Shown piece after piece: positions 1 to 63,836 of a DNA stretch of 63,836 bases. The DNA is taken from NCBI GenBank assembly GCA_028874175.1, contig JAPPLN010000052.1, positions 1-63,836 of the forward strand, written 5' to 3'. Every line of letters starts with the position of its first letter. Position 1 is the stretch's first letter. The notes beneath the pieces are model-generated. The model had not been told where the DNA came from. It made no database searches and saw only the letters and a program-made list of their open reading frames with translations. The DNA is from Chloroflexota bacterium. Its GTDB lineage: Bacteria > Chloroflexota > UBA11872. A program made the translations under genes and the position numbers.

Positions 1-60
1 GGCGACGAGCTTTTCGCGGAGCTCGTAGGACTGCATGAGGTAGTCGTCGAAGTCCCGCAT
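1..60 (-). CDS. N-terminus of an unidentified protein, cut by the window edge
   Basis: An ATG on the minus strand at 58-60 opens a frame with no stop to the left edge. It encodes 20 residues beginning MRDFDDYLMQSYELREKLVA. A GGAG ribosome-binding site lies about ten bases upstream, at roughly 69-72. The peptide is acidic and helical-looking but too short to place in a family. The gene is divergent from the DUF1801 gene at 182. That it is a real gene is inferred from the start, the Shine-Dalgarno site and the open frame only. Confidence 0.45.
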   Translation of the reverse strand, partial: MRDFDDYLMQSYELREKLVA

Positions 61-181
61 TGGCGTCGCTCCACTGCCGACGGTGGCTTAATGTAGTGGG
101 TAGGGGGACGGTGGAAGAGGCTAAGTCGAGACTCCTCGGCGGACCTCGGAGTGACAGGGAGATGCGTGGAAGGCGGGGGAG

Positions 182-1000
182 ATGTCAGAAGGCGAGTTGA
201 GCGCTTCGGAGTTGATCGATAGGGCGATCGCGGAGTTGGGGGATTGGCGCGGGGAGCGGTTGGCGGAGATTCGGGCGCTGATTCACGCGGTGGACCCGGA
301 GGTGGTGGAGGAATGGAAGTACCGGGGGAGCCCGGTGTGGTCGCGCGACGGGACGCTGGCCGTGGGCAACGCGCAGAAGGACAAGGTGACGATCAGGTTT
401 ATCAACGGCGCGCAGCTGAAGGATCTCGGCAAGGTGTTCAATGCGGGGCTTGGCGGGAAGCAGTGGCGGTCGATCGACATTTCCGAGGGCGACGAGATCG
501 ATCGGGACGCGCTGAAGACGCTGCTGCGCGAGGCGGTGCAATACAACATCGAGAATTCGTACGCACGGCGCAGGGCGCGCTCGAGCGGCAAGCCCATGCT
601 GCTGTCGGGCGGCAATCCGCAGATTGCGAAGGCCGATGGAGACGCGCCGGTGCAGGCGTATATCGCGGCGATGCCGGAGTGGAAGCACGACGTCGGACGG
701 CGGCTGGACGCGCTGATCGAGCGGACGGTGCCCGACGTGCGGAAGGCGGTGCGCTGGAACTCGCCGTGGTACGGGATCGAGGGGATGGGCTGGTTTGTGA
801 CGTACCACGTGTTTACGCGCTACGTGAAAGTGACGTTTACGAACGGCATGCGGCTAGACCCGTTGCCACCCGGCGAAGCCAAGGACCCGGATTCGCGCTG
901 GATTAATATCCACGAGGGCGAACTGGACGAGGCGCAGATGGAGACGTGGGTGCGGCAGGCGGCGGCGGTGCCGGGGTGGTATGGGTTTGACACGATGTAG
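182..1000 (+). CDS. Tandem DUF1801 (YdhG-like) domain protein
   Basis: This 272-residue soluble protein contains two copies of the DUF1801 fold, at about residues 20-125 and 155-265. Each copy carries the family core: EEWKYRGSPVW at 43-53, and a matching VRWNSPWYG stretch after VRKA in the second copy. DUF1801 proteins are usually single-domain and of about 110-150 residues, so this is a duplication within one chain. Members are small SufE/iron-chaperone-like proteins of uncertain function, and nothing here defines a substrate. The ATG at 182 is preceded by GGAAGG with suitable spacing. It is followed on the same strand by an exported dioxygenase without an obvious operon link. Confidence 0.8.
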   Translation: MSEGELSASELIDRAIAELGDWRGERLAEIRALIHAVDPEVVEEWKYRGSPVWSRDGTLAVGNAQKDKVTIRFINGAQLKDLGKVFNAGLGGKQWRSIDISEGDEIDRDALKTLLREAVQYNIENSYARRRARSSGKPMLLSGGNPQIAKADGDAPVQAYIAAMPEWKHDVGRRLDALIERTVPDVRKAVRWNSPWYGIEGMGWFVTYHVFTRYVKVTFTNGMRLDPLPPGEAKDPDSRWINIHEGELDEAQMETWVRQAAAVPGWYGFDTM

Positions 1001-1094
1001 CGGCGCTGGGAATCCGCGGAGGGCTCCCGGTCCGTAGGTTCGTTACATGCGGCGCCGAGGGAATCAGGCGGCCGATGAAGGGTGTGGAGCGGCC

Positions 1095-1799
1095 ATGCGG
1101 GTGGTGAGGGTGGCGGCCCTTGTCGTGCTGCTGGCAGTGGCGGTGGTTGGTTGCGGTCCCAGTGGGGAGGACTCGACTACAGGCGTTGGTACAGCCGCGG
1201 TTGAGACGGCGGCGGCACCAGAGGCGGACTGCGAGGCGACGCCGCGGCAGACGGAAGGGCCCTTCTATTTCGATATCGGTGAGATTCGACGGGAGATCAC
1301 CGAGGGGAAGCCGGGGACGCCGCTGCTGGTGGCGTTGCGGTTTGTGGCGGCAGGTTCGTGTGAGCCGATTCGGGATGTGTTCGTGGACATCTGGCATACC
1401 GACGCGGCGGGGCAGTACTCGGGGTATCCGGGACAGGGCGACGATCGCGCGGATACCTCGGGCGAAACATTTCTGCGCGGGCGGCAGGTGACGGACGCCG
1501 AGGGGCGGGTGGAGTTCGAGACGATCTATCCGGGCTGGTATCCGGGCCGGACGGTTCACATCCACTTCAGGGCCTTCACAAGCGAGGGGCGGCTGATCGC
1601 GTCGCAGCTCTACTTTCCGGACGAGGTTTCCGACGCCGTCTTCGAGTCCGAGCCCTATTCCGGACGCGGGCCTCGCGGAACGAGGAATACGAACGGTTCG
1701 GTCGGGAGGGACGACGCCGATCAGCAAGCGCTAATGGGGCAACTGACGTCGAACGGCGATGGGTACGTGGTGTCGCTGACGGTCGGCGTGGTGCGCTAA
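1095..1799 (+). CDS. Exported intradiol ring-cleavage dioxygenase (protocatechuate 3,4-dioxygenase-like lipoprotein)
   Basis: Non-haem Fe(III) intradiol dioxygenases open catechol-type rings between the hydroxyls. This 234-residue protein shows the family core: TEGPFYFD at 53-60, DIWHTDAAGQYSGY at 98-111 and GWYPGRTVHIHF at 147-158. The expected iron ligands are Tyr108, Tyr149, His155 and His157. The start at 1095 was preferred over the in-frame ATG at 1047 because it puts a signal peptide at the N-terminus, residues 1-19, ending in a lipobox-like VVGC with Cys20. It is therefore probably anchored outside the cytoplasm, like other secreted intradiol dioxygenases whose substrates are often undefined. 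The mature N-terminus is a short Thr/Ala-rich linker. Confidence 0.88.
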   Translation: MRVVRVAALVVLLAVAVVGCGPSGEDSTTGVGTAAVETAAAPEADCEATPRQTEGPFYFDIGEIRREITEGKPGTPLLVALRFVAAGSCEPIRDVFVDIWHTDAAGQYSGYPGQGDDRADTSGETFLRGRQVTDAEGRVEFETIYPGWYPGRTVHIHFRAFTSEGRLIASQLYFPDEVSDAVFESEPYSGRGPRGTRNTNGSVGRDDADQQALMGQLTSNGDGYVVSLTVGVVR

Positions 1800-1868
1800 G
1801 AGCGGATGCGGCAGGGTTGCGTGTTCGGTGTGTGGTCTGAGCGAGTCCGGCGCCGGTAGGGGGATGCG

Positions 1869-2942
1869 ATGAGGAGTTCCCGACCAAAGGTTCTGATCGT
1901 CTGCAGCCGAGAGGTGCACGACCTGAGCTTTCTGGCGGAGGACCTGGAGCGGTTGTCGGCGGTGGCGGAGTGGGCGTGGTTGGAGTTGGAAGGCGGGGAG
2001 GCGTTTGGGGCGAATGAGGATGCGGGGGCGATTGGGCAGCTGATGGCGAAGGTGGGCGACGTGGACGGGGTGGTGGTGTCGCATGGGTCGCCGAGGATCA
2101 GCGCGGAGGTGATGGACGCGGCGCCGCAGCTGAAGATCATCGGCGAGCTGGAGGGGGACCGGTTCGCGTACCGGATCGATGTGGAGGCGGCATGGGCACG
2201 GGGAATCCGGACGGTGGATACCACGCATGGGTCGTCGTACCCGGTGGCGGAGTGGGCGCTTGGGCTGATCCTGATTTCGCTGCGGAACGCGGGGGAGAGT
2301 TTCAGGAAGATCCTGGCGGGAGACACGGCGAAGCCGGCCAGGGACGACTTTGGGTTCGTGCACGGCGAGTTAACCGGCAAGCGGGTGGGGCTGATCGGCT
2401 GCGGGCACATCGGGCGGCGGCTGGTGAAGTTGCTGGCGCCGTTCGAGGTGGAAGTCCGGGTATACGACCCGTACCTGGCGAGCGAGATGCCGGATGCGAT
2501 CGGGGTAGTGAAGACGTCGCTGGAGCAGGTGCTCTCGAAGTCCGACGCGATCGTCTGCCTGGCGCCGCATACGCCCGCAACCGAGGGCATGATCGGGCAG
2601 CGGGAGTTGGATCTGATTCCGTCCAACGCGGTGTTTGTGAACGTGTCGCGCGGGGTCGTGGTGGACAGCGACGCGTTGATCGAGCGGCTCAAGCGCGGGG
2701 ATATCGTGGCGGGGCTGGACGTGTTCGATCCGGAGCCGATTCCGCCGGACAGCGAGATCATCGGGCTGCCGAACGTCTTCCTGAGCCCGCACATCGCAGG
2801 AGTGACGCTGGCAAGCCGGCACCGATTCTTCAGCCTGATGGTGGATGAGCTGGAGCGGTTCTTCGGGGGCGAGGAGCCGCTGTTTGAGTTGACGCCGAGG
2901 TCGATGGCGAACCGGCGGGGAGCGGCGGCGGAGCAGGGCTGA
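1869..2942 (+). CDS. D-isomer-specific 2-hydroxyacid dehydrogenase family protein
   Basis: A cytosolic NAD(P)-dependent oxidoreductase of 357 residues, likely interconverting a 2-hydroxyacid and a 2-oxoacid. The Rossmann motif GLIGCGHIGRR lies at 174-184, and the acidic residue ending the second strand is in VYDP near 200. Catalytic residues fit the family: Arg261 in NVSRG, Glu289 in DVFDPEP and His308 in SPHIAG. The N-terminal 110 residues form the split substrate-binding domain and resemble the D-3-phosphoglycerate dehydrogenase branch, without ACT or intervening domains at the C-terminus. The exact substrate cannot be read from the sequence. It ends 11 bp from a convergent methyltransferase gene. 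Confidence 0.9.
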   Translation: MRSSRPKVLIVCSREVHDLSFLAEDLERLSAVAEWAWLELEGGEAFGANEDAGAIGQLMAKVGDVDGVVVSHGSPRISAEVMDAAPQLKIIGELEGDRFAYRIDVEAAWARGIRTVDTTHGSSYPVAEWALGLILISLRNAGESFRKILAGDTAKPARDDFGFVHGELTGKRVGLIGCGHIGRRLVKLLAPFEVEVRVYDPYLASEMPDAIGVVKTSLEQVLSKSDAIVCLAPHTPATEGMIGQRELDLIPSNAVFVNVSRGVVVDSDALIERLKRGDIVAGLDVFDPEPIPPDSEIIGLPNVFLSPHIAGVTLASRHRFFSLMVDELERFFGGEEPLFELTPRSMANRRGAAAEQG

Positions 2943-2952
2943 GCGGGAAGCG

Positions 2953-3600
2953 TCAGCGCTTTCGGGCAAGGACTAACGGATGGTCCTCGGTGTCTCCCAG
3001 AGTGGTGTCGTCATAGCCGCGGGCCGTTGACGATGTCTCAAGCACCTGAAATCCAACGCCGGCCAGCGTCTCCAAGTATTCCTCGAGGCTGTAGTTGCTC
3101 CAGTACATGGTCACGCCGAAGAAGCCGTCCTCGGTGTAGCCCGCTTCGTGGTGGTGACTCAGGGTGCAGAGGAGATATCCGCCGGGCTTGAGCCAGCGAT
3201 GAATGCTTTGGAACAGCGCCGACTGCTGCTCTCGAGGCAGGTGGAAGATCGAGCAGATGGCGACGACGGCGTCGAAGCTGGACGGGTCGAAGTCGATCGA
3301 CGTGACGTCGGCACATACGAAGTGGCCGGCCGGGACGTTTCGGCGTGCCAGGCGGACCATTTCGGGCGAGACATCCACGCCGGTGATGCGGTGGCGCTTG
3401 GCCAGCGTCCAAGCGATTGGCACGCCTGCACCGCAGCCCAGATCCAGCACGTCGGCAGCGTGGTCCAGCCGATCCAATAGTCCCCGCAACTCGGTCGGAG
3501 CCTGTGTCTTGCGAGCCTCGTGGTACGCCCGGGCGCAGGCGTCATATCCTCGTCTGACCAACGCTCGGTAGTCAGCTTCTGGATTCGTCGCCGGGATCAC
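2953..3600 (-). CDS. Class I SAM-dependent methyltransferase
   Basis: A 215-residue Rossmann-fold methyltransferase. Motif I is VLDLGCGAGVPI at 51-62, motif II ends in GVDVSPEM, and the post-motif segment FDAVVAICSIFHLPR is typical of small-molecule methyltransferases of the Methyltransf_11/25 type. The start is a GTG at 3600 with a GAGGGA sequence upstream. It lies opposite the amidohydrolase gene that begins at 3678, so the two have divergent promoters in about 80 bp. The acceptor is unknown. Confidence 0.85.
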   Translation of the reverse strand: MIPATNPEADYRALVRRGYDACARAYHEARKTQAPTELRGLLDRLDHAADVLDLGCGAGVPIAWTLAKRHRITGVDVSPEMVRLARRNVPAGHFVCADVTSIDFDPSSFDAVVAICSIFHLPREQQSALFQSIHRWLKPGGYLLCTLSHHHEAGYTEDGFFGVTMYWSNYSLEEYLETLAGVGFQVLETSSTARGYDDTTLGDTEDHPLVLARKR

Positions 3601-3677
3601 GGCACCACGTCCCTCAATGCCTCCGGCGTCGATGCAGAAGCCGTGCCGAGATGTCGCTCGAGGCAGGAGACACCCTC

Positions 3678-4550
3678 ATGGACAAGCTGGCATTCGTCGA
3701 TACGCACATTCACCTGTATGACATGCAGCACCCGGAACTGATTTACGGCCACTGGCAGCCGGGGGTTCCGCATCACACGCTGGGGTGGCAGATACAGAAG
3801 CTGGCCGAGCGGAACTACGTCGCTGAGGACTATATCGCCGAGACGCGGAACGCGAACGTGACGAAGGCGGTGCACGTGCAGGCGGCGATCGGCAGCCCGG
3901 ACCCGGTGACGGAGACGGAATGGCTGCAGGAGGCGGCGGAGCGGACCGGGTTTCCGCACGGGATCGTGGCGCACGCGGACCTGCGCGATCCCGGCGTGGG
4001 CGAGGTGTTGGAGCGGCATTGCGAGTCGCCCAACATGCGGGGGATCCGGGACTTCTCGTATGGCGACTACCTCGTGGAGCCGGACTATCACCGGGGCTTT
4101 GCGCTCTTTGAGCAGTTCAACCTGGTCTCGAGCATGCCGGCCCAGTGGCAGGACATGGAAAAGGTGCGGGACCTGGCCCACAAGTTTCCGAACATCACGA
4201 TCGTGGTGGATCACACCGGGATGCCGGATGAGCGGACGGAGGAGTACTTCGAGAACTGGAAACGGGGCGTGGCCATTGCGGCCAGCTGTGACAACGTCCG
4301 CTGGAAGATCTCGGGCCTGGGGATGGGCGACCACGACTGGACCGTGGACAGCATCCGGCCGTACGTGCTGACGTCGATCGAGACGGTGGGCGTGGAGCGT
4401 TGTTTCTTCGGCACCAACTGGCCGGTGGACTGGCTGTGGAGCACGTACGACGCAGTGATCGACGCCTACACGGAGATTGTTGCCGACTTCAGCCGGGAGG
4501 AGCAGATCCGGCTGTTCTCGGGGACGGCGGAGGAGATTTACCGCATCTGA
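3678..4550 (+). CDS. TIM-barrel amidohydrolase (amidohydrolase 2 / COG3618-like)
   Basis: A 290-residue metal-dependent hydrolase of the amidohydrolase superfamily. The first metal site is DTHIHLYD with His10 and His12. Later landmarks are VVDHTGMP on a barrel strand and FFGTNWPVDWLW near the C-terminus, where the conserved last-strand residues sit. Proteins of this group include lactonases (L-fuconolactonase, 2-pyrone-4,6-dicarboxylate hydrolase), so a lactonase or decarboxylase reaction is plausible but not proven. The start at 3678 was chosen over 3651 because GGAG precedes it at good spacing and the motif then sits at the usual distance from the N-terminus. It ends 25 bp before a convergent sterol-reductase-like gene. 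Confidence 0.85.
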   Translation: MDKLAFVDTHIHLYDMQHPELIYGHWQPGVPHHTLGWQIQKLAERNYVAEDYIAETRNANVTKAVHVQAAIGSPDPVTETEWLQEAAERTGFPHGIVAHADLRDPGVGEVLERHCESPNMRGIRDFSYGDYLVEPDYHRGFALFEQFNLVSSMPAQWQDMEKVRDLAHKFPNITIVVDHTGMPDERTEEYFENWKRGVAIAASCDNVRWKISGLGMGDHDWTVDSIRPYVLTSIETVGVERCFFGTNWPVDWLWSTYDAVIDAYTEIVADFSREEQIRLFSGTAEEIYRI

Positions 4551-4575
4551 GCGAAGGCGGCTGTCGGACGTCCGG

Positions 4576-5715
4576 TCAGTAGACCCAGGGGCAGATGCGG
4601 TACTTGACGCGGGCCTTGTATTCGGCCCACTTCTCCTCGCCGTACTTCTCGGCACAGTGCGCCTCGTCGTCCCATTGGCGCCAGGTGAATAGCGAGACGA
4701 TGAAGATGAAGTAGGTCCAGGCCCAGAGATTGGTGAAGTGACCGAAGGAGAGGCCGATAGCAAAGCAGGCGAATCCTTCGCCCATGTAGTTGAAGTGACG
4801 GGCCGCGCCCCAGAATCCGCTGCAGAGAATCTTGCGATCGCCGGCCTGGATGTATTCGGGCTCGATGATCCCGAGAAACTTGCGGTCGGGCCAGCGCTTG
4901 AACCAGTATTTCTGCAAGTTGCCGCCGCGCGAGATGGACCAGCCGAAGACGAGGAGAAGCGCGGTTCCAATGAGCCACACGTAGGTCCAGGGCGCCGGGA
5001 ATTCGGGGTTCGGATAGACGGCCATACCCCAGAGCGGGAGGATGTACAGCCAGCCGTAGATGATGAGTCCGCCCCAGATCAACTTGAAGCCGAGTTTTTC
5101 GTGGATCAGGTCGTAGGTGTAGAGCTGAACGCGCTCGAAGATGAAGTAGTCGAAGATGTATAGCGTGAAGAATGCGGTATAGAGAAAGACGCCGGGATTG
5201 AAGTTGTCGCCGAAGCGGTCGTAGTGCCATGAGGCTCCTGACATTGCGTTGAGCACCAGCATGGTTCCGCCGACGACGTACAGGTACATCTTGAGATCGA
5301 ATCGCTCATTGAATAGCGAGTGCTCGAGGGAACGGCCGGTCCAGAACGCGTGGAAAGGATTCTTGATCTCGCCTTGCGGCTGACTGAGCATGGCGACGAG
5401 GGCAATGAGCGCGGCAAATACGGTGCCCCCGGCCACGGCGTAGACCGCGGAGCGGTAGAACCAGTCGCGTGGCATGCCGGTGACTTCAGTCGCCCATACG
5501 ACGATGGCGATGATGAAGACGAGCAGACCGTTAAGCCGATAGTTGCGGGGCTCTCCGGTTTCCGGGTTGATGACGTAGCCGGGAACGCGGCGGGCCGGCA
5601 GGACGACCTGGGCAACGAAGAACACGGCAAAGATGATGAGAGGCGTGAAGAAGCCGAGGACTGCTTCGGTTGGGGAAAGCTCGAAGAGGTGTTCGATACC
5701 AAGCCATTCAATCAT
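4576..5715 (-). CDS. ERG4/ERG24-family sterol reductase, copy A
   Basis: A polytopic membrane protein of 379 residues with about nine to ten hydrophobic segments. Family hallmarks are visible. GEPRNYRLNGLLVF, about residues 53-66, corresponds to the YRxNG motif. SGFWGAARHFNYMGE matches the signature xSGxWGxxRHxNYxGD. The C-terminus YGEEKWAEY...VKYRICPWVY matches the terminal YG...W..Y...VPYRIIPxIY. The family includes C-14, C-7 and C-24(28) sterol reductases, which use NADPH to reduce sterol double bonds. Which bond this enzyme reduces cannot be told. The ATG at 5715 was preferred over an in-frame TTG at 5730 because copy B begins with the same MIEWLGIEHL. A GGGGGA site precedes it. It is one of two tandem paralogues at the left end of the sterol-like locus. 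Confidence 0.88.
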   Translation of the reverse strand: MIEWLGIEHLFELSPTEAVLGFFTPLIIFAVFFVAQVVLPARRVPGYVINPETGEPRNYRLNGLLVFIIAIVVWATEVTGMPRDWFYRSAVYAVAGGTVFAALIALVAMLSQPQGEIKNPFHAFWTGRSLEHSLFNERFDLKMYLYVVGGTMLVLNAMSGASWHYDRFGDNFNPGVFLYTAFFTLYIFDYFIFERVQLYTYDLIHEKLGFKLIWGGLIIYGWLYILPLWGMAVYPNPEFPAPWTYVWLIGTALLLVFGWSISRGGNLQKYWFKRWPDRKFLGIIEPEYIQAGDRKILCSGFWGAARHFNYMGEGFACFAIGLSFGHFTNLWAWTYFIFIVSLFTWRQWDDEAHCAEKYGEEKWAEYKARVKYRICPWVY

Positions 5716-5839
5716 GATCGGTTCCCCCAACTTTCAGTGCCGCGGCGAGTATGGAGACGATGATGGAAGCGGTCAATGAGTGGCCAGCCTTTCCTCGCAG
5801 AGTCGGCGGCACACGTTTTGGCACTCACTGGGACGTAGC

Positions 5840-6979
5840 TCAGTAGACCCAGGGACAGATGCGGTATTTGACGCGGGCCTGGTACTCGGCCCATTTCTCG
5901 GGGCCGTACTTCCGGGCGCAGTAGTGGTCGTCCTCGCGCTGGCGGATGACGAAGAGGGTGACGATCCAGATGAAGTAGGACCAGGCCCAGAGATTGGTGA
6001 AGTGGCCGAAGGCCAGCGCGATGGCGGAGGAGTGGAACCACTCGCCGAGGTAATTCATGTGGCGGGACGCGCCCCAAAAGCCGTTGACCAGGATCTTGCG
6101 GTCGCCGGCCTGGATGTACTCCGGCTGGATGAGCCCGAGGAACTTGCGATCGGGCCAGCGCTTGAAGGTGTACTTCTGCATGTTGGCGCCACGGGAAATC
6201 ACCCACCCGGTCAAATACAGGGCCGCCGCCGCGATGAGCCAGACGTACGTCCAGACCGTGGAGAATCCGGGGCTGGGATGCGCGGCCATGCCCCAGAGGG
6301 GGAGGATGTAGATCCAGCCGTAGACCATGAGGCCGCCCCAGAACATCTTGAAGCCGAGCTTCTCGTAGATCACGTCGAAGGTATAGAGTTGGACGCGCTC
6401 GAAGATGAAGTAGTCCGTTACGTAATACGTATAGAACGCGGCGACCAGGAAGACGCCAGGATTGGCGTTTTCGCCGAAGCGCTCCAGGTGCCAGGCGGCC
6501 GCGGACAGGGCGTTGAGCGAAAACATGGAGCCGCCGACGACGTAGAAGTACATTTTCAGGTCGATGCGTTCCTTCAAGAACGACAACTCCTGGACGCGCC
6601 CGATCCAGAACGCCGCTATTGGGTTCCCGGTTTCGTCTTTTGGCTGGCTGAAGACGGCTATGGCTGTAGCTATGGCTACGACCACCGTGCCGCCGGCTAC
6701 GGCGTAGACGGAGGACTGGTAGAACCACTCACGCGGCATTCCGGTGAGCTCGAACGCCCACACGATGACCGCAATTGCATACACCAGGAGACCGTTGAGC
6801 CGATAGCTGCGGGGTTTGCCGGTCTCGGGATTTGTGACGTACCCCGGAACACGGATTCCCGGCAGGACGAGCTGCACGACGAAGAATATGGCGAAGATAA
6901 TCAGCGGGGTAAAGAAGCCGAGAATCGATTCGGTTGGGGAAAGTTCGAAGAGGTGTTCGATTCCGAGCCACTCAATCAC
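5840..6979 (-). CDS. ERG4/ERG24-family sterol reductase, copy B
   Basis: This paralogue of the gene at 4576-5715 has the same 379-residue length, aligns without gaps, and by eye is identical at roughly two thirds of positions. It keeps the YRLNG motif, NGFWGASRHMNYLGE and the C-terminal VKYRICPWVY. It starts at GTG 6979, preceded by GGAGGG about 15 bases upstream. The two copies lie head-to-tail with 124 bp between them, so co-transcription is possible. Differences concentrate in the membrane segments between residues 95 and 190, as expected if the paralogues accept different sterol double bonds or substrates. Eukaryotic ERG24 (C-14) and ERG4 (C-24(28)) are likewise paralogues. That this pair splits the two roles is inference only. 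Confidence 0.88.
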   Translation of the reverse strand: MIEWLGIEHLFELSPTESILGFFTPLIIFAIFFVVQLVLPGIRVPGYVTNPETGKPRSYRLNGLLVYAIAVIVWAFELTGMPREWFYQSSVYAVAGGTVVVAIATAIAVFSQPKDETGNPIAAFWIGRVQELSFLKERIDLKMYFYVVGGSMFSLNALSAAAWHLERFGENANPGVFLVAAFYTYYVTDYFIFERVQLYTFDVIYEKLGFKMFWGGLMVYGWIYILPLWGMAAHPSPGFSTVWTYVWLIAAAALYLTGWVISRGANMQKYTFKRWPDRKFLGLIQPEYIQAGDRKILVNGFWGASRHMNYLGEWFHSSAIALAFGHFTNLWAWSYFIWIVTLFVIRQREDDHYCARKYGPEKWAEYQARVKYRICPWVY

Positions 6980-7220
6980 GACTGAAAGCCCCGCCCTCCA
7001 GCGATGCGGTAAGTATGGACAGGGGGCGGGAGACGGTCAATCAGCCGCGACGGCAACGAGGCCGCGACCATGCGAGTTGCCGTTGGTCAAGAACAGCGTT
7101 GGAGGCCACATGCGACGCGGCGCATTGCGTCACCGCATGGCCGGCCCCGGTCCAGCTGCCATAGGCTGGTCAGCGGTGGAGTGATTGTTGCACCGACGCA
7201 CCTCAGGAGGAGACGGCCGC

Positions 7221-7619
7221 GTGAGTCTCGACCAGATTCGTCACTACCAGAGCAAGCTCGCCTATGAAATGGATTCGGCGGACCTGTATGAGGCGCTGGA
7301 GAATGGCGAGCCGATCGTGGTGGTTGACGGACGCTCGGCGGGCGCCTTCGAACAGGAGCACATTCCTGGCGCCATCAGCCTTCCGCATCGAGAGATCAGC
7401 GCCAATGCGACGGCGTCGCTCGACGCGTCAAAGCGCTACGTCTGTTACTGCGACGGCATCGGCTGCAATGCTTCGACGAAGACGGCGCTGAAGCTGTTGA
7501 CGCTTGGCTTTGAGGTGCGTGAACTGACGGGCGGGCTGGACTGGTGGAAGCGGGACGGCTACGCCACGCACCAATCTCCAGGAGGAACCGGAGTCGAGTC
7601 GGGCTGCGGATGCCACTGA
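7221..7619 (+). CDS. Rhodanese-domain sulfurtransferase
   Basis: A single-domain rhodanese of 132 residues. VVVDGRSAGAFEQEHIPGA at about 33-51 is the CH2A-type motif. The active loop follows in YVCYCDGIGCNAST, with Cys77 as the likely persulfide-carrying residue and Cys82 within the loop. The C-terminus ends in CGCH, a possible metal or sulfur site. The start is GTG 7221, because AGGAGGAG lies eight to nine bases upstream. The open frame extends back to 7185 without a Shine-Dalgarno sequence. It sits between the sterol reductases and PPK2 and shows no obvious link to sterol chemistry. Confidence 0.85.
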   Translation: MSLDQIRHYQSKLAYEMDSADLYEALENGEPIVVVDGRSAGAFEQEHIPGAISLPHREISANATASLDASKRYVCYCDGIGCNASTKTALKLLTLGFEVRELTGGLDWWKRDGYATHQSPGGTGVESGCGCH

Positions 7620-7635
7620 GCCGCGCCGGTGGGCG

Positions 7636-8598
7636 CTACCAGACTTCGTTCTTGGCGTAGAGGGACTTTGCGGGCCCAATCAGCTTGGGATCGGGTTTGG
7701 GCACGCGCCTCGCGACTTCGGGGTCGTACTCGAAGCTCCGCAGCACGTAGCGCATGCAATTGAGGCGGGCGCGCTTCTTGTCGTCCGACTTCACGACCAC
7801 CCAGGGGGACGCCCTGGTATCGGTGGCCGCGAACATCAGCTTCTTCGCCTCAGTGAATTCGTCCCAGAGCGGGAGCGACCGCCGGTCGACATCGCTGAGC
7901 TTCCACTGCTTGAGGCTGTCCCGGGCGCGCGACATGACGCGGCGGAGCTGCTCCTCCTGGCTGACCGAGAACCAGAACTTGAACAGGCGGAGGCCTTCGT
8001 TGATCAGCATTTCCTCGAAGAGGACGGTGTCCCGGAGGAAGCGGACGGTCTCCGCCGGCGTGCAGAAGCCCATGACAGGCTCGACCACCGCCCGGTTGTA
8101 CCAGGAGCGGTCGAAGAACACGATTTCTCCGTTCGTGGGCAGGTGCTGGACGTAGCGCTGGAAGTACCACTGGCCACGCTCGCGCTCGGTGGGGGCCGGC
8201 AGCGCGACGACGGTGGCGCCGCGCGGATTGAGGTGCTCCATGAAGCGCTTGATGGTTCCGCCCTTGCCGGCGGCGTCCCGCCCTTCGAACAGCAAGACGA
8301 TGCGCTGTCCGGACTCCTGGACCCAATTCTGAAGCTTCAGCAACTCGACCTGAAGCTCGGCCTTGCTGGCCTCGTATGTTCGCCGCCCCATCTTGGTGGG
8401 GTAGGGGTAGGAGTCGCTGATGATCTGCCGGCGGCCGGCCTTTCCGACTTTTCGCAGGACTTTCCGAGGGATTCCGTCCGTTGGAATCAGAATCCCGGAA
8501 CTCTCTTGAACCGCAGGTGCTTCCGCCACGGAATTACCGTACGAGGGAGGCTCGGCCGCGTCAATCGCCGACGGCGGGGCCGCCGCGCCGGATGACAC
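7636..8598 (-). CDS. ppk2: Polyphosphate kinase 2 family protein
   Basis: PPK2 enzymes transfer phosphate between polyphosphate and nucleotides. This protein has the P-loop EGRDAAGKGGTI, the lid region after FFDRSWYNRAVVEPVMGF, the LPAPTERERGQWYFQRY stretch and the DVDRRSLPLW segment of the family. The single P-loop domain and the 300-340 residue length fit class I PPK2. The start is uncertain. The frame is open to a GTG at 8658, but that would overlap the divergent flavoprotein gene starting at 8618. GTG at 8598 or GTG at 8529 are alternatives, and none has a clear Shine-Dalgarno site. The core begins near IPRKVLRKVGKAGRR. It is probably a housekeeping gene embedded in the sterol-like locus. 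Confidence 0.9.
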   Translation of the reverse strand: MSSGAAAPPSAIDAAEPPSYGNSVAEAPAVQESSGILIPTDGIPRKVLRKVGKAGRRQIISDSYPYPTKMGRRTYEASKAELQVELLKLQNWVQESGQRIVLLFEGRDAAGKGGTIKRFMEHLNPRGATVVALPAPTERERGQWYFQRYVQHLPTNGEIVFFDRSWYNRAVVEPVMGFCTPAETVRFLRDTVLFEEMLINEGLRLFKFWFSVSQEEQLRRVMSRARDSLKQWKLSDVDRRSLPLWDEFTEAKKLMFAATDTRASPWVVVKSDDKKRARLNCMRYVLRSFEYDPEVARRVPKPDPKLIGPAKSLYAKNEVW

Positions 8599-8617
8599 CC
8601 GAGGGTTTCGAGGCGCG

Positions 8618-10018
8618 GTGGTAGGTTCGAGGGCGCGGCAGGTAGCGAAGCGGAGCACAACGCTGCGACGGATTGCCGTTGTCGGTGGCGGTGTCTCCGG
8701 ATTAGGCGCCGCGTGGGCGCTGCATCAACACCCGGACCGCTTTGATTTCCGGCTGTTCGAGGCCAACGTACAGGTTGGCGGCAATGCGATTACGGCCGAG
8801 ATGCGGCAGGACGACGGCAGCGACATTCCCTTTGACATCTCGGTAACCGCGTGCATCCCGTCGGTTTATCACCACATCCTGTTGTTGATGGAGAAGTTTG
8901 GCATTGAGCTGATCGACACCCGGTTCAGCTACAGCGTGAAGTACCAGGGCCGCGTGTACGCCCATGACTTCGATTCCGACATCAGGGAACAACTGCAGCC
9001 CGAGATCAGGAAGTTCCAGCGACTCTTACGGCGTCTGCATTGGATTGGATTCCTGACGCGTTCGCAGTCGAAGCTGTTGAACGCACTGAACCCGTTCAAC
9101 TACATCAGCATGGGGACGGTGCTGAACCTGGGCGGGTTTTCGGGGGACTTCAGGTACAAGATTCTGAAACCCATGTTTGTCAATTTCCTGATGGCGACAA
9201 ACGTGTTCGACATGCCGGCGGCGCTCTTCAGTCGGTACCTGGAGTTCTTCGACATCGAACGGTCAACGCCGATGCAGACGTGGGACCAGGGCACGCGCCG
9301 GATCTACGAGAACCTTACCGCAGATTTTCAGGACAAGATTTATTTCAGTCGACCTGTGCGCAAGGTGTATCGGCGGGCGTCCCACGTGGTGGTCGAAGAC
9401 GATGCCGGTGAACGCGAGACGTTTGACGACGTGATTTTTGCGTGCAACGCGAACCAGACGCTGATGATGCTGGACCAACCGACGTTGCTCGAACGCTTTC
9501 TGCTCTCATCGATACGTTACGACAGCGAGTTGCATAACCATGCGGTGGTGCACTCCGATGCCTCAGTGCTTCCGGACAACGAAGTCAAGCCGCTGGAGAC
9601 GCGGAGCAATCACATCGAGCAGTACGGGGCCAGGCCGGACAACTATGAGATCACGTACATCATGCATAACCAGCAGCCGTGGGCGAACCGGTCGGACAAG
9701 CCGTGCCTGGTGACCTATAACGCGATCAGTCCCATCGACGCGGACAAGGTCGTCAAGCGGTGGTGGTTTCAGCACATCGTGCATGACGTGAAGCACGTGG
9801 CGGTGCTGATCAACCTGTTCCAGTTCATCCAGGGCCGGCGGCGAACGTGGCACTGCGGGGCGCACACGCTTATCAACAGCCAGGAAACGTGTTTCGTCAC
9901 CGGGCTGGCCACGGCGCGGCAGTTGGGGGCCGACTACCCGTTCGACGACGCCGCGGCGCGGCGGTCCTTCAACTATTACGGGAGCATCATGTACGGACCG
10001 GGGTTCAGGAAGGCGTAG
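8618..10018 (+). CDS. FAD-dependent amine-oxidase-like oxidoreductase (COG2907 type)
   Basis: A 466-residue flavoprotein with an N-terminal FAD-binding Rossmann motif, VVGGGVSGLGAAWAL at 21-35, followed by an acidic ribose-binding segment RLFEANVQVGGNA. The C-terminus has the second FAD region, with TCFVTGLATARQLG and the final YGSIMYGPG. It resembles COG2907 flavoproteins, which are related to phytoene desaturases and are often encoded with SAM-dependent lipid methyltransferases. Here it lies beside the Rieske and P450 genes, 9 bp from the convergent Rieske gene. A role in oxidising or isomerising the sterol or lipid substrate of the locus is plausible but unproven. It starts at GTG 8618, with GAGG five bases upstream. 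Confidence 0.82.
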   Translation: MVGSRARQVAKRSTTLRRIAVVGGGVSGLGAAWALHQHPDRFDFRLFEANVQVGGNAITAEMRQDDGSDIPFDISVTACIPSVYHHILLLMEKFGIELIDTRFSYSVKYQGRVYAHDFDSDIREQLQPEIRKFQRLLRRLHWIGFLTRSQSKLLNALNPFNYISMGTVLNLGGFSGDFRYKILKPMFVNFLMATNVFDMPAALFSRYLEFFDIERSTPMQTWDQGTRRIYENLTADFQDKIYFSRPVRKVYRRASHVVVEDDAGERETFDDVIFACNANQTLMMLDQPTLLERFLLSSIRYDSELHNHAVVHSDASVLPDNEVKPLETRSNHIEQYGARPDNYEITYIMHNQQPWANRSDKPCLVTYNAISPIDADKVVKRWWFQHIVHDVKHVAVLINLFQFIQGRRRTWHCGAHTLINSQETCFVTGLATARQLGADYPFDDAAARRSFNYYGSIMYGPGFRKA

Positions 10019-10027
10019 CGCCGAGCC

Positions 10028-11143
10028 TCAGGTTGAGGCGCCGTTGCTGTCGCCGGGTTCGGGATAGAACTGGGCGCAGTAGTAGCGGAAGGGCATGATC
10101 TCGCCGTCGGAACGGCAGAGGCGGGGACGACTGGTGTACTGCTTGCGTCCCCAGATGACGACGTCCTGCAGGACGTCCTCCTTCTGCTGACTCGCCATGA
10201 ACTTGTTGATGAGGGGGGCGCGAAGCGGTGGCGGGAGGAATCCCAGGCCGACAAACAGGCGCCTGGGCTGGCGGATCTCGCGCACCTGGGAGACCAGCGT
10301 CATGTCGATGAGCGTGCCGTCGACGGGCGTGGCGAGGACCCACAGCCGCATGTTCATGCCGATGGAGTGCTCGCGGATGTCGACGAACGAGTAGCCGAGT
10401 CCGTAGATGTGGGTCTTGGCGGAGACGCTGAAGGTCAGTTTGGCGAATCCGGCGATCGTGCGGACTCGCTTGAAGTTAAAGTTACTCAGGAGACGGTGGC
10501 CATCCACCGACAATCGCTCAGGGCGGTCCACGTTGTCGTAGCCGTGGACGTAGCGCAGGTGGGCCAGGTCGACCGAGTTCTCGGTCGTCTCCTGGGGATG
10601 GCCGGGAAAGCGAAGCGTCTCGATCTCGTAGTCGCACCAGCCGTCCTGCTCCAACGGTTCGGTTGGCAGCGTCCATTGCGGCGGGCGGCCGTCGACGCCC
10701 CACCAGGCGAAGATCAGGCCATGGATGTCGTGTGTTTCGAAGACTCGCAATTTGGCGGTTCTGGGCGCCGGTGCGAACGGCGTGGCCACGCACTGGCCGG
10801 TTGCGTCGAACTCGTAGCCGTGAAAGGGGCAGACGAGCCGCCCGTCACAGACGCGACCGCCGGCGTCCGGACCCAGATCAGCGCCCAAGTGTGGGCAGAT
10901 GGCTTCGGCGACGCAGATGCGGTCGTCAACGTCGATCCAGACGACGATGTTTTCGCCCATCCAGGTTTTCTGGATCAGCCCGGCCTCTCGGACGGCCTGG
11001 CGCGACGCGACGAAGTACCAGCCTTCGGGGAATGGAGAGAGCTCGGGAGCAAGAACGGCCTGCCGGCGCTGGGCCGCCGTTGTTCTGCGCTCGGGATCGT
11101 CCAACCCGGCAAGGCCGGTTTCCTGCCGGACCTCCATGTGCAC
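10028..11143 (-). CDS. Rieske non-haem iron oxygenase, cholesterol-desaturase (DAF-36/Neverland/KshA) type
   Basis: A 371-residue protein with an N-terminal Rieske [2Fe-2S] domain: Cys83-x-His85 in AICPHLGADLG and Cys105-x-x-His108 in CPFHGYEFD. The C-terminal catalytic domain has ENSVDLAHLRYVHGY, giving Asp192, His195 and His200 for the mononuclear iron. The end of the protein, DVVIWGRKQY followed by DGEIMPFRYYCAQFYPE, matches the terminal D-x-x-IW-x-x-K-x-Y ... FR-x-W/Y-x-x-QFY pattern of cholesterol 7-desaturases and 3-ketosteroid 9-hydroxylases. These enzymes act on sterols or steroids with a separate reductase. The start GTG 11143 has GAGGAG at good spacing. It is divergent from the GPP34-P450 gene, sharing a 130-bp promoter region. 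The exact position oxidised is unknown. Confidence 0.85.
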   Translation of the reverse strand: MHMEVRQETGLAGLDDPERRTTAAQRRQAVLAPELSPFPEGWYFVASRQAVREAGLIQKTWMGENIVVWIDVDDRICVAEAICPHLGADLGPDAGGRVCDGRLVCPFHGYEFDATGQCVATPFAPAPRTAKLRVFETHDIHGLIFAWWGVDGRPPQWTLPTEPLEQDGWCDYEIETLRFPGHPQETTENSVDLAHLRYVHGYDNVDRPERLSVDGHRLLSNFNFKRVRTIAGFAKLTFSVSAKTHIYGLGYSFVDIREHSIGMNMRLWVLATPVDGTLIDMTLVSQVREIRQPRRLFVGLGFLPPPLRAPLINKFMASQQKEDVLQDVVIWGRKQYTSRPRLCRSDGEIMPFRYYCAQFYPEPGDSNGAST

Positions 11144-11273
11144 GCGGCGTCTCCTCGGACTCGGGGAGCGTCCCTATCCCCCACCTCGTATGATAGAGTC
11201 GAATGAGTCGCGGCTCGCCCGATATAGCGTCAGTTTACAGGCTAATCAGGGTCAGGCGCGGGGAGCAAGAGCG

Positions 11274-13301
11274 ATGACTCTCACTTCTGAGCCGGTGGCA
11301 ACCAAGCAACTAAGTTTGCCCGACGAACTCGTGCTGATGCTCCTCAACGAGGAGTCCGGCTACTTTTACCAGGTACCCGGTTGGCACTTGAACTGTGCGG
11401 TCGTGGGCGCCGTGCTTGCCGAACTCTCACTCTTATCGCGCATTGACACGGATATGGACTCCTTGTTTCTCGTGGATTCCACGGAAACCGGGAATGCCAT
11501 CCTCGACTCAATACTCAAGGAAATAGCCGAGGAATCCGACCAGCGGAACGCCCAATATTGGATTGAACGGCTTGCTCCGCGTGCAGAATCAATCGTCGAT
11601 TCGACGCTGGAACGACTCGTCGACCTGAAGATCCTGGAGTACCACGAGGGTGAGTTCTGGACGCTGTCACGGACTGCCTGGCAGTCCGAGCTTGCAGGCG
11701 GTCCGGCCGAAGGCACGGCGGCTCAATTCGTGAGGACGCGCATCGGTAAAGTCATCTTTAACAACGAGATACCTGATCCACGCGATGTGATCATCGTCTG
11801 CCTGGTCAACACATGCGATGTATTTCGCTTCATGTTCCAACTCGAGGACCAGGACGAGGAACGCATTGATCTCATCTGCAACATGGACCTGATCGGCCGG
11901 TCCATTGCCGCCGCGGTATCCGAGAGTCTCGCCGGACCGTTGCTTCAGCGCTCAGCCCTGACCAAGAAGATTCCGGTAGTCCCGCTGCGCCGGTTGGTGT
12001 TCAATCGACATCTTCGCAGTGGCAATTTTCCCGCACTCTTCGCGGATCTGGCCGAAGAATTCGGCCCGGTGTTCGAGCTCCGACCGCCCTTCCAGGATCC
12101 AATGATCTTCCTGGCCGGTCCCGAGACGAATCGCTGGGTGCATCGAAACGGGCGCATGTACCTCAGAACCAAGGACTATTTTTCGGACTTCGAGAAGGTT
12201 TACGGCGCGTCGGGCGTATTGCCATCCCTGGATGGCGCGGATCACTTCCGGCTTCGTAAGTCGTTGGGGCCAGCATATTCCCGCGGAAGATTGATGGGGC
12301 AACTGGACCAGGTTTACAAGGATGCGCGGACCCATATGGCGGACTGGACGGTGGGAGATTCCTACCCCGCCACGCGCATGTGCCGGCGAATGATAAACGC
12401 GCAACTCTCGCCGCTGATGATCAGCATTGACTCCCAGGATATTTTTGACGACTTGACGGTTTTCAAGGAACGGGCGCTCAACGTTCACATCCTGAAAGTC
12501 CTACCCAAGTTCATGTTGAAGACGCCGAGCATGAGACGCCGGCTGAAGATCCTGGACCAACTGGTGGAGAAGGTCCAAAGCGGGCATACGCCGGCCCAGC
12601 GGGCTGGAAGTCCGCGGGACCTGGCGGATGACCTGCTGAGCCTGCACGCCAGTGATCCGCAATTCGTCCCGGAGACGAATCTGCGCTTCGTCCTCTCAGC
12701 CGCGCTGATTGCCAGCGTCTATCTTGGCGATGCGTTCAGCTTCGTGCTGTACGCCATGGCGTCAAAGCCGGAGCTCTACAAGCAAATCCGTGTCGAAGCC
12801 GACGCCTTGTTCGCCGATGGCGATCCCGATGCAGGGGCCTTCAGACCGCAGGCGATCGACGTCACGCACCGATTCCTGATGGAATGCCTGCGGGTGTACC
12901 CAATCGTCCCGGTGTCTCTGCGAACGGTGATGAATACGTGCGTGGTCGAAGGCTACCGAATACCAATCGGGTCACAGGTCTACATTGCCCAGACGGCCGC
13001 GCATTACATGAGCGACGTGTTCCCCGATCCCTTGAAATTCGATATCGACCGCTACCTGCCTCCGCGCAACGAACATCGCAGTTCCGGGTATGCCCCGTAC
13101 GGGCTGGGCACGCACCGGTGCCTTGGGGTGGGGTGGATGGAACTGCAGCTGGCCGTCAACGTGCTCCTGGTGGCGCACCACTTCACGCTCGAAGTGTCCC
13201 CGCCGAACTTCCAGCTCGGGTTCAACCCGCTGCCGTCGATGAAGCCGAGCAAGAAGCTGAAGTTTCGCATTGCCGAACAGCGGCGCGAACTCAACGTCTG
13301 A
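11274..13301 (+). CDS. GPP34 (GOLPH3-like) domain fused to cytochrome P450
   Basis: A 675-residue chimera. Residues about 12-220 are a GPP34 domain: LSLPDELVLMLLNEESG, then AVVGAVLAELSLLSRI, FLVDSTETGNAILDSIL, and a second helical half ending near SESLAGPLLQ. GPP34 is the fold of GOLPH3, which binds phosphoinositides at Golgi membranes. Its bacterial versions are little studied. Residues about 230-670 are a P450: ExxR as ECLR (Glu537, Arg540) and the haem loop YGLGTHRCLGVG with Cys616 as thiolate ligand. The I-helix reads IASVYLGDAFSF where AGxD/ETT is expected, so the usual acid-threonine pair is replaced by Val-Tyr. The ATG 11274 has GGGGAG upstream. The open frame back to 10899 overlaps the Rieske gene and lacks homology. 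Neighbours suggest a sterol or related lipid substrate. It cannot be called CYP51. Confidence 0.9.
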   Translation: MTLTSEPVATKQLSLPDELVLMLLNEESGYFYQVPGWHLNCAVVGAVLAELSLLSRIDTDMDSLFLVDSTETGNAILDSILKEIAEESDQRNAQYWIERLAPRAESIVDSTLERLVDLKILEYHEGEFWTLSRTAWQSELAGGPAEGTAAQFVRTRIGKVIFNNEIPDPRDVIIVCLVNTCDVFRFMFQLEDQDEERIDLICNMDLIGRSIAAAVSESLAGPLLQRSALTKKIPVVPLRRLVFNRHLRSGNFPALFADLAEEFGPVFELRPPFQDPMIFLAGPETNRWVHRNGRMYLRTKDYFSDFEKVYGASGVLPSLDGADHFRLRKSLGPAYSRGRLMGQLDQVYKDARTHMADWTVGDSYPATRMCRRMINAQLSPLMISIDSQDIFDDLTVFKERALNVHILKVLPKFMLKTPSMRRRLKILDQLVEKVQSGHTPAQRAGSPRDLADDLLSLHASDPQFVPETNLRFVLSAALIASVYLGDAFSFVLYAMASKPELYKQIRVEADALFADGDPDAGAFRPQAIDVTHRFLMECLRVYPIVPVSLRTVMNTCVVEGYRIPIGSQVYIAQTAAHYMSDVFPDPLKFDIDRYLPPRNEHRSSGYAPYGLGTHRCLGVGWMELQLAVNVLLVAHHFTLEVSPPNFQLGFNPLPSMKPSKKLKFRIAEQRRELNV

Positions 13302-13340
13302 GGCGCCCGCGGGCACCCGCGCGCCCGGGCCGGAGCCAGC

Positions 13341-14405
13341 CTAGCCGGGCTTGCGCGCCAGGAAACAGTACAGCGGGGTGAAGATCCCGGTCTGCCCGCC
13401 CGCGACGTAGGCGTTGGCGGTCCGATCCATCAGCCGGATGACGTCCGCGGAGCCCCTGGGAAAGAGTCCCAGCGTCTCGGCCAGCCTGGATGTCGCGACG
13501 AGGACTTTGCGGCCGACCGGTAGCCTGCGGATGGCGTTGCCCACCGTGCCCCCCTGGGTCAGCATGGGCTGATACCACGGGGTTGTCGGACCGTCTTCGA
13601 CGACTGCCCGGTCCCTGCCCTCGATGACCTGAAAGCCGGCCATTTCGAGGGCTGAGTTCACCTCGCCCATCGTCGCGATGTCCTTGAGGGCAATGCCGTG
13701 CATGAGCTCCTGCCTGATGGCCCGGTGCCGGTCGTCGTCGGGATCGAAGCGATCCGTCAGGCACATTTCCTGACCCCAGAAGAGGGCGCCGGGCTTCAGC
13801 ACGCGGTAGATCTCGGCGAACGCACCCACCTTGTCCGGCGCGTGGCAGGTCGATTCGATCGCGTAGGCCCGGTCGCAGGTGTCGTTCGCGATGGCGCCCA
13901 TGTCCATGAAGCTACAGGCGAGATAGTCGACCATGTGGTCCAGCCCGGCCTCGGCATTTAGCGCTCTCGCCTTGTCCAACTGGACTTCACTGCTATTGAC
14001 CCCGATAACCCTGACGCCGGCCTCGCGGACGACCCGGCGCATGGGGCCGCCAATCCCGCAGCCGACATCGATCACCGTCATTCCTTTGCTCAACTGGAGC
14101 CTGGCAATCATCAGCCGCTGGTGCCGGATCTTGGATTCCTCGAGGCTTTCCGTGGGCGACAGCGGCGCGAAGTGGAGCGATGCGCCCCAACCGAACACCA
14201 TGAACTCGCTGCACAGGTCGTAGTACTCCCTAACGGTCTGAGCGTGGTCGTAGCCCGACGCGCCGGCGTCCTTTCCAGACGCTCTGCGAGTCCATCCATC
14301 GAAATGGGACACGCGACGCCGGGGGTCCGATCCGCGATACGCAGCCTTCAGGCCGCTGGATAGATTTCGGAGTTGCGAGAACTCGTTCGAAAACGGGAGT
14401 TGCAC
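13341..14405 (-). CDS. Sterol C-24 methyltransferase homologue (ERG6/SMT family)
   Basis: SMTs transfer a methyl from SAM to C-24 of a sterol side chain. This 354-residue protein matches the whole SMT layout. YYDLCSEFMVFGWGASLHFA at 61-80 is the sterol-binding region I, equivalent to YEYGWGxSFHFAPR. ESLEESKIRHQRL at 86-98 corresponds to GESLxESIxRHE. The SAM motif is VIDVGCGIGGPMRR at 111-124. YAIESTCHAPDK at 181-192 corresponds to AIEATCHAP. DGPTTPWYQP lies at 271-280, and the C-terminal TGIFTPLYCFLARKP matches the Sterol_MT_C end of ERG6. Length is close to yeast ERG6. The start is GTG 14405. It lies 188 bp downstream of the RND transporter on the same strand. Bacterial SMTs are rare, so this is the strongest single indicator of sterol chemistry here. 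Confidence 0.88.
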   Translation of the reverse strand: MQLPFSNEFSQLRNLSSGLKAAYRGSDPRRRVSHFDGWTRRASGKDAGASGYDHAQTVREYYDLCSEFMVFGWGASLHFAPLSPTESLEESKIRHQRLMIARLQLSKGMTVIDVGCGIGGPMRRVVREAGVRVIGVNSSEVQLDKARALNAEAGLDHMVDYLACSFMDMGAIANDTCDRAYAIESTCHAPDKVGAFAEIYRVLKPGALFWGQEMCLTDRFDPDDDRHRAIRQELMHGIALKDIATMGEVNSALEMAGFQVIEGRDRAVVEDGPTTPWYQPMLTQGGTVGNAIRRLPVGRKVLVATSRLAETLGLFPRGSADVIRLMDRTANAYVAGGQTGIFTPLYCFLARKPG

Positions 14406-14593
14406 GTCTAGTTCTGGAAGCAGTTCACGGGCCGGGTGTGAACGTGCGGCCCGTTTGGCATGGCTCTACCGTAACCGAGCAAAACCGCGCCAGCAACGCT
14501 CACCCGGCGCTTAGGAGGCGGCCGGCCATTTACCGTCGATCGAGCGATTTCCGGAAGCGAACGACCGCGAGCTGAGCCGCTCTCCGGCACCGG

Positions 14594-17071
14594 TCAGGCC
14601 GAACCTTGTTCCTCTTCGTGCCGCCGATACACGTCCTCGATCGCGACGTCGAGGTCGGACCACTCGCGCTCCACCATCGAGCGCAGCCGCATGTTCTGGT
14701 AGGCGCCCCAGATCGTCATTGCGGGCGGCACCAACACGATGGCCACGATCAGGGAATAGGCGATCGTGATCGCCGCGGTGATCCCGAACTGCTGCGATCC
14801 GGCCAGCGGCGACGCCGCCAGGACGCCCAGGCCCAGCGCGGTGGTCATCGCCGAGCCCAGCAGGGCCGACCCGGTGGTCGCCAAGGTCCGCACAGCGGCC
14901 TCCTCCGGGTTGCGCAGGCGGGCGAACTCCTCCCGGTATCTGTGGATCACGTGGATGGTGTAGTCCACGCCGATGCCGATCGAGAGCGCGGTGATGATCG
15001 AGGTGATGATCGTGTAGGGGATGCCCAGGAGCGCCATGGTCCCGAGCACGCAGATCAGCACGAGCACGATCGGTCCGACCGCGACGATCGCCAACGCCGG
15101 CTGGCGAAGCGTCACCCAGAAGAAGAGGGCCAGGACGGACAAGGCCGCCGCGACCGTGGTGGCGATGGCCTCGGTCTGGCGCGCGGTTACCGAATCGGTG
15201 ACGGTGATCGAGATGATGCTCTCGGAAGTCGCCGTGATTGCCTCGTCGTCACCGGCCCAGATCGCCTCGATTTCGCCCTGGAGCACTTTGGTTGCCTGCG
15301 TATCGCCCCCGTAACTCTGGAACTGGAGCAATATGGCGTCGATGCCCTGCGGGTTGTTGACCAGGAGGCGTGAGAGGGCCGGATCCCTGGCCTCGATCCG
15401 GTCAAGGACTTCCTGCATCAGCTGCGGATCGAGCCGCACCCCGGCCGAGGCTTCGCGGAACAGCGCCGCGATCTCGGGGTCGTACTTGTCGCCGGGCAGA
15501 CCACTCTGGGTGGTCCAGTCACGCACCAGCAATTCGTACGAGGCCTGGATGGGACCTGCCGCGGTCGGCGGACGACGAGTCTCGTCCGCAAACGCGTCTG
15601 TGAGGTCCTGCACATTGAGGAGCGTACGGGTCTGCGTCGCCTCGGCCTTAATGAGCACACTCGTCACCTCGGCCGAGCCACCGACGGCCGCTTCGAGGGT
15701 GTCCATGTCCGCGTGTATGTCTCCGCCCCTTGGGAGGATGTCCTTGATGCTGAATTCCGATTTGAGCCCGGTGGCGGCAATCCCGAGCCCAACGGTGACG
15801 GCGAGCACGACGAGGATGTACGGGAGGGGCCAGCGGGTCACGCTGCGACCAATCAGCCCGGCCAATCCCTGAATACCGGGCAGTGCGTTGACGATCGGGC
15901 GAGCGGGCTTCAGCTTGCCGCGGGCCTCGCGCCGCCGGTCGATGATCGTCCGACTGGCCGGGACCAGCGTGAGCATGACGATCAGGCTCATGCCGACGCC
16001 CATGCCGGCGACGACGCCGAAGTCGCGAACGATGCCGATGGGTGAGAACAGGCTGGCCAGCATGCCCACGATGGTGGTGACGGCGGCCAGGAGCAGCGGA
16101 ACCGTGACGTGGCTAAGCCCCCGGCGAATGGCCGTGAGCACGTCCTGACCTTCGACCCGCTGCTCGCGGTAGTGCGAGATGGTCTGGATTGCATAGTCCA
16201 CGGTCAGCCCGATCACGATGATCGGCACCAGCGAGGTCAGCGAGTTCGGCGGGCCGATCAGACCCAGCGCGTTCGGGCCGAGCCAGCCTTCGGCGCCGAT
16301 GATCCAGATGATTGAGGTGAGGAGTCCGGCCAGCGTCAGCCACATATCCGACAGCGCGCGCGTAAAGAGCAGCAGCAGCAACGCGATCAGCAGGAAGGCC
16401 ACGCCGATCAGCGGCGCCATCCCCTCCTCGATGCCGGCCTTGTATCCGTCCTCGATCACGATGAAGGAGATGCTGCTGGCGCGCAGCGGGCCCTTGGAAT
16501 CGGCGGCCAGCTGGTTGATCTTCCGTTCAGCCGCCGCCAGGTTCTCGTCGCCGGTGTCAAGGAGGCGAATGTTGCCGATCGCGATCTTGGTGCCGTCCGT
16601 ATCGGTTCCGGTCATGAGAGCGAGGAGCGGCTGGACTTCCGGAAGTACGCGTACCGTGTCGATCTGGGCCTGCGTAACCGCCTCCAGACTCTGGATCTGA
16701 AGCGCGAACTTGATCAGGGAAGAGGGCGCAAAGACCGGGTTTTCAGGGGCCAGGAGCTGTTGCACGCCCGGGTCGCTGGCGATGTCGTTGACCAGAGCGT
16801 CCATCTGGGCCAGCCCGGCGGGCGTGAGCGCGTCGCCGCGGAACAAGAGGGTGACGGCGCTGATTTCACCGTGGTCGCCGAAGAGCTGATTGATCTCGTC
16901 AATTGCGTCAGCAACCGGGCTGTCATCGGGCAGCGTCTCCGCCGTTGACGGGAGCGGGGCGCGCACCGCGCCGCCGGCGCCGAGGGCAATGGTGACGATG
17001 AAGACGACGAGGAGGGTGATCCAGGGGCGGGCCGTGACCAGCCAGCTGAACTTGGTGAGGACCTGGTTCAT
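14594..17071 (-). CDS. RND-superfamily transporter (MMPL/HpnN type), candidate lipid or sterol exporter
   Basis: An 825-residue inner-membrane protein with the two-fold RND layout. TM1 lies near residue 20, followed by a large periplasmic domain of about 40-205, TM2-6, then TM7 near 420, a second periplasmic domain of about 440-620, and TM8-12. The TM4-like segments hold PIIVIGLTVDYAIQTI and ALSIGIGVDYTIHVIHRY, the G-x-x-x-D-Y motif typical of MMPL/HpnN/sterol-sensing-type transporters. The C-terminus is cytosolic and Glu-rich. The family moves hydrophobic molecules such as hopanoids, and BstA, a bacterial sterol transporter, is also RND-type. Placement just upstream of the SMT on the same strand makes the product of the locus a plausible cargo. 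That is inference. Confidence 0.88.
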   Translation of the reverse strand: MNQVLTKFSWLVTARPWITLLVVFIVTIALGAGGAVRAPLPSTAETLPDDSPVADAIDEINQLFGDHGEISAVTLLFRGDALTPAGLAQMDALVNDIASDPGVQQLLAPENPVFAPSSLIKFALQIQSLEAVTQAQIDTVRVLPEVQPLLALMTGTDTDGTKIAIGNIRLLDTGDENLAAAERKINQLAADSKGPLRASSISFIVIEDGYKAGIEEGMAPLIGVAFLLIALLLLLFTRALSDMWLTLAGLLTSIIWIIGAEGWLGPNALGLIGPPNSLTSLVPIIVIGLTVDYAIQTISHYREQRVEGQDVLTAIRRGLSHVTVPLLLAAVTTIVGMLASLFSPIGIVRDFGVVAGMGVGMSLIVMLTLVPASRTIIDRRREARGKLKPARPIVNALPGIQGLAGLIGRSVTRWPLPYILVVLAVTVGLGIAATGLKSEFSIKDILPRGGDIHADMDTLEAAVGGSAEVTSVLIKAEATQTRTLLNVQDLTDAFADETRRPPTAAGPIQASYELLVRDWTTQSGLPGDKYDPEIAALFREASAGVRLDPQLMQEVLDRIEARDPALSRLLVNNPQGIDAILLQFQSYGGDTQATKVLQGEIEAIWAGDDEAITATSESIISITVTDSVTARQTEAIATTVAAALSVLALFFWVTLRQPALAIVAVGPIVLVLICVLGTMALLGIPYTIITSIITALSIGIGVDYTIHVIHRYREEFARLRNPEEAAVRTLATTGSALLGSAMTTALGLGVLAASPLAGSQQFGITAAITIAYSLIVAIVLVPPAMTIWGAYQNMRLRSMVEREWSDLDVAIEDVYRRHEEEQGSA

Positions 17072-17406
17072 GCCAGGTGAATTCCAGCGGGGCCGCGATC
17101 GACGCGGGATTCATTCGGTGCGGTCGGCAGCGCGACTAACGCTGATGCAGAGCTACGTGCCATAACTCTGTCTTTCATCTCAGCCAAGACGGAGTCGGTC
17201 ACGGCGCAACCAACGCACAACTCCGCCCGGCGATGTGCCAGTCGGCATCATACGTCTTCACCGCCGCAGCTTCGCAAGCCGGTCCGACGCATCGAGGGCC
17301 AACGAGGCGAGGCTGGAGCCCGCCGCCACGAAGCTGGAAGGCAGACTGGCAATGCATAACGCTCTGACTCGGATTGCCTTCAGTCCACCACGCATTGGGG
17401 AGGCCC
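17072..17406. other. Intergenic region between RND transporter and VOC gene
   Basis: These 335 bases separate the divergent RND (minus) and VOC (plus) genes. No credible coding frame, RNA or strong repeat was seen. A weak promoter-like pair for the RND gene, TTGGCT and TATGGC with a 17-base gap on the minus strand, is near 17160-17190. The GGGGAGG at 17397-17403 is the ribosome-binding site of the VOC gene. Confidence 0.5.
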
Positions 17407-17850
17407 ATGTCGAAGACTAAGCCGATTCCGGACGGATATACGGCCGTGACGCCGTACCTGATCGTTGAGGACGCGGCCGGATACCTGGAGTTCCTGGGAA
17501 ACGCGTTTGGGGCCGTGGAGCGGCTGCGGATTCCGATGGGGGAAGGCCTGATCGGCCACGCCGAGGCGGAGATCGGGGGCGCGGCGGTGATGCTGTCGGA
17601 CGCGTTGCCGCCGGACTTTCCTGTCACTCGCTCCCAGATCCATCTGTACGTTGAGGATGTCGACGCCACCTACGCGCTGGCCGTGGAGGCAGGCGCGACT
17701 TCCGTGGCCGAGCCGGCGGACCAGTTCTATGGCGACCGCATTGCCCGCGTGACCGATCCCTCAGGCAACGTGTGGTCGATTGCCTGTCACGTTGAGGACG
17801 TGGACATGGACGAGCTGATGCGACGGATTGCGGCGATGGGAGAGGGGTAG
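17407..17850 (+). CDS. VOC-superfamily (PhnB/glyoxalase-like) protein
   Basis: A 147-residue protein made of two beta-alpha-beta-beta-beta modules. VTPYLIVEDAAGYLEFLGNAF opens the first and IHLYVEDVDATYALAVEAGA opens the second. The DRIARVTDPSGNVWSIA ending matches the PhnB/YdcE-type VOC family. GHAEAEIGGAAVMLSD is the internal strand pair. PhnB-like VOC proteins often lack proven enzymatic activity, so no reaction is assigned. ATG 17407 was chosen because GGGGAGG precedes it at ideal spacing. Extending to 17374 would add an unrelated leader. Confidence 0.86.
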   Translation: MSKTKPIPDGYTAVTPYLIVEDAAGYLEFLGNAFGAVERLRIPMGEGLIGHAEAEIGGAAVMLSDALPPDFPVTRSQIHLYVEDVDATYALAVEAGATSVAEPADQFYGDRIARVTDPSGNVWSIACHVEDVDMDELMRRIAAMGEG

Positions 17851-17887
17851 GCCAGCCTGACGCGCGCCACCGGGAACGGTCTCGACG

Positions 17888-19312
17888 ATGCCTGACGGAG
17901 AGCTGTCGAACCGACGGTCGTGTGATCTGCTGATTCGCAACGGGCAGATCATCACGATGGATGCCGAGCGCCGCCTCTATCGCTGCGGGGCAGTTGCGAT
18001 CAGTGGTTCGCGGATCGTTGAGGTCGGCCGGGATGCGGAACTGTCGGAGCGTTTCGACCCGACGCGGACGGTGGATGCCGGCCGGGGGATTGTGCATCCG
18101 GGATTCATCGATGCGCATAACCACATCGTGCATACGTCGTGCCGGGGTGTGTTCGGCAGCATTCACGACACGAGCGCATCGCCCGTTAATTTCGCGGATT
18201 GGAAGGCGGGTGTAACGGCAGACGACGAAGCCGCAGCTACGGCGATGGCTTGCGTGGAGATGCTGCGGTGCGGCTTCACGATGTTCGTGGAGCCGGGGTC
18301 GCTCTTTTCGACGGGGGCGGCAGCGGCTGCGATTGAGCGGGTAGGGCTGCGGGCGCTGGTTGCCCCGCTATATCTCTGGGATCGACGGGAGTGCTTCCAA
18401 GCGATGCCCGCCCTGGAGAGTCGGAGCCTGATGGCTCGGGCGCCCATCGACCTCGACCGTTCGCTGGCGCAACTGGACCAGGAGCTGCACCGCAATGCGG
18501 ACCCTGACGCGCTGGTTCGCGGCTACGTTTTCGTATACGGGGTTGGAACCGGCTCGCCTGATCTGCTGCAGGCCGCCCATGCCTGCGCTCGCGACAACAA
18601 GGTGCCGTTGCACCTGCATGCGGGTTACGTGCCGCAGGAGGGCCAGATCTATCGGGACCTGAACGGCGCCAGCCAGCTTGTGCACCTGCACGAACTCGGC
18701 GTTCTGGACAATGACACGGTGATCGTGCACGCGAATGCGCTCGACGATGCCGAAGAAGCCGCGGTCCACGAAAGCGGCTGCATGATCGTGTGGTGCCCGA
18801 GCGCATTTTTCTCGTTGGGGATTGGACGAGGTGCGAACTTCAAGATGGCCGAGCGCTATCGGCGGGGGGTCTGCGTCGCGTTGGGGACGGACGGATCCTT
18901 CGACGGCACGCCGGGGGACACGATGCAGGCCGCGCACTTCGCGGCCCAGACGTACGCGGATCCGATTTCGGCGGAGGCCTTGCTGGAAATGCAGACCGTC
19001 AACGCGGCCGCGGCGGCCGGACTGGAGTCCAAGCTTGGAAGCCTGGAGCCGGGCAAGCGCGCAGACGTCGTGGTGCGGTCCGCGCGAGTGGCCGAAGCGC
19101 ATCCCGACAACAATCCGGTCCATTCGCTGGCGTTGCGACTGGGCGCCGGAAGCGTGGACACGGTGCTGGTCAACGGTGAGGTGGTGTTCAGCGGCGGGCG
19201 CTCAACCCGGGTGGACGAACGGGAGGTCTACCAGGGGGTGTCAACGTCGGTGGTTGGGCGGGCGAAGCGGCTGGGCATCGATTTGTCGGCGGAATGGCCG
19301 ACAATCAACTGA
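17888..19312 (+). CDS. Amidohydrolase of the TRZ/ATZ-MTA/SAH deaminase type
   Basis: A 474-residue metal-dependent hydrolase or deaminase. The beta-sandwich N-terminus holds LLIRNGQIITMDAERRLYRCG. The first metal site is GFIDAHNHIVHT. A histidine pair in PLHLHAGYV and IVHANALDD supplies further ligands and the catalytic base. ALGTDGSFDGTPGD carries the last Asp. The C-terminal stretch LGSLEPGKRADVVV closes the sandwich. The family deaminates purine-like substrates or dechlorinates triazines, and the specific substrate is not evident. It starts 37 bp after the VOC gene, so co-transcription is possible, and is followed closely by the TIMP-like gene. Confidence 0.87.
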   Translation: MPDGELSNRRSCDLLIRNGQIITMDAERRLYRCGAVAISGSRIVEVGRDAELSERFDPTRTVDAGRGIVHPGFIDAHNHIVHTSCRGVFGSIHDTSASPVNFADWKAGVTADDEAAATAMACVEMLRCGFTMFVEPGSLFSTGAAAAAIERVGLRALVAPLYLWDRRECFQAMPALESRSLMARAPIDLDRSLAQLDQELHRNADPDALVRGYVFVYGVGTGSPDLLQAAHACARDNKVPLHLHAGYVPQEGQIYRDLNGASQLVHLHELGVLDNDTVIVHANALDDAEEAAVHESGCMIVWCPSAFFSLGIGRGANFKMAERYRRGVCVALGTDGSFDGTPGDTMQAAHFAAQTYADPISAEALLEMQTVNAAAAAGLESKLGSLEPGKRADVVVRSARVAEAHPDNNPVHSLALRLGAGSVDTVLVNGEVVFSGGRSTRVDEREVYQGVSTSVVGRAKRLGIDLSAEWPTIN

Positions 19313-19344
19313 CACGCCAGCCCGACCAGGCAGGAAAAGCGCAG

Positions 19345-19941
19345 ATGACGGGGTCGATGACGCGCGTCGTGGGAGTCGCGCTCGTGCTCAGTGCCCTGTG
19401 GTTCCTCGGGAGCCTGGCCGCTGTCCACGCGTGTAAGTGCGTGGTGCCCGGTTCGCCGACCGAAGAGCTGGAGAAATTTGACGCCGTCTTTGCTGGGACG
19501 GTGATTTCGGTTCAGCACTCCTTCGATCCAAATGCGACGCCATACAAGCCCGGTGACCGAACGACGGTCGGCTTTGACGTCAGCACGGTGTGGAAGGGCA
19601 TCGTGCATGAGCGGACGTACATCACGACGCCGCCAACCGGCGGGAGCTGCGGGTTTGCCTTCAGCGAAGGTGAACCCTACATCGTGTACGCCTCCGGGAG
19701 CGCTTCAGGCGACGCTGGCCACCAGGCGAGTATCTGCAGTCGGACCGCTCATCTGCAGGAGGCCCAGTCCGACCTGGAGGCGCTGGGCGAGGGCCGGGCC
19801 CCGCAGGTCGAGACAGGCGGCCCGGAGCCCGAACAGCCGGAGGGCTCGCTGGCTGCCGGCGCGTGGGTGGGGCTGCTGGCGACGGCCGTGGTAGTTCTTG
19901 GATCCGGTGGGATTCTGGCCTACGCGAGTCGGCGGCGCTAG
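19345..19941 (+). CDS. Exported TIMP/netrin-like domain protein with C-terminal membrane anchor
   Basis: A 198-residue protein. A hydrophobic signal segment covers residues 7-28 and ends AVHA. The expected mature N-terminus is Cys30-Lys-Cys32, followed by VVPGSPTEELEKFDAVFAGT. An N-terminal Cys-x-Cys just after signal cleavage, an AVFAGTV strand, VSTVWKG, a TPPTGGSCGFAF segment and a later Cys in QASICSRT match bacterial TIMP-like (NTR fold) proteins. In animal TIMPs the N-terminal Cys chelates the metalloprotease zinc. Residues about 168-194 form a transmembrane anchor followed by SRRR, so the domain would face outward. ATG 19345 has AGGAA upstream; the frame upstream overlaps the amidohydrolase. 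Inhibition of a protease is inferred from family only. Confidence 0.72.
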   Translation: MTGSMTRVVGVALVLSALWFLGSLAAVHACKCVVPGSPTEELEKFDAVFAGTVISVQHSFDPNATPYKPGDRTTVGFDVSTVWKGIVHERTYITTPPTGGSCGFAFSEGEPYIVYASGSASGDAGHQASICSRTAHLQEAQSDLEALGEGRAPQVETGGPEPEQPEGSLAAGAWVGLLATAVVVLGSGGILAYASRRR

Positions 19942-20306
19942 CGCGGATCCGAGCGGGTCGACGTGAAGGCCCTTGCCAGGGCGTAGAGCACTGCAACGGC
20001 GGGCACGACGGTAAAAATCGCCGGAAGCACCCAGTCACCTTTCATGGCGCCGCCGGCAATTGCCGCGGCCAGGGCCAGGTCCGCGGCCACGGTGGCCAGC
20101 AGCAGCGCGGCGATGGCGAGCACAAGCTTCCGCGAGGCCTTGGTCCGCAGAAGGAGCAGGAGGAGAGCACCGGCGGCCAGGGGATGGAGCAGTACCAGCA
20201 CGAGCCGCGACCAGAGGTCGCCTCCGTCGGCGAACGAGCCCACGGCCGCGGTAAACATGGCCAGCGCCGCGTAAAGGAAGGCCAGCACGAGCATGGCGAT
20301 TCGCAT
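19938..20306 (-). CDS. Small four-helix membrane protein of unknown function
   Basis: A 122-residue protein with four predicted membrane helices: about 3-22, 32-50, 58-85 and 92-112. A basic loop RTKASRK separates helices 2 and 3. No family was recognised. The four-helix topology and size recall generic DUF membrane proteins. Its stop codon overlaps the end of the convergent TIMP-like gene by four bases. The reading frame is supported by the regular hydrophobic pattern and the basic C-terminus after the last helix. Confidence 0.6.
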   Translation of the reverse strand: MRIAMLVLAFLYAALAMFTAAVGSFADGGDLWSRLVLVLLHPLAAGALLLLLLRTKASRKLVLAIAALLLATVAADLALAAAIAGGAMKGDWVLPAIFTVVPAVAVLYALARAFTSTRSDPR

Positions 20307-20349
20307 CAGCTACCCCATTTCCGTTCGCGCGTTTCGTAACGGCCTCAGG

Positions 20350-20991
20350 TCAGTCGGCATCGGGCTCTGCGCCGGTGTAGAAGGCGATGGTGCTCGCCGC
20401 GGCGGCTCGGGCGGGCTCGGGGTCGGCTCCGGCGGCAATGGCGGCTTCGCCCCAGGCGTGGCCGCTGCCTGTGAGGAGGGCCTTGCCGTCGGGTGACATG
20501 GCGAACTCGAGCGGGTCGGGCCTGGGCTGGTCCGGGTCTGTGAGGTGCATGTGGAGCCCCAGCAGGCCCATTTCGAAGCCGACGCCGGTTGCGCCTGGAC
20601 CGTAGGTGTCCCAGTGAGCCGAGTGGTGGGCAGTATGGGTAATTGTGAATCGGGCGTGGTCGGGGCCGGCGTTCGATACCCGTATGTCGACCCAGGTGAC
20701 GAAGCCGCCGAACTCCCAGCTAATGGCGTAGCTGGACGGCGGCTGGCAGGCGGTGATGCGGCCGCCGGCGTTGCCTTCCAGCTGATAGCTGCCGCCGAGC
20801 TCGAGGTTGCCGGAAATGGGCAGGAACCAGCGCGGGATGCGTTCGGCGCTGGTCACGGCGTCCCACAGGTCCTCATGCGTGGTGGCGTAAGTGCGGGCCA
20901 GGATGACCGCGTGCGCAGGCTGCCCATCGCGCTGGAGTGCGGAGACGGAGCGATCGACAGCGCCCAGATTCTCCTCAACGTTGAAATGCAT
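20350..20991 (-). CDS. SRPBCC/AHSA1-like (activator of Hsp90 ATPase homologue) protein
   Basis: A 213-residue protein of the START/SRPBCC fold. After a 25-residue leader, ILARTYATTHEDLWDAVTSA and ERIPRWFLPISGNLELGG form the characteristic first strand and helix with the W-F motif. YAISWEFGG and the HARFTITHTAHH strand follow. The AHSA1 family is usually about 150 residues. The extra C-terminal 50 residues, with HAWGEAAIAAG and a final alanine-rich helix, are an extension seen in some actinobacterial homologues. Such proteins bind small hydrophobic ligands, and no ligand can be named. Confidence 0.82.
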   Translation of the reverse strand: MHFNVEENLGAVDRSVSALQRDGQPAHAVILARTYATTHEDLWDAVTSAERIPRWFLPISGNLELGGSYQLEGNAGGRITACQPPSSYAISWEFGGFVTWVDIRVSNAGPDHARFTITHTAHHSAHWDTYGPGATGVGFEMGLLGLHMHLTDPDQPRPDPLEFAMSPDGKALLTGSGHAWGEAAIAAGADPEPARAAAASTIAFYTGAEPDAD

Positions 20992-21054
20992 GGATTTCCC
21001 CTACGTTGCCTGCCTGATTATGGAATGCGCAGAGCTTGCGGGCGGAGCGGCGTC

Positions 21055-21897
21055 TCACCCTAAGGAGCCGGTCGCCCCGTTTGACCCGGTCGTCGGAAGC
21101 TGCTTCCAGTACTTTCGCTTCCAGCCGTCGGCTTCACGGTACCTGGCGAACTGATAGTTCCAGGCCGGCTCGATCAGGCGCTGGTGCTGTTGCTCTTCGG
21201 CGGCGATCTCGGCTGTACCCGGGCAGTGGATGATGTAGCCGGCGGGGGCTACGACTCGCTCGAACTCAGCCAGCTCGTCGTCAAGGCGCCAGCCGAGGGC
21301 GTGCGACGTTGTGACTACGTCGGCGGAATCATCGGGCAGCGGAATGTCGTGGCCAAAACCAGCCACGACGCGGATGTTGCGCCGACCCGCTTGCGCTGCC
21401 TTGTCGCGGATGAACTGCCGCAGCCGGGGGACAGGCTCCACGGCAACGACGGCCGAAGCGGTGGCGGCGGCTTGCAGAGCAACGCGACCAGTCCCGGAAC
21501 CGACGTCAACGACCACCCGACCCTTGAGGGGCGTGATGTTCGTAACCTCGGCGAAGTCCCAGTTATGGAACTCCAGACGGTCATAAGCCTCGGGGCACTT
21601 GCTGTAGACGATTAGGTCGGCAATCGTCCAGATCACCGTGTCCTCGGCTTGAGCAAGATCACTCCGCTCGGCCGACGACGGATGCCGAGCTTCTGCTGCG
21701 TCCAGGAACGCTGCGATTGCCGGCGCCCTGGTCCTGAGAAAGCGATCGATGGCGGGATGGGCCCGGAGCACCGAGGCAAGCTCGCGCTCCGGGACCCAAC
21801 CCGGGAAGTACTCGATCTGGAAAGATTCCAGCAGGTAGAGGTCCTGGATGTGCAGGTCGACTCCCTCGAACACTTTCCTTAGTCGGGGGTTAGACAA
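21055..21897 (-). CDS. Class I SAM-dependent methyltransferase
   Basis: A 280-residue protein with a helical N-terminal region and a Rossmann methyltransferase core. VVVDVGSGTGRVALQAAA is motif I, VVAVEPVPRLRQF motif II, DDSADVVTTSHALGW motif IV, and the strand YIIHCPGTAEI follows. The unusual N-terminus, with FQIEYFPGWVPERELASVLR and FLDAAEARHPSSAER, may bind the acceptor. It is the third stand-alone methyltransferase of the window and the acceptor is unknown. It precedes the toxin-antitoxin module on the same strand by position, but there is no operon evidence. Confidence 0.8.
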   Translation of the reverse strand: MSNPRLRKVFEGVDLHIQDLYLLESFQIEYFPGWVPERELASVLRAHPAIDRFLRTRAPAIAAFLDAAEARHPSSAERSDLAQAEDTVIWTIADLIVYSKCPEAYDRLEFHNWDFAEVTNITPLKGRVVVDVGSGTGRVALQAAATASAVVAVEPVPRLRQFIRDKAAQAGRRNIRVVAGFGHDIPLPDDSADVVTTSHALGWRLDDELAEFERVVAPAGYIIHCPGTAEIAAEEQQHQRLIEPAWNYQFARYREADGWKRKYWKQLPTTGSNGATGSLG

Positions 21898-21995
21898 CGC
21901 CCTGCTCGCCTCCCAATGACGTTCGGCAGGATGCGCGTGAGGTTCGTCGGGACGTTCAGCTCATTCTCAAGCGTCTGGCCCCGCCAGCGGCCTAA

Positions 21996-22394
21996 TCAGG
22001 ACGCCGAAAGGCGGATCCAGGCGATTCCATCGACGTGTTCGAAGTGGCGGTCGGCGGAGACGAGGTCGGCGCCGGTTTCCATGGCATGCGCCGCGAGCCA
22101 CATGTCGTTTGTCGGAATAGGGCGGCCTTTGGCGCGTAACGAGGCCGAAACTCGGGCATAGCGGTCGGCTGTGACGGAATCCACGGGAACAACGGATGCG
22201 AGTGGTTCCTCCAAAAATGCGTTCAGGTGAGCCATGTTCTGCTCGAAGCGCGATCCACGCCGGAAGCCAGCGAGCAACTCACCAAGCACAATCGCGGAGA
22301 GAAGTACTTCGTCGGCGCCCCGCACGAGTTCAGCGACCTGACGCTGACCAAGCGCAAGCAGGCTGAACGCATTGGAGTCCAGGAGCAGCCTCAC
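21996..22394 (-). CDS. PIN-domain toxin (VapC/FitB-like)
   Basis: A 132-residue PIN-domain ribonuclease. The acidic metal-binding set is visible: Asp6 in LLLDSNAFSLLAL, Glu in ILGELLAGF near residue 40, and Asp in NDMWLAAHAMETGADLVSADRHF, which supplies the third and fourth acidic positions. The ATG overlaps the antitoxin stop codon by four bases (22391-22394), the usual translational coupling of such pairs. The toxin would cleave tRNA or rRNA when the antitoxin is degraded. That target is family knowledge, not read here. Confidence 0.87.
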   Translation of the reverse strand: MRLLLDSNAFSLLALGQRQVAELVRGADEVLLSAIVLGELLAGFRRGSRFEQNMAHLNAFLEEPLASVVPVDSVTADRYARVSASLRAKGRPIPTNDMWLAAHAMETGADLVSADRHFEHVDGIAWIRLSAS

Positions 22395-22663
22395 CGCCAG
22401 ATTTCCTCGTCAATCGTGTCAAATTCTTTCAGCGCCTCGTTCAACTCGTCAGCTTGCTCCTGGGTCCAGGTCCCGATCAGGTGGTCCAGAGACGACCCAA
22501 TCTTCCCGCGGCCTTCGGAGCCGTCGGCCAGCCCGGCGCCTTTGCGCAGGAGGCGTAGGGCGGCCTTGTTGAGGGAGATGCCCTCGCGCCTGGCAAGGCC
22601 CTGGATTGCGGAACTGAGTTCGTCGTCGAAGCCGCGCACGGTCAATTGCCGCACAGAAGTCAT
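22391..22663 (-). CDS. Ribbon-helix-helix antitoxin (FitA/VapB-like)
   Basis: A 90-residue antitoxin. The N-terminal strand SVRQLTVRGFDDEL, with the helix pair SSAIQGLARREGISLNKAALRLLRK, is the ribbon-helix-helix DNA-binding domain. The acidic C-terminus, with DELNEALKEFDTIDEEIW, is the toxin-binding tail. It is the first gene of the operon and lies directly downstream of a symmetric operator at 22669-22709, so autoregulation is very likely. Confidence 0.87.
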   Translation of the reverse strand: MTSVRQLTVRGFDDELSSAIQGLARREGISLNKAALRLLRKGAGLADGSEGRGKIGSSLDHLIGTWTQEQADELNEALKEFDTIDEEIWR

Positions 22664-22668
22664 CCCCT

Positions 22669-22709
22669 TGAGTCATCGTGTGAGTCATTGTGACTCATGC
22701 GGTGACTCA
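22669..22709 (-). promoter_or_regulatory. Symmetric four-half-site operator of the RHH-PIN operon
   Basis: Four heptamers form a perfect dyad centred on 22689: TGAGTCA at 22669-22675, TGAGTCA at 22681-22687, TGACTCA at 22691-22697 and TGACTCA at 22703-22709. The gaps are 5, 3 and 5 bases. The array begins five bases upstream of the antitoxin ATG. RHH repressors bind such spaced half-sites cooperatively, so this is the probable autoregulatory operator. Confidence 0.8.
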
Positions 22710-22782
22710 CATCCACTTGCGGCAACGTCGCGCCCGGTCGGAAGCAGCGTGATGGGCTGAGTGGCGAGGGAGCGACCGGGGC

Positions 22783-23925
22783 TCAGAGTGACTCGGGGCT
22801 CCAACCGTGGCCGTGAGTTCGAAGGAGCGATGGGTCGAGGCGGGCGCCGAGGCCGGGGCCGGTGGGGAGGTGCAGGCAGCCGTTGTGGACGTGTTCGGGC
22901 GGGTCGATGAGGGCGGCACGCCAGGGGCATTCGTAGGCGCCGAATTCGAGCGGGAGGGCCGCGGGCATGGCGGCGGTGACGTGGGCGCCGGCAAGGATGG
23001 AGACGGGGCCGCTGGGACCGTGGAGGGAGGTTTGGCCACCGTGCCGAGCCACGAGGGCGGCCGCCCTGACGGCTTCGCGGACGCCGCCGCAGTGCTTGAT
23101 GTCGGGCATCGCAACGTCGACGGCGCGTGAGGCGACCAGGCGCTCGAAGAAGCCGGCGCCGTAGGCATGTTCGCCCCCGGCGACGGGCATCGAAACCCGG
23201 GAAGCAATCTCAGCAAGGGCTTCCGGGTCTCGTTCCGGATTGACGGGCTCCTCGAACCAGCCAACGTCAAGCTGTGCCAACTCTTCGGCGACGATGGGCG
23301 CGGACTTGAGGTCGAAGCGGCTGTGACAGTCGACCAGGAGGGTGATGTCGGGGCCGATGGCGCTGCGGGCGGCGGCCAGTCGGTCGAGTCCGGGACGGGC
23401 CAACTCGAGAAGATTGGCGCCGGGGTCTCCGGGATCGACTTCGTCAAACGGGGTGCACTTGATGGTGCGAAAACCGTCGCGAGCGGCGCGTTCGGCGGTG
23501 GCGGCGAAGTCGTGGGGGCGGCGCTCGGTGGTCAGCAGGTGGCGATTGGTGTTGGCATAGAGCTCAACGCTTTCGACGGGCCGACCGCCCAGGGCCTGGG
23601 TGAGCGAGAGGCCGTCGCGCTGTGCCTGGATGTCGACAATCGCGGTGCGCAGGGCGCTGACGGCGGTGGCGAGGGCGAAGTCCCTCGTGAGTTGGCGCGG
23701 CGTGAGTCCGGCGATGCCCACAACATCGGCCTCGCCCGGGATGGGAAGGCCCGCGACAGCCAGCATGAGAGGCGTGAGGCAGCTGACGACGTTGCCGCCG
23801 GAGGTGGTCTCGACAACGGCGGTCAGGCCCTGATCGTCGCCAATCTCCGCGAAGTTCCAGCGGGTGCGGTGGTTGACAGTGACGGAGGCGTAGCGGAGCG
23901 AGGCAAGGACGATGCTCTCGGCCAC
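22783..23925 (-). CDS. Enolase-superfamily (mandelate racemase/muconate lactonizing) enzyme
   Basis: A 380-residue enzyme with the N-terminal capping domain and a C-terminal modified TIM barrel. Metal ligands are in LLVDCHSRFD (Asp), WFEEPVNP (Glu) and VAGGEHAYG (Glu). A lysine in FRTIKCTPFDE is on the second strand, and DIKHCGGVREA lies on the strand after the last metal ligand. The superfamily abstracts a proton alpha to a carboxylate. Acid-sugar dehydratases and racemases are the main possibilities, and the residues seen do not choose between them. The start is GTG 23925. It has no clear operon partner. Confidence 0.85.
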   Translation of the reverse strand: MAESIVLASLRYASVTVNHRTRWNFAEIGDDQGLTAVVETTSGGNVVSCLTPLMLAVAGLPIPGEADVVGIAGLTPRQLTRDFALATAVSALRTAIVDIQAQRDGLSLTQALGGRPVESVELYANTNRHLLTTERRPHDFAATAERAARDGFRTIKCTPFDEVDPGDPGANLLELARPGLDRLAAARSAIGPDITLLVDCHSRFDLKSAPIVAEELAQLDVGWFEEPVNPERDPEALAEIASRVSMPVAGGEHAYGAGFFERLVASRAVDVAMPDIKHCGGVREAVRAAALVARHGGQTSLHGPSGPVSILAGAHVTAAMPAALPLEFGAYECPWRAALIDPPEHVHNGCLHLPTGPGLGARLDPSLLRTHGHGWSPESL

Positions 23926-24050
23926 GGTCCGGTCAGCCTACCGCCGCAATGGAACCCACCGGTCAGCAATACGCCGGTTGCGGCCTTACTTTCGCCTCTG
24001 GGAAGATCGGGAGGCTTAAGTCCAAGCAAAAGACGCGAGTGGAGGGCTAA

Positions 24051-24338
24051 ATGGCGGGCTATGTGATTGTGGATCTTCAGGTGACGGACGCCGAGGTCTA
24101 CGCCGAATTTCGAGAACAGGTGGCGGGGACCGTTGAGGCCCACGGCGGCCGGTATTTGGTGCGCGGTGGGTCCGCCGAGACCATCGAGGGCGATTGGGCG
24201 CCGGAGCGGCTCATCGTGATGGAATTCGACAGCGTGGCACAGATCAAGACGTGGCTCGCCTCGCCCGAATTCACCGACCTCAGAGAGATTCGGCACAGGT
24301 CGGCCACGGCCAACGTGATCGTCGTGGAGGGCGTATAG
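24051..24338 (+). CDS. DUF1330 family protein
   Basis: A 95-residue protein of the dimeric alpha/beta barrel fold. GYVIVDLQVTDAEVYAEFRE opens the domain, followed by GGRYLVRGGSAETIEGDW, with RLIVMEFDSVAQIKTWLAS and the terminal ATANVIVVEGV. This is full length for DUF1330. The family is of unknown function and resembles small monooxygenase or EthD-like ferredoxin folds. A GGAGGG site precedes the ATG. Confidence 0.88.
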   Translation: MAGYVIVDLQVTDAEVYAEFREQVAGTVEAHGGRYLVRGGSAETIEGDWAPERLIVMEFDSVAQIKTWLASPEFTDLREIRHRSATANVIVVEGV

Positions 24339-24489
24339 CCCCGGAATCGCGGGACTACGCGTTCGGCGCCGCCGGATGCGCATCGACATGCCACCGACTA
24401 CAGGCGATCGGAGGCTGCTGTTGGCCGGCGCGCCCCAATTCGGACCTCGTAACCGAACCGTTGCCTGAAGCGCAGCGGACGCAGCCTCA

Positions 24490-26217
24490 ATGAACGAGCA
24501 CATCCGCTACGAGCCGGACGAGCGCTGCCCGCCGGTCGTAACGATCGGCGTGGCGCTGCAGGGGATCATGCTGGTCCTGGCCAACACGGTGCTGATGGTC
24601 ACCATCACCGCCCGCGCGGCCGACCAGAGCGAGCGCTACCTGACCTGGGCGGTCTTTGCGGCGATGATCATCGGCGGCATCCTGACGGCGCTGCAGGCGG
24701 CTCGGCGGGGGCGGGTGGGGGCCGGACACATCCTGATGTCGGGCGCCAGCCCGCACTTTGTCGCCATCTCCGTCCTGGCGCTGACCAAGGGCGGGCAATC
24801 CCTGCTGGTGCTGCTGATCGTGGTCTCGTCGCTGTTTCAGTTCGCCCTGGCGGCCTGGCTGCCGCGGCTGCGTCGAATCATCACGCCGGTGGTCGCGGGA
24901 ACCTCGCTGATGCTGATCGCCCTTACGGTCATGCCGGTGGCGTTCAGCCGGCTGACCGAGGTCAACGAGGGCGAGCCGCTGGGCGCAAGCCTGGCCGTGG
25001 CCGGCGTGACGCTGGCAACCAGCGCGGCCCTGGCGATGCGCGCGTCCGGCGTCTGGCGGTTGTGGGCGCCGTTGATCGGCATCACGGTCGGGAGCGCGGC
25101 CGCCGCGCTCGCCGGCCTGTATGACGCCCAGCGCGTGCTCGACGCACCGTGGATCGCCCTGCCGGACGTCAGCGCCTGGCCGGGGCTGGACCTGCGGCCG
25201 ACCGAGCAGTTCTGGGCGCTGTTGCCGGTGTTTGTGGCGGTAACCCTGGTGGTGGCGATCAAGACGAGCGGGGACGGGGTGGTGATCCAGAACGTCTCAC
25301 GGCGCCGGCCGCGCGCCATCGACTTTCGCCTGGTGCAAGGCACGCTCAACGCCAACGGGGTCGGCAGTTTGCTCGCCGGCCTGTCGGGGACGCCGCCCAC
25401 AGTGGCTTATTCGCCGTCCAGCATCTCGCTGATCAACTTCACCGGGGTGGCGGCGCGGAGCGTTGGCTATGCCATCGGGATCATGCTGGTCGGGCTGGCG
25501 TTCCTGCCCAAGATCGCCTCGATCCTGCTGGCCGTTCCTAGCGCGGTGATGGGGGTCTTTCTGCTGACCATCATGGGCCTGCTCTTCGTGGAAGGCATGC
25601 GCATGGTCGTGCAGGACGGGCTGGATCACCGCAAAGCGTTGATCGCGGGTGTCGCGCTGGGGCTGGGCGTGGGACTTCAGCATCGGAATGTGGCCGAAGA
25701 ACTTCTGGGCGAAACGCTGGGCGCGTCGCTTGGCAACAGCATGACCGTCGGCATCGTGGCGGCCATTCTGCTGACCGCCTTCATCGAGCTGACCAGCCCG
25801 CGAGTCCGACGGCTGGACGCCGAGGTGTCGACCGCGGCGCTGCCGGCGATCGATACCTTTCTGAGCGAACTCGCCGCACGGATCGGTTGGAACGACGCTT
25901 CGCGGGACCGCCTGCGCGCCGCCGGCGAAGAAACCCTCGCGAGCTTTGCCCAGATTCACGCCGCCGACGAGGCCGGAAGCGCCCCGCGCCTGATTGTGCT
26001 GGCGCGTCCCGGTGACGGCGCGGTGGAGATGGAGTTTCTGGCGGTCCTGGAGGAGCAGAACATCGAGGACTGGATGGCGCACCTGGGCGATCAGGCCGAA
26101 ACGCTGAACGAAGAGGCGATTTCGCTGCGCCTGCTGCGGCATTACGCGGCCGCCGTGCGCCACCGGAAGTATCACGGCATCGACATCGTGACCGTGCAGG
26201 TCAAGGGTTCGCGCTAG
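24490..26217 (+). CDS. NCS2-family xanthine/uracil permease with C-terminal cytosolic domain, copy 1
   Basis: A 575-residue protein. Residues 15-440 form the transporter, with about 12-14 membrane segments. The family-type motif region holds QNVSRRRPRAIDFRLVQGTL and the following NANGVGSLLAGLSGTPP, which corresponds to the GGxxxxxGxTxxxxN-type region of nucleobase transporters. Residues about 445-575 are an extra soluble domain: RLRAAGEETLASFAQ, EMEFLAVLEEQNIEDW, and LRLLRHYAAAVRHRKYHGIDIVTVQV. The order and hydrophobic pattern recall the HATPase fold of RsbW-like kinases, with the Glu of EET as a possible N-box residue, but the usual D-x-G-x-G is not intact. Substrate is unknown. The second copy lies 0.65 kb downstream, with a Nudix gene between them. 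Confidence 0.82.
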   Translation: MNEHIRYEPDERCPPVVTIGVALQGIMLVLANTVLMVTITARAADQSERYLTWAVFAAMIIGGILTALQAARRGRVGAGHILMSGASPHFVAISVLALTKGGQSLLVLLIVVSSLFQFALAAWLPRLRRIITPVVAGTSLMLIALTVMPVAFSRLTEVNEGEPLGASLAVAGVTLATSAALAMRASGVWRLWAPLIGITVGSAAAALAGLYDAQRVLDAPWIALPDVSAWPGLDLRPTEQFWALLPVFVAVTLVVAIKTSGDGVVIQNVSRRRPRAIDFRLVQGTLNANGVGSLLAGLSGTPPTVAYSPSSISLINFTGVAARSVGYAIGIMLVGLAFLPKIASILLAVPSAVMGVFLLTIMGLLFVEGMRMVVQDGLDHRKALIAGVALGLGVGLQHRNVAEELLGETLGASLGNSMTVGIVAAILLTAFIELTSPRVRRLDAEVSTAALPAIDTFLSELAARIGWNDASRDRLRAAGEETLASFAQIHAADEAGSAPRLIVLARPGDGAVEMEFLAVLEEQNIEDWMAHLGDQAETLNEEAISLRLLRHYAAAVRHRKYHGIDIVTVQVKGSR

Positions 26218-26229
26218 GGCCGGCCACTC

Positions 26230-26254
26230 GCTCGCGGCGACGGCGGCCGCGAGC
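26230..26254. terminator. GC-rich hairpin between convergent genes
   Basis: GCTCGCGGC at 26230-26238 and GCCGCGAGC at 26246-26254 form a perfect 9-bp stem with a 7-base loop. It lies between the stop codons of the permease (26217) and the convergent Nudix gene (26272), where a bidirectional terminator is expected. No U-tract follows on either strand. Confidence 0.5.
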
Positions 26255-26271
26255 CGGTCAGGCTGCCAGAC

Positions 26272-26673
26272 CTAACTCTCGCGTTGAAAGAACTCCGAAC
26301 CTGAGACGCGCAGCCAGTCTCGTACTGACGTGACGCTTGGATAGACGGGCACGTCGGATTCCATGTCCCACCACAGGAATCCATGGATTTCACCAGCGGA
26401 CCTGACCTCGTCTTCGTCCAGCGGGCCATCGGCCTCGACCGCGAAGACGTGATGCCGGTTGCTTGCCGTCTCGAACACGTACAGGTGCGCAGTGCGGGTT
26501 GCGACCAGGCCTGTCTCTTCGAGTAGTTCACGCACGGCGGCAGCTTCGATCGTTTCGCCGGGATCTACACCGCCGCCGGGAAGCATGTACTTCATCGTGT
26601 GGTCCGCGACCAGCAGTAGTTTTCCGTCTCGGAGCACGACGCAGGTGGCCCGGTCGCGGAGTTTTTCATTCAT
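26272..26673 (-). CDS. Nudix hydrolase
   Basis: A 133-residue Nudix protein. The Nudix box reads GGGVDPGETIEAAAVRELLE followed by ETGL, with the full set of Gly, Arg and Glu residues, so it should be active on a nucleoside-diphosphate-linked substrate using Mg2+. ATCVVLRDGKLLLVADH is the preceding strand pair. The start ATG 26673, giving MNEKLRDRAT, was taken because the longer frame to 26898 runs into the next permease gene and adds a low-complexity leader. The substrate is unknown; MutT/NUDT-type sanitation is one option. Confidence 0.87.
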   Translation of the reverse strand: MNEKLRDRATCVVLRDGKLLLVADHTMKYMLPGGGVDPGETIEAAAVRELLEETGLVATRTAHLYVFETASNRHHVFAVEADGPLDEDEVRSAGEIHGFLWWDMESDVPVYPSVTSVRDWLRVSGSEFFQRES

Positions 26674-26869
26674 ATACGCACTTGTGCTCGCGCCGCGTGG
26701 CTCGGCGTTGGCGCGAGGGCCGAGGAAAAAGGCGCTCACCCTACCACCGGCTTGAGTTAGGCGATAGAACGACCATCCGAGGCGCGACGCCTGGGGCCGA
26801 ATGCCGCGGGTGGACGGCCAGCGCGCGTGTGGCAGCATTACCGGGCCGAAAGAATGCTCAGGTGGGTCA

Positions 26870-28606
26870 ATGGCGACAGAGCATGTGAACGAGAACATCC
26901 GCTACGAGCCGGACGAGCAGCCGCCCGCACCGCTGGCCATTGGCGCCGGGTTTCAGGCCGCCCTGATCATGCTGGCCCCGGTGGTCCTGGGCGTGGTCAT
27001 CGTGCTCCAGATTGCTGGGCAGCCCGCGGAATACACGGCATGGGCCGTATTTGCCGCGCTGCTGGTGAGCGGCGTGTCCACCATCCTGCAGGCCGTTCGG
27101 GTAGGACGGATTGGGTCCGGGCACATCCTGTTCATGGGGACGTCCGGCGCATTCATCGCCGTCTGCATTGGCGCGCTGTCGGTTGGCGGTCCGGCCACGA
27201 TGGCCAGTCTGGTCGTCATTTCGTCGCTCATTCAGTTTCTGCTGGCCTCGCATCTGGCTCTGCTGCGACGCATCTTTACGCCCGCGGTAACCGGCACGGT
27301 CATCATGTTGATCGCCGTGACGATCGTGCCGCTGCTCTTCGACGCCCTGGCGGACGTGCCCGAGGGTTCACCCGACGCGGCCGCGCCCGTGGCGGCCCTG
27401 CTCACGCTGACAACGGTGGTCGCGCTGGTCTTGCGCGCGCCGCCGGCCTGGCGCCTGTGGTCCCCCTTGATCGCCCTGGTGGTGGGATGCGTGGTGTCGG
27501 CGCTCTTTGGAATCTACGACCTGAGCGGCGTGCTGGACGCCGACTGGATCGGCATTCCGTGGGGCGCCTGGCCGGGATTCGACGTGACGCCCGACGTGAA
27601 GTTCTGGGCCCTGCTGCCGGCCTTCGTGATGGTGACGATCGTGGGCGCCATCGAGACGATCGGCGACAGCGTGGCCATCCAACGCGTTTCGCGTCGACGG
27701 CCGCGTGCGACGGACTTCCGGGTGGTGCAGGGCTCCCTGAACTCGGACGGGGTTGGCAACCTGCTCTCCGGCCTGCTCGGGACGCTGCCCAACACCACCT
27801 ATTCCAGCAGCATCCCGCTCACCGAGGTCACCGGCATCGCGGCGCGGCGCGTGGGAGTCGTGATTGGCGTCATCTTCGTGGCGCTGGCGTTCCTACCCAA
27901 GGTGGCGGCCCTCTTGATCGCGATTCCCGCCCCGGTGGCGGCCGCGTACATCGCGTTCCTGATCGGGATCCTCTTTGTCCAGGGCATGCGGATTGTTGTG
28001 CAGGGCGGGGTCAATCACCGGACGGCGGCAATCGTCGGACTCTCGTTCTGGATCGGAGCGGGTTTTCAGAGCCAGCTGATCTTCCCCGACTTGCTGGGCG
28101 ATGGCTTCATCGGGGTTCTGCTGGGCAACGGAATGACCTCCGGCGCGGTGGTGGCGATCCTCATGATGGTGTTCATGGAGCTGACCAGCCCGCGGCGCCG
28201 GCGGTTGCAGGTGGCGTTGGGAATGGACGCGCTGCCACAGATCGACGAGTTCCTGCGCGGGTTTGCGTCGAAGCACCGATGGAGTGCCGCTTCAACGGAT
28301 CGACTGGCTTCGGCCGGTGAGGAGACGCTGTCCATCCTGCTCCAGGAGGGCGGTGATGCGGCCGAGCATGGGCGGCAGTTGTCAATTTCCACGCAGATGA
28401 ACGACCGCACGGCCGAGATGGAATTCGTGACGGCGCTCGAGGGCGCGAACATGGAAGACCAACTCGCCTACCTGAACGAAATGCCGCCCGCGCCGGACGA
28501 GCGCGAGGTGTCGTTCAGGTTGCTGTGGCACTACGCGGCGTCGGTGCAGCACCAGAAATATCACGGTGTGGACATCGTCACAGTAACCGTGGATCAGCAG
28601 GGCTGA
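26870..28606 (+). CDS. NCS2-family xanthine/uracil permease with C-terminal cytosolic domain, copy 2
   Basis: A 578-residue paralogue of the gene at 24490. Both begin with the same NENIRYEPDEQ/NEHIRYEPDER leader. The transport domain has IQRVSRRRPRATDFRVVQGS and NSDGVGNLLSGLLGTLPNTT, closer to the canonical G-x-x-P-N-T-T end of the family than copy 1, where the matching residues are GTPPTVAY. The C-terminal domain, about 448-578, repeats the pattern: RLASAGEETLSILLQ, EMEFVTALEGANMEDQ and LLWHYAASVQHQKYHGVDIV. ATG 26870 was chosen because the frame upstream to 26801 lacks similarity to copy 1. Confidence 0.85.
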   Translation: MATEHVNENIRYEPDEQPPAPLAIGAGFQAALIMLAPVVLGVVIVLQIAGQPAEYTAWAVFAALLVSGVSTILQAVRVGRIGSGHILFMGTSGAFIAVCIGALSVGGPATMASLVVISSLIQFLLASHLALLRRIFTPAVTGTVIMLIAVTIVPLLFDALADVPEGSPDAAAPVAALLTLTTVVALVLRAPPAWRLWSPLIALVVGCVVSALFGIYDLSGVLDADWIGIPWGAWPGFDVTPDVKFWALLPAFVMVTIVGAIETIGDSVAIQRVSRRRPRATDFRVVQGSLNSDGVGNLLSGLLGTLPNTTYSSSIPLTEVTGIAARRVGVVIGVIFVALAFLPKVAALLIAIPAPVAAAYIAFLIGILFVQGMRIVVQGGVNHRTAAIVGLSFWIGAGFQSQLIFPDLLGDGFIGVLLGNGMTSGAVVAILMMVFMELTSPRRRRLQVALGMDALPQIDEFLRGFASKHRWSAASTDRLASAGEETLSILLQEGGDAAEHGRQLSISTQMNDRTAEMEFVTALEGANMEDQLAYLNEMPPAPDEREVSFRLLWHYAASVQHQKYHGVDIVTVTVDQQG

Positions 28607-28700
28607 CGGCAGCGCGCCGGGCGATTCTGAAATGGAATTCATCAAGGGAGGCGCCGCAAGGGTTCGCGGGTCAGTTGCGCGTAGCCCACTGGTGCGCACC

Positions 28701-29873
28701 ATGCGCCGACCGCATTGGCGGCGTCTTCTATTCCTTGGACTACTTACGGTCCTGGCGCTGACCCTCCAGGGCTGCGGCGAAGACACCAGCAAGCCATTCC
28801 GCATCGGCGTGATGGAGTCGCTGACGGGCGCCGGCGAGACCTACGGCACGGTAGCCAGCCAGGCGAAGCAGATGGCGTTGGACGAGATCAACGCGGCGGG
28901 CGGGGTGAACGGCCGTCCGCTGGAGTTCATCGTGGAGGACTCCAAGTGCAACGCGCAGGACGCCATCACCGCGTATAGGAAGCTGACCGAGGTGGACGGC
29001 GTGAAGATCATCCTGGGCACCTCGTGCAGCGGCGCCATGCTGGGCGTCGCGCCGCTGGCCGAGGCCGACGGGATCATCCTGTTCTCCGGCCTGGCCAGCA
29101 ACCCCGACATTGCCAACGCCGGTGACTACATCTTTCGAACGCAGATCAGCGATATCCAGGTCGGCATCGGCACGGGCAACGTGCTATGGGCGGACGGGAT
29201 TCGCGCGCTGGCCACCATTACCGAGACGACCGACTACGCCGAAGGCGTGCGGCGAACGACGGCGGCCCAATTCGAAAAGCGCGGCGGACAGATCGTGGCC
29301 GAGGAGCACTACGCCACGGACGTAACGGACTTCCGGTCGCAGCTGGAGAAGCTGCTGGCGGCGAATCCCGACGCGCTGCACGTGTCGCCGCAGTCGGAAT
29401 TCGCGGCCGGGACCATCGTCAAACAAGCTCGCGAGCTTGGCTACGAGGGACCCATCTATGCCGAGACCGTGTCAGTGGGCGCGACGGCGCTGGAAATCGC
29501 GGGCGATGCGGCGACGGGCATGAAGGCGATCACAGCCGACCTGGACCCCGACAACGCCAAGGGCCAGGAAGTGCTGGCCAACTTCAGGAAGCGCTACGAC
29601 TACGTGACGCTGCCGTGGCACCTGGGGTCGGCGTACGACGATGTCTACATCGCGGCCGAGTGCCTGAAGCAGACCGGCGACGACCAGGACGCGGACGGCT
29701 TCCGCGACTGCATGTACGAGATCACCTGGAGCGGTGCGATCGGCGACAACTACAGCTTTGACGAGCAGGGCGAAGTAGTCGGCCTGTCGCGAGTCGTGGT
29801 GGAGGTGTTGCCAACGGCCGAGCGAACGGAGGACCGAAACTACGTGGTGCTCGGGCCGGCGCCGCGTTCGTAG
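28701..29873 (+). CDS. ABC transporter substrate-binding lipoprotein (branched-chain amino acid type)
   Basis: A 390-residue periplasmic-binding-fold protein. The basic start MRRPHWRR, the hydrophobic stretch and the lipobox LQGCGED mark a lipoprotein. The mature part begins with IGVMESLTGAGETYG, as in the Leu/Ile/Val-binding family, with AMLGVAPLAEADGIILFSGLA in the ligand cleft, TITETTDYAEG, and a C-terminal lobe ending YSFDEQGEVVG. No permease or ATPase gene is adjacent, so it is an orphan binding protein or serves a transporter elsewhere. An alternative start at 28632 would add a basic leader before the signal peptide. Confidence 0.87.
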   Translation: MRRPHWRRLLFLGLLTVLALTLQGCGEDTSKPFRIGVMESLTGAGETYGTVASQAKQMALDEINAAGGVNGRPLEFIVEDSKCNAQDAITAYRKLTEVDGVKIILGTSCSGAMLGVAPLAEADGIILFSGLASNPDIANAGDYIFRTQISDIQVGIGTGNVLWADGIRALATITETTDYAEGVRRTTAAQFEKRGGQIVAEEHYATDVTDFRSQLEKLLAANPDALHVSPQSEFAAGTIVKQARELGYEGPIYAETVSVGATALEIAGDAATGMKAITADLDPDNAKGQEVLANFRKRYDYVTLPWHLGSAYDDVYIAAECLKQTGDDQDADGFRDCMYEITWSGAIGDNYSFDEQGEVVGLSRVVVEVLPTAERTEDRNYVVLGPAPRS

Positions 29874-29900
29874 CGGCACAGTTCTCGCTGGGCGCCCGAC

Positions 29901-31427
29901 GTGACAGGCGAAGTCCTGCACAACGCGTGGATCGTATTCGTCTTCGCGGCGTATTTCGCGATCCTGATTGGAATCGCCATCGTCCGCGTTCGAAGCATGT
30001 CCGCGATGTCGGACTACGTCCTGGGGCGGCGACGGCTGAGCAGCTTCACCACGGCGCTAAGCGCCGGATCGTCGACCACTAGCGGCTGGACCATGCTGGT
30101 GTTTCCAGCGCTCGCGTTCACGAGCGGCGCAAATCAACTGTGGCTGGTCGTCTTCCTGGTGATCGGCGCCTGGATCAACTGGACGATCGTCGCGAAGCGC
30201 TTGCGTCGTTACACCATCTCGATGGACGACTCGCTGACGCTTCCTGAATTCCTCGAACGGCGGCTCCGGGACGAAACGAAAGTGCTCCGCGCGATCAGCG
30301 CGGCGTTCACCATTTTCTTCATCGTCTTCTACATCACGTCAGGCCTGGTCGCCGGGTCCAAGCTGCTCAACACACAATTCGGACTTGACTCCACGCTGGG
30401 TCTGATCCTCACGCTGATTGCCATCTCGTCGTACACCTTCATCGGCGGTTTCCTGGCCGTCTCGCGGACGGACGTATTCCAGGCGCTGCTGATCCTGGTT
30501 GGCTTCGTGATCATGCTGGCTACCGTGATCATCGCGGCCGAAGATCCCCTCGGTGGTGTGGGCGGCGGCGTGGAAGGCTTCATGAACCCGTTGACCGACA
30601 CGCAGGGCCAGGTGGTCACGCCGGTATTCGTGATCGGAATGATGGGGTGGGGGCTTGGATTCTTTGGCGCACAGCACGTATTGCAGCGCTTCATGGCCGT
30701 GGAACGGGAAGACCTGATCAAGCAGAGCCGCAATCTCTCGACGCTATGGCTGTGCCTGGTCTACTCGCTGAGTTTCTTGCTTGGACTGTTCGCGCGGCCT
30801 GCGCTGGACGAAGCCGGGATAACCATCCTGGATGCGGAGCGGGTGTATTTGCTGGTGGCGGAGTACTTCTTTCCGGCAGTCATCGGGGGCCTGCTGCTGA
30901 CGTCGGTGATCGCGGCGGTAATGAGCACGGCGGACTCGCAGTTGCTGCTGTCGTCCGCCATCGCGGCCGGAGATCTGCCGATGCTGCGCGGGTTCGCCGG
31001 ATCACTCAGTGCGTCGCGACGAGTCTGGCTGGGCCGCGGGCTGCTGATTCTGATCGGGACGCTGGCGGCAGTCCTGGCCATAGCCTTCCCGGACACGGTG
31101 CTGAATCTCGTGGCCTATGCCTGGGGCGGGATGGGCGCGACGTTCGGTCCAGCCGTGATCCTGGCGCTGTACTGGCGGCGGTTCAATCTGAGCGGGGCGA
31201 TTGCCGGCGTAGTGGTTGGATTCGTGGTGGCGTCGCTCTGGCAGTTCGTGCTGTCAGGCGGCCCGCACGGCATGTTCGAGGTGATGCCGGCCCTGCCGGG
31301 ATTCCTTGCGGGCGGGCTGGCAGCCATCGCCGGTACATTGCTGACGGCCCCACCGGCGGAGGACTGCGCGCGCGAGTTCGACGAGGTGGTACGCGGCAGC
31401 CCGGCCCAGGCCGGAACTCCGGCCTAG
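29901..31427 (+). CDS. Sodium:solute symporter (SSS, PutP-like)
   Basis: A 508-residue membrane protein with about 13 helices. Helix 2 begins with SDYVLGRRRLSSFTTALSAG and then SSTTSGWTMLVFPALAF, the Na+ and substrate region of the PutP group. TFIGGFLAVSRTDVFQALLI is the conserved loop-helix of the family. VMSTADSQLLLSSAIAAGDL is the signature near helix 9, with the Ser/Asp of the Na2 site. It is closest to sodium/proline symporters, but substrate is not certain. It starts at GTG 29901, 27 bp after the binding-protein gene, so the two may be transcribed together. Confidence 0.88.
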   Translation: MTGEVLHNAWIVFVFAAYFAILIGIAIVRVRSMSAMSDYVLGRRRLSSFTTALSAGSSTTSGWTMLVFPALAFTSGANQLWLVVFLVIGAWINWTIVAKRLRRYTISMDDSLTLPEFLERRLRDETKVLRAISAAFTIFFIVFYITSGLVAGSKLLNTQFGLDSTLGLILTLIAISSYTFIGGFLAVSRTDVFQALLILVGFVIMLATVIIAAEDPLGGVGGGVEGFMNPLTDTQGQVVTPVFVIGMMGWGLGFFGAQHVLQRFMAVEREDLIKQSRNLSTLWLCLVYSLSFLLGLFARPALDEAGITILDAERVYLLVAEYFFPAVIGGLLLTSVIAAVMSTADSQLLLSSAIAAGDLPMLRGFAGSLSASRRVWLGRGLLILIGTLAAVLAIAFPDTVLNLVAYAWGGMGATFGPAVILALYWRRFNLSGAIAGVVVGFVVASLWQFVLSGGPHGMFEVMPALPGFLAGGLAAIAGTLLTAPPAEDCAREFDEVVRGSPAQAGTPA

Positions 31428-31500
31428 GGAGTTAGGCCCAGGTCAATACGGGGTCCGATGCCGTCCTGCCCGCGCATCGACGCCGGTGGAGCGGCCGGGG

Positions 31501-32823
31501 CTATGTGCCGGGAACTCGCTCGACGTCAATCCACAATTCCCGCACGCCGCGTAACACGACGACGTCCATGTGCTCCGGCTCGGCCGCCAGGCGGATCGAG
31601 GAAAACCGCCGCAGGAGTGTGGTGAAGGCGATCCGCCCCTCCAACAGCGCCAGAGGCGATCCCAGGCAATAGTGAATGCCCCGGCCGAATGACAGGTGGC
31701 TCTTATCCCCGCGCCCAATGTCCAGGCGGTTCGGCCTGGCAAACGCCTCGGGATCTCGATTGGCGGCGCCGATGAGGCCAATCACTCGCTGGCCCGTGCG
31801 GATGCGCTTGCCGCCGATCTCGAGGTCTTCGCGCACAACCCGGCTGTCGAGTTGCACCGGTGCGTCATAGCGCAGCAACTCGTGGATGGCGGAGTCCATT
31901 AACTCGGGATGGTCGCGCAACCGCTGCATCTGGTCGGGATTCCTGAGCAGCGCCAACATGCCGTTGCCAATCAGGTTGCGGGTGGTCTCGTGTCCGGCCA
32001 CCAGCAGCAACATCAAGGTCATCAGCAGTTCTTCACGAGTCAGCCGGTCGCCGGCCTCCTCGACGGCCACCAGCGCGCTGATCATGTTGTCCTGCGGATC
32101 CCGCTGATAGCGCTCGATCAGCCCATTGAGGTACTCGCGCAGATTCCCGAAGGCGCGCTGGACTCGCCGCACTTGCCCGTGATCGAGCGCCGGCTCGACT
32201 GAGAGCGCTGCGTCCTGCGACCAGTTCTTGAATCTATCCCGGTCCGTAGGCGGAACCCCCAGCATTTCAGCAACGACGATCACCGGCAACGGAAACGCCA
32301 GGGCCTCGATCAGGTCGAATCGGGTCGTATCTTCGACGTCGTCGAGGAGTTCATCGCAGGTCTGCCGGATTCTGGGCGCAAGCTCGGCAACCGCCCGCGG
32401 CGTAAATGCCTTGACCACGAGCGACCGCAAGCGCGTGTGATCCGGCGGGTCCATGTCGAGCATTGATATGTAGTCGACGTACCCATAGTCCCGGCCGCCG
32501 TTCGAGAACCGTCGGCTGTCGCGGAGCATCGCGTCGATGTCCTCGTGCTGGGTGATCGCCCAGGCGTCGACCAATCGCATCCGGTGCACCGGATCTTTGC
32601 GCCGCAGCCGTTCGTAGGTCGGGTAGGGATCACGCTGGATCTCTCTGGATGTGGGGTTGTAGCTGACGCCCGACTCAAGACGCTCCCAGGCCAGCAGCGA
32701 CTGAATGACCAGTGGACGAAGTACCGAGCCGGTCGTGGCCAGAAGTGCTTCCCAGGCTCGGCGTCCGGCAGGGACAGTGGTGGGAGCGTCACCATGCGGA
32801 GATTCGGACTGCGACTGCTTCAA
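31501..32823 (-). CDS. Cytochrome P450, bacterial soluble class
   Basis: A 440-residue cytosolic P450 with all hallmarks intact: AGHETTRN in helix I, ELLR for ExxR in the K helix, and FGRGIHYCLGSPLA as the haem loop with the Cys ligand. The N-terminal PTSREIQRDPYPTYERLR and MLDMDPPDHTRLRSLV segments are typical of soluble actinobacterial-type P450s. It needs a ferredoxin partner. The Rieske-type ferredoxin at 34297 is nearby, but a typical [3Fe-4S] or [2Fe-2S] P450 ferredoxin is not. The intact I-helix contrasts with the altered one of the GPP34-P450 at 11274. Confidence 0.93.
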   Translation of the reverse strand: MKQSQSESPHGDAPTTVPAGRRAWEALLATTGSVLRPLVIQSLLAWERLESGVSYNPTSREIQRDPYPTYERLRRKDPVHRMRLVDAWAITQHEDIDAMLRDSRRFSNGGRDYGYVDYISMLDMDPPDHTRLRSLVVKAFTPRAVAELAPRIRQTCDELLDDVEDTTRFDLIEALAFPLPVIVVAEMLGVPPTDRDRFKNWSQDAALSVEPALDHGQVRRVQRAFGNLREYLNGLIERYQRDPQDNMISALVAVEEAGDRLTREELLMTLMLLLVAGHETTRNLIGNGMLALLRNPDQMQRLRDHPELMDSAIHELLRYDAPVQLDSRVVREDLEIGGKRIRTGQRVIGLIGAANRDPEAFARPNRLDIGRGDKSHLSFGRGIHYCLGSPLALLEGRIAFTTLLRRFSSIRLAAEPEHMDVVVLRGVRELWIDVERVPGT

Positions 32824-32952
32824 ATCACGATCTCCATGACCACATCTTCATCCCGGCGATTGTATTGGCTTCAAGTATTCACTTCTGAGAAGCGGAATTC
32901 GCGCAGGTAATGCTCAAATGGGAACTCGCACGAGTTCCCTCAGGTGTTGGGC

Positions 32953-34092
32953 CTAGCCCGCGCCGGAGCCTGGGCGAAATACCGCCAGGCTGGCGGTGTA
33001 GCCGTGGACGAAGTTGGCCGAGCCAATGGGGCCGATTTCGCCGCCGCAGAAGAAGCCTGTCACGGGCACTTGCTCGCCCAGGGCGTTGCCGATGATCGCG
33101 ACGTCGGCATCGCGCTCACCGAAAAAGCGCTCACCGCGACCGTTGCAGGTGAACAGCAAGGCCCCGGCGGCGGTTTCCTCGAAGACCTGCGGAGTGAGCA
33201 GCATCTCAAGATCGTCGCGGGCACTCTGCGCGTCGCGCACGTGAAACTGCACGTACTCACCCTCCCGCACGCGGTCGGCCACGCTGATGGCGCCGGATTC
33301 CCGGTCCGCACCGAGGACGACGCGGATGATGAAGGATCCATGGCCGAGATCGTCCGGCTGCTGGGCAACACCGCGCCCGAGGAGGATCCCCGAACGCATG
33401 AGCTTCTGATCCTCAGGGCTGGCTTCCGCAAAGACTTCCTGAAGGACCTCGAGCGGGGGCTTGCCGTCGAGTTCCTGGATGAGGTTGCTACGGCTGCCGG
33501 TGACGGTGAACCAGTCGCCGACGGGGCGGCACCCCTGAGACACGATGGTGCTCACCCGTACATTGCCGTGGAGTGTGACCCCAACGAAGCCAGCGTTGGA
33601 GATCTCACCGTCGAGCACCAGGCGATTGCGCCCCGGGGCTGAAGCCCAGCTAGCGACGCCGCCCATAACCGGTATGCCGGGCGCCAGCTGGTCAAGCCGC
33701 CGTAGCAAGGCTTCAGTCGCCGTGGAGAACGGATCGACCAGCACGACGCAGGCCTGCAGGTCATCCGGCTCCAGGGCAGCGGCGTCGTCATCCAGGTCGG
33801 GGAGGGGATCGACCCTCACGCCGGGAAGTCGAGCGGCCAGAACGGCCGTCGCAGCATCGTCCTCGATCTCACGTCCAGCTCCGACCACACCGCCGGCGGT
33901 ACAGCCAATGAAGCGTCCGGGCGCCAACTGCTGGTGCAGGCCGGCGAGAACTTCGGCGCCGGCCGCATCGGTTTGGGGCCGGGCAAAAACGACGACCAAG
34001 TCGTAGGGCGCGTCCGCGGCGAGCTGGTCGTGGATGTCCTGAGCAATGCGAGCCGGTTCGGTCTCAAGGGAGATGGCGGAGACGAACTTCAC
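32953..34092 (-). CDS. FIST-domain (FIST_N/FIST_C) sensory protein
   Basis: A 379-residue protein. The N-terminal half, with YDLVVVFARPQTDAAGAEVL and FIGCTAGGVVGAGREIED, is the FIST_N domain, and the C-terminal half, with SGILLGRG, FIIRVVLGAD, LLFTCNGRGERFFGE and VTGFFCGGEIGPIGSANFVH, is FIST_C. FIST proteins are proposed sensors of small ligands such as amino acids, usually linked to signalling genes. None is adjacent here: its neighbours on the same strand are the P450 and the Rieske ferredoxin. The start is GTG 34092. Confidence 0.87.
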   Translation of the reverse strand: MKFVSAISLETEPARIAQDIHDQLAADAPYDLVVVFARPQTDAAGAEVLAGLHQQLAPGRFIGCTAGGVVGAGREIEDDAATAVLAARLPGVRVDPLPDLDDDAAALEPDDLQACVVLVDPFSTATEALLRRLDQLAPGIPVMGGVASWASAPGRNRLVLDGEISNAGFVGVTLHGNVRVSTIVSQGCRPVGDWFTVTGSRSNLIQELDGKPPLEVLQEVFAEASPEDQKLMRSGILLGRGVAQQPDDLGHGSFIIRVVLGADRESGAISVADRVREGEYVQFHVRDAQSARDDLEMLLTPQVFEETAAGALLFTCNGRGERFFGERDADVAIIGNALGEQVPVTGFFCGGEIGPIGSANFVHGYTASLAVFRPGSGAG

Positions 34093-34296
34093 TGGCCGAA
34101 TCTCCCATAAGCGCTCACTTGTTTAGCCTACATGGCGGCACAGTGGCCCCGGATTGCGAGTCGGAACCTCGGCTAGAAGCCTGACCATACGACGAGGCGC
34201 CGCCGACCTCGCCGAGGAAGACCGCCGACGGCAGTCCGCAGGAGCTCGGAAGCCACGACCTGCCGAGGAAGAGCATTCCGCACGCCCCGATTTGGC

Positions 34297-34692
34297 TCAA
34301 GCTGGCGTACGCGTGGCCGCGCGAGTGGATCTGGGGCCAAGCTGAACGAAAACCTCGCCGTTATCGACTTTGACCGGAAAGGCGCGCAACCGTTCCGTGC
34401 GGGCGCGCAGGCGGCGCCCCGTGTCCAGGTCGAACTCCATGCTGTGCCAGGGGCAGATCAGCACGCGGCCTTCCAGGACCCAGGCCAGCCGCCAGTCCGT
34501 ATCGGCGGTGGCGACCAGGGTGCCGCTGACCGGACCCGTGCACACCGGCCCCTGCTGGTGGGGACAGCGGTTGCGGTAGGCGCGGAAGCCGTCGTCCACC
34601 CGAAACACCGCGATTTCGATCTCGCCGTGCGTCACGAATGCCGGCTGGCCGGGCTGGATCTCGCCCGCCGGCCCCACCCGGATGCGGGGCAT
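34297..34692 (-). CDS. Rieske [2Fe-2S] ferredoxin-like protein
   Basis: A 131-residue Rieske domain with both cluster motifs: CPHQQGPVCTG and CPWHSMEFDLDTG, giving two Cys and two His ligands. It lacks a catalytic domain, so it is an electron carrier or a small subunit. The start codon shares one base with the stop of the upstream amidohydrolase gene (TGATG at 34690-34694), so the two are translationally coupled. Rieske-type ferredoxins next to amidohydrolases are frequent in aromatic-degradation settings. The redox partner here is not identified. Confidence 0.9.
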   Translation of the reverse strand: MPRIRVGPAGEIQPGQPAFVTHGEIEIAVFRVDDGFRAYRNRCPHQQGPVCTGPVSGTLVATADTDWRLAWVLEGRVLICPWHSMEFDLDTGRRLRARTERLRAFPVKVDNGEVFVQLGPRSTRAATRTPA

Positions 34693-35807
34693 CAGGCGAC
34701 GGGAACTGGGACCGGCAGCTTGAAGAGGCGGCGGGCGGTTTCGCCCATGATGTTGCGCTTGAGGTCGGCGTCGAACGGCATGTTCAGCACCGTGCGCGGA
34801 TGGTCGAAGTCGTGGTGCGGCCAGTCTGACGCGAAGATGACCTTATCGCGCCCATCGAACAGGTCGATCATGGTCAGCAGATCGCGGGAGCGTTCCGGCT
34901 CTTCGATCGGCTGGGTGCAGAAGTACATCTCCTTGATGTAGTCGCTCGGCGGGCGCTCCAGGAAGGGGGCGCCGGTGGGAATCTCGGCGTACTCCTTGTC
35001 CATCCGCCACATGCAGAAGGGCACCCACGAGACGCCGCCTTCCGTAAAGACAATCTCCAGGTCCGGGTACCTGACCGGTACGCCGGAAGTGAGCATCGTA
35101 AACAGGTTGGCCATCAGCGCGAACTCGTGGTTGATGGGATGGCGGACGATGCGCGATTCGATGTGCTCCAGGTTGAACGGGAAGTGGGGATGGATGATGC
35201 CGACGCTATGGAGCATCACCGGCAGCCCCATCTCCTCGGCCGCTTCGTAGATCGGGTCGTACATCCGGTCGCCCCACAGCGGGCGCAGGCCGGCCACGGG
35301 GAGGTAGACCGCAACGAACCGGTCGTCAGCCCCATAGGTGCGGATCTGCTCCGCCGCATCCTTCGGATCCTGGGGCACGGCCAGGACGGCGCCGTACAAG
35401 CCCGTCTCGCGGCTCACCCAGGCATCCGCCAACCAGGCGTTATAGGCGCGGCCCAGCGCCGCCGCGTAGTCGACGTGCGGAAACACGGCGATCTTGAGCA
35501 GGTTGTCGGGAAAGAGGATGCCGACGTTGATAGACAGCTCGTCCAGGTCGTCGCGCATCTGCCGGGCCGTGGTGACCGTGCGGTTGCCCAGCCCGCGGTC
35601 GGGAAACGGAGGATCGAGGTTGAGAATCGGCGCGTAGCCGGGAATGTCCAGGTAACGCTGCGGCCCGCGACCCAACAGCTCAAGCGAGCGTCGCCACGGC
35701 ATGTCGATGTACGGCGCCAGCGCCTCGGGCGGTTCGTTGGCGTGCACGTCGCAGTCGACGATGAAGACATCGTCAAGCCCAAGCGGCTTCCTCGAGTCCC
35801 GTGTCAT
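34692..35807 (-). CDS. Amidohydrolase family protein (amidohydrolase 2, ACMSD-like)
   Basis: A 371-residue TIM-barrel hydrolase or decarboxylase. FIVDCDVHANEP near the N-terminus is the first metal site (Asp-x-His). VMLHSVGIIHPHFPF carries the barrel histidines, and FASDWPHHDFDHP near residue 335 the final Asp. It resembles aminocarboxymuconate-semialdehyde decarboxylase relatives from aromatic pathways. ATG 35807 is chosen because the open frame up to 36149 overlaps the divergent flavoprotein gene and has no amidohydrolase sequence. It is coupled to the Rieske gene. Confidence 0.87.
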   Translation of the reverse strand: MTRDSRKPLGLDDVFIVDCDVHANEPPEALAPYIDMPWRRSLELLGRGPQRYLDIPGYAPILNLDPPFPDRGLGNRTVTTARQMRDDLDELSINVGILFPDNLLKIAVFPHVDYAAALGRAYNAWLADAWVSRETGLYGAVLAVPQDPKDAAEQIRTYGADDRFVAVYLPVAGLRPLWGDRMYDPIYEAAEEMGLPVMLHSVGIIHPHFPFNLEHIESRIVRHPINHEFALMANLFTMLTSGVPVRYPDLEIVFTEGGVSWVPFCMWRMDKEYAEIPTGAPFLERPPSDYIKEMYFCTQPIEEPERSRDLLTMIDLFDGRDKVIFASDWPHHDFDHPRTVLNMPFDADLKRNIMGETARRLFKLPVPVPVA

Positions 35808-35982
35808 AAGCTCAGACCCGTCCTCCGAACGGCCTGGGATTCTAGCCCGGTGACCCCGGTGAGGTGGCGCGTAACCCGGCGCTGCTTCAGGTAGGAGGGG
35901 CGCAGGCATCCAGCGGCCGTTCGGGATGGAACTCAGAGCGTACGACGGCGAGCTTTTGCGGCAGCGGGAGAAGGAGCAAGCC

Positions 35983-37530
35983 ATGGCCGGGAACAAGAAA
36001 GTCGTAATCGTCGGCGGCGGGCACAACGGGCTGGTGGCCGCCGGGTATCTCGGCCGGGCCGGGCTGGACGTGCAGGTGCTGGAGCGGCGCGACGTGGTCG
36101 GCGGCGCGGCCGTGACCGAGGAGTGGTTCCCCGGCTTCCACATCTCCACCTGCTCCTACGTATGCCACATCCTGCAGCAGAAGGTGATCGACGAACTCGA
36201 GCTCCGGAACCACGGGTTCCACGTCTACCCGCTGGACCCGGGCCGCCTGCACCCGTTTCCCGACGGGCGCGCCGTCCGGCTGTGGCACGACGACGAGAAG
36301 ACGGCGGAAGAGATTCGCCAGTTCTCGCCCGAGGACGCCGAGGCGTGGCTGGACTGGGCCAACTTCTGGCACCGCGCCGTGCGGATTCTGAGCGACTACT
36401 ACCTGGGTCCGCCGCCCTCGCTGGCCGAGCTCACCGAGCGGTTCAGGGACGAGGAAGAAGAAGAACTGCTGGAGACGCTGCTCACGGTTCCGGTGCGCGA
36501 CCTGATCGACCGCACGTTCGTCTCGGACGAGATGCGGGCGATGGCCAGCATCGGCGCAATTGACATGGGCAACCTCAGCGCGCCCGGCAGCGCCTACATC
36601 ATGGCGCTCTACCGGTTCAGCGCGTACCGCGAGGACACGGAGAACTACGGCATTGTGCGCGGCGGCATGGGATCCATCACCCAGTCGATGGCCCGCTCCG
36701 CCGAGTCGGTGGGGGTGTCGATCCGCACGGGCGCGGAGGTATCCCGCATCCTGACCGAGAACGGCCAGGCCACGGGCGTGGAATTGGCCAACGGCGAGGT
36801 GATCGAAGCCGACCTGGTGCTCTCCAACGCCGACCCGAAGCGCACCTTCACCAAGCTGCTGGACGGGTCGGACGTAGACCAGGACGTGGTGGACGAGGTT
36901 GAATCGCTGAAGACGCAGTCCGCCTCGGTCAAGTTCCTCTGCTCGCTGCGCGAGCTGCCGGACTTCTCGCGCCACCTGGGCGACGACTACGACCCCAAGC
37001 ACCTCTCGATGATCAATCTCGCCCCCTCAACCGACTACTGCGAGTCGAGCTGGTTCGACGCCACGAATGGGCGGCTTCCGGAGACGCCGGTCATCCAGGT
37101 GCAGATCCCAACCGTGTACGACCCATCGGTGGCGCCGGAGGGGCAGCACGTGCTGTCGATGTGGGTGTTCTTCGTGCCGGCGCACCTCAAGGAGGGCTCG
37201 TGGTCGGAGAAGCGGCAGGAGTTCGGGGAGCAGCTGATCGACGAATTCTGCCGCTACGCCCCCAACTTCAGGGACGCGATCATCGACTGGACCATGCTCA
37301 CGCCCGAGGACATCGAGGACCGCATCGGCCTCACCGACGGCAACATCCGCCACGTGGACATGATTCCGCAACAGATGATGTCCCGCCGCCCCCTCCCCGG
37401 ATGGTCCGACTACCGCACGCCCATCAAGAACCTCTACCTCTGCGGCGCCGGCACCCACCCCGGCGGCGAAGTCACCGGCGCCCCCGGCCACAACGCGGCG
37501 CACGTGGTCTTGGACGAGCTAGGGAAGTAG
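35983..37530 (+). CDS. Phytoene-desaturase/PYROXD2-like FAD oxidoreductase
   Basis: A 515-residue flavoprotein. The dinucleotide-binding motif VVIVGGGHNGLVAAGYL starts near residue 6, followed by VLERRDVVGGAAVTEEWFPG. The C-terminal FAD segment is LYLCGAGTHPGGEVTGAPGHN. Full length and motif spacing match PYROXD2/CrtI-like proteins, which desaturate or isomerise apolar substrates. With an amidohydrolase, Rieske protein and P450 nearby it may belong to a catabolic set, but no carotenoid genes are visible. ATG 35983 has AAGGAG upstream; 35926 would add a leader without homology. Confidence 0.86.
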   Translation: MAGNKKVVIVGGGHNGLVAAGYLGRAGLDVQVLERRDVVGGAAVTEEWFPGFHISTCSYVCHILQQKVIDELELRNHGFHVYPLDPGRLHPFPDGRAVRLWHDDEKTAEEIRQFSPEDAEAWLDWANFWHRAVRILSDYYLGPPPSLAELTERFRDEEEEELLETLLTVPVRDLIDRTFVSDEMRAMASIGAIDMGNLSAPGSAYIMALYRFSAYREDTENYGIVRGGMGSITQSMARSAESVGVSIRTGAEVSRILTENGQATGVELANGEVIEADLVLSNADPKRTFTKLLDGSDVDQDVVDEVESLKTQSASVKFLCSLRELPDFSRHLGDDYDPKHLSMINLAPSTDYCESSWFDATNGRLPETPVIQVQIPTVYDPSVAPEGQHVLSMWVFFVPAHLKEGSWSEKRQEFGEQLIDEFCRYAPNFRDAIIDWTMLTPEDIEDRIGLTDGNIRHVDMIPQQMMSRRPLPGWSDYRTPIKNLYLCGAGTHPGGEVTGAPGHNAAHVVLDELGK

Positions 37531-37697
37531 CCAGACGCGGAGCTCTGCGGGTGGCCCGTGGGGCCTCGCCGTCAGTCAGCGCCGTGACTTAGCGCTCTCC
37601 TCGCGCAGATGCAAGAAGCTGTGGCTGTCGTCAAGCCTTGCCGGCGCGAATCGCTGTCGAAGCGAACCTGCAGCGCTATAGACAGCATTTGCGACTA

Positions 37698-37734
37698 GTC
37701 ATACTGTATGACCATAGATTTCACTCATTGAGTG
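37698..37734 (+). promoter_or_regulatory. Two palindromes upstream of the Phd-type antitoxin
   Basis: GTCATAC-T-GTATGAC at 37698-37712 is a perfect 7+1+7 palindrome. CACTC-ATT-GAGTG at 37722-37734 is a second perfect dyad. Their centres are 23 bases apart, about two helical turns, and they end ten bases before the ATG at 37744. Phd/YefM antitoxins autoregulate by binding such palindromes. Confidence 0.6.
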
Positions 37735-37743
37735 CGAAGCAAC

Positions 37744-37968
37744 ATGCGGACGATCGGGGCGGCGCAGTTCAAGGCCCAGTGTCTGGCGTTGTTGGACGAG
37801 CTCGAAGCCGATGGCCTGGTAGTCACCAAGCACGGAAAACCCGTCGCGAGGGTTCTGCCTTATCCCGAGCACGACGCGGACCTGATCGGGAGTCTGCGGG
37901 ACAAGATCAAGATCAAGGGCGACATCTCGACCACCGGTGTCCGCTGGAATGCCGATGCTGAATCTTGA
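37744..37968 (+). CDS. Phd/YefM-type antitoxin
   Basis: A 74-residue protein. TIGAAQFKAQCLALLDEL and GLVVTKHGKPVARVLPY are the strand-helix-strand elements of the Phd/YefM dimer domain. The acidic C-terminal part would wrap the PIN toxin encoded next. The start ATG 37744 keeps the canonical short N-terminus; 37732 is an in-frame alternative. Stop and toxin start overlap. Confidence 0.83.
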   Translation: MRTIGAAQFKAQCLALLDELEADGLVVTKHGKPVARVLPYPEHDADLIGSLRDKIKIKGDISTTGVRWNADAES

Positions 37969-38317
37969 TACCCAGATTCTCATTCATGCCGTCCGGCGCG
38001 AACTTCGGCCTGCCGAACAGCGTTTGCTCGCGCGAAACAAGTGGTCAATCTCGTCAATTGTGCTCTGGGAACTGGCCAAGCTCGTTCAGCTTGAGCGAGT
38101 GGACATTGACCTTGATGACGTTGACGTCACTCGCGTTCTGAGCCGCCTGCACCGATGGCCAATCGACCTTCAAGTTGCCCGCGCGTCGACACGTCTCGAC
38201 TTCCGCAGCGATCCGGCAGACGAAATCATCGCCGCGACCAGCGTGGTTCACGGCGTGCCCCTACTGACCCGCGACCAGGTCATCCTTGAATCGAAGCTGG
38301 TGCCGCTGGCCGTGTAG
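37955..38317 (+). CDS. PIN-domain toxin (VapC-like)
   Basis: A 120-residue PIN protein. MLNLDTQILIHAVRRE holds the first Asp (Asp5), IVLWELAKL the Glu, and SDPADEIIAATSVVHGVPLLT the later acidic residues, with TRDQVIL near the C-terminus. It overlaps the antitoxin gene by 14 bp. ATG 37949, in frame two codons upstream, is an alternative start. Confidence 0.84.
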   Translation: MLNLDTQILIHAVRRELRPAEQRLLARNKWSISSIVLWELAKLVQLERVDIDLDDVDVTRVLSRLHRWPIDLQVARASTRLDFRSDPADEIIAATSVVHGVPLLTRDQVILESKLVPLAV

Positions 38318-38338
38318 CACGAGAACCGCCAGGCGATC

Positions 38339-38362
38339 CCGCTTCGAGGGTCTTTGAAGCGG
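38339..38362. terminator. Weak hairpin between toxin and ADP-ribosylglycohydrolase genes
   Basis: CCGCTTC at 38339-38345 and GAAGCGG at 38356-38362 pair over 7 bp with a 10-base loop, between the convergent PIN toxin and ADP-ribosylglycohydrolase genes. No U-tract follows. It is only a candidate terminator. Confidence 0.3.
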
Positions 38363-38381
38363 CTCGGGCGCGCGTCTGACG

Positions 38382-39158
38382 TTAGCGACTCTCCGCGCCG
38401 TAGAGCTCTCGGACGATGCGGAGAATGTCCTCTGGGATGTACCGGCCCTCGGCCTCAGTCTGGAATTGGGCCGGGACCCCATGGAGCGCCTCGGCGATCG
38501 GACCGGCGATGGCGGCCAGGGTGTCGGAGTCGCCGCCCAGCGAGACGGCGTTACGGACGGCGTCCTCGAAGCTGTCGGACTCCAGGGCGCAGGTGATGGC
38601 TTCGGGGACCGTGTCCTGGCAGATCTCGTTGAACTCGTAGCCGGGGCGGATGTCGTCAACGCTGCGGGAGAGATCGTAGTCATAGGCCTCGGCGATGGCG
38701 GCCCGAATGGCCGGCGCCGGCTCGTCCTGGAAGGCCAGCCAGATGGCGTGAACGGTGGCGCGGGCGCCCTTGAGGCCTTCCGGATGGTTGTGGGTGATGG
38801 CGGTCACCAGGTCTGAGGCCTCCAGCACGTCCGACAAGTCGCCGTTGCGGTTCAGGTAGGCCGCCGGCGAAACCCGCATGGCCGCGCCGTTGCCAAAGCT
38901 GTCGTACGGACGAGGCGGGTCCATCCAAATCCAGGACCTGAAGTGGCCGCCATAGCTCGCGTCCGGGTAGCGCCGACACCAGTCCTGGAGAGCCAGGTCC
39001 GGCGGGCGGTCATGCAACAGCGCGTCGGCCACCGCGGCAGTGCAGACGGAGTCGTCCGTGACGAAGCCGTTGTCGCTGAAGAACTCGAACGACTTGGTCT
39101 TGATCCACTCCCACTCGTAGACCGAGCCGACGATGTCGCCAATGATCGCCCCGATCAC
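38382..39158 (-). CDS. ADP-ribosylglycohydrolase family protein
   Basis: A 258-residue all-helical hydrolase. FVTDDSVCTA at 32-41 gives the Thr34-Asp35-Asp36 metal site, and SLGGDSDTLAAI at 206-217 the second Asp pair (Asp210, Asp212). Together they would bind two Mg2+ ions, as in ARH enzymes that remove ADP-ribose from proteins or nucleic acids. The N-terminal GAIIGDIVGSVYEW is the usual opening strand and helix. It sits between two PIN toxin-antitoxin modules, so it may be part of a small defence or stress island. No ADP-ribosyltransferase partner is visible nearby. Confidence 0.9.
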   Translation of the reverse strand: MIGAIIGDIVGSVYEWEWIKTKSFEFFSDNGFVTDDSVCTAAVADALLHDRPPDLALQDWCRRYPDASYGGHFRSWIWMDPPRPYDSFGNGAAMRVSPAAYLNRNGDLSDVLEASDLVTAITHNHPEGLKGARATVHAIWLAFQDEPAPAIRAAIAEAYDYDLSRSVDDIRPGYEFNEICQDTVPEAITCALESDSFEDAVRNAVSLGGDSDTLAAIAGPIAEALHGVPAQFQTEAEGRYIPEDILRIVRELYGAESR

Positions 39159-39288
39159 GATGTGCTCCTCTGACTGGCGACGAGCGCGTCCGCGCCGACA
39201 TTAGAAAGTCCGCAGCGCCCGTTCCCAGAGAGGTGCACCGAACTATTGATGTTCGCCGGTCCTCGTTCCGGTCAGCCTCCCGAGCCGG

Positions 39289-39702
39289 TCAGGGATCCAC
39301 ACGGCGGACTCCCGGCACCCGGTCAAAGTCCCGGTCGTAGCTCACGATCTCCGAAATACCTTGCCGTTCCATATGAGCCGCTGCCAAGGCGTCCTCAAAG
39401 TCAAGGAACGGCGACGCTGCATAGATGTCCAGCGCCCGCAGGTAGACACGCTTCTGGGGAAGCCGTAGACCTCGAAGCGTGAGGATCAGCGCCAGGCGAC
39501 CGCGAATGGCCTCGCGGCTGAGGCCATAGCCCGCACGCCGCGACGACAAGACATACACGACTTCGCTGACGACCGCTTCGCAGATCAGGATCTCTTCGTC
39601 GCCGCGCTGCGCCCGCTGAAATAGCCGGAAGCAAGCCGCAGCCTTCTCCTCGTCGTCGCGGGTCAGGAATCTCAGGATGACGTTGGTGTCCAGGAACTTC
39701 AT
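39289..39702 (-). CDS. PIN-domain toxin (VapC-like)
   Basis: A 137-residue PIN protein starting MKFLDTNVILRFLTRDD, with Asp5 as the first acidic ligand. The Glu is in AVVSEVVYVLSSRR and the later Asp in FLDFEDALAAAHMERQG. IVSYDRDFDRVPGV closes the site. The start codon overlaps the stop of the AbrB-type antitoxin by four bases (39699-39702), indicating coupled translation. Confidence 0.87.
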   Translation of the reverse strand: MKFLDTNVILRFLTRDDEEKAAACFRLFQRAQRGDEEILICEAVVSEVVYVLSSRRAGYGLSREAIRGRLALILTLRGLRLPQKRVYLRALDIYAASPFLDFEDALAAAHMERQGISEIVSYDRDFDRVPGVRRVDP

Positions 39703-39968
39703 TCCCCACGCAATTCCCGTGCCGTGGCAATGGCCTTGTCGTCCTTGGCGTCTCGGGGCACCTGCTCAAAGTCCTCGGGCCGCGCGGTTGGCCGGACGGA
39801 GCCGTAGGCGGATTCCAGGGTGAATTGAGCGGCGGCCAGGCGAACCGTGCCCGCGTCGTCAATCGTGAAGGCGACCTTGTCCCTGGGCTTGATGCCCAGC
39901 AGTCGTCGAACCGCGGCCGGAATGGTGACCTGGTTTCGCTGCGTGGTGGTCGCGGTGTATTCCTTCAT
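39699..39968 (-). CDS. AbrB/MazE/SpoVT-fold antitoxin
   Basis: An 89-residue protein whose N-terminal 50 residues are a swapped-hairpin AbrB domain: TTTQRNQVTIPAAVRRLLGI then KPRDKVAFTIDDAGTVRL. The C-terminus ends in RDAKDDKAIATARELRGE, the likely toxin-binding tail. It is first in the operon, with an operator-like repeat pair directly upstream. Confidence 0.87.
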   Translation of the reverse strand: MKEYTATTTQRNQVTIPAAVRRLLGIKPRDKVAFTIDDAGTVRLAAAQFTLESAYGSVRPTARPEDFEQVPRDAKDDKAIATARELRGE

Positions 39969-39976
39969 GTGCTAAG

Positions 39977-40009
39977 CAATGCCTTAAGAGAAACTCAATG
40001 CTTCCTAAG
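39977..40009 (-). promoter_or_regulatory. Repeated CAATGC...TAAG elements upstream of the AbrB-PIN operon
   Basis: CAATGC occurs at 39977-39982 and again at 39996-40001, each followed by a TAAG within 4-8 bases, so the two elements are 19 bases apart. They lie just upstream of the antitoxin ATG (39968), in the AT-rich stretch 39970-40030. This is a plausible operator for the AbrB-fold antitoxin. Confidence 0.35.
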
Positions 40010-40063
40010 TTTATCATTGTCTTGATTTACTCAGCAGACACGAGGGTCTGAGCAAGATTGCAC

Positions 40064-41473
40064 TCAACTGTCGATGGGCAGCCGAATTGTCACCGTAACC
40101 CCGTGCCCAAGCCCATCGCTCGTTATGTCAACCGCTCCGCCGTGCGCTTCCACGATCGATCGGGCAATAGACAATCCCAACCCCCGCCCCTGCCTGCGGC
40201 GCAGCCGCGAGTCTTCAGTCCGATAGAAGCGGTCGAAGACGTGCGGCAGATCGGCCGCGTCGATGCCGACCCCGTCGTCAATGATGGAGATGGCCACCGC
40301 CGCGTCGCCTTCCAACTGCGCCCTCAGCGCGACATTTCCCCCGTCCTGCGTGCAGCCGATGGCATTGCTCAGCACATTGCCCAACGCCTGGCTCATCCGC
40401 ATCCGGTCAAGGTGCAGGTCCGGGAGGTGTGAGCCTACCTCGAGCGACAAGTCGATCTCACGAGCCTGGGCTTGCGGCCTCCAGCGGTCCATCTCCGAGG
40501 CCAGCAGATCGCGAAGCGAAATCTCCTCACGCGAGAGACTCAGCTCCCCGTGCTCGGTCTCCGCCAGCGAGTTCAAGTCGGTTACAAGTCCTCGCAGCCG
40601 GTCGACTTCCTGGATGATGTGGTCCGCCGTCTCTTCCGGCGTCTGCAGCCCGTCCCGCAGCCCCCGCGCCTCAAGCTGGATCACGCTCAGCGGCGTATTC
40701 AATTCGTGCGCCACGTCGTTGACCAGCCGCCGGCGGAGTTCGCGTTGCGCCGCCAGGCTGGACGCCATGCGGTTGAAGGCCGCGCTCATCTGGCCCAACT
40801 CGTCCCCGGACGTGACAGGGAGGTTGGTCGAATCTCCTCGAGAGATCGCCTGGGTCGCCTTCGTCAGGGCCGTCACGGGTCCGGTGATCCGCTTGGACAG
40901 CCAGGCGGCCAGCGCCACCCCAACGCCAACCGTCACCAGGCCGCCGATGCCGGTGATGAACAGGAGCGTATTGAGGAATCCGAGTGTCTCGGTCGCCAGG
41001 AACTCCTGGTTGACATCCACATAGACGTGGCCGACCGCCTGATTCGTCGCCAGGTCGACCACGGTTCCGCGCCGCCCGCTCAGGTCGGGTGCGACAGTGC
41101 CCGGCGTCAGCTCAGCGGTGGTATCCGTCACGACCCGTCCATCCAGTCCCACGACGACCACGCGCAGCGCATCGCCGTTGCCCGACTCGCTGCCTTCGCC
41201 CGCGTGTTCTCCGGAGCGTTCGCCCTCTAGGCCGGATTCCGCGAGATGTCCGGCCTCGGAGAGCGGGCGATCCACCGTCTGCCAGCCGCCAGCCGTCGTG
41301 TACGCGCGACTCAGGTTCTGCGCCAGCCGGCTCGTCTGGGAGTCGCCAAGCTCCTCGACAAACACGCCCAGCCGTGCCTGCGTCGTGACATATCCCACCA
41401 CCACGCTGACGACCACGGTCAGCAGGATGACCGAGACGATGGACGCCATGATCCGCCAGCGCAGCGACATCAC
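40064..41473 (-). CDS. Sensor histidine kinase (HAMP-HisKA-HATPase)
   Basis: A 469-residue membrane kinase. TM1 lies at 8-29, the periplasmic domain at about 30-165, TM2 at 166-192, HAMP at 192-245, and the HisKA box VNDVAHELNTPL has His256. The ATPase domain holds SNAIGCTQDGG (N box), DDGVGIDAADLPHVFDRFYR (G1/F) and GRGLGLSIARSIVEAHGG (G2). The periplasmic loop contains a Gly/Glu/His/Ser-rich insertion at 80-101, with GERSGEHAGEGSESGNG, similar in composition to the lipoprotein encoded at 42232. Start and upstream response-regulator stop overlap by four bases. It would phosphorylate the OmpR-type regulator; the signal is unknown. Confidence 0.92.
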   Translation of the reverse strand: MMSLRWRIMASIVSVILLTVVVSVVVGYVTTQARLGVFVEELGDSQTSRLAQNLSRAYTTAGGWQTVDRPLSEAGHLAESGLEGERSGEHAGEGSESGNGDALRVVVVGLDGRVVTDTTAELTPGTVAPDLSGRRGTVVDLATNQAVGHVYVDVNQEFLATETLGFLNTLLFITGIGGLVTVGVGVALAAWLSKRITGPVTALTKATQAISRGDSTNLPVTSGDELGQMSAAFNRMASSLAAQRELRRRLVNDVAHELNTPLSVIQLEARGLRDGLQTPEETADHIIQEVDRLRGLVTDLNSLAETEHGELSLSREEISLRDLLASEMDRWRPQAQAREIDLSLEVGSHLPDLHLDRMRMSQALGNVLSNAIGCTQDGGNVALRAQLEGDAAVAISIIDDGVGIDAADLPHVFDRFYRTEDSRLRRRQGRGLGLSIARSIVEAHGGAVDITSDGLGHGVTVTIRLPIDS

Positions 41474-42147
41474 GCGTCCTCGACCACGAACTTGTAGCCG
41501 GCGCCGTAGACCGTCTGGATGGGCTGGCGCCCGTCTCGCGCGATCTGCTTTCGCAAGCGCGTGATCTGGCTGTCGATGGCGCGGTCGAACCCGTGGAATC
41601 CGTCATCGAACGTCAACGCAATGATCTGATCGCGCGTGAGCACCTGGTTCGGATGGCGCATAAAGGTGGCCAGCAGCGCAACCTGCCGCCGGCTCAGCGA
41701 CACGGGTTCGCCATCGATGGTCACGCTGCCGGTCGTCTCGTTGAGGTCGATGTGGCCGCCGGTCAGCACTTGCTGAACCCGGCCCTTGACACGACGCAGC
41801 ACCGCGTCGGCCCGTGCAATCAGCTCGCCCGGATCGAACGGCTTGACGATGTAGTCGTCGGCGCCGCTCTCCAGTCCGATGACTCGCTCCGTGTGGGCTT
41901 CCCTGGCCGTCAACATGATGATCGGAACGTCGGACTCGCGACGCAGGGTTCGACACACTTCCACCCCGTCCAGGCGGGGCAGCATCAGGTCCAGGATGAT
42001 CAGGTCCGGCGATAGCTCGCGGGCTCGCGCCAGGCCGGCCACACCGTCGTGCGCAACCTCGGCGGCAAACCCGGCGCGCTCGAAGTACACCTGCACCCAT
42101 CGCGCGATGCGCGGATCGTCTTCCACGATCAAGACGGTCTGGCTCAC
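41470..42147 (-). CDS. OmpR/PhoB-family response regulator
   Basis: A 225-residue regulator. The receiver domain has VLIVEDD, the phosphorylation site Asp53 in LIILDLMLP, Thr in IMLTARE and Lys in IVKPFDP. The C-terminal winged helix, about 130-225, ends in RKQIARDGRQPIQTVYGAGYKF, the usual signature of the OmpR group. The start is GTG 42147 with GGAGG eight bases upstream. It is translated together with the downstream sensor. A tandem 11-bp repeat upstream of the lipoprotein gene (43882-43903) is a candidate binding site. Confidence 0.93.
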   Translation of the reverse strand: MSQTVLIVEDDPRIARWVQVYFERAGFAAEVAHDGVAGLARARELSPDLIILDLMLPRLDGVEVCRTLRRESDVPIIMLTAREAHTERVIGLESGADDYIVKPFDPGELIARADAVLRRVKGRVQQVLTGGHIDLNETTGSVTIDGEPVSLSRRQVALLATFMRHPNQVLTRDQIIALTFDDGFHGFDRAIDSQITRLRKQIARDGRQPIQTVYGAGYKFVVEDA

Positions 42148-42170
42148 GTCGCATCCTCCACGCGACCGGC

Positions 42171-42205
42171 GGAGCCGCGGTACCTCGATGAGGTACCGCG
42201 GCTCC
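42171..42205 (-). terminator. Perfect 16-bp-stem hairpin between lipoprotein and response-regulator genes
   Basis: GGAGCCGCGGTACCTC at 42171-42186 and GAGGTACCGCGGCTCC at 42190-42205 form a perfect 16-bp stem with a GAT loop. It lies between the end of the lipoprotein gene (42232) and the start of the response regulator (42147), both on the minus strand. No U-tract follows, so it may act as a partial terminator, an mRNA-stability element or an attenuator. Confidence 0.65.
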
Positions 42206-42231
42206 CCACGGTTGGGCCGTCTAGGCTAACC

Positions 42232-43758
42232 CTAGCCGCCACTGCGGCCCTCGCCGCGACCGCCGTGCTCACCGCCGCCGCCTTCGCGGCCGCCGCCGTG
42301 TTCGCCGCCGCCTTCACCGCCCTGGGATCCGGCGCCATGCTCGCCGCCGGCCTCGCCGCCACTGCCAACTTCGGCATGGGCGATCCAGCCCGTGAACGGC
42401 GCCGCCGTCGCCGGCAGCTCCACCGCCAGCACCTGGCCCGGCTGCAGGTCCACCGGCGTCGTCGGCCCCAGCTCCACCCCGTTCGACAGGTGCACCTCGA
42501 TCCGCACCTGCCGCAGGATGCCGCCGGTCGTGTTCGCCACCGTGCCCGTGAAGGCGTTGCTCGCCGCGTCGTAGGCCAGGATCAGCCGCGCCCCGCCGCG
42601 CACCGCGTCGAAGGTCTCGTCCAGCGCCAGGTTCGCGCCGCTGCCTTCTTCGCTGCCCGCCGCTCCGCCGGCACCTGATCCTTCACCACCGGAGCCTTCG
42701 CTCCCGCCTTCGCCGCCGGGGCCGTGGCCTTCGCCGCCGGCGCCCTCGCCGCCGGACCCTTGGCCGCCATCCCCGCCGCTGTGCGGGACCGGTCCCGGCC
42801 CGCCGCAGTCGAACACTTCCACGTGGATCACGTAGCCGTCGAACGCCACTCCGGCCAGGTTCGGCTCACTCGCCAGCCCCAGGCTCGACGTGGCCTGCTG
42901 GCCCGGATTGAGGTCGCCCACCTGGCCCGGCCCCAACTCGCCGACCGTCTGCGCGCCCGCCTTCAGGTGGGGTTCCACCTGCACGTAGCACTGTTTCTGG
43001 CCCAGCGCGTTGCGCACCGTCGTGTGGATCGTCTGCGTCGCCGCGTCGTAGCGCGCGTCCACCGCGATCCCGCCCAGCACTCCGGTCCAGGGCTGGTCCA
43101 GCGGCGTGATCGGGCTCGACATCGCGGCCTCCCGCGCGGCTTCCGCGCTGGCCGTTCCGCCTTCGCCGCCACCTTCGCCGCCGGCCCCGTGGCCCTCGCC
43201 GCCGGCGCCTTCACCGCCCGAGCCTTCACCACCGGCCTGGCCGCCCTCGCCGCCGCTGCCCACTTCCGCGTGGGCAATCCAGCCCGTGAACGACCCAGTC
43301 GTCGACGGCAGCTCGATCGGTATCGCCTGGCCCGGCTGCAGGTCCACCGGCGTCGTCGGCCCCAGCTCCACCCCGTTCGACAGGTGCACCTCGATCCGCA
43401 CCTGCCCCAGGACGTTGCTGGTCGTGTTCGGCACCGTGCCCGTGAACGCCTGCTGCGCCGCGTTGTAGTTGAGGATCAGCCGCGCGCCGCTGCGCACCGC
43501 GTCGAACGTCGCGTCCGGCGCCAGCGTGGCGCCGCTGGCTTCCTCGCTGCCCGCGGCGGGGGCTCCACCCTCACCGCCGGCCCCTTCGCCGCCCGCGCCA
43601 TGTTCCCCTGCGACTTCGCCGCCGCTGCGCTCGGCGATCGCTTGCCCGCCGGCGCCGTTCGGGCCGCAGGCCACCAGGACGCCGGCCCCGAGGATGGCCC
43701 CCAGCACCGTCCCCGCCAACACCTGCTTCGTCCGCCTCGTCAGCTTCATCCCAGTCAT
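42232..43758 (-). CDS. Gly/Glu/His-rich lipoprotein with three beta-sandwich-like repeats
   Basis: A 508-residue exported protein of unknown function. A signal segment with the lipobox VLVACGPNG marks a lipoprotein. Three domains of about 90 residues follow. The first and third are nearly the same: TFDAVRSGARLILNYN and TFDAVRGGARLILAYD, then VRIEVHLSNGVELGPTTPVD and GWIAHAEVGSGGE in both. The middle domain is divergent (IAVDARYDAATQTIHTTVRN). They are joined by low-complexity linkers and a tail built of GGEG, GEHG and GGEGHG units. The strand pattern suggests small beta-sandwich or FxLYD-like domains, and the His/Glu content could bind metal. The start ATG 43758 was chosen for its GGTGGGAG site; 43827 is in frame. 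It lies upstream of the two-component genes on the same strand. Confidence 0.78.
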   Translation of the reverse strand: MTGMKLTRRTKQVLAGTVLGAILGAGVLVACGPNGAGGQAIAERSGGEVAGEHGAGGEGAGGEGGAPAAGSEEASGATLAPDATFDAVRSGARLILNYNAAQQAFTGTVPNTTSNVLGQVRIEVHLSNGVELGPTTPVDLQPGQAIPIELPSTTGSFTGWIAHAEVGSGGEGGQAGGEGSGGEGAGGEGHGAGGEGGGEGGTASAEAAREAAMSSPITPLDQPWTGVLGGIAVDARYDAATQTIHTTVRNALGQKQCYVQVEPHLKAGAQTVGELGPGQVGDLNPGQQATSSLGLASEPNLAGVAFDGYVIHVEVFDCGGPGPVPHSGGDGGQGSGGEGAGGEGHGPGGEGGSEGSGGEGSGAGGAAGSEEGSGANLALDETFDAVRGGARLILAYDAASNAFTGTVANTTGGILRQVRIEVHLSNGVELGPTTPVDLQPGQVLAVELPATAAPFTGWIAHAEVGSGGEAGGEHGAGSQGGEGGGEHGGGREGGGGEHGGRGEGRSGG

Positions 43759-43881
43759 CGCGCTCCCACCTTCCTGTGGTGTTTTCCCTGCCATCCGTGT
43801 GATTGCCGTCCGAACCGTTCCAGTCATCGCTCGCCTGCCTTTGGGTGTGGGTCTTGCCTGTCACACCCCTGACGGTAGGGA

Positions 43882-43903
43882 CGAAATGTGGCGGAAATAT
43901 GTC
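43882..43903. promoter_or_regulatory. Tandem 11-bp direct repeat, candidate OmpR-family binding site
   Basis: GAAATGTGGCG at 43882-43892 is followed directly by GAAATATGTCG at 43893-43903, with nine of eleven bases the same. An 11-base period is typical of tandem half-sites for OmpR/PhoB-type regulators. It lies about 125 bp upstream of the lipoprotein start and close to the two-component genes. No binding evidence is available. Confidence 0.45.
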
Positions 43904-43930
43904 GCCGCCAACGGAACTTTGAACTCCGCG

Positions 43931-43956
43931 ATTTCTCAGACCCATAACCGAGAAAT
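43931..43956. promoter_or_regulatory. ATTTCTC/GAGAAAT inverted repeat
   Basis: ATTTCTC at 43931-43937 and GAGAAAT at 43950-43956 are perfect inverted half-sites separated by 12 bases (centres 19 apart). They fit a dimeric repressor or activator site in the shared promoter region of the lipoprotein and nhaA. The factor is unknown. Confidence 0.35.
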
Positions 43957-44136
43957 ACCGTTCACGGCCCATCCAACTGAAACCAAGCGATGTCGCCAAC
44001 GATCCCCCGAGCACCGTGCATTCCTTGGGCACGTGGAACTTCGCGCAGCGCAGATAACAGATGTCGGAATGCAGCGACACGGAGATCCAACACAGCGGTC
44101 GGACCTGTCTCCAATGGCAGGTGCTGATCTGTCGCT

Positions 44137-45459
44137 ATGGCCGAGCCCGCGGGAGGCAGCCCGGGCCTCACGAATCGCCGGAGGCTAAGCTCGCCAGCGA
44201 CGGAAGACTCTCAGGAACAGGATTTGACAGTCCACGCGTCCGCGGAATCGAATCCAACGTCCGGCGGGTCCGCCTTTACGATCCGCGATTTCATCAAGCT
44301 GGAGTCGGCCGGCGGGATCCTGCTGTTCGGGGCCGCGGTGGCGGCCATGATCGCGGCCAATTCGCCGCTCTCGGGCGTCTATGCGTCGTTGCTGGACACC
44401 GTCGTTGCGGTACAGGTCGCGGACCTGGTGATCAACAAGCCGCTGCTGCTGTGGGTCAACGACGGCCTGATGGCCTTGTTCTTCTTCGTCATCGGCCTGG
44501 AGGTCAAGCGCGAGATCCTGGAAGGCGAGCTCTCGTCCGTGCGTGCCATTGCCTTGCCTGGATTCGGCGCGCTGGGCGGCATGCTGGTGCCGGCGGCGAT
44601 CTACCTCGCCCTGAACTGGCAGGACCCCATCGCGCTGGACGGCTGGGGCCTCCCGGTCGCCACGGACATCGCCTTCGCCCTGGGGCTGTTGAGCGTCTTT
44701 GGCCGGCGGATCCCGACGCCGCTCAAGACCTTTCTGCTCACCCTGGCCATCTTCGACGACCTGGCGGCGATCGTGATCATCGCCATGTTCTACTCGGGTG
44801 ACCTGGCCGTTCCGGCGCTCCTGATCGGCGCGGCCGCGCTGGCGGCCGGGGTCGTGTTCAACCGGTTGGGCGTGACGCGCGTGTCGGCCTATCTTCTGGT
44901 CGGGACTGTGCTGTGGGTCGCCGTGCTGAAGTCCGGGGTGCATGCCACGTTGGCCGGCGTCCTGATCGCCTTCTGCATTCCCATACGTGACCCGCAAGGC
45001 GAATCGCCGTTGCGAAAGCTGGAGCACGATCTGCACACGCCCGTGGCGTTCGTGATCCTGCCCGTCTTCGCCTTCGTGAACGCCGGGCTCGCGCTGTCCG
45101 GTATCGGTCTGGATGAGCTCCTGCATCCCGTGACGCTGGGCGTATCCGCGGGGCTCTTCCTCGGCAAGCCCATCGGCATTCTTGGCTTTGTCGCCGTTGC
45201 CGCCGCCCTTGGCCTGGCGACCCTGCCGCGCGGCGTGACCTGGGCGCAGATAGCCGGCGTGGCCTTCGCTTGCGGAATCGGCTTCACCATGAGTCTGTTC
45301 ATTGCGGGACTTGCGTTCGAGCACGGCAGCGGCGACTACTTTGCCGGCGACCGGCTGGGAATCCTTGCCGGATCGCTGGCTTCGGCGGCGGCCGCCTACC
45401 TGGTGCTGCGGCTGAGCTGCCGGCGTGCGCCTGAAGGAACGGCCGCCACCACCCGCTGA
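44137..45459 (+). CDS. nhaA: Na+/H+ antiporter NhaA
   Basis: A membrane antiporter of up to 440 residues. The core begins FIKLESAGGILLFGAA. FFFVIGLEVKREILEGEL is the conserved segment after the second helix, VATDIAFALGLLSVFG precedes the active site, and LAIFDDLAAIVIIA carries the Asp-Asp pair that binds Na+ and H+. GIGFTMSLFIAGLAFE is the helix X-XI region. The start is uncertain: ATG 44137 gives a long hydrophilic leader, and a TTG at 44223 with AGGAACAGGA upstream gives a more usual length. It probably supports sodium and pH homeostasis, fitting a saline habitat. Confidence 0.92.
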   Translation: MAEPAGGSPGLTNRRRLSSPATEDSQEQDLTVHASAESNPTSGGSAFTIRDFIKLESAGGILLFGAAVAAMIAANSPLSGVYASLLDTVVAVQVADLVINKPLLLWVNDGLMALFFFVIGLEVKREILEGELSSVRAIALPGFGALGGMLVPAAIYLALNWQDPIALDGWGLPVATDIAFALGLLSVFGRRIPTPLKTFLLTLAIFDDLAAIVIIAMFYSGDLAVPALLIGAAALAAGVVFNRLGVTRVSAYLLVGTVLWVAVLKSGVHATLAGVLIAFCIPIRDPQGESPLRKLEHDLHTPVAFVILPVFAFVNAGLALSGIGLDELLHPVTLGVSAGLFLGKPIGILGFVAVAAALGLATLPRGVTWAQIAGVAFACGIGFTMSLFIAGLAFEHGSGDYFAGDRLGILAGSLASAAAAYLVLRLSCRRAPEGTAATTR

Positions 45460-45585
45460 CCGGCGACACATCGGCTGAGCTGTCCTGCCCCTACGGGCTG
45501 TCTGGTGCAGGCTCGTCGTCGCGGGAATTGAAGCCTGGCCGCCACCCCCGCTCGCAGACCTCGCCGACTGCAAACTGGTGCGTGC

Positions 45586-45614
45586 TTGCCACTCGTTCTC
45601 GTACAGTGTACACT
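45586..45614 (+). promoter_or_regulatory. Promoter-like sequence with palindrome over the -10 box
   Basis: TTGCCA at 45586-45591 and TACACT at 45609-45614 are separated by exactly 17 bases, as in sigma-70-type promoters. The 10-bp palindrome AGTGTACACT at 45605-45614 covers the -10 box, as an operator for a GntR- or TetR-like repressor would. Transcription would begin near 45621, giving a leader of about 330 bases before the Gfo/Idh start. Confidence 0.4.
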
Positions 45615-45811
45615 ATTCCCGATGTCTCCACAACCCCATTCCCGGATGCCTGCCGATCCCGCCGTCCGTCCTGAGACCGTCGACCGACGCGCCGCCGATA
45701 CCTCGCCCGGTGGCGTGCCGTTCGTCTCGCTTCAGATCGGCGCTGAGCGGCATCCAGTCCGCGACGTCGATGGCACCCGAAACGCCTCCAAAAAGTGCCC
45801 CGCCGCGGGTC

Positions 45812-45835
45812 AAGAGTTTTTTGGAAAAAACTCTT
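45812..45835. repeat. Perfect AT-rich inverted repeat in the leader
   Basis: AAGAGTTTTTT at 45812-45822 and AAAAAACTCTT at 45825-45835 are perfect complements over 11 bp with a 2-base spacer. The arms are unusually A/T-rich for this genome. It lacks a GC stem with U-tract, so a terminator is not clear; a protein-binding site or leader structure is possible. Confidence 0.5.
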
Positions 45836-45949
45836 ACGCGCACGAAGGCGCCCACTCCGCCGCCCCATTCGCCGCCTCGGGATGCCGACTGCGCGGGTCG
45901 CTGGCACCATGGTTGCCCAGGGCCGGGGTTCCGAATTCTGGAGGGCACG

Positions 45950-46954
45950 ATGCTTGGTATCGGAGTGGTCGGACTGGGCGGAATCGCGAACGCGCACCTC
46001 ACCGCGCTGAAGATCGCCGAGGACGAGGGGTTCGCGCGCTGCGTGGCCGCGGCCGACCTGGTGGAGGAGCTGCGGGAGTCCCACCGCAAGGAGTGGGAAA
46101 TCCCGGCGGTCTATCCCAACCACCACAAGCTGCTGGAAGACCCGAACGTCGACGCGGTAGCCATCATCCTGGGCCACCACCTGCACGCCGACCTGACCGT
46201 CGACGCGCTCAACGCCGGACGTCACGTGCTGGTCGAGAAGCCGATGGCCAACACGCTGGAGGAATGCGACCGCATGATCGAGGCCGAGCAGGCCTCCGGC
46301 AAGATCCTGCAAATCGGGCTGACCGGCCGCTTCCACCCGGCGCCGCGCAAGGCGCGGGAAATCCTGGACTCCAACGAGCTGGGACCGGTGGTTACGGCGC
46401 TCTCGCGATTCAACAAGAACTGGGGCCACGGCGGGCGCCGCTACCAGTACCGCACGCGCTGGATGGGCGGCGGCATGTGGATGGGCAACGGCGTGCACGC
46501 CGTGGACTGGCTGACGCACTGCATTGGCGCGCGCGCCGTGGCCGTGAAAGCCAAGCAGAGCACCTCCATGCACTACCAGGGCGCCGACGACGCGACGACG
46601 GCCTTCGTGCAGTACGCCAACGGGATTCCGGGCCTGCTGGTGGTCGTGGGCAGCGCGCACGGTTGCGCGACGGACGGGATCGAGGCGCACTGCGCACTGG
46701 GCGAAATCCAGTACACCATCCGCGGATCGGTTCGCGTCGGCCGCAACAACGAGTGGCGCGAGGTGGTACACGACGGCAGGCACGGATTCTGCGAGCAGTA
46801 CCGGCACTTCGCCCAGTCGATCGAGATGGGCATGCGGCCGCAGACCAGCAGCGAATACGGCCGCCACATCATCGAGGTCCTGCAGGCCGCCGAGACATCC
46901 AGCATCACCGGCCGCGAGGTGCACCTGACCGACTACCACCGCATGCCCTGGTAA
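45950..46954 (+). CDS. Gfo/Idh/MocA-family oxidoreductase
   Basis: A 334-residue NAD(P)-dependent oxidoreductase. IGVVGLGGIANAHLTAL at the N-terminus is the Rossmann motif. HVLVEKPMANTLEECDRMIE contains the catalytic EKP signature with the active Lys. The C-terminal alpha/beta domain carries MGGGMWMGNGVHAVDWLTHC, with the Gly-rich G-x-x-x-x-x-x-x-H-x-x-D motif in which His and Asp take part in catalysis. Substrate is probably a sugar or polyol derivative. ATG 45950 follows GGAGGG. The frame is open further upstream to 45578, but that part has no family similarity. Confidence 0.88.
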   Translation: MLGIGVVGLGGIANAHLTALKIAEDEGFARCVAAADLVEELRESHRKEWEIPAVYPNHHKLLEDPNVDAVAIILGHHLHADLTVDALNAGRHVLVEKPMANTLEECDRMIEAEQASGKILQIGLTGRFHPAPRKAREILDSNELGPVVTALSRFNKNWGHGGRRYQYRTRWMGGGMWMGNGVHAVDWLTHCIGARAVAVKAKQSTSMHYQGADDATTAFVQYANGIPGLLVVVGSAHGCATDGIEAHCALGEIQYTIRGSVRVGRNNEWREVVHDGRHGFCEQYRHFAQSIEMGMRPQTSSEYGRHIIEVLQAAETSSITGREVHLTDYHRMPW

Positions 46955-46996
46955 GCCCGCCCGTGTGCGCGCTGTTCCGCAAGCGACGAGGCCCTG

Positions 46997-49153
46997 ATGG
47001 CGGCTGGTAGCGCGGCGCACGCGATTCCGCCGTTCAAGGAGCGGCTGCGGGAGGCGCTGGAATCGGAGTCGCTGCCGGTGGCCCTCGGCCGCTCGCTGCC
47101 GCAGCTAAGCGAGCGGCGCGACGCGGCTTTCAGCTCTCGCGACTTTGAAGGCAGCCAGGCCGACCTCGGCGGGCGACGTCAGGCCGCGCTGGACCGAATG
47201 CCGGAGTTGGTCGAGGAGTTCAGGACCGCCGCCGAGGCGGTCGGGACCGTGGTACACGGGCCCACCGACGCTGCGGGCGCCGTGGCGACGGCGCTCCAGG
47301 TCTTGCACGACCACGAGGTCCAGATGGTGGTCAAGAGCAAGTCGATGGCCACCGAGGAGATTCAGCTCAACGCGGCGCTCGAAGACGACGGCATCGAGGT
47401 CGTGGAGACCGACCTCGGCGAGTTCCTGGTGCAGGTAGCGGGGGAGCGCCCTTCCCACATCGTCGCGCCCGCCCTTCACATCGTCCGTGAGCGCGCGGCC
47501 GAGCTAATCAGCCGGGCCACCGGCGAAGACCTGCCGCCGGATCCCGACGTGCTGGTGGGAGCGGCGGCTCGCCACCTGCGCAGCCGCTTCATCGAGGCCG
47601 GCGCGGGTATCACCGGCGCGAACGCGCTGGTGGCCGCGACCGGGACTGTGATGCTGGTCTGCAACGAGGGCAACACGCGGCTGGCCAGCGCGCTGCCGCC
47701 GCTGCACATCGTGATCGCCGGTATCGACAAGCTGGTGCCCTCGCTGGCCGATGCCACGACGATGCTGGAGAGCCTGCCGCGGAGCGCGACCGGTCAGCCG
47801 ATTTCGACCTACGTGTCGTTCATCTCGGGTCCCAGCCGGAGCGCGGACATCGAGCTATCGCTTTCGATGGGCGTGCACGGGCCGCGGCACGTCCACATCG
47901 TGCTGCTGGACAACGGACGCGAAGCAATCCGCACCGATCCGCGGATGCGCTCGGCACTGCAATGCGTGCGCTGCGGGGCCTGCTCGAACGTCTGCCCGGT
48001 CTATCAGCAAGTGGGCGGGCACGCGATGGGGCACATCTACACAGGGCCCATCGGGCTGCTGGTGACGCCCTATCACCACGGTCTGGAGCACATCGCCGGT
48101 CCGCAGTCGCTCTGCGCCGGCTGCGGGGCGTGCGCCAGCGTGTGCCCGGCGGGGATTCCGATTCACGACCTGATCCTGGACGTTCGCGAGCGGGCAGTGG
48201 CCGAGGGGCATTCCAGCAACACCATGAAGCGACGCGCCCTGGGTGCACTGGCGGACGAACGGTTGCTGGAGCGCGGGGCGCGCCTGGCCTCGAAGGCTCC
48301 GTGGCTACAGGGATTGGGACGGAGACTTCCCGGCTCGCCGCTGAAACGGCGGCCACTGCCGAACGTGCAGCGACGCCCGTTTCGGGACCGGATCGGTGAA
48401 CTGACGGCCAAGCGTTCGAAGGCGGCCACGCGGGTGGCTTACTTCCCCGGCTGCCTGACGGACTGGCTATCGCCGGAGACCGGCGAGGCTGCGGTCGCGG
48501 TCTTGGAGGCGCTGGGACTCGCCGTGGAGCCGGTGCAGTTTTCGTCCTGCTGCGGGCTGCCGGCGATCAACGCCGGATACAAGGACGAGGCAACGCGGAT
48601 GATGCGGCAGACCGTCGAAACTATTGAACGGCTTGAGGTGGATGCGGTGGTAAGCACGTCGACCAGCTGCGCCGGGGCGATGCTGCATGACTATGCGCGG
48701 CTGTCAGAGGACGATCCGGCGTGGGCCGAGCGCGCCCGGGCGGCGGCCGCCAAGGTGCGGGACTTCACAAGCTATGTAGCGGAGCGGGGAATTCCCGACG
48801 AGATGCTGGGTCGCGCAAGCGGCGTGGTGACGATCCATGACGCCTGCCAGTCCAAGCACGGCCTGGGGCTGGGACCGGAAACGCGCGAGCTGCTCACCGA
48901 CGCCGGCTATACGGTCGTCGAAGCCGCCCCTTCAGGCGAATGCTGCGGCTTCGGCGGCTCCTTCTCCTTCGATCACCCGGAAGTTGCGCGACGAATGCGC
49001 GCCCGCAAGCTGGAGGCCTACGCCGCAACGGGCGCGGAGGTGGTGTGCGCGGACAACCCCGGGTGCCTGATGCACTTGAGGGAGGGGCCGGCAGTCGCCG
49101 GAGCGGGTCGGCCCGTGCATCTGGCCGAGTTGCTCAGGGTGGCGACTGGTTAG
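46997..49153 (+). CDS. LutB-LutA-type fusion: LUD domain, 4Fe-4S clusters and two cysteine-rich CCG domains
   Basis: A 718-residue electron-transfer protein. Residues about 60-310 are a LUD domain, with GITGANALVAATGTVMLVCN and HIVIAGIDKLVPSL. Two 4Fe-4S binding motifs follow: CVRCGACSNVCP from Cys323 and CAGCGACASVCP from Cys373. The C-terminal part has two CCG domains, with CCGLPAINAG near 518 and CCGFGGSFSF near 649, as in LutA and GlpC/HdrD-type subunits. In Bacillus-type lactate utilisation LutA, LutB and LutC are separate proteins. Here the LutB and LutA parts are in one chain and no LutC is adjacent. It probably oxidises lactate or another 2-hydroxyacid and feeds electrons to the respiratory chain. 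The preceding gene ends 42 bp upstream, so an operon with the Gfo/Idh gene is possible. Confidence 0.85.
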   Translation: MAAGSAAHAIPPFKERLREALESESLPVALGRSLPQLSERRDAAFSSRDFEGSQADLGGRRQAALDRMPELVEEFRTAAEAVGTVVHGPTDAAGAVATALQVLHDHEVQMVVKSKSMATEEIQLNAALEDDGIEVVETDLGEFLVQVAGERPSHIVAPALHIVRERAAELISRATGEDLPPDPDVLVGAAARHLRSRFIEAGAGITGANALVAATGTVMLVCNEGNTRLASALPPLHIVIAGIDKLVPSLADATTMLESLPRSATGQPISTYVSFISGPSRSADIELSLSMGVHGPRHVHIVLLDNGREAIRTDPRMRSALQCVRCGACSNVCPVYQQVGGHAMGHIYTGPIGLLVTPYHHGLEHIAGPQSLCAGCGACASVCPAGIPIHDLILDVRERAVAEGHSSNTMKRRALGALADERLLERGARLASKAPWLQGLGRRLPGSPLKRRPLPNVQRRPFRDRIGELTAKRSKAATRVAYFPGCLTDWLSPETGEAAVAVLEALGLAVEPVQFSSCCGLPAINAGYKDEATRMMRQTVETIERLEVDAVVSTSTSCAGAMLHDYARLSEDDPAWAERARAAAAKVRDFTSYVAERGIPDEMLGRASGVVTIHDACQSKHGLGLGPETRELLTDAGYTVVEAAPSGECCGFGGSFSFDHPEVARRMRARKLEAYAATGAEVVCADNPGCLMHLREGPAVAGAGRPVHLAELLRVATG

Positions 49154-49302
49154 GGCATGACGGCCGTGGCGTTTGCTGGGGACTGCTGTGCGGCCAGTCG
49201 GATCAGTTGGCTGCCGGACGACGCCCTACGCACGCGCCGATGGCCGCAGCGATTGCGCAACGTGGATAGGGAACGTCCGGCTACACCAGGGGTCAATCCG
49301 CT

Positions 49303-51651
49303 GTGATAGACGGCTATTCACAGCATCCCGCGTCTGCACAATCACCAATCTGGCAACTCCGCAGCGTTTGCTGGGTGTTCCGTGCTCGCCAGTTAGTCAT
49401 TGCGGTCACAATGGGTCTTTGCATAGTGGGTTTGCTGCACGCTGGCGCCAGCGCGCAATGGCCGACTACCTGCGTCGCCTTGAACGACATTGTCGAAGCG
49501 CATCTGGGCAACGAACAAAACGTCGGCATCTATCAGCGCGCATTCGGAGATCAAGCCGAGCAGGCCTGCCGTAGCGACCATCGCGACGATGTCCGGCGAA
49601 CCTTTGGCTGGGCTGTCGGCACTGAGCACCAGTCGGAACCGAATCAGCCAGCCGAGCAGGCCTCGAGTCCCTCGACCTCGACGACTAGCGACCGCGACCA
49701 GGGATGGCCGGTCACGTGCGTTGCACTCAACGACATCGTCGAAACGCATCTAGGCAACGAGCACAACGTGGGGATTTATCAGCGCGTGTTCGGAAACCAG
49801 GCCGAGCAACCTTGTCAACGGGACCATCACCACGATGTCCGGCGAACCTTCGCCTGGGCAGTCCGTGATGGTCGCCAGCCACCGGATGCAACGGTCCAAG
49901 CCACGGCTAATGCTCAACAAGCACATTGGATGCCCGATCCGGTGTTGCGACAAGCGGTCCGCAATGCACTCGGACTTCCCACAGCTGTTCCTTTAACGAA
50001 GGAAAGGATCGCACGACTACGGTTCTTAGACGGTAATCACAACGGGATTTCAGATCTAACGGGCTTGGAGTACGCCATCAACCTTAAGGAACTTCATCTC
50101 GGAGGCGCTGAAAACCGCATTGCATCAATACGATCGATCTCCGAGTTGACTCAGCTCACAGAACTTCATATATGGGGTGACGACACACCTCTCGACATCG
50201 GGCCGTTGGGTGAATTGATACACTTGGAGGTCCTGACGTTAGGCGACCGCGGCATTAAGGATATATCCTTTATTGCACGCATGACACAATTGAAGGAGCT
50301 GTGGCTAGGCTACAACCTTATTGAGGATGTATCTCCATTGGCGAACCTGTCAAGCCTCCGGATGTTATATCTGAATGGCAACCCTATACGCAACTTGGCA
50401 CCTATTAGACATCTGAATATCTCCGATCTCAGCTATGACTGGATGTGTGCTATCCCGGCAATTCCATCCGCTCCTCGCATTGACGCGAGAACATTCCCTT
50501 CCGTCGCATTGCCAGGGAGCAGCCTTGTCGATATAGATTCAGAGCCGCTAAGGTGGCTCAGTAACGACGACGAGAATTACCTTGAGGAAGCGACGCAACA
50601 CGATCTGAGCTTCTTCGGAGAGACATCCTTCAATTTAAGGTGGCACTTGACATCGGCCGAGCCAACAAATGGCTTGTCAACGCGTCTCTATGGGGATCAA
50701 GAACAGGCAATATCACTGCATCGAGAACGTACTCAACGTAATCCTAACATGCTCTTCCTGTTTACAATTACAGTGCGCATATACGGGTCACTAGATGAAC
50801 TCCCACCAGGTTCTAGCTTTTGGCTTAGAGATGCGGATGGTCAAATCGTCGCAAATGAGACACCTTGGGGCGAATGGGTGATCGATATTCTAAACCCAAG
50901 AGTCCAGCAGCTCATCATAAATCGCATTGTCGCCGTTGCTGAGTGCGGGCTCTTTGATGGTGTAATGATCGATGGACTTAGGCCGCAATTCTGGAGCTAT
51001 TATGGCTTAGGAACAGATGAGCAATATCTCGAAGCGGTCACGGCCATCTTGAGAGGTGTAAGGGCACGTGTGCGCGACGATTTTCTTATACTCAACAATG
51101 CAAATAGAAGAAAGATGGTGCATTATACTGAGTGGATCAACGGTAGCCTAATGGAAGTAGCGGTTGATTACCGATATGGTTACACACGCGAGGACCTTAT
51201 TGAGATAGAAGAAGCAGTACTGTGGAATGAGACGCATCTACGTGTTCCCACAATCAATGTACTGCAGGGTGAAGGTGTGGAGGAACCCATCAACGGTCCT
51301 GATAACCTGCGCTGGATGCGAGTGTTCACGACCTTGGCTCTCACGCACTCCGATGGCTACGTCATATTCAGAGCCCCTCAGATGATTGAAGGATATACCC
51401 AGGCAACACACATTTGGTATGACTTTTGGGATGCTGACCTTGGCACGCCTGTCGGAGATACGGGAAAGCAGTACGGATTGCGAGACGGCTTGTTCATCCG
51501 TGAATTCACCAAGGGTTGGGTTGTCTACAACCGCAGTGGACAAGCACAAGAGATACGGCTGCCGCAGATTGCAACAGGGGTTGCAAGCGGCCTCACAGAT
51601 CATCGGCATAACGTGCCGGACTTAGACGGCGAAATCTACTTGAAGAAATGA
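49303..51651 (+). CDS. Secreted LRR protein with glycoside-hydrolase-like C-terminal domain
   Basis: A protein of up to 782 residues. A signal segment at about 31-50 ends GASA|QW. Two 53-residue direct repeats follow (residues 53-105 and 135-187), each starting WP.TCVALNDIVE.HLGNE. A leucine-rich-repeat region spans about 215-375: MPDPVLRQAVRNALGLP, then repeats such as NLKELHL, LEVLTL, LKELWL and LRMLYL. Residues about 440-720 look like a TIM-barrel glycosidase-like domain: WVIDILNPRVQQLI, GLFDGVMIDGLRP, FLILNNANR and DGYVIFRAPQMIEG, resembling putative glycoside hydrolases (GHL15-like). The GTG at 49303 is an unsure start; the signal peptide may begin later. From about 49950 on, the gene is visibly richer in A/T than its neighbours, hinting at transfer or recombination. 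Confidence 0.7.
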   Translation: MIDGYSQHPASAQSPIWQLRSVCWVFRARQLVIAVTMGLCIVGLLHAGASAQWPTTCVALNDIVEAHLGNEQNVGIYQRAFGDQAEQACRSDHRDDVRRTFGWAVGTEHQSEPNQPAEQASSPSTSTTSDRDQGWPVTCVALNDIVETHLGNEHNVGIYQRVFGNQAEQPCQRDHHHDVRRTFAWAVRDGRQPPDATVQATANAQQAHWMPDPVLRQAVRNALGLPTAVPLTKERIARLRFLDGNHNGISDLTGLEYAINLKELHLGGAENRIASIRSISELTQLTELHIWGDDTPLDIGPLGELIHLEVLTLGDRGIKDISFIARMTQLKELWLGYNLIEDVSPLANLSSLRMLYLNGNPIRNLAPIRHLNISDLSYDWMCAIPAIPSAPRIDARTFPSVALPGSSLVDIDSEPLRWLSNDDENYLEEATQHDLSFFGETSFNLRWHLTSAEPTNGLSTRLYGDQEQAISLHRERTQRNPNMLFLFTITVRIYGSLDELPPGSSFWLRDADGQIVANETPWGEWVIDILNPRVQQLIINRIVAVAECGLFDGVMIDGLRPQFWSYYGLGTDEQYLEAVTAILRGVRARVRDDFLILNNANRRKMVHYTEWINGSLMEVAVDYRYGYTREDLIEIEEAVLWNETHLRVPTINVLQGEGVEEPINGPDNLRWMRVFTTLALTHSDGYVIFRAPQMIEGYTQATHIWYDFWDADLGTPVGDTGKQYGLRDGLFIREFTKGWVVYNRSGQAQEIRLPQIATGVASGLTDHRHNVPDLDGEIYLKK
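49459..49863 (+). repeat. Two 159-bp intragenic direct repeats encoding a Cys-containing module
   Basis: Unit 1 is 49459-49617 and unit 2 is 49705-49863, both exactly 53 codons, with an 87-bp Ser/Thr-rich linker between. Each encodes a WP-x-TCVALNDIVE start, an NVGIYQR centre, a second Cys, and a DDVRRTF or HDVRRTF-type end before a Trp. The two Cys per unit could form a disulfide. No family was recognised. Confidence 0.75.
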
Positions 51652-51776
51652 GTAGTTCTTGCGGATGGCAATAGCCGGTGCAAAGTCTTCCTAAGCCCAC
51701 CCTGCCGCCGCGCGTGACGCTCAGGCGTTCCGAGCTTCACGCTCCGAGTATAGAAGGCATGGTCTTTCCGTTGCGG

Positions 51777-52283
51777 TCATTGCTCACCGTTGGGTTTGTG
51801 GTCGTCGATCACCTGCCAAAAGTCCGCGGTCACCGGCCAGTCGAGCTGGTGACTGCCGACCCACAGCTTGCGCACCATGCCGGCGGGATCGATAAGAAAC
51901 ACGGATGGCCGCGCGGTGTTCCAGGAGTCGTAGCGGAACCGGACGTACACGCCGTAGTCTCGGGTCATCTGGCGATCGGGATCGGCCAAGATGGGAAACG
52001 GAATCTCCTCACGCGTGGCAAACCCCGAGACGGCGTCATAGCCCTGGGGAAAGACGCCGGCGACGGCGGCACCCCTTCGCGCCCACTCGTCCAGCTCGAC
52101 CTCGAGCCGCGCCAGGTAGCCCTGGCAGCTCAGTCACCAGGTGTGTCGCAGGAAGACGAGGCAGAGCCACCGACCGGCAAAGTCCTGCAGGGTGACGCGC
52201 TCATCGGTACCCGCCACGGGAACATCGAAGTCCGGCGCGCGATCGCCAGTCGCGAATGTAGTTGAGCCTTCGGCGCGGGGCAT
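51777..52283 (-). CDS. Peroxiredoxin-like (AhpC/TSA, thioredoxin-fold) selenoprotein with in-frame TGA at the catalytic position
   Basis: A 168-residue protein if the TGA at 52134-52136 is read as selenocysteine (residue 50). Before it: PDFDVPVAG, VTLQDFAGRWLCLVFLRHTW. After it: LSCQGYLARLEVELDEWARR, VAGVFPQGYDAV, FPILADPDRQMTRDYGVY, SVFLIDPAGMVRKLW. This is an ordinary AhpC/TSA fold on both sides, in one frame, and the TGA stands where the family has the first Cys of W-C-x-x-C, giving U-x-x-C. A hairpin directly downstream resembles a bacterial SECIS. Sec in place of this Cys is known in bacterial peroxiredoxin-like proteins. ATG 52283 is the only start after the upstream stop. A nonsense mutation is the alternative. 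It follows the alcohol dehydrogenase gene by 71 bp on the same strand. Confidence 0.75.
52104..52131 (-). promoter_or_regulatory. Candidate bacterial SECIS hairpin downstream of the TGA
   Basis: In the transcript, bases 3-30 after the UGA fold as GAGC paired with GCUC, a small bulge, then UG with CG, then CCAGG paired with CCUGG around a GCUA loop. The loop starts with G, 14 bases after the UGA. Bacterial SECIS elements have a small loop with G in the first two positions about 16-37 bases from the UGA, so the fit is good but at the short end. Confidence 0.55.
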
Positions 52284-52354
52284 GGTCCAGATTCTGCGTC
52301 ACAGTTCGCCGACGCAGTCACGGTAGTACCGAATCGACGGGGCGAGCAAGGGAG

Positions 52355-53371
52355 CTAGGGGTTAACCATGACCTTGATGTTGGCGTCCTTGCGGGTACGT
52401 GCGTCTTCGAGCGCCTGGCCGGCAGCCTCAAGCGGATAGTGCGCGGTGATCAGGGGTGTGATGTCAACCGCGCCACGAGTCAACAGGTCGACGGCGAGCG
52501 GCCAGGTGTTGGCGTAGCGAAAGACACCGGCTACGTCGAGGGCCTTGTCGACCAGTTCATTGGTGTCGATGGGAGTCAAATCCGCGTCCGTCATGCCCAC
52601 CAGCACGACCCGCCCGCCACGGCGGGCGATTCGGGTGGTCTGGGTGAGGGTGGTGGAATTGCCGGCGGTTTCGAAGACGAGGTCGAACTGCGTGGCGCGG
52701 GTCTGGTCGACGTCTTCGGCACTGGCGTCGATGGCGTCGGCGGCGCCGAGATCGAGAGCTTTCTGGAGGCGGAAGGGTTCAACGTCGACCAGTGTGACGT
52801 CGCGAATGCCCTGACTCTGGAGGGCCAGCAGGGTCATGAGGCCAATCGGGCCGGCGCCCAATATGGCGGCGCGGTCACCCAGGCGGGCCTTTCCGCGACG
52901 GGCGACGAACAGGCCGACCGAGAGCGGCTCGATGAGGGCGGCCTCGTCGTATGAGACATGGTCGGGGATGCGGTAGGCGAAGTCGGCGGGATGGGTGACG
53001 TACTCGACAAAGGCGCCGTGGACGGGCGGGGTAGCCATGAAGACCACGTCGTCGCAAAGGTTGTAGTGGCCGGTTCGGCAGTGCACGCAGGCACGACAGG
53101 GGACGCCTGGCTCGATCGAGACGCGGTCGCCTTCCGCGAGCGTGGTTACGCCCGATCCGAGCGCGACGATTTCGCCCGCGGGCTCGTGGCCGAGGATGAG
53201 CGGCTCACGGACGACGTAGCGGCCGATGCGGCCGTGCTCGTAGTAGTGAACATCCGAGGCGCAGACGCCGACCGAGCGGACGCGGATGAGCACCTCGCCA
53301 GGGCCGGGCTCGGGCAGAGTCACGTCGCGGGTGTGGACCTGGAGGGCTGATTCGAGGTAGGCGGCTTTCAT
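52355..53371 (-). CDS. Zinc-binding alcohol dehydrogenase (sorbitol/polyol dehydrogenase-like)
   Basis: A 338-residue medium-chain dehydrogenase. GVCASDVHYYEHGRIG contains the catalytic zinc Cys, ILGHEPAGEIVALG the His-Glu pair, and CRACVHCRTGHYNLC the four structural-zinc cysteines. AILGAGPIGLMTLLALQSQG is the NAD(P)-binding motif, and VTLVDVEPFR the acidic residue that favours NAD+. The SDVHYYEHGRIG context is typical of sorbitol/xylitol/L-idonate dehydrogenases. It lies between the cyclase and selenoprotein genes on the same strand with short gaps, so a three-gene operon is likely. Confidence 0.9.
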   Translation of the reverse strand: MKAAYLESALQVHTRDVTLPEPGPGEVLIRVRSVGVCASDVHYYEHGRIGRYVVREPLILGHEPAGEIVALGSGVTTLAEGDRVSIEPGVPCRACVHCRTGHYNLCDDVVFMATPPVHGAFVEYVTHPADFAYRIPDHVSYDEAALIEPLSVGLFVARRGKARLGDRAAILGAGPIGLMTLLALQSQGIRDVTLVDVEPFRLQKALDLGAADAIDASAEDVDQTRATQFDLVFETAGNSTTLTQTTRIARRGGRVVLVGMTDADLTPIDTNELVDKALDVAGVFRYANTWPLAVDLLTRGAVDITPLITAHYPLEAAGQALEDARTRKDANIKVMVNP

Positions 53372-53406
53372 CGGCGGCTCCGAGGTTGGTAGGTCTGTTG
53401 CCTGAT

Positions 53407-54204
53407 CTAGGCGATCGCGAAGGGTCGGACCGGCGAGGCAGTAGCACCGACGATCTTGAGCGGGGACATGACAAAGAGGAATTCATGGACGCCGGCGGCG
53501 GCCAGGGATTCGAGATCGGCGTTCTCGAGGATGTGGATGCCGTGGTCAACGAGAAAAATCCCGTGGACCGGAAGGCGGTCGTCGCCGGCAGGGATGAACT
53601 CGAAGGTCATGGTGTCGGCGCCGCCAAGGTAGACGCCTGTCTCGGCGAGCCACTCGGCGCAGTCGGCGGTGATGCCGGGCTGGCCATTTTCGAGGTCGAG
53701 AAAAGCCGGGTCGTTCCAGCGTTGCATGAGACCCGTACGGACGAGAATGGCGTCGTCCTTGCGGACTTCGACGCCGTGCGCGCGGGCGACCGCCTGGGCT
53801 ACGTCGGCGGTGATGGCGAAATCGTTGGGCAGGATGTCGACGCCCTCGGCGCCGGCGACGTCGAGCAAAACGCCGCGGCGCACGATGGGGGGCACGCGCT
53901 CAATGCCATGCTCGATCATTCCGCGGCCACCGCTTTGGACCTCGGCTGCTTCGAGACCGCCGCACATGATTCCGTCGCGCGCGAAGTGGGCAAGCGCGTC
54001 GAGATGCGTGCCGGTGTGGCCGCACATGACGATCAGCTCGTTGGCCGAACCAAGGCCTCCGGGGCGCATGGTGTCGCCGTGGCGCCGCTGCAGGGTAAAC
54101 ACGTAGGGCGGATGCGACGGATGGACCGGCATACCCATGTTGTAGGGCGTGCCGAGGTCAAACACAGGTCGATTCACGACCGACTCGAGCACGCTCGGAT
54201 CCAT
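53407..54204 (-). CDS. Cyclase/kynurenine-formamidase family protein
   Basis: A 265-residue metal-dependent hydrolase. The signature CGHTGTHLDALAHF lies near residue 90, in the form H-x-G-T-H-x-D, whose His and Asp residues bind the metal. The DAILVRTGLMQRW strand and GADTMTFEF are also family-typical. The family includes kynurenine formamidase and polyketide-type cyclases. With the alcohol dehydrogenase 35 bp downstream it probably forms a metabolic operon; the substrate is unknown. Confidence 0.88.
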   Translation of the reverse strand: MDPSVLESVVNRPVFDLGTPYNMGMPVHPSHPPYVFTLQRRHGDTMRPGGLGSANELIVMCGHTGTHLDALAHFARDGIMCGGLEAAEVQSGGRGMIEHGIERVPPIVRRGVLLDVAGAEGVDILPNDFAITADVAQAVARAHGVEVRKDDAILVRTGLMQRWNDPAFLDLENGQPGITADCAEWLAETGVYLGGADTMTFEFIPAGDDRLPVHGIFLVDHGIHILENADLESLAAAGVHEFLFVMSPLKIVGATASPVRPFAIA

Positions 54205-54364
54205 GGTTCAGCCTCGGGCGCATACGGTTTCCGAATCCTGCCGGTCCGTGTCGAGGCAGGCAAACGCGCATAATCGGCACCGCTCGATCAGCTCACCGGA
54301 GTCGATGCTTCGGTGAGCGCCTACCGCGGTTGCGCGACGACTGCGGACAGACGCACAGGTCCGA

Positions 54365-55336
54365 ATGCGAATCGACACCCAAAGCCACATCTGGCCCGCA
54401 CCATTCCTGGACTATCTACTGACCCGCGACGAGGAGCCGCTGGCGTTCCGGGACGGCGGCACGCTCTTCATCGATACCGGGAAGTGGCGGCGGACAGCCA
54501 TGCCGGGGCACTCGGATATGGACGCCAAGGTGCGGACGATGGATGCGGCGGGGATCGACTTGACGGTGCTCTCGCCAAACGATCCGGGACCGGAGCGCTT
54601 TGGCGACGACGGACCGATGGTGGCGCGGCTGTTCAACAACTACATCGCCGAGCAGACGCGCGCATATCCCGGACGCTTTGCCGGGCTGTGCGTACTACCT
54701 CTCTACCACGTGGCCGAGGCTCGCGAGGAGCTAGATCGGGCGGTGCACGACCTGGACATGCGGGGCGTGCTGCTCTACGCCAATTTGGACGGACGACACC
54801 CGGACGAGCCGGAGTTCGAATGGCTGTTCGGTCGGGCCGAGGAACTGGGCATCCCGCTGTACCTGCACCCGGCCTGTCCGGTGACCATCGACCAGGTGGA
54901 AGGCCGGAACCTGACCGGCGCGCTGGGCCTGATGTTCGATACGACGATCGCGCTGGCGCGCCTCATCGTGAGCGGGCTGATGGACCGCTATCCGGATCTG
55001 ACGATCGTGTGCCCGCACGTCGGAGGCGCGCTGCCGTACCTGATCGGTCGGCTGGACCACCAAACAATGGTGCTGAAGCGCGGCGCGGAGAACCTGACGA
55101 AGCCGCCCAGCGAATACCTGCGGCAGATCTGGTTCGACACCGTCTCGCCGTGGCCGGCGGCCGTGCGCTATGGCCTGGAGTTGGTAGGGCCGGACCAACT
55201 GATGTTCGCCAGCGATCACCCGTGGGTGGAGCCGGACGTGATCAGTGCAATCGTGGACGACCTGCCGGTAAGCGACGAGCAGCGGGCGAAGATTTATGCA
55301 GGGAACGCGGCGCGGTTGTTTGGTTTGGACGCGTAA
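54365..55336 (+). CDS. Amidohydrolase family protein (amidohydrolase 2, ACMSD-like)
   Basis: A 323-residue TIM-barrel metalloenzyme. It starts MRIDTQSHIWPAPFLDYLL, where the usual first H-x-H is Gln-Ser-His, leaving one of the two N-terminal ligands altered. LYLHPACPVT and VCPHVGGALPYL supply further His residues, and MFASDHPWVEPD the final Asp. The family contains decarboxylases of the ACMSD type. It is divergent from the cyclase gene. The missing first histidine could mean a changed metal site. Confidence 0.84.
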   Translation: MRIDTQSHIWPAPFLDYLLTRDEEPLAFRDGGTLFIDTGKWRRTAMPGHSDMDAKVRTMDAAGIDLTVLSPNDPGPERFGDDGPMVARLFNNYIAEQTRAYPGRFAGLCVLPLYHVAEAREELDRAVHDLDMRGVLLYANLDGRHPDEPEFEWLFGRAEELGIPLYLHPACPVTIDQVEGRNLTGALGLMFDTTIALARLIVSGLMDRYPDLTIVCPHVGGALPYLIGRLDHQTMVLKRGAENLTKPPSEYLRQIWFDTVSPWPAAVRYGLELVGPDQLMFASDHPWVEPDVISAIVDDLPVSDEQRAKIYAGNAARLFGLDA

Positions 55337-55382
55337 AGCGACGAACGCCGCGCGCTAGTCGACCTTGAATCCGTGCCGCACT

Positions 55383-55400
55383 AATGGCCAGCGGCCTTTT
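55383..55400 (+). terminator. Short hairpin with T-run after the amidohydrolase gene
   Basis: GGCC-AGC-GGCC followed by TTTT at 55386-55400, with two flanking A-T pairs, is a small intrinsic-terminator-like structure about 50 bp after the amidohydrolase stop. The stem is only four GC pairs, so it is weak. Confidence 0.35.
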
Positions 55401-55434
55401 CACCGAGCGTCCGGCACAAGAGCACGTTCGGAGC

Positions 55435-56043
55435 CTAAGAGTTTAGGTAGCCCAACCGAACGGCTTCGTTGATCAGGTTGCGAGCGAAGGCCCAGAGAGT
55501 CGCGGAGCCGTGGGCGATGTGGGCGTTGACGGTTAGGACCTGGTCGCGGGTGACGCCGTGTTGGCGCCAGGCCCGGCCCTGGGTGTGGAAGTTGAGGAGC
55601 AAGGGCTGGAGACGGTCGAGGGCGGCGGCGAAGCGAGCCTCGGGGCTGTGACGGGCTTCGAACTCCTCCCAGAGGCTTCGGAGGTAACGGCCCTGGCTAG
55701 GCGGGAGGATGCCGTATAGGCGGTCCGCGGCGGCGCGTTCGCGTGCGGGTTGCTGGGCCTTGGCTTCCTCGTCGTAGACGAAGGCATCGCCAGCGTCGAT
55801 CTCCACGATGTCATGCACCAGCAGCATGGCGATGACGCGCGCAATGTCGACGTCTGGCGGGGCGTAGTCGGCCAGTACAAGCGCGAACATGGTGACGTGC
55901 CAGCCGTGCTCGGCGTCGTTTTCGCGACGCTCCTCAGCCGTGATGAGGTTGCGCCGGAGGACGCCCTTAGCTTTGTCGAGCTCCAGCAGGAACTCGACCC
56001 GGCGTTGCAGGTCGGCGTCGATGTCCGGCGATTCGGCGCTCAG
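55435..56043 (-). CDS. HD-domain phosphohydrolase (YfbR/HDDC2-like), probable CTG start
   Basis: A 202-residue protein if it starts at CTG 56041-56043. The region upstream of the first ATG (55890) encodes LDKAKGVLRRNLI, ERRENDAEHGWHVTMFA, which is the conserved start of this HD family and holds the first metal-binding His. MLLVHDIVEIDAGD then supplies the HD pair. So an ATG start at 55890 would delete the catalytic N-terminus. The upstream frame has no ATG, GTG or TTG before an in-frame stop at 56071. A CTG overlaps the stop of the quinone reductase gene as CTGA, with AAGGTG upstream, mimicking the usual ATGA coupling. The family hydrolyses nucleotides such as 5'-deoxynucleotides. A sequencing error at the start is an alternative. 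Confidence 0.78.
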   Translation of the reverse strand: MSAESPDIDADLQRRVEFLLELDKAKGVLRRNLITAEERRENDAEHGWHVTMFALVLADYAPPDVDIARVIAMLLVHDIVEIDAGDAFVYDEEAKAQQPARERAAADRLYGILPPSQGRYLRSLWEEFEARHSPEARFAAALDRLQPLLLNFHTQGRAWRQHGVTRDQVLTVNAHIAHGSATLWAFARNLINEAVRLGYLNS

Positions 56044-57008
56044 GGAATCAGGAGCACCTTGCCGCTGGTTTCACGTCCCTGGAGGGCGATGTGCGCGTCG
56101 GCGGCGTCTGCCAGTGAAACTTCGCGGTCGATCATGAGGGTGAGATCGCCCGCAGCGACCCAGGACAACACGTCGCCCGCGCGCCACTCCAGTTCGTCGC
56201 GCGTGAGCGTGTAATGCCCCAGGCTCGGACGGGTAAGGAAGAGCGAACCCTTGGCGTTGAGGATCTGGGGGTTGAGCTCCGGCACCGGGCCGCTGGACGC
56301 GCCGTAGAGAGCGAGCAGGCCGCGCGGCTTCAGGCAGTCGAAGCTGCGTTCGTAGGTGGCCGCGCCGACGCCGTCGTAGACGACTTCGACACCGGCTCCA
56401 TCGGTCAGGCGGCGGACCTCATCGAGGAAGTCAGCTTCCGTGTAGATGATGACGTCGTCGGCACCGGCCGCGGCGGCGATTTCGGCCTTTGCGGCGGTTC
56501 CGGCAGTGGCGATTACGCGGGCCCCGGCGCGCTTGGCCATCTGGCTCAGCAAGCGTCCCACGCCGCCAGCGCCCGCGTGTACGACGGCGGTGTGACCGGC
56601 AGCCAGCGGATAGGTGCTGTGGGCCAGGTAGTGCGCGGTCATGCCCTGCAGCATTGCAGCCGCAGCCTGGCGGGTGTCGATGGCGTCGGGCAGCTTGATG
56701 AGTTGGGCGGCCGGGACGGCCTGTAGCTCGGCGTAGGAGCCGAGATGCATGGCGTGGGCGACGCGGTCGCCAACCGCAAGGCCGCTGACATCGGATCCGA
56801 CGGCCTCGACGACGCCAGCGCCTTCCATTCCGAGCGTGAAGGGCGGATCGAGCGGATACAAACCGCTGCGCTGATAGGTGTCGATGTAGTTGACGCCTAT
56901 GGCCTCAATTCGAATGACCGCCTCGTCGGCGGCTGGACCGGGGTCGGCGATGGACTCATACGAAAGGGCTTCGGGTCCGCCCGGCTGGTTGACGCGAATG
57001 GCCTGCAT
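56040..57008 (-). CDS. NADPH:quinone oxidoreductase (zinc-free MDR family)
   Basis: A 322-residue medium-chain reductase lacking zinc ligands. GVNYIDTYQRSGLYPL near residue 37 and LGMEGAGVVEAVGSDV are the QOR-type N-terminal signatures. VVHAGAGGVGRLLSQMAKRAG is the NADPH-binding motif, followed by VIATAGTAAKAEIA. It transfers electrons from NADPH to quinones. It is the first gene of a two-gene unit with the HD-domain gene, whose proposed start overlaps this stop. Confidence 0.9.
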   Translation of the reverse strand: MQAIRVNQPGGPEALSYESIADPGPAADEAVIRIEAIGVNYIDTYQRSGLYPLDPPFTLGMEGAGVVEAVGSDVSGLAVGDRVAHAMHLGSYAELQAVPAAQLIKLPDAIDTRQAAAAMLQGMTAHYLAHSTYPLAAGHTAVVHAGAGGVGRLLSQMAKRAGARVIATAGTAAKAEIAAAAGADDVIIYTEADFLDEVRRLTDGAGVEVVYDGVGAATYERSFDCLKPRGLLALYGASSGPVPELNPQILNAKGSLFLTRPSLGHYTLTRDELEWRAGDVLSWVAAGDLTLMIDREVSLADAADAHIALQGRETSGKVLLIP

Positions 57009-57084
57009 GGGATTCCCCTAGAGCTCGACTGCTTGCGCCATTGTCCACGTTCGAGCGTGGCGTTGTGTCATACCATGCGCGCCC

Positions 57085-58329
57085 GTGCACTCCGGGCGCG
57101 CGCTAAACACCGTCACTGCGCTAGTTCCGCGCGTCTACATACAGATATTCACGGCATCCGTCGGCATGGGCATGCTGGTGCCCACGCTGCCGCTGTTCGT
57201 GGCCGACCTGGTGCGCGACCCGCGGACCGGCCAGGAGAACATCACGCTGGTCGGCCTGGCGGTGGGAATGGCGGCGTTGGGCACGTTGCTCTGGACCCTG
57301 CCGTCGGGCCTCTTGCTGAATCGAATCTCCGAGTGGGTGGGTCAGATTGCCGGCCTGGTGGTGATGGCCACGGCAGTGATGGTGCTGGCCCTCTCGCCGC
57401 CGTACTCGGTGCTGATCGTCGCCCGACTGCTGATGGGCGCGGGGATGGGTCTGTGGGCGCTGTCGCGCATGCAGTACATGCGGCGCGTGACGCCGCGGCA
57501 TCAGCGTGGGCGGATCATGTCGCTGTTCGGGGGCACGAACCGGATTGGCATGTTCGTCGGTCCGGGCGTCGGCGGCACCGTGGCGGGCACGCTGGGCTAC
57601 GAGGCCATGTTTCTCATTGCCGGCACGTGCATGGCCGTGGGGCTTATCCCCGGACTCGCCTATCGGGATGCTCCTGACAACGAAAAGGAGAGTACGCAGT
57701 CGGCGATCAGCCTGCTGCGGGGGCTGGGCGAGACGCTGATGACACGCCGCCGCGTCCTTTTCACGGCCGGAACCGGTCACATCTTCGCCCAGGCCATCCG
57801 CTCGGGTCGGCCGGTGGTGCTGCCGCTCTACGGCGCCTTTGCGCTGGGCCTGAATGAGCAGGAGATCGGGCTGGCCGTCAGCGCCTCGGCCGCCGTTGAC
57901 ATGACACTGTTTCCTCTAGCCGGCTACCTGATGGACCACTTCGGGCGGAAGTTCGCCATCGTGCCGTCGTTCGCGCTGTTCAGCGCCTCAATGGCGTTGC
58001 TGAGCCAGGCCAGGGATTTCACGGGGCTGATCCTGATCGGGCTGCTGATCGGTTTCTCGAATGGGATCGGGTCCGGCTCGATGCTGACGCTGGGCACCGA
58101 CCTGACGCCGTCGGAACGGCCCGGTGAGTTCCTGGCCGTGTGGCGCCTGGTGGGTGGGATCGGTGACATGGGCGGGCCGGTGGTGGTGGGCGGCGTGGCC
58201 GACGTCTTTGGGCTGATGCTGGCCCCGTTCTTCGTAGCCGCCCTGGGGCTGTGCGGTGCGCTGACGTTTGGCCTGTTTGTCCCTGAAACGTTGGAGAAGC
58301 GATCCTCGGTACCAGCCGCTGAGCCGTAA
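57085..58329 (+). CDS. MFS transporter
   Basis: A 414-residue protein with 12 predicted helices and a central cytosolic loop near residues 190-215. The loop 2-3 region has NRISEWVGQIAG rather than a perfect G-x-x-x-D-R-x-G-R-R; the second-half counterpart LMDHFGRKFAIV is better preserved. GRIMSLFGGTNRIGMFVGPG is the helix 4-5 region of drug/H+ antiporter-like members. Substrate is unknown. It starts at GTG 57085. Confidence 0.87.
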   Translation: MHSGRALNTVTALVPRVYIQIFTASVGMGMLVPTLPLFVADLVRDPRTGQENITLVGLAVGMAALGTLLWTLPSGLLLNRISEWVGQIAGLVVMATAVMVLALSPPYSVLIVARLLMGAGMGLWALSRMQYMRRVTPRHQRGRIMSLFGGTNRIGMFVGPGVGGTVAGTLGYEAMFLIAGTCMAVGLIPGLAYRDAPDNEKESTQSAISLLRGLGETLMTRRRVLFTAGTGHIFAQAIRSGRPVVLPLYGAFALGLNEQEIGLAVSASAAVDMTLFPLAGYLMDHFGRKFAIVPSFALFSASMALLSQARDFTGLILIGLLIGFSNGIGSGSMLTLGTDLTPSERPGEFLAVWRLVGGIGDMGGPVVVGGVADVFGLMLAPFFVAALGLCGALTFGLFVPETLEKRSSVPAAEP

Positions 58330-58374
58330 GCAGGACTGGTACCGTGACGGTCAAGAGGCGCTCGGAGTCCCTGG

Positions 58375-59064
58375 ATGTCGGACGCTTTTGCGGGATTCCC
58401 GTCCAGCGGCTTTGAGTTTCTTCGAGACCTGGCCGCGAACAACAATAAGCCGTGGTTCGAGGCCAACCGTCGCGGATACGACGAGGGGCTGCTGGTTCCC
58501 GGGCGGCTGTTTGTGGTGGCGATGGGCATGGCGCTATCGGAGTTCGCGCCGGGGATTCGCGCCGAGCCTCGGGTAAGCGGATCGATATTCCGCATCCATC
58601 GCGACACCCGCTTCAGCCGGGACAAGCGGCCTTACAAGAACCACTTCGATATGTGGTTCTGGCAGGGGAATCGGCGCAGCCGAGACTGCCCTGGCTACTT
58701 TCTCCGGCTTGAGCCAGATCGGGTGAAGGTAGGCGCCGGACGGTATCGGTTTGACAAGGATCCGTTGCAGGCCTTTCGAGCAGCGGTCGCCGACGATCGT
58801 CGCGGGGCGGCGCTGGAACGCGCGCTTGATCAGGTGCGAGCGGTAGGAGGCGAGGTGGGCGGGGAGCATTACAAGCGGGTACCGCGGGGGTTCGAGCCGG
58901 ATCATCCGAGGGCCGAGTTGCTGCGGTTCAAAGCGTTGCACGCGTGGATCGATGGACCCTTGCCGTCACAGGTGCAAACGGCCGACTTCGTGGAGTACTG
59001 TGCCGAGCGCTGTCGCATGCTTTCGCCGGTGCAGCGTTGGATACTTGACCTGTATGACTGGTAG
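58375..59064 (+). CDS. DUF2461 (TIGR02453) family protein
   Basis: A 229-residue protein. It begins FAGFPSSGFEFLRDLAANNN then KPWFEANRRGYDEGLLVP, the family opening. RIHRDTRFSRDKRPYKNHF is the most conserved block, followed by YFLRLEPDRVKVGAGRY. Length is normal. The family is of unknown function, widespread and cytosolic. The gene starts 46 bp after the MFS gene on the same strand. Confidence 0.9.
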   Translation: MSDAFAGFPSSGFEFLRDLAANNNKPWFEANRRGYDEGLLVPGRLFVVAMGMALSEFAPGIRAEPRVSGSIFRIHRDTRFSRDKRPYKNHFDMWFWQGNRRSRDCPGYFLRLEPDRVKVGAGRYRFDKDPLQAFRAAVADDRRGAALERALDQVRAVGGEVGGEHYKRVPRGFEPDHPRAELLRFKALHAWIDGPLPSQVQTADFVEYCAERCRMLSPVQRWILDLYDW

Positions 59065-59094
59065 CGATCCGGCGGCGAGAGGGAGCGTGACCCG

Positions 59095-60102
59095 ATGACG
59101 ACGGACATCAGCACGGCCTCGCGAGCCGTAGCTGTTGCCGCCGAGATGGCCGAGGCGGCTAGCGGCTTTGTGGATTCACTCGATGCCGGTCAGCGGGCAG
59201 TCGCGACGTTTCCGTTTGCTGGCGATGAGCGGTATTTCTGGCACTACACGCCCGTGGAGCGCAATGGGCTGCGGCTGAAGGAAATGACGGGGGCGCAGCG
59301 TGCGGCGGCGTTCCGAATGATGAACACGGCGCTGAGTTCCCACGGAGCAGAGAAGGCCAGGGAGATCATCGAGTTGGAGGCCATCCTGGACGAGTGGGAG
59401 GGCATCCAGAACACGCGGATGCACTGGGTGCGCGACCCGGAGATCTACTACTTCAGTGTCTTCGGGAAGCCCGGCGGCGAGGAGCCCTGGGGCTGGCGGG
59501 CCGGCGGGCACCACATCGGGATCCATGCCACGGTGATTGCGAATACCTATGTGTCCGTCCTGCCGCTGTTCCTGGGCGCGAATCCGGCGGAGGTTCGGCA
59601 CGGCGAGCACAAAGGCGTGCGAACGCTAGCCGAGGAAGAGGACCTGGCGCGCGAGCTGCTCGGTCGGCTGGATGCCGAGCAGAAGTCTCGGGCGATTGTG
59701 GATGCGATTGCACCGGACGACATCCTGACGAAGAACTATCGGGTTGCCGACCCGGACGAGATCCCCGTTGGCGGAATCACGCTGGCGGAGTTGCGGGACG
59801 GGCAGCGGGACGGGCTGATTGGGCTGCTTCGACACTATGTCGAGCGAAAGACCGCGGATCTGGCGGCCAATGAGTGGCGAAAGATCGAGCAAGACGGGCT
59901 GGATGGCATCCGGTTCCTCTGGGCTGGTCCGGAAGCCCGTGGCGCGGGGCATTACTACGTGCTAGCCGGGCCTTCCTTCGTGATCGAGTACGACAACACG
60001 CAGAACGAGGCGAACCACATTCACTCGGTGATGCGGAGCTTCGCCGGCGACTGGGGCGAGGACCTGCTGGCGGCGCATTACGCGCACGGGCATCACCACT
60101 AA
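59095..60102 (+). CDS. DUF3500 family protein
   Basis: A 335-residue protein. FPFAGDERYFWHYTPVERNG and LRLKEMTGAQRAAAFRMMNT are the DUF3500 opening. YYFSVFGKPGGEEPWGWRAG, the GHHIGIHATVI strand and EYDNTQNEANHIHSVMRSF near the end carry most of the conserved His and Asp residues, which could form a metal site. The function is not established. It starts 31 bp after DUF2461 and ends 3 bp from the convergent Lhr gene. Confidence 0.9.
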   Translation: MTTDISTASRAVAVAAEMAEAASGFVDSLDAGQRAVATFPFAGDERYFWHYTPVERNGLRLKEMTGAQRAAAFRMMNTALSSHGAEKAREIIELEAILDEWEGIQNTRMHWVRDPEIYYFSVFGKPGGEEPWGWRAGGHHIGIHATVIANTYVSVLPLFLGANPAEVRHGEHKGVRTLAEEEDLARELLGRLDAEQKSRAIVDAIAPDDILTKNYRVADPDEIPVGGITLAELRDGQRDGLIGLLRHYVERKTADLAANEWRKIEQDGLDGIRFLWAGPEARGAGHYYVLAGPSFVIEYDNTQNEANHIHSVMRSFAGDWGEDLLAAHYAHGHHH

Positions 60103-60105
60103 GAC

Positions 60106-63100
60106 CTAGCTGGCGGCGGCTTCGGCGGCGGCGGGGTCGGGGGGTGAGGGCCAGGCGTTGACGAGGGTGAGTTGGCGGCCGGGTTGGGCAGGGACGCGGG
60201 CGTCGGGGGTGATGACGCCGGTGAGGTTGAGGGGGTCGACGGCGGCCAGGCGGAGCGTTTCGCCGGAGTCCTGATCGCGGCGTGCGCGGCGGAGGGCGTT
60301 GACAGCGTCGGGGAGGGCGAATTGCTCGCCGGCGAATCCGGCGACGAAGCGGCCGCCACGGACTTCGCCGCGGGCTTCAAGGCGTCGCAGCGCTCGGAGG
60401 ACATCGCGCCAGGGGAGGCGGAAGCTCTCGCGGCGGACGACGTCGCGGAAGACGACGCCATAGCGGTCCAGAAGAGTCGTGGCGACGGCTTCGGCAACCT
60501 CGTCTGCGTCGATGCCGGCGGCCGGCGGCTGGAGTATCGACCAGCGGCCCGGGGGGCCGCCGACGGCGAAGCGACCGGCGCGGCGAGTGTGGCGCCAGCG
60601 GCGGCGGCCGGTGCTGGACCAGCCGGAGGCGATGGCGCGCAGTCCCTCGTAGCCGTCGGAAGTGACGCGGCCGGCGGCGATCAGGTCGCGGAGGCCGTCC
60701 TCCACGTCGGCGGCCAGGCGCCGAGTGCGCATGACGATCTGCTCGAAAAAGAGGGCGCCGCTGTCTTGTAGAAGGGCGTCGATGGAGCGGGCGGCGCCGG
60801 CGAGTTCGGGTGGCTCGCTTTCTGAGTCGGTGCCTCCGTTGCGCCAGCGAGCGGCCTGGAGGAGCAGATCGAAGTCGCCGCGGAGGCCGAGGGTGACAGG
60901 GGTGGCGCGGGTTGCGGGGGCGCTGCGACGGTCAGGGTCGGAGTTGCGTTCACTGAGGCGACCCCAAACGACGTCGCCCGCGAGGCAGAGCTCGTCCAGC
61001 CACTGGGTTCGGAAACCGCGGACGCGGGCAGGGAGCACCGCGCCCTCCCAGGCGGCGGCCGGGAGTTCGAAGCCCTGCAGGCGCTGGATGGCGCGCCGCA
61101 GGCCGGTCTTGCCGTAGAGGGTGTGGCCGGGGGCGGCGTGCTGCCAGCGAATGAGGAAGCGCATGAAGTCGCGGACGGCGACGGGCTCAATTTCACGGCG
61201 CAGTCGGTCGAGCGTGAGACGGTGAATGCGGGCGAGGAGGCGGCGGTCGCAGACGTCCTCGACGTTGGGATCGCGGAAATGTCCCGGGAGGATGAAGCCG
61301 CTGACTTGAAGCTGCATAAGGCCCCGGGCGACGTCCTTGGGAGTCAGACCGCAGCGAGCGGCAAGTTCGTCGGGGGTGGTTGGCCCGCAAACCTCGGTGT
61401 GACCCCTGAGCAGCAGGCGGCGGGCTTCTTCGCGGTCGTCCACCTGGATGGCCACGCCGGAAGGGATCGCCAGGTTGGGTACCACATCGTTACCGAAGAG
61501 GGCGCGCATGACGTCGACGTTTTCGGCGGCGAACCAGAGGGTACGTCCGTCGACCTCGCAGCTGGCGGTACGGCCGACGTCTCTCAGTTCGTCGAGCCAG
61601 CGGTTCCAGTTGGCGACGGCTGTGCTGTCGACGGCGACAAGGCCTAGCAGGGCGTCGTGGACTTCCTCGGCGTCGCGGGGTTGGGGCCAGGCTTCCTCGA
61701 CCACGCGCTCGATGGCGGCCGGGTCGAGGCGGCCGAGGTCGCGGGCGCTTTCGGGGAGGGCGCGTCGGGTGGCGACAGCGCGTGAGCGGCGCTCTTCGAG
61801 CGGGGCGTCGTCCAAGAAGGTGTAGGGGCGACCGTTGAGGATCTCGTGGGCGAGGGGCGACGGCTCGGTGGTGTCGCGGGCGTGGAGGGTGATGTGGCCG
61901 TCATCTATGCGCTGCAGCACCTGCTTCAGCCCGCGAACGTCCATGGCCTCGTGGAGACAGTCGTCGAGGGTCTGGCGGATGAGTGGGTGGTCCGGGGGAA
62001 CCAGCGGACCGTGGACGTTTTCCTGGCAGCCGATCTGTTCGGGGAAGACGGCGGCCATGAGGTCGTCGGACCGCATGCGCTGGATGTTGGGCGGGATTTT
62101 CTTGCCGCCGCGTAGCCGGGGCACAGCCAGGGCGCGGGTGAGGTTCCAGCGCCAGCGGGTGGGGAACATGGGGGTGTAGAGGATGGACTGCTCGACGGAC
62201 TTGAGCGCGTTGTTGGGGGTGACGTAGCGGAAGGTCTCTTCGAGCGGGAAGGCGTGCTGGGGGCCGAGCGAGAGGAGGATGGCGTCGTCGTTGGCGGCGG
62301 CCTGGAGTTCGAAGTCGAAGCGGACGCAGAAGCGCTTGCGAAGGGCGAGCCCCCAGGCGCGGTTGATGCGCTGGCCGAAGGGGGCGTGGACAACCAGTTG
62401 CATGCCGCCGGAGTCGTCGAAGAAGCGTTCGAAGACCACGTCATGGTCAGAGGGCATGACGCGCAGGCCGTCGTGGGAGGCGCGCAGGTAGTCGGCGATC
62501 TGGTGGGCGCCGAGGTCGGAGACGTTGCACTCGGCTTGCAGCCAGTCGACCAGGGCTGAGTCGGTGAGGCGGCTGGCCACGTCGCGGCGGAGGCGGCCGA
62601 CGGCCTGGGAGAGTTCGATGGTGCGGCCGGGGGCCTCCCCGAGCCAGAAGGGGATGGTGGGTGGCGCGCCCTGGGCGTCGATGACGCGGACGGTGTTCTG
62701 GACGACGCGGCGGATCTGCCAGGAGGTGTTGCCGAGCAGGAAGATGTCGCCGGCGATGCTCTCGATAGCGAAGTCTTCGTTGACGGAGCCGACGTAGGTT
62801 TCGTCGGGTTCGGCGACGACGCGGAAGTCGCCGAGTTCGGGGATGGTGCCGCCGTTTTGCAGGGCGGTGAGGCGGGCGGCGCGGCGGCCTCGGATGACGT
62901 TGTTGATGCGGTCGAAGTGGATGAGGGGCGCGGCGCGGCCGCCGCCGTCGCCGATGCCGGTGGCGAGCATGTCGACGATTTCGAGGTAGGCCTCGCGGGT
63001 AAGAGATCGGAACGGGGTGGCCCGGCGGAAGAGCTTGAAGAGGTCGTCCAGTTGCCAGTCCTCGCAGGCGGCCTCGGCGACGACCTGCTGGGCGAGGACG

Positions 63101-63836
63101 TCGAGGGGCGCGACGAGTTGCACGATGCGGTCGAGTTCGCCGGCGCGGACGGCGCGCATGAGGGCGGCGCTCTCAACCAGTTCGTCGCGGGTGGTCGGGA
63201 ACAGGCGCCCCTTGGGGCGGAGGCCGAGGGCGTGGCCGGAGCGACCGATGCGTTGCAGGAAGACGGCGATGCTGCGGGGCGAGCCGATCTGGCAGACGAG
63301 GTCGATGCTGCCGATGTCGATGCCGAGCTCAAGCGAAGCAGTGGCGACAAGGGCCTTGAGCCGGCCGTCCTTGAGCTGCTGTTCGACGTGCAGGCGGCGT
63401 TCGCGGGACAGGCTGCCGTGGTGGCTGGCGACGCCTTCCTCGCCGAGGCGGTCGCGCAGGTTGTGGGAGACGCGCTCGGCCAGGGCGCGGGTGTTGACGA
63501 AGACGAGCGTGGTGTGGTGCTGGACGATGAGGTCGGCCAAGCGGTTGTAAATGTCGTCCCACTGCTCGCGGGGGGCAACGGCTTCGAGGTCGGAGGGGGG
63601 CGTTTCGACAGCGAGGTCGAGGTCGCGTTGATGTCCCAGGTCCACAGTGACGCAGGAGCGGGCGTCGCCCTGTTCGTCGGCTCCGGTGAGGAAAGCGGCG
63701 AGTTCCTGGATGGGGCGCTGGGTGGCGGAGAGGCCGACGCGCTGGGGGCGGCGGCGGGCGATGTGGTTGAGGCGCTCCAGTGACAGCGAGAGGTGGCTGC
63801 CGCGGCGGTCGCGGGCGAGGGCGTGGATCTCGTCGA
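60106..63836 (-). CDS. lhr: Lhr-family large helicase, N-terminus beyond the window
   Basis: An ATP-dependent 3'-5' helicase of superfamily 2. The frame is open from the right edge: motif II DEIH begins at 63834, motif III is SATQRP near 63722-63705, then LVFVNTRALAERVSHNLRDR (motif IV), ATASLELGIDIG (motif V) and QRIGRSGHALG (motif VI). The Lhr core and winged-helix regions follow, and the long C-terminal domain, about 700 residues, is the Lhr-CTR. Only the Walker A half of the first RecA domain is missing. A GTG at 63645 is not the true start, because helicase motifs lie upstream of it. Lhr acts in DNA repair and possibly RNA or deaminated-base repair. Confidence 0.93.
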   Translation of the reverse strand, partial: DEIHALARDRRGSHLSLSLERLNHIARRRPQRVGLSATQRPIQELAAFLTGADEQGDARSCVTVDLGHQRDLDLAVETPPSDLEAVAPREQWDDIYNRLADLIVQHHTTLVFVNTRALAERVSHNLRDRLGEEGVASHHGSLSRERRLHVEQQLKDGRLKALVATASLELGIDIGSIDLVCQIGSPRSIAVFLQRIGRSGHALGLRPKGRLFPTTRDELVESAALMRAVRAGELDRIVQLVAPLDVLAQQVVAEAACEDWQLDDLFKLFRRATPFRSLTREAYLEIVDMLATGIGDGGGRAAPLIHFDRINNVIRGRRAARLTALQNGGTIPELGDFRVVAEPDETYVGSVNEDFAIESIAGDIFLLGNTSWQIRRVVQNTVRVIDAQGAPPTIPFWLGEAPGRTIELSQAVGRLRRDVASRLTDSALVDWLQAECNVSDLGAHQIADYLRASHDGLRVMPSDHDVVFERFFDDSGGMQLVVHAPFGQRINRAWGLALRKRFCVRFDFELQAAANDDAILLSLGPQHAFPLEETFRYVTPNNALKSVEQSILYTPMFPTRWRWNLTRALAVPRLRGGKKIPPNIQRMRSDDLMAAVFPEQIGCQENVHGPLVPPDHPLIRQTLDDCLHEAMDVRGLKQVLQRIDDGHITLHARDTTEPSPLAHEILNGRPYTFLDDAPLEERRSRAVATRRALPESARDLGRLDPAAIERVVEEAWPQPRDAEEVHDALLGLVAVDSTAVANWNRWLDELRDVGRTASCEVDGRTLWFAAENVDVMRALFGNDVVPNLAIPSGVAIQVDDREEARRLLLRGHTEVCGPTTPDELAARCGLTPKDVARGLMQLQVSGFILPGHFRDPNVEDVCDRRLLARIHRLTLDRLRREIEPVAVRDFMRFLIRWQHAAPGHTLYGKTGLRRAIQRLQGFELPAAAWEGAVLPARVRGFRTQWLDELCLAGDVVWGRLSERNSDPDRRSAPATRATPVTLGLRGDFDLLLQAARWRNGGTDSESEPPELAGAARSIDALLQDSGALFFEQIVMRTRRLAADVEDGLRDLIAAGRVTSDGYEGLRAIASGWSSTGRRRWRHTRRAGRFAVGGPPGRWSILQPPAAGIDADEVAEAVATTLLDRYGVVFRDVVRRESFRLPWRDVLRALRRLEARGEVRGGRFVAGFAGEQFALPDAVNALRRARRDQDSGETLRLAAVDPLNLTGVITPDARVPAQPGRQLTLVNAWPSPPDPAAAEAAAS

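What the first reader, a model, noticed from the sequence alone, without database searches (positions are those of the whole stretch)
4576..17071. Apparent bacterial sterol-modification locus: two sterol reductases, Rieske, P450, SMT and RND transporter
Within 12.5 kb lie two ERG4/ERG24-type sterol reductases, a Rieske oxygenase with the C-terminal signature of cholesterol desaturases, a P450, an ERG6-like C-24 sterol methyltransferase, an FAD oxidoreductase and an MMPL/HpnN-type RND transporter. The motifs are read directly. Each family is known for sterol work: SMT methylates C-24, ERG4 and ERG24 reduce C-24(28) and C-14 double bonds, DAF-36/Neverland desaturate C-7, and RND BstA moves sterols. 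Together they imply tailoring and export of a C-24-alkylated sterol. Rhodanese and PPK2 interrupt the set and the strands alternate, so it is a cluster and not one operon. No squalene epoxidase or cyclase is present in the window, so substrate could be made elsewhere or scavenged from a host.
Basis: partly seen in the sequence, partly recalled or inferred. Interest (0 to 1): 0.93.

Follow-up and report, generated by a model that had tools for sequence, protein, structure and literature searches.

The report
Shared sterol-remodelling cluster of sponge symbionts
A Chloroflexota genome, likely from a sponge symbiont, shares with bacteria of several other phyla a conserved gene cluster that is predicted to remodel sterols taken from the host or neighbouring microbes, because 47 of 50 such genomes examined show no sterol-forming cyclase; this would bear on who makes the unusual sterols of sponges.

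Summary
The P450 (11274-13301) is fused to a GPP34 (GOLPH3-like) domain. SMT, GPP34-P450, KshA-type Rieske, an LkcE-like FAD oxidoreductase and an RND pump recur together: all five in 22 of 81 loci, SMT+P450+Rieske in 41 of 81, at median 59-81% identity. In the window's class, 23 of the 24 genomes with the P450 fusion also carry ERG4/24-type reductases. In two Nitrospirota genomes the same genes adjoin a full de novo sterol cluster (epoxidase-cyclase fusion, CYP51, ERG24, SdmA, SdmB, second SMT), which ties them to sterols. Yet an oxidosqualene-type cyclase was found in only 3 of 50 cluster-bearing genomes, and 22 of 50 show no triterpene cyclase, so the substrate is probably imported. The SMT forms its own clade, with the F/Y-E substrate motif replaced (Met 81 of 81, Val 70 of 81), and the P450 lacks the usual I-helix threonine, so position and chemistry are open. 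De novo sterol clusters and active SMTs of sponge symbionts are published; this stand-alone tailoring module did not turn up in my searches.

The parts
4576..5730 (-). ERG4/ERG24-family reductase a (384 aa)
   Evidence: PF01222 124.7 bits; one of two in the own genome
5840..6979 (-). ERG4/ERG24-family reductase b (379 aa), tandem with a
   Evidence: PF01222 140.6 bits; PDB 4quv Delta14-sterol reductase 112.5 bits, conserved C-terminal region
7185..7616 (+). Rhodanese gene between the parts; probably not a member
   Evidence: PF00581 59.1 bits
7636..8658 (-). Polyphosphate kinase 2 gene between the parts; probably not a member
   Evidence: TIGR03707 361.3 bits over cut-off
8618..10018 (+). FAD oxidoreductase, amine-oxidase/LkcE type (466 aa as called; true start may lie a little downstream)
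   Evidence: PF01593 55.0, PF13450 39.1 bits; LkcE 97.3 bits over residues 17-451; within the fetched DNA of 32 of 81 loci
10028..11143 (-). Rieske oxygenase with KshA_C domain (371 aa)
   Evidence: PF00355, PF19298; 50 of 81 loci
11274..13301 (+). GPP34-cytochrome P450 fusion (675 aa); GPP34 about 11316-11918, P450 about 12018-13205, haem Cys616
   Evidence: PF05719 105.8 and PF00067 113.4 bits; all 120 listed homologues carry both domains; predicted structure mean pLDDT 83.6; 47 of 81 loci
13341..14405 (-). SMT-A, sterol-methyltransferase-family protein (354 aa)
   Evidence: Sterol_MT_C 57.0 bits; own clade 100/100; Met-Val in place of F/Y-E in region I
14594..17071 (-). MMPL/HAE3-type RND transporter (825 aa)
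   Evidence: PF03176 146.2, PF12349 50.6 bits; this type in 29 of 81 loci, 28 of them Chloroflexota and the window

Best explanation
This is a conserved sterol-family gene cluster, shared by genomes of several bacterial phyla, that likely remodels sterols obtained from the sponge or from sterol-making neighbours instead of making sterols from scratch. Shown: the genes and their families, their recurrent linkage, their adjacency in two genomes to a full sterol pathway, and no oxidosqualene-type cyclase detected in 47 of 50 carriers examined. Inferred: the RND pump moves the lipid across the cell envelope; SMT-A puts a methyl group from S-adenosylmethionine on a side-chain double bond, possibly at a position or on a substrate other than canonical C-24 methylation; the GPP34-P450, the Rieske oxygenase and the FAD oxidoreductase oxidise or desaturate the sterol, with the GPP34 part holding the P450 at the membrane; the reductases saturate remaining double bonds.
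For: Linkage: around 81 SMT-A genes (window and 80 loci) the fetched DNA holds SMT+P450+Rieske in 41 and all five genes in 22; distances of all ten gene pairs correlate, r 0.58-0.82, 0 of 999 permutations as high. Sterol context: in Nitrospira SB0662_bin_26 (L113) the P450 fusion, SMT-A and Rieske are followed within about 14 kb by SMT-B, a 1201-aa epoxidase-cyclase fusion, CYP51 (338 bits to M. capsulatus CYP51), ERG24 (250 bits), SdmA (414 bits) and SdmB (297 bits); Nitrospirales Plut_88904 has the same with the FAD gene. Imported substrate: of 50 locus genomes, oxidosqualene-type matches (728-738 bits) in 3, any cyclase match of 180 bits or more in 28, none above 21 bits in 22; strong epoxidase matches only in the same 3; own genome no epoxidase match and a squalene-hopene cyclase (720.5 bits, cut-off 431.1). 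Reductases: in 41 class genomes 23 have P450 fusion and reductase, 1 only each, 16 neither. RND: 36 of the 41 core loci have one of three RND families nearby.
Against: No activity is shown. SMT-A lacks the canonical region I residues, and 2 of 10 sponge-metagenome SMTs tested in PMC10070321 did not methylate desmosterol, so SMT-A may not act on sterols. The oxidosqualene, SdmA and SdmB matches of the Nitrospirota clusters are the best for their proteins but lie below NCBIfam's curated cut-offs. Adjacency to a full pathway was shown in two related genomes only. 12 of 53 near-full-length loci have none of the four partners beside SMT-A. Carriers are incomplete bins, so absences are not proof. 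In the class the P450 fusion also associates with hopene cyclase (17/7/3/14, Fisher p 0.0013), mainly through the window's own family (outside it 2/7/0/13).
Confidence: 0.62

Rival explanations
1. The cluster tailors hopanoids or other endogenous squalene-derived or isoprenoid lipids; the window genome itself has a squalene-hopene cyclase.
For: Own cyclase is a squalene-hopene cyclase beside the C-terminal end of what looks like HpnE (L003; HpnE read by eye, not by a family search). In 41 class genomes P450 fusion and hopene cyclase are associated (17/7/3/14, p 0.0013). The pump's family includes HpnN at low score.
Against: 22 of 50 carriers show no triterpene cyclase above 21 bits; outside the window's family 7 of 9 P450-fusion genomes have no cyclase, and three family genomes have the cyclase without the fusion. 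In Nitrospirota the genes adjoin oxidosqualene-type cyclase, CYP51 and SdmAB.
Confidence: 0.12
2. The cluster starts breakdown of host sterols as food: KshA-type Rieske, P450 and FAD enzyme attack ring and side chain.
For: The Rieske enzyme is closest to 3-ketosteroid 9alpha-hydroxylase among solved structures (92 bits) and has the KshA_C domain.
Against: A methyltransferase, reductases and an RND pump do not fit breakdown. A search for the ring-cleavage dioxygenase family TIGR03213 gave no match in the own genome and none over the cut-off in 51 genomes; one carrier (G025) came near, 339.5 of 366.45 bits. Other breakdown genes (KstD, Mce, side-chain enzymes) were not searched.
Confidence: 0.08
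3. The SMT-like enzyme and its partners make a different natural product, such as a methylated terpenoid or an oxidised polyketide-like compound, exported by the RND pump.
For: SMT-A's region I is altered; the P450 lacks the usual threonine; the FAD enzyme's nearest solved relative is LkcE of lankacidin synthesis; the best PDB matches of the methyltransferase are natural-product enzymes such as MitM (73.7 bits), no true SMT structure being in that list.
Against: Sterol_MT_C domain; adjacency to the sterol pathway in Nitrospirota; co-occurrence with PF01222 reductases. No terpene synthase or polyketide gene is among the Pfam matches in the interval.
Confidence: 0.11
4. It is a decaying remnant of a former complete sterol cluster without a present function.
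For: A fuller arrangement exists in two Nitrospirota genomes and the cyclase is undetected in 47 of 50 carriers. Two class genomes show an in-frame stop in a gene of the set: G088 and G075 in the P450 protein (G075 being a 35% paralogue), and G090 in a reductase.
Against: Window frames are intact, and median identities between loci are 59-81%, which argues for selection, though dN/dS was not computed. The window's reductases are a different type (about 104-140 bits) from the ERG24 of the full cluster (about 237-249 bits).
Confidence: 0.03

Closest known systems
Clusters of steroid genes (CSGs) of Ircinia symbionts: ERG24-CYP51-LSS, often with SMT (PMC9531527, passages read)
   Same: Multi-phylum spread among sponge symbionts, inferred horizontal transfer, SMT and ERG24-family genes
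   Different: The window cluster has no cyclase and no clear CYP51; it has a GPP34-P450, a KshA-type Rieske, an FAD oxidoreductase and an RND pump instead, and a different SMT subfamily
Functional SMTs of uncultured bacteria and sponge symbionts (Brown et al. 2023, PMC10070321; parts 1-3 of 7 and Methods section 11 read)
   Same: SMT family; sponge-symbiont source
   Different: SMT-A's region I is Met-Val-(F/W/Y) instead of F/Y-E-Y/F; whether an SMT-A enzyme was among those assayed is unknown, as the supplement could not be read
msb sterol locus of a Melophlus gammaproteobacterial symbiont (PMC7074536, passages read)
   Same: Sterol-family genes including Rieske, reductase and SMT; its authors suggest other community members may modify a delivered sterol core
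   Different: msb contains a fused epoxidase-cyclase and C-14 demethylase; the window set does not
SdmAB C-4 demethylation of bacterial sterols (PMC10202945, passages read)
   Same: Rieske oxygenase acting in sterol tailoring
   Different: Window Rieske scores 31.2 of 600 bits for SdmA; true SdmA-like genes occur beside it in Nitrospirota (414 bits)
KshA, 3-ketosteroid 9alpha-hydroxylase (PDB 4qdf)
   Same: Rieske + KshA_C architecture, best solved match
   Different: Remote (92 bits); no steroid breakdown genes recognised beside it
Delta14-sterol reductase (PDB 4quv)
   Same: PF01222 family, match over residues 34-379, conserved C-terminal region
   Different: Remote (112.5 bits); lower-scoring type than the ERG24 of the de novo clusters
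HpnN and BstA lipid RND transporters
   Same: RND/MMPL family with sterol-sensing-type match
   Different: Far below curated cut-offs

Membership tests
Sterol methyltransferase (ERG6/SMT) | SAM-methyltransferase domain plus Sterol_MT_C domain | tested here: met
   PF08241 59.0 bits and PF08498 57.0 bits (cut-off 21.7)
Sterol methyltransferase (ERG6/SMT) | Region I aromatic/acidic motif (F/Y)E(Y/F)GWG at the Tyr81 stretch | tested here: not met
   Window MVFGWG; SMT-A Met 81 of 81, Val 70 of 81, Glu 4 of 81; SMT-B F/Y and Glu 18 of 18. Region I named after PMC5711494 passages; the exact motif is recalled
Sterol methyltransferase (ERG6/SMT) | Methylates sterol C-24 | not testable with these tools
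   needs enzyme assay
De novo bacterial sterol cluster (CSG) | Oxidosqualene cyclase | tested here: not met
   Own genome only squalene-hopene cyclase (TIGR01507 720.5 bits; TIGR03463 263.9 of 851); single cyclase match in the genome, genome 92% complete
De novo bacterial sterol cluster (CSG) | Squalene epoxidase | tested here: not met
   PF08491, no match in the own genome
De novo bacterial sterol cluster (CSG) | CYP51 sterol 14-demethylase | tested here: inconclusive
   Window P450 about 80 bits to M. capsulatus CYP51 against 338-351 for the CYP51s of L113 and L112; rest of own genome not searched for CYP51
SdmA C-4 demethylase | NCBIfam NF052579 curated cut-off | tested here: not met
   31.2 of 600 bits
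KshA-type Rieske oxygenase | Rieske + KshA_C domains | tested here: met
   63.1 and 85.7 bits
DAF-36/Neverland cholesterol 7-desaturase | Phylogenetic grouping with DAF-36/Neverland | not tested
   no reference sequence at hand
ERG4/ERG24 sterol reductases | PF01222 over cut-off | tested here: met
   124.7 and 140.6 bits, cut-off 27
ERG4/ERG24 sterol reductases | C-14 or C-24(28) specificity | not testable with these tools
   needs enzyme assay
Cytochrome P450 monooxygenase | Haem Cys motif | tested here: met
   Cys616 in 31 of 31 aligned proteins
Cytochrome P450 monooxygenase | I-helix threonine of the acid-alcohol pair | tested here: not met
   AGHHTSS of CYP51 aligns with ASVYLGD; Leu in 45 of 51, Thr in 1 of 51
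GPP34/GOLPH3 | PF05719 over cut-off | tested here: met
   105.8 bits, cut-off 29.1
HpnN / BstA lipid transporters | NCBIfam curated cut-offs | tested here: not met
   HpnN 111.8 of 751.85 bits, BstA 36.4 of 1400

The most novel reading that the evidence does not exclude
Sponge symbionts run a shared, horizontally spread sterol assembly line: a few lineages make the sterol core, and many others that cannot make sterols import it and rebuild it with this module, whose SMT-A subfamily installs unconventional side-chain carbons together with a GPP34-tethered, atypical P450. The module would be a missing source of at least some sponge-specific sterols that serve as animal biomarkers.
Probability: 0.27. 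Interest if true: 0.92.

Novelty: new variant of a known kind. Interest (0 to 1): 0.72.

Why it matters
Whether sponges or their bacteria make the unusual side-chain-alkylated sterols of sponges is open, and it bears on 24-isopropylcholestane as a candidate oldest animal biomarker (PMC10070321, introduction and part of the discussion read). Published work has stressed symbionts with complete sterol pathways. A module carried by many symbionts that seem unable to make sterols would mean that sterols are traded and edited within the sponge community. It gives a defined set of five to seven genes to express, a new SMT subfamily, and a GPP34-P450 fusion of unknown chemistry.
Full report
What is there. 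The interval 4576-17071 holds intact genes for two ERG4/ERG24-family reductases, an FAD oxidoreductase, a KshA_C-type Rieske oxygenase, a GPP34-P450 fusion, a sterol-methyltransferase-family protein (here SMT-A) and an MMPL-type RND transporter, with a rhodanese and a polyphosphate kinase 2 gene in between. The Rieske gene and the P450 fusion diverge from a 130-base gap, the P450 and SMT genes converge, and the RND gene precedes the SMT gene on the same strand.

The source. The window is contig C2 of a 3.3 Mb metagenome-assembled genome, 92% complete, 121 contigs. The nearest SMT-A among the loci is 95% identical, in a Chloroflexota bin, RHO2_bin_72. By label the 80 loci (the best 80 of 223 relatives) are 17 RHO, 16 SB06, 14 jk18x, 7 COS, 3 IRC, 3 p16x, 1 APA, 9 numbered bins, 7 with UUID names, and 1 each Plut, CO36387 and 277c. 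The jk18x bins are from Caribbean Ircinia (PMC9531527, passages). RHO, COS, IRC and APA fit the sponge species listed in PMC8163846 (passages), which is an inference from the labels. SB06 and the numbered bins are recalled as Ircinia ramosa and Aplysina aerophoba symbionts, Plut as a coral data set; the others are unverified. So the sponge link rests on papers plus labels for 42 of 80 loci.

The set is conserved. In the DNA fetched around 81 SMT-A genes (window and 80 loci, many cut by contig ends) the P450 fusion is present in 47, the Rieske in 50, the FAD gene in 32, this RND type in 29; P450 and Rieske both in 41; all five in 22. Of 53 loci with nearly the full 21 kb, 31 have P450 and Rieske and 12 have none of the four partners. 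Median pairwise identity is 71% for SMT-A, 68% for the P450 fusion, 59% for Rieske, 81% for FAD and 68% for RND; distances of all ten gene pairs correlate, r 0.58-0.82, with 0 of 999 permutations as high (not corrected for organism phylogeny). The 41 loci with SMT-A, P450 and Rieske are 26 Chloroflexota, 6 Gemmatimonadota, 4 Pseudomonadota, 2 Nitrospirota and 3 without a phylum label, the window among these. The pump changes with the phylum: 26 of these 41 have the window's MMPL type, 7 an AcrB-type family (Gemmatimonadota and Pseudomonadota), 3 another MMPL family, and 5 none of the three in the fetched DNA.

Link to sterols. In Nitrospira SB0662_bin_26 (L049, L113) the P450 fusion, SMT-A and Rieske are followed within about 14 kb by an outer-membrane-barrel gene, a second SMT, a 1201-residue epoxidase-cyclase fusion, a CYP51, an ERG24, SdmA and SdmB. 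Nitrospirales Plut_88904 (L043, L112) has the same genes plus the FAD gene. The cyclase, SdmA and SdmB matches (about 727, 414 and 300 bits) are the best of their proteins but below NCBIfam's curated cut-offs (851, 600, 600), so they are members by best match only. I take this adjacency as the main tie to sterols; it is seen in two related genomes.

No sterol synthesis detected in most carriers. I searched 50 of the 80 locus genomes, picked for the P450 fusion near SMT-A. None passes the curated oxidosqualene-cyclase cut-off; three have matches of 728-738 bits, fused to an epoxidase; 28 have some cyclase match of 180 bits or more, counting those 3; 22 have none above 21 bits. Epoxidase matches over the Pfam cut-off occur in 7 of 50: strong (77-89 bits) in the same 3, weak (20-23 bits) in 4 others, and the controls E. 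coli and Caulobacter match too. In the 41 genomes held for the window's class none passes the cyclase cut-off and the best has 272.5 bits, the level of hopene cyclases. The window genome has one cyclase, a squalene-hopene cyclase by score (720.5 bits), and no epoxidase match. If the substrate is a sterol it has to come from outside in most carriers; incomplete bins are a caveat. PMC9531527 reports cyclase-bearing clusters in other Dehalococcoidia bins and in one Aplysina Chloroflexota bin (passages), so sterol makers exist close by.

Reductases. Of the 41 class genomes 24 carry the P450 fusion (E up to 1e-100) and 24 carry a PF01222 reductase over cut-off; 23 carry both, one only the P450 (a 35% paralogue, G075), one only the reductase (G053), 16 neither; outside the window's family the split is 8, 1, 0, 13 (kinship not corrected). 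Among the 50 locus genomes 35 carry a reductase and 15 do not. Beside the cluster itself reductases at 60% identity or more were found in 9 of 81 loci. They belong by co-occurrence more than by position, and they are not universal.

The SMT. The window protein is one of two SMTs in its genome; the other, on contig C98, is 41% identical. All 20 class genomes with SMT-A also have the P450 fusion; 13 of the 20 have a second SMT. SMT-A is one clade with 100/100 support on a long stem. In region I, which PMC5711494 (passages) gives as the aromatic sterol-binding stretch from Tyr81 of yeast Erg6, SMT-B has F/Y and Glu in 18 of 18 rows, SMT-A has Met in 81 of 81 and Val in 70, Ile in 5, Glu in 4 of 81. 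I infer a shifted substrate or position. PMC10070321 found 8 of 10 sponge-metagenome SMTs active on desmosterol; whether an SMT-A enzyme was among them is unknown to me.

The oxidative enzymes. The P450 aligns over its length with CYP51 at about 80 bits, with ASVYLGD in place of AGHHTSS; the position of the usual threonine is Leu in 45 of 51 proteins and Thr in 1. Peroxide use, help from the substrate, or other chemistry are possible; this is inference. The predicted structure is a P450 preceded by the GPP34 region; membrane tethering is recalled from eukaryotic GOLPH3. The FAD enzyme is closest to LkcE among solved structures, the Rieske to KshA and far from SdmA.

Reading. The most likely function is a sterol-tailoring module for imported sterols, 0.62. 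Against it stand the altered SMT motif, the lack of any assay, and an association of the P450 fusion with hopene cyclase in the class (17/7/3/14, p 0.0013) that comes mainly from the window's own family. Sterol breakdown is less likely: the ring-cleavage dioxygenase family was not found in the own genome and not over cut-off in 51 genomes, although one carrier came near (339.5 of 366.45 bits). The kind is known, since sterol clusters and functional SMTs in sponge symbionts are published (PMC9531527, PMC7074536, PMC10070321). The cyclase-free module, its SMT subfamily and the P450 fusion did not turn up in my ten searches of an open-licence library. PMC7074536 (passages) itself suggests that a sterol core delivered by one symbiont may be modified by others, which is what this module would do.

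Noticed in passing
L100:2023-3387 (G000:C98:2377-3381): A second SMT in the window's genome with a canonical region I (FEYGWG), 41% identical to the window SMT, with no recognised sterol gene beside it in the fetched 12 kb.
   Followed up: partly
L003:1471-3363 (G000:C100): Squalene-hopene cyclase next to the end of a gene that looks like HpnE, so the organism probably makes hopanoids.
   Followed up: partly
L113:5996-9601; L112:6375-10001; G043:C31: Squalene epoxidase and oxidosqualene-type cyclase fused in one frame of about 1130-1210 residues in three carriers.
   Followed up: partly
L114:3428-5300, L062, L073, L079, L051, and class genomes G062, G075, G086: A paralogous GPP34-P450 family at about 34-49% identity; in L114 it lies next to the epoxidase-cyclase gene.
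   Followed up: no
L057, L061, L066, L067, L072, L074, L075, L077, L078, L079: An AcrB-type RND pump replaces the MMPL pump near the SMT/P450 genes in Gemmatimonadota and some Pseudomonadota loci.
   Followed up: partly
window 17888-19312: An amidohydrolase gene beyond the RND end of the cluster is kept in several close relatives (71-79% identity).
   Followed up: no
window 3651-4550 and 1869-2942: A second amidohydrolase-like gene and a hydroxyacid-dehydrogenase-like gene (names read by eye, no family search) are kept beside the reductases in close relatives.
   Followed up: no
G088:C20, G090:C9: In-frame stop codons in the P450 fusion of G088 and in a reductase of G090, a sign of loss or of assembly error.
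   Followed up: no
window 19843-19931: ARAGORN calls a tRNA-Ala(ggc) inside the end of an open frame at 19294-19941; possibly a false call.
   Followed up: no
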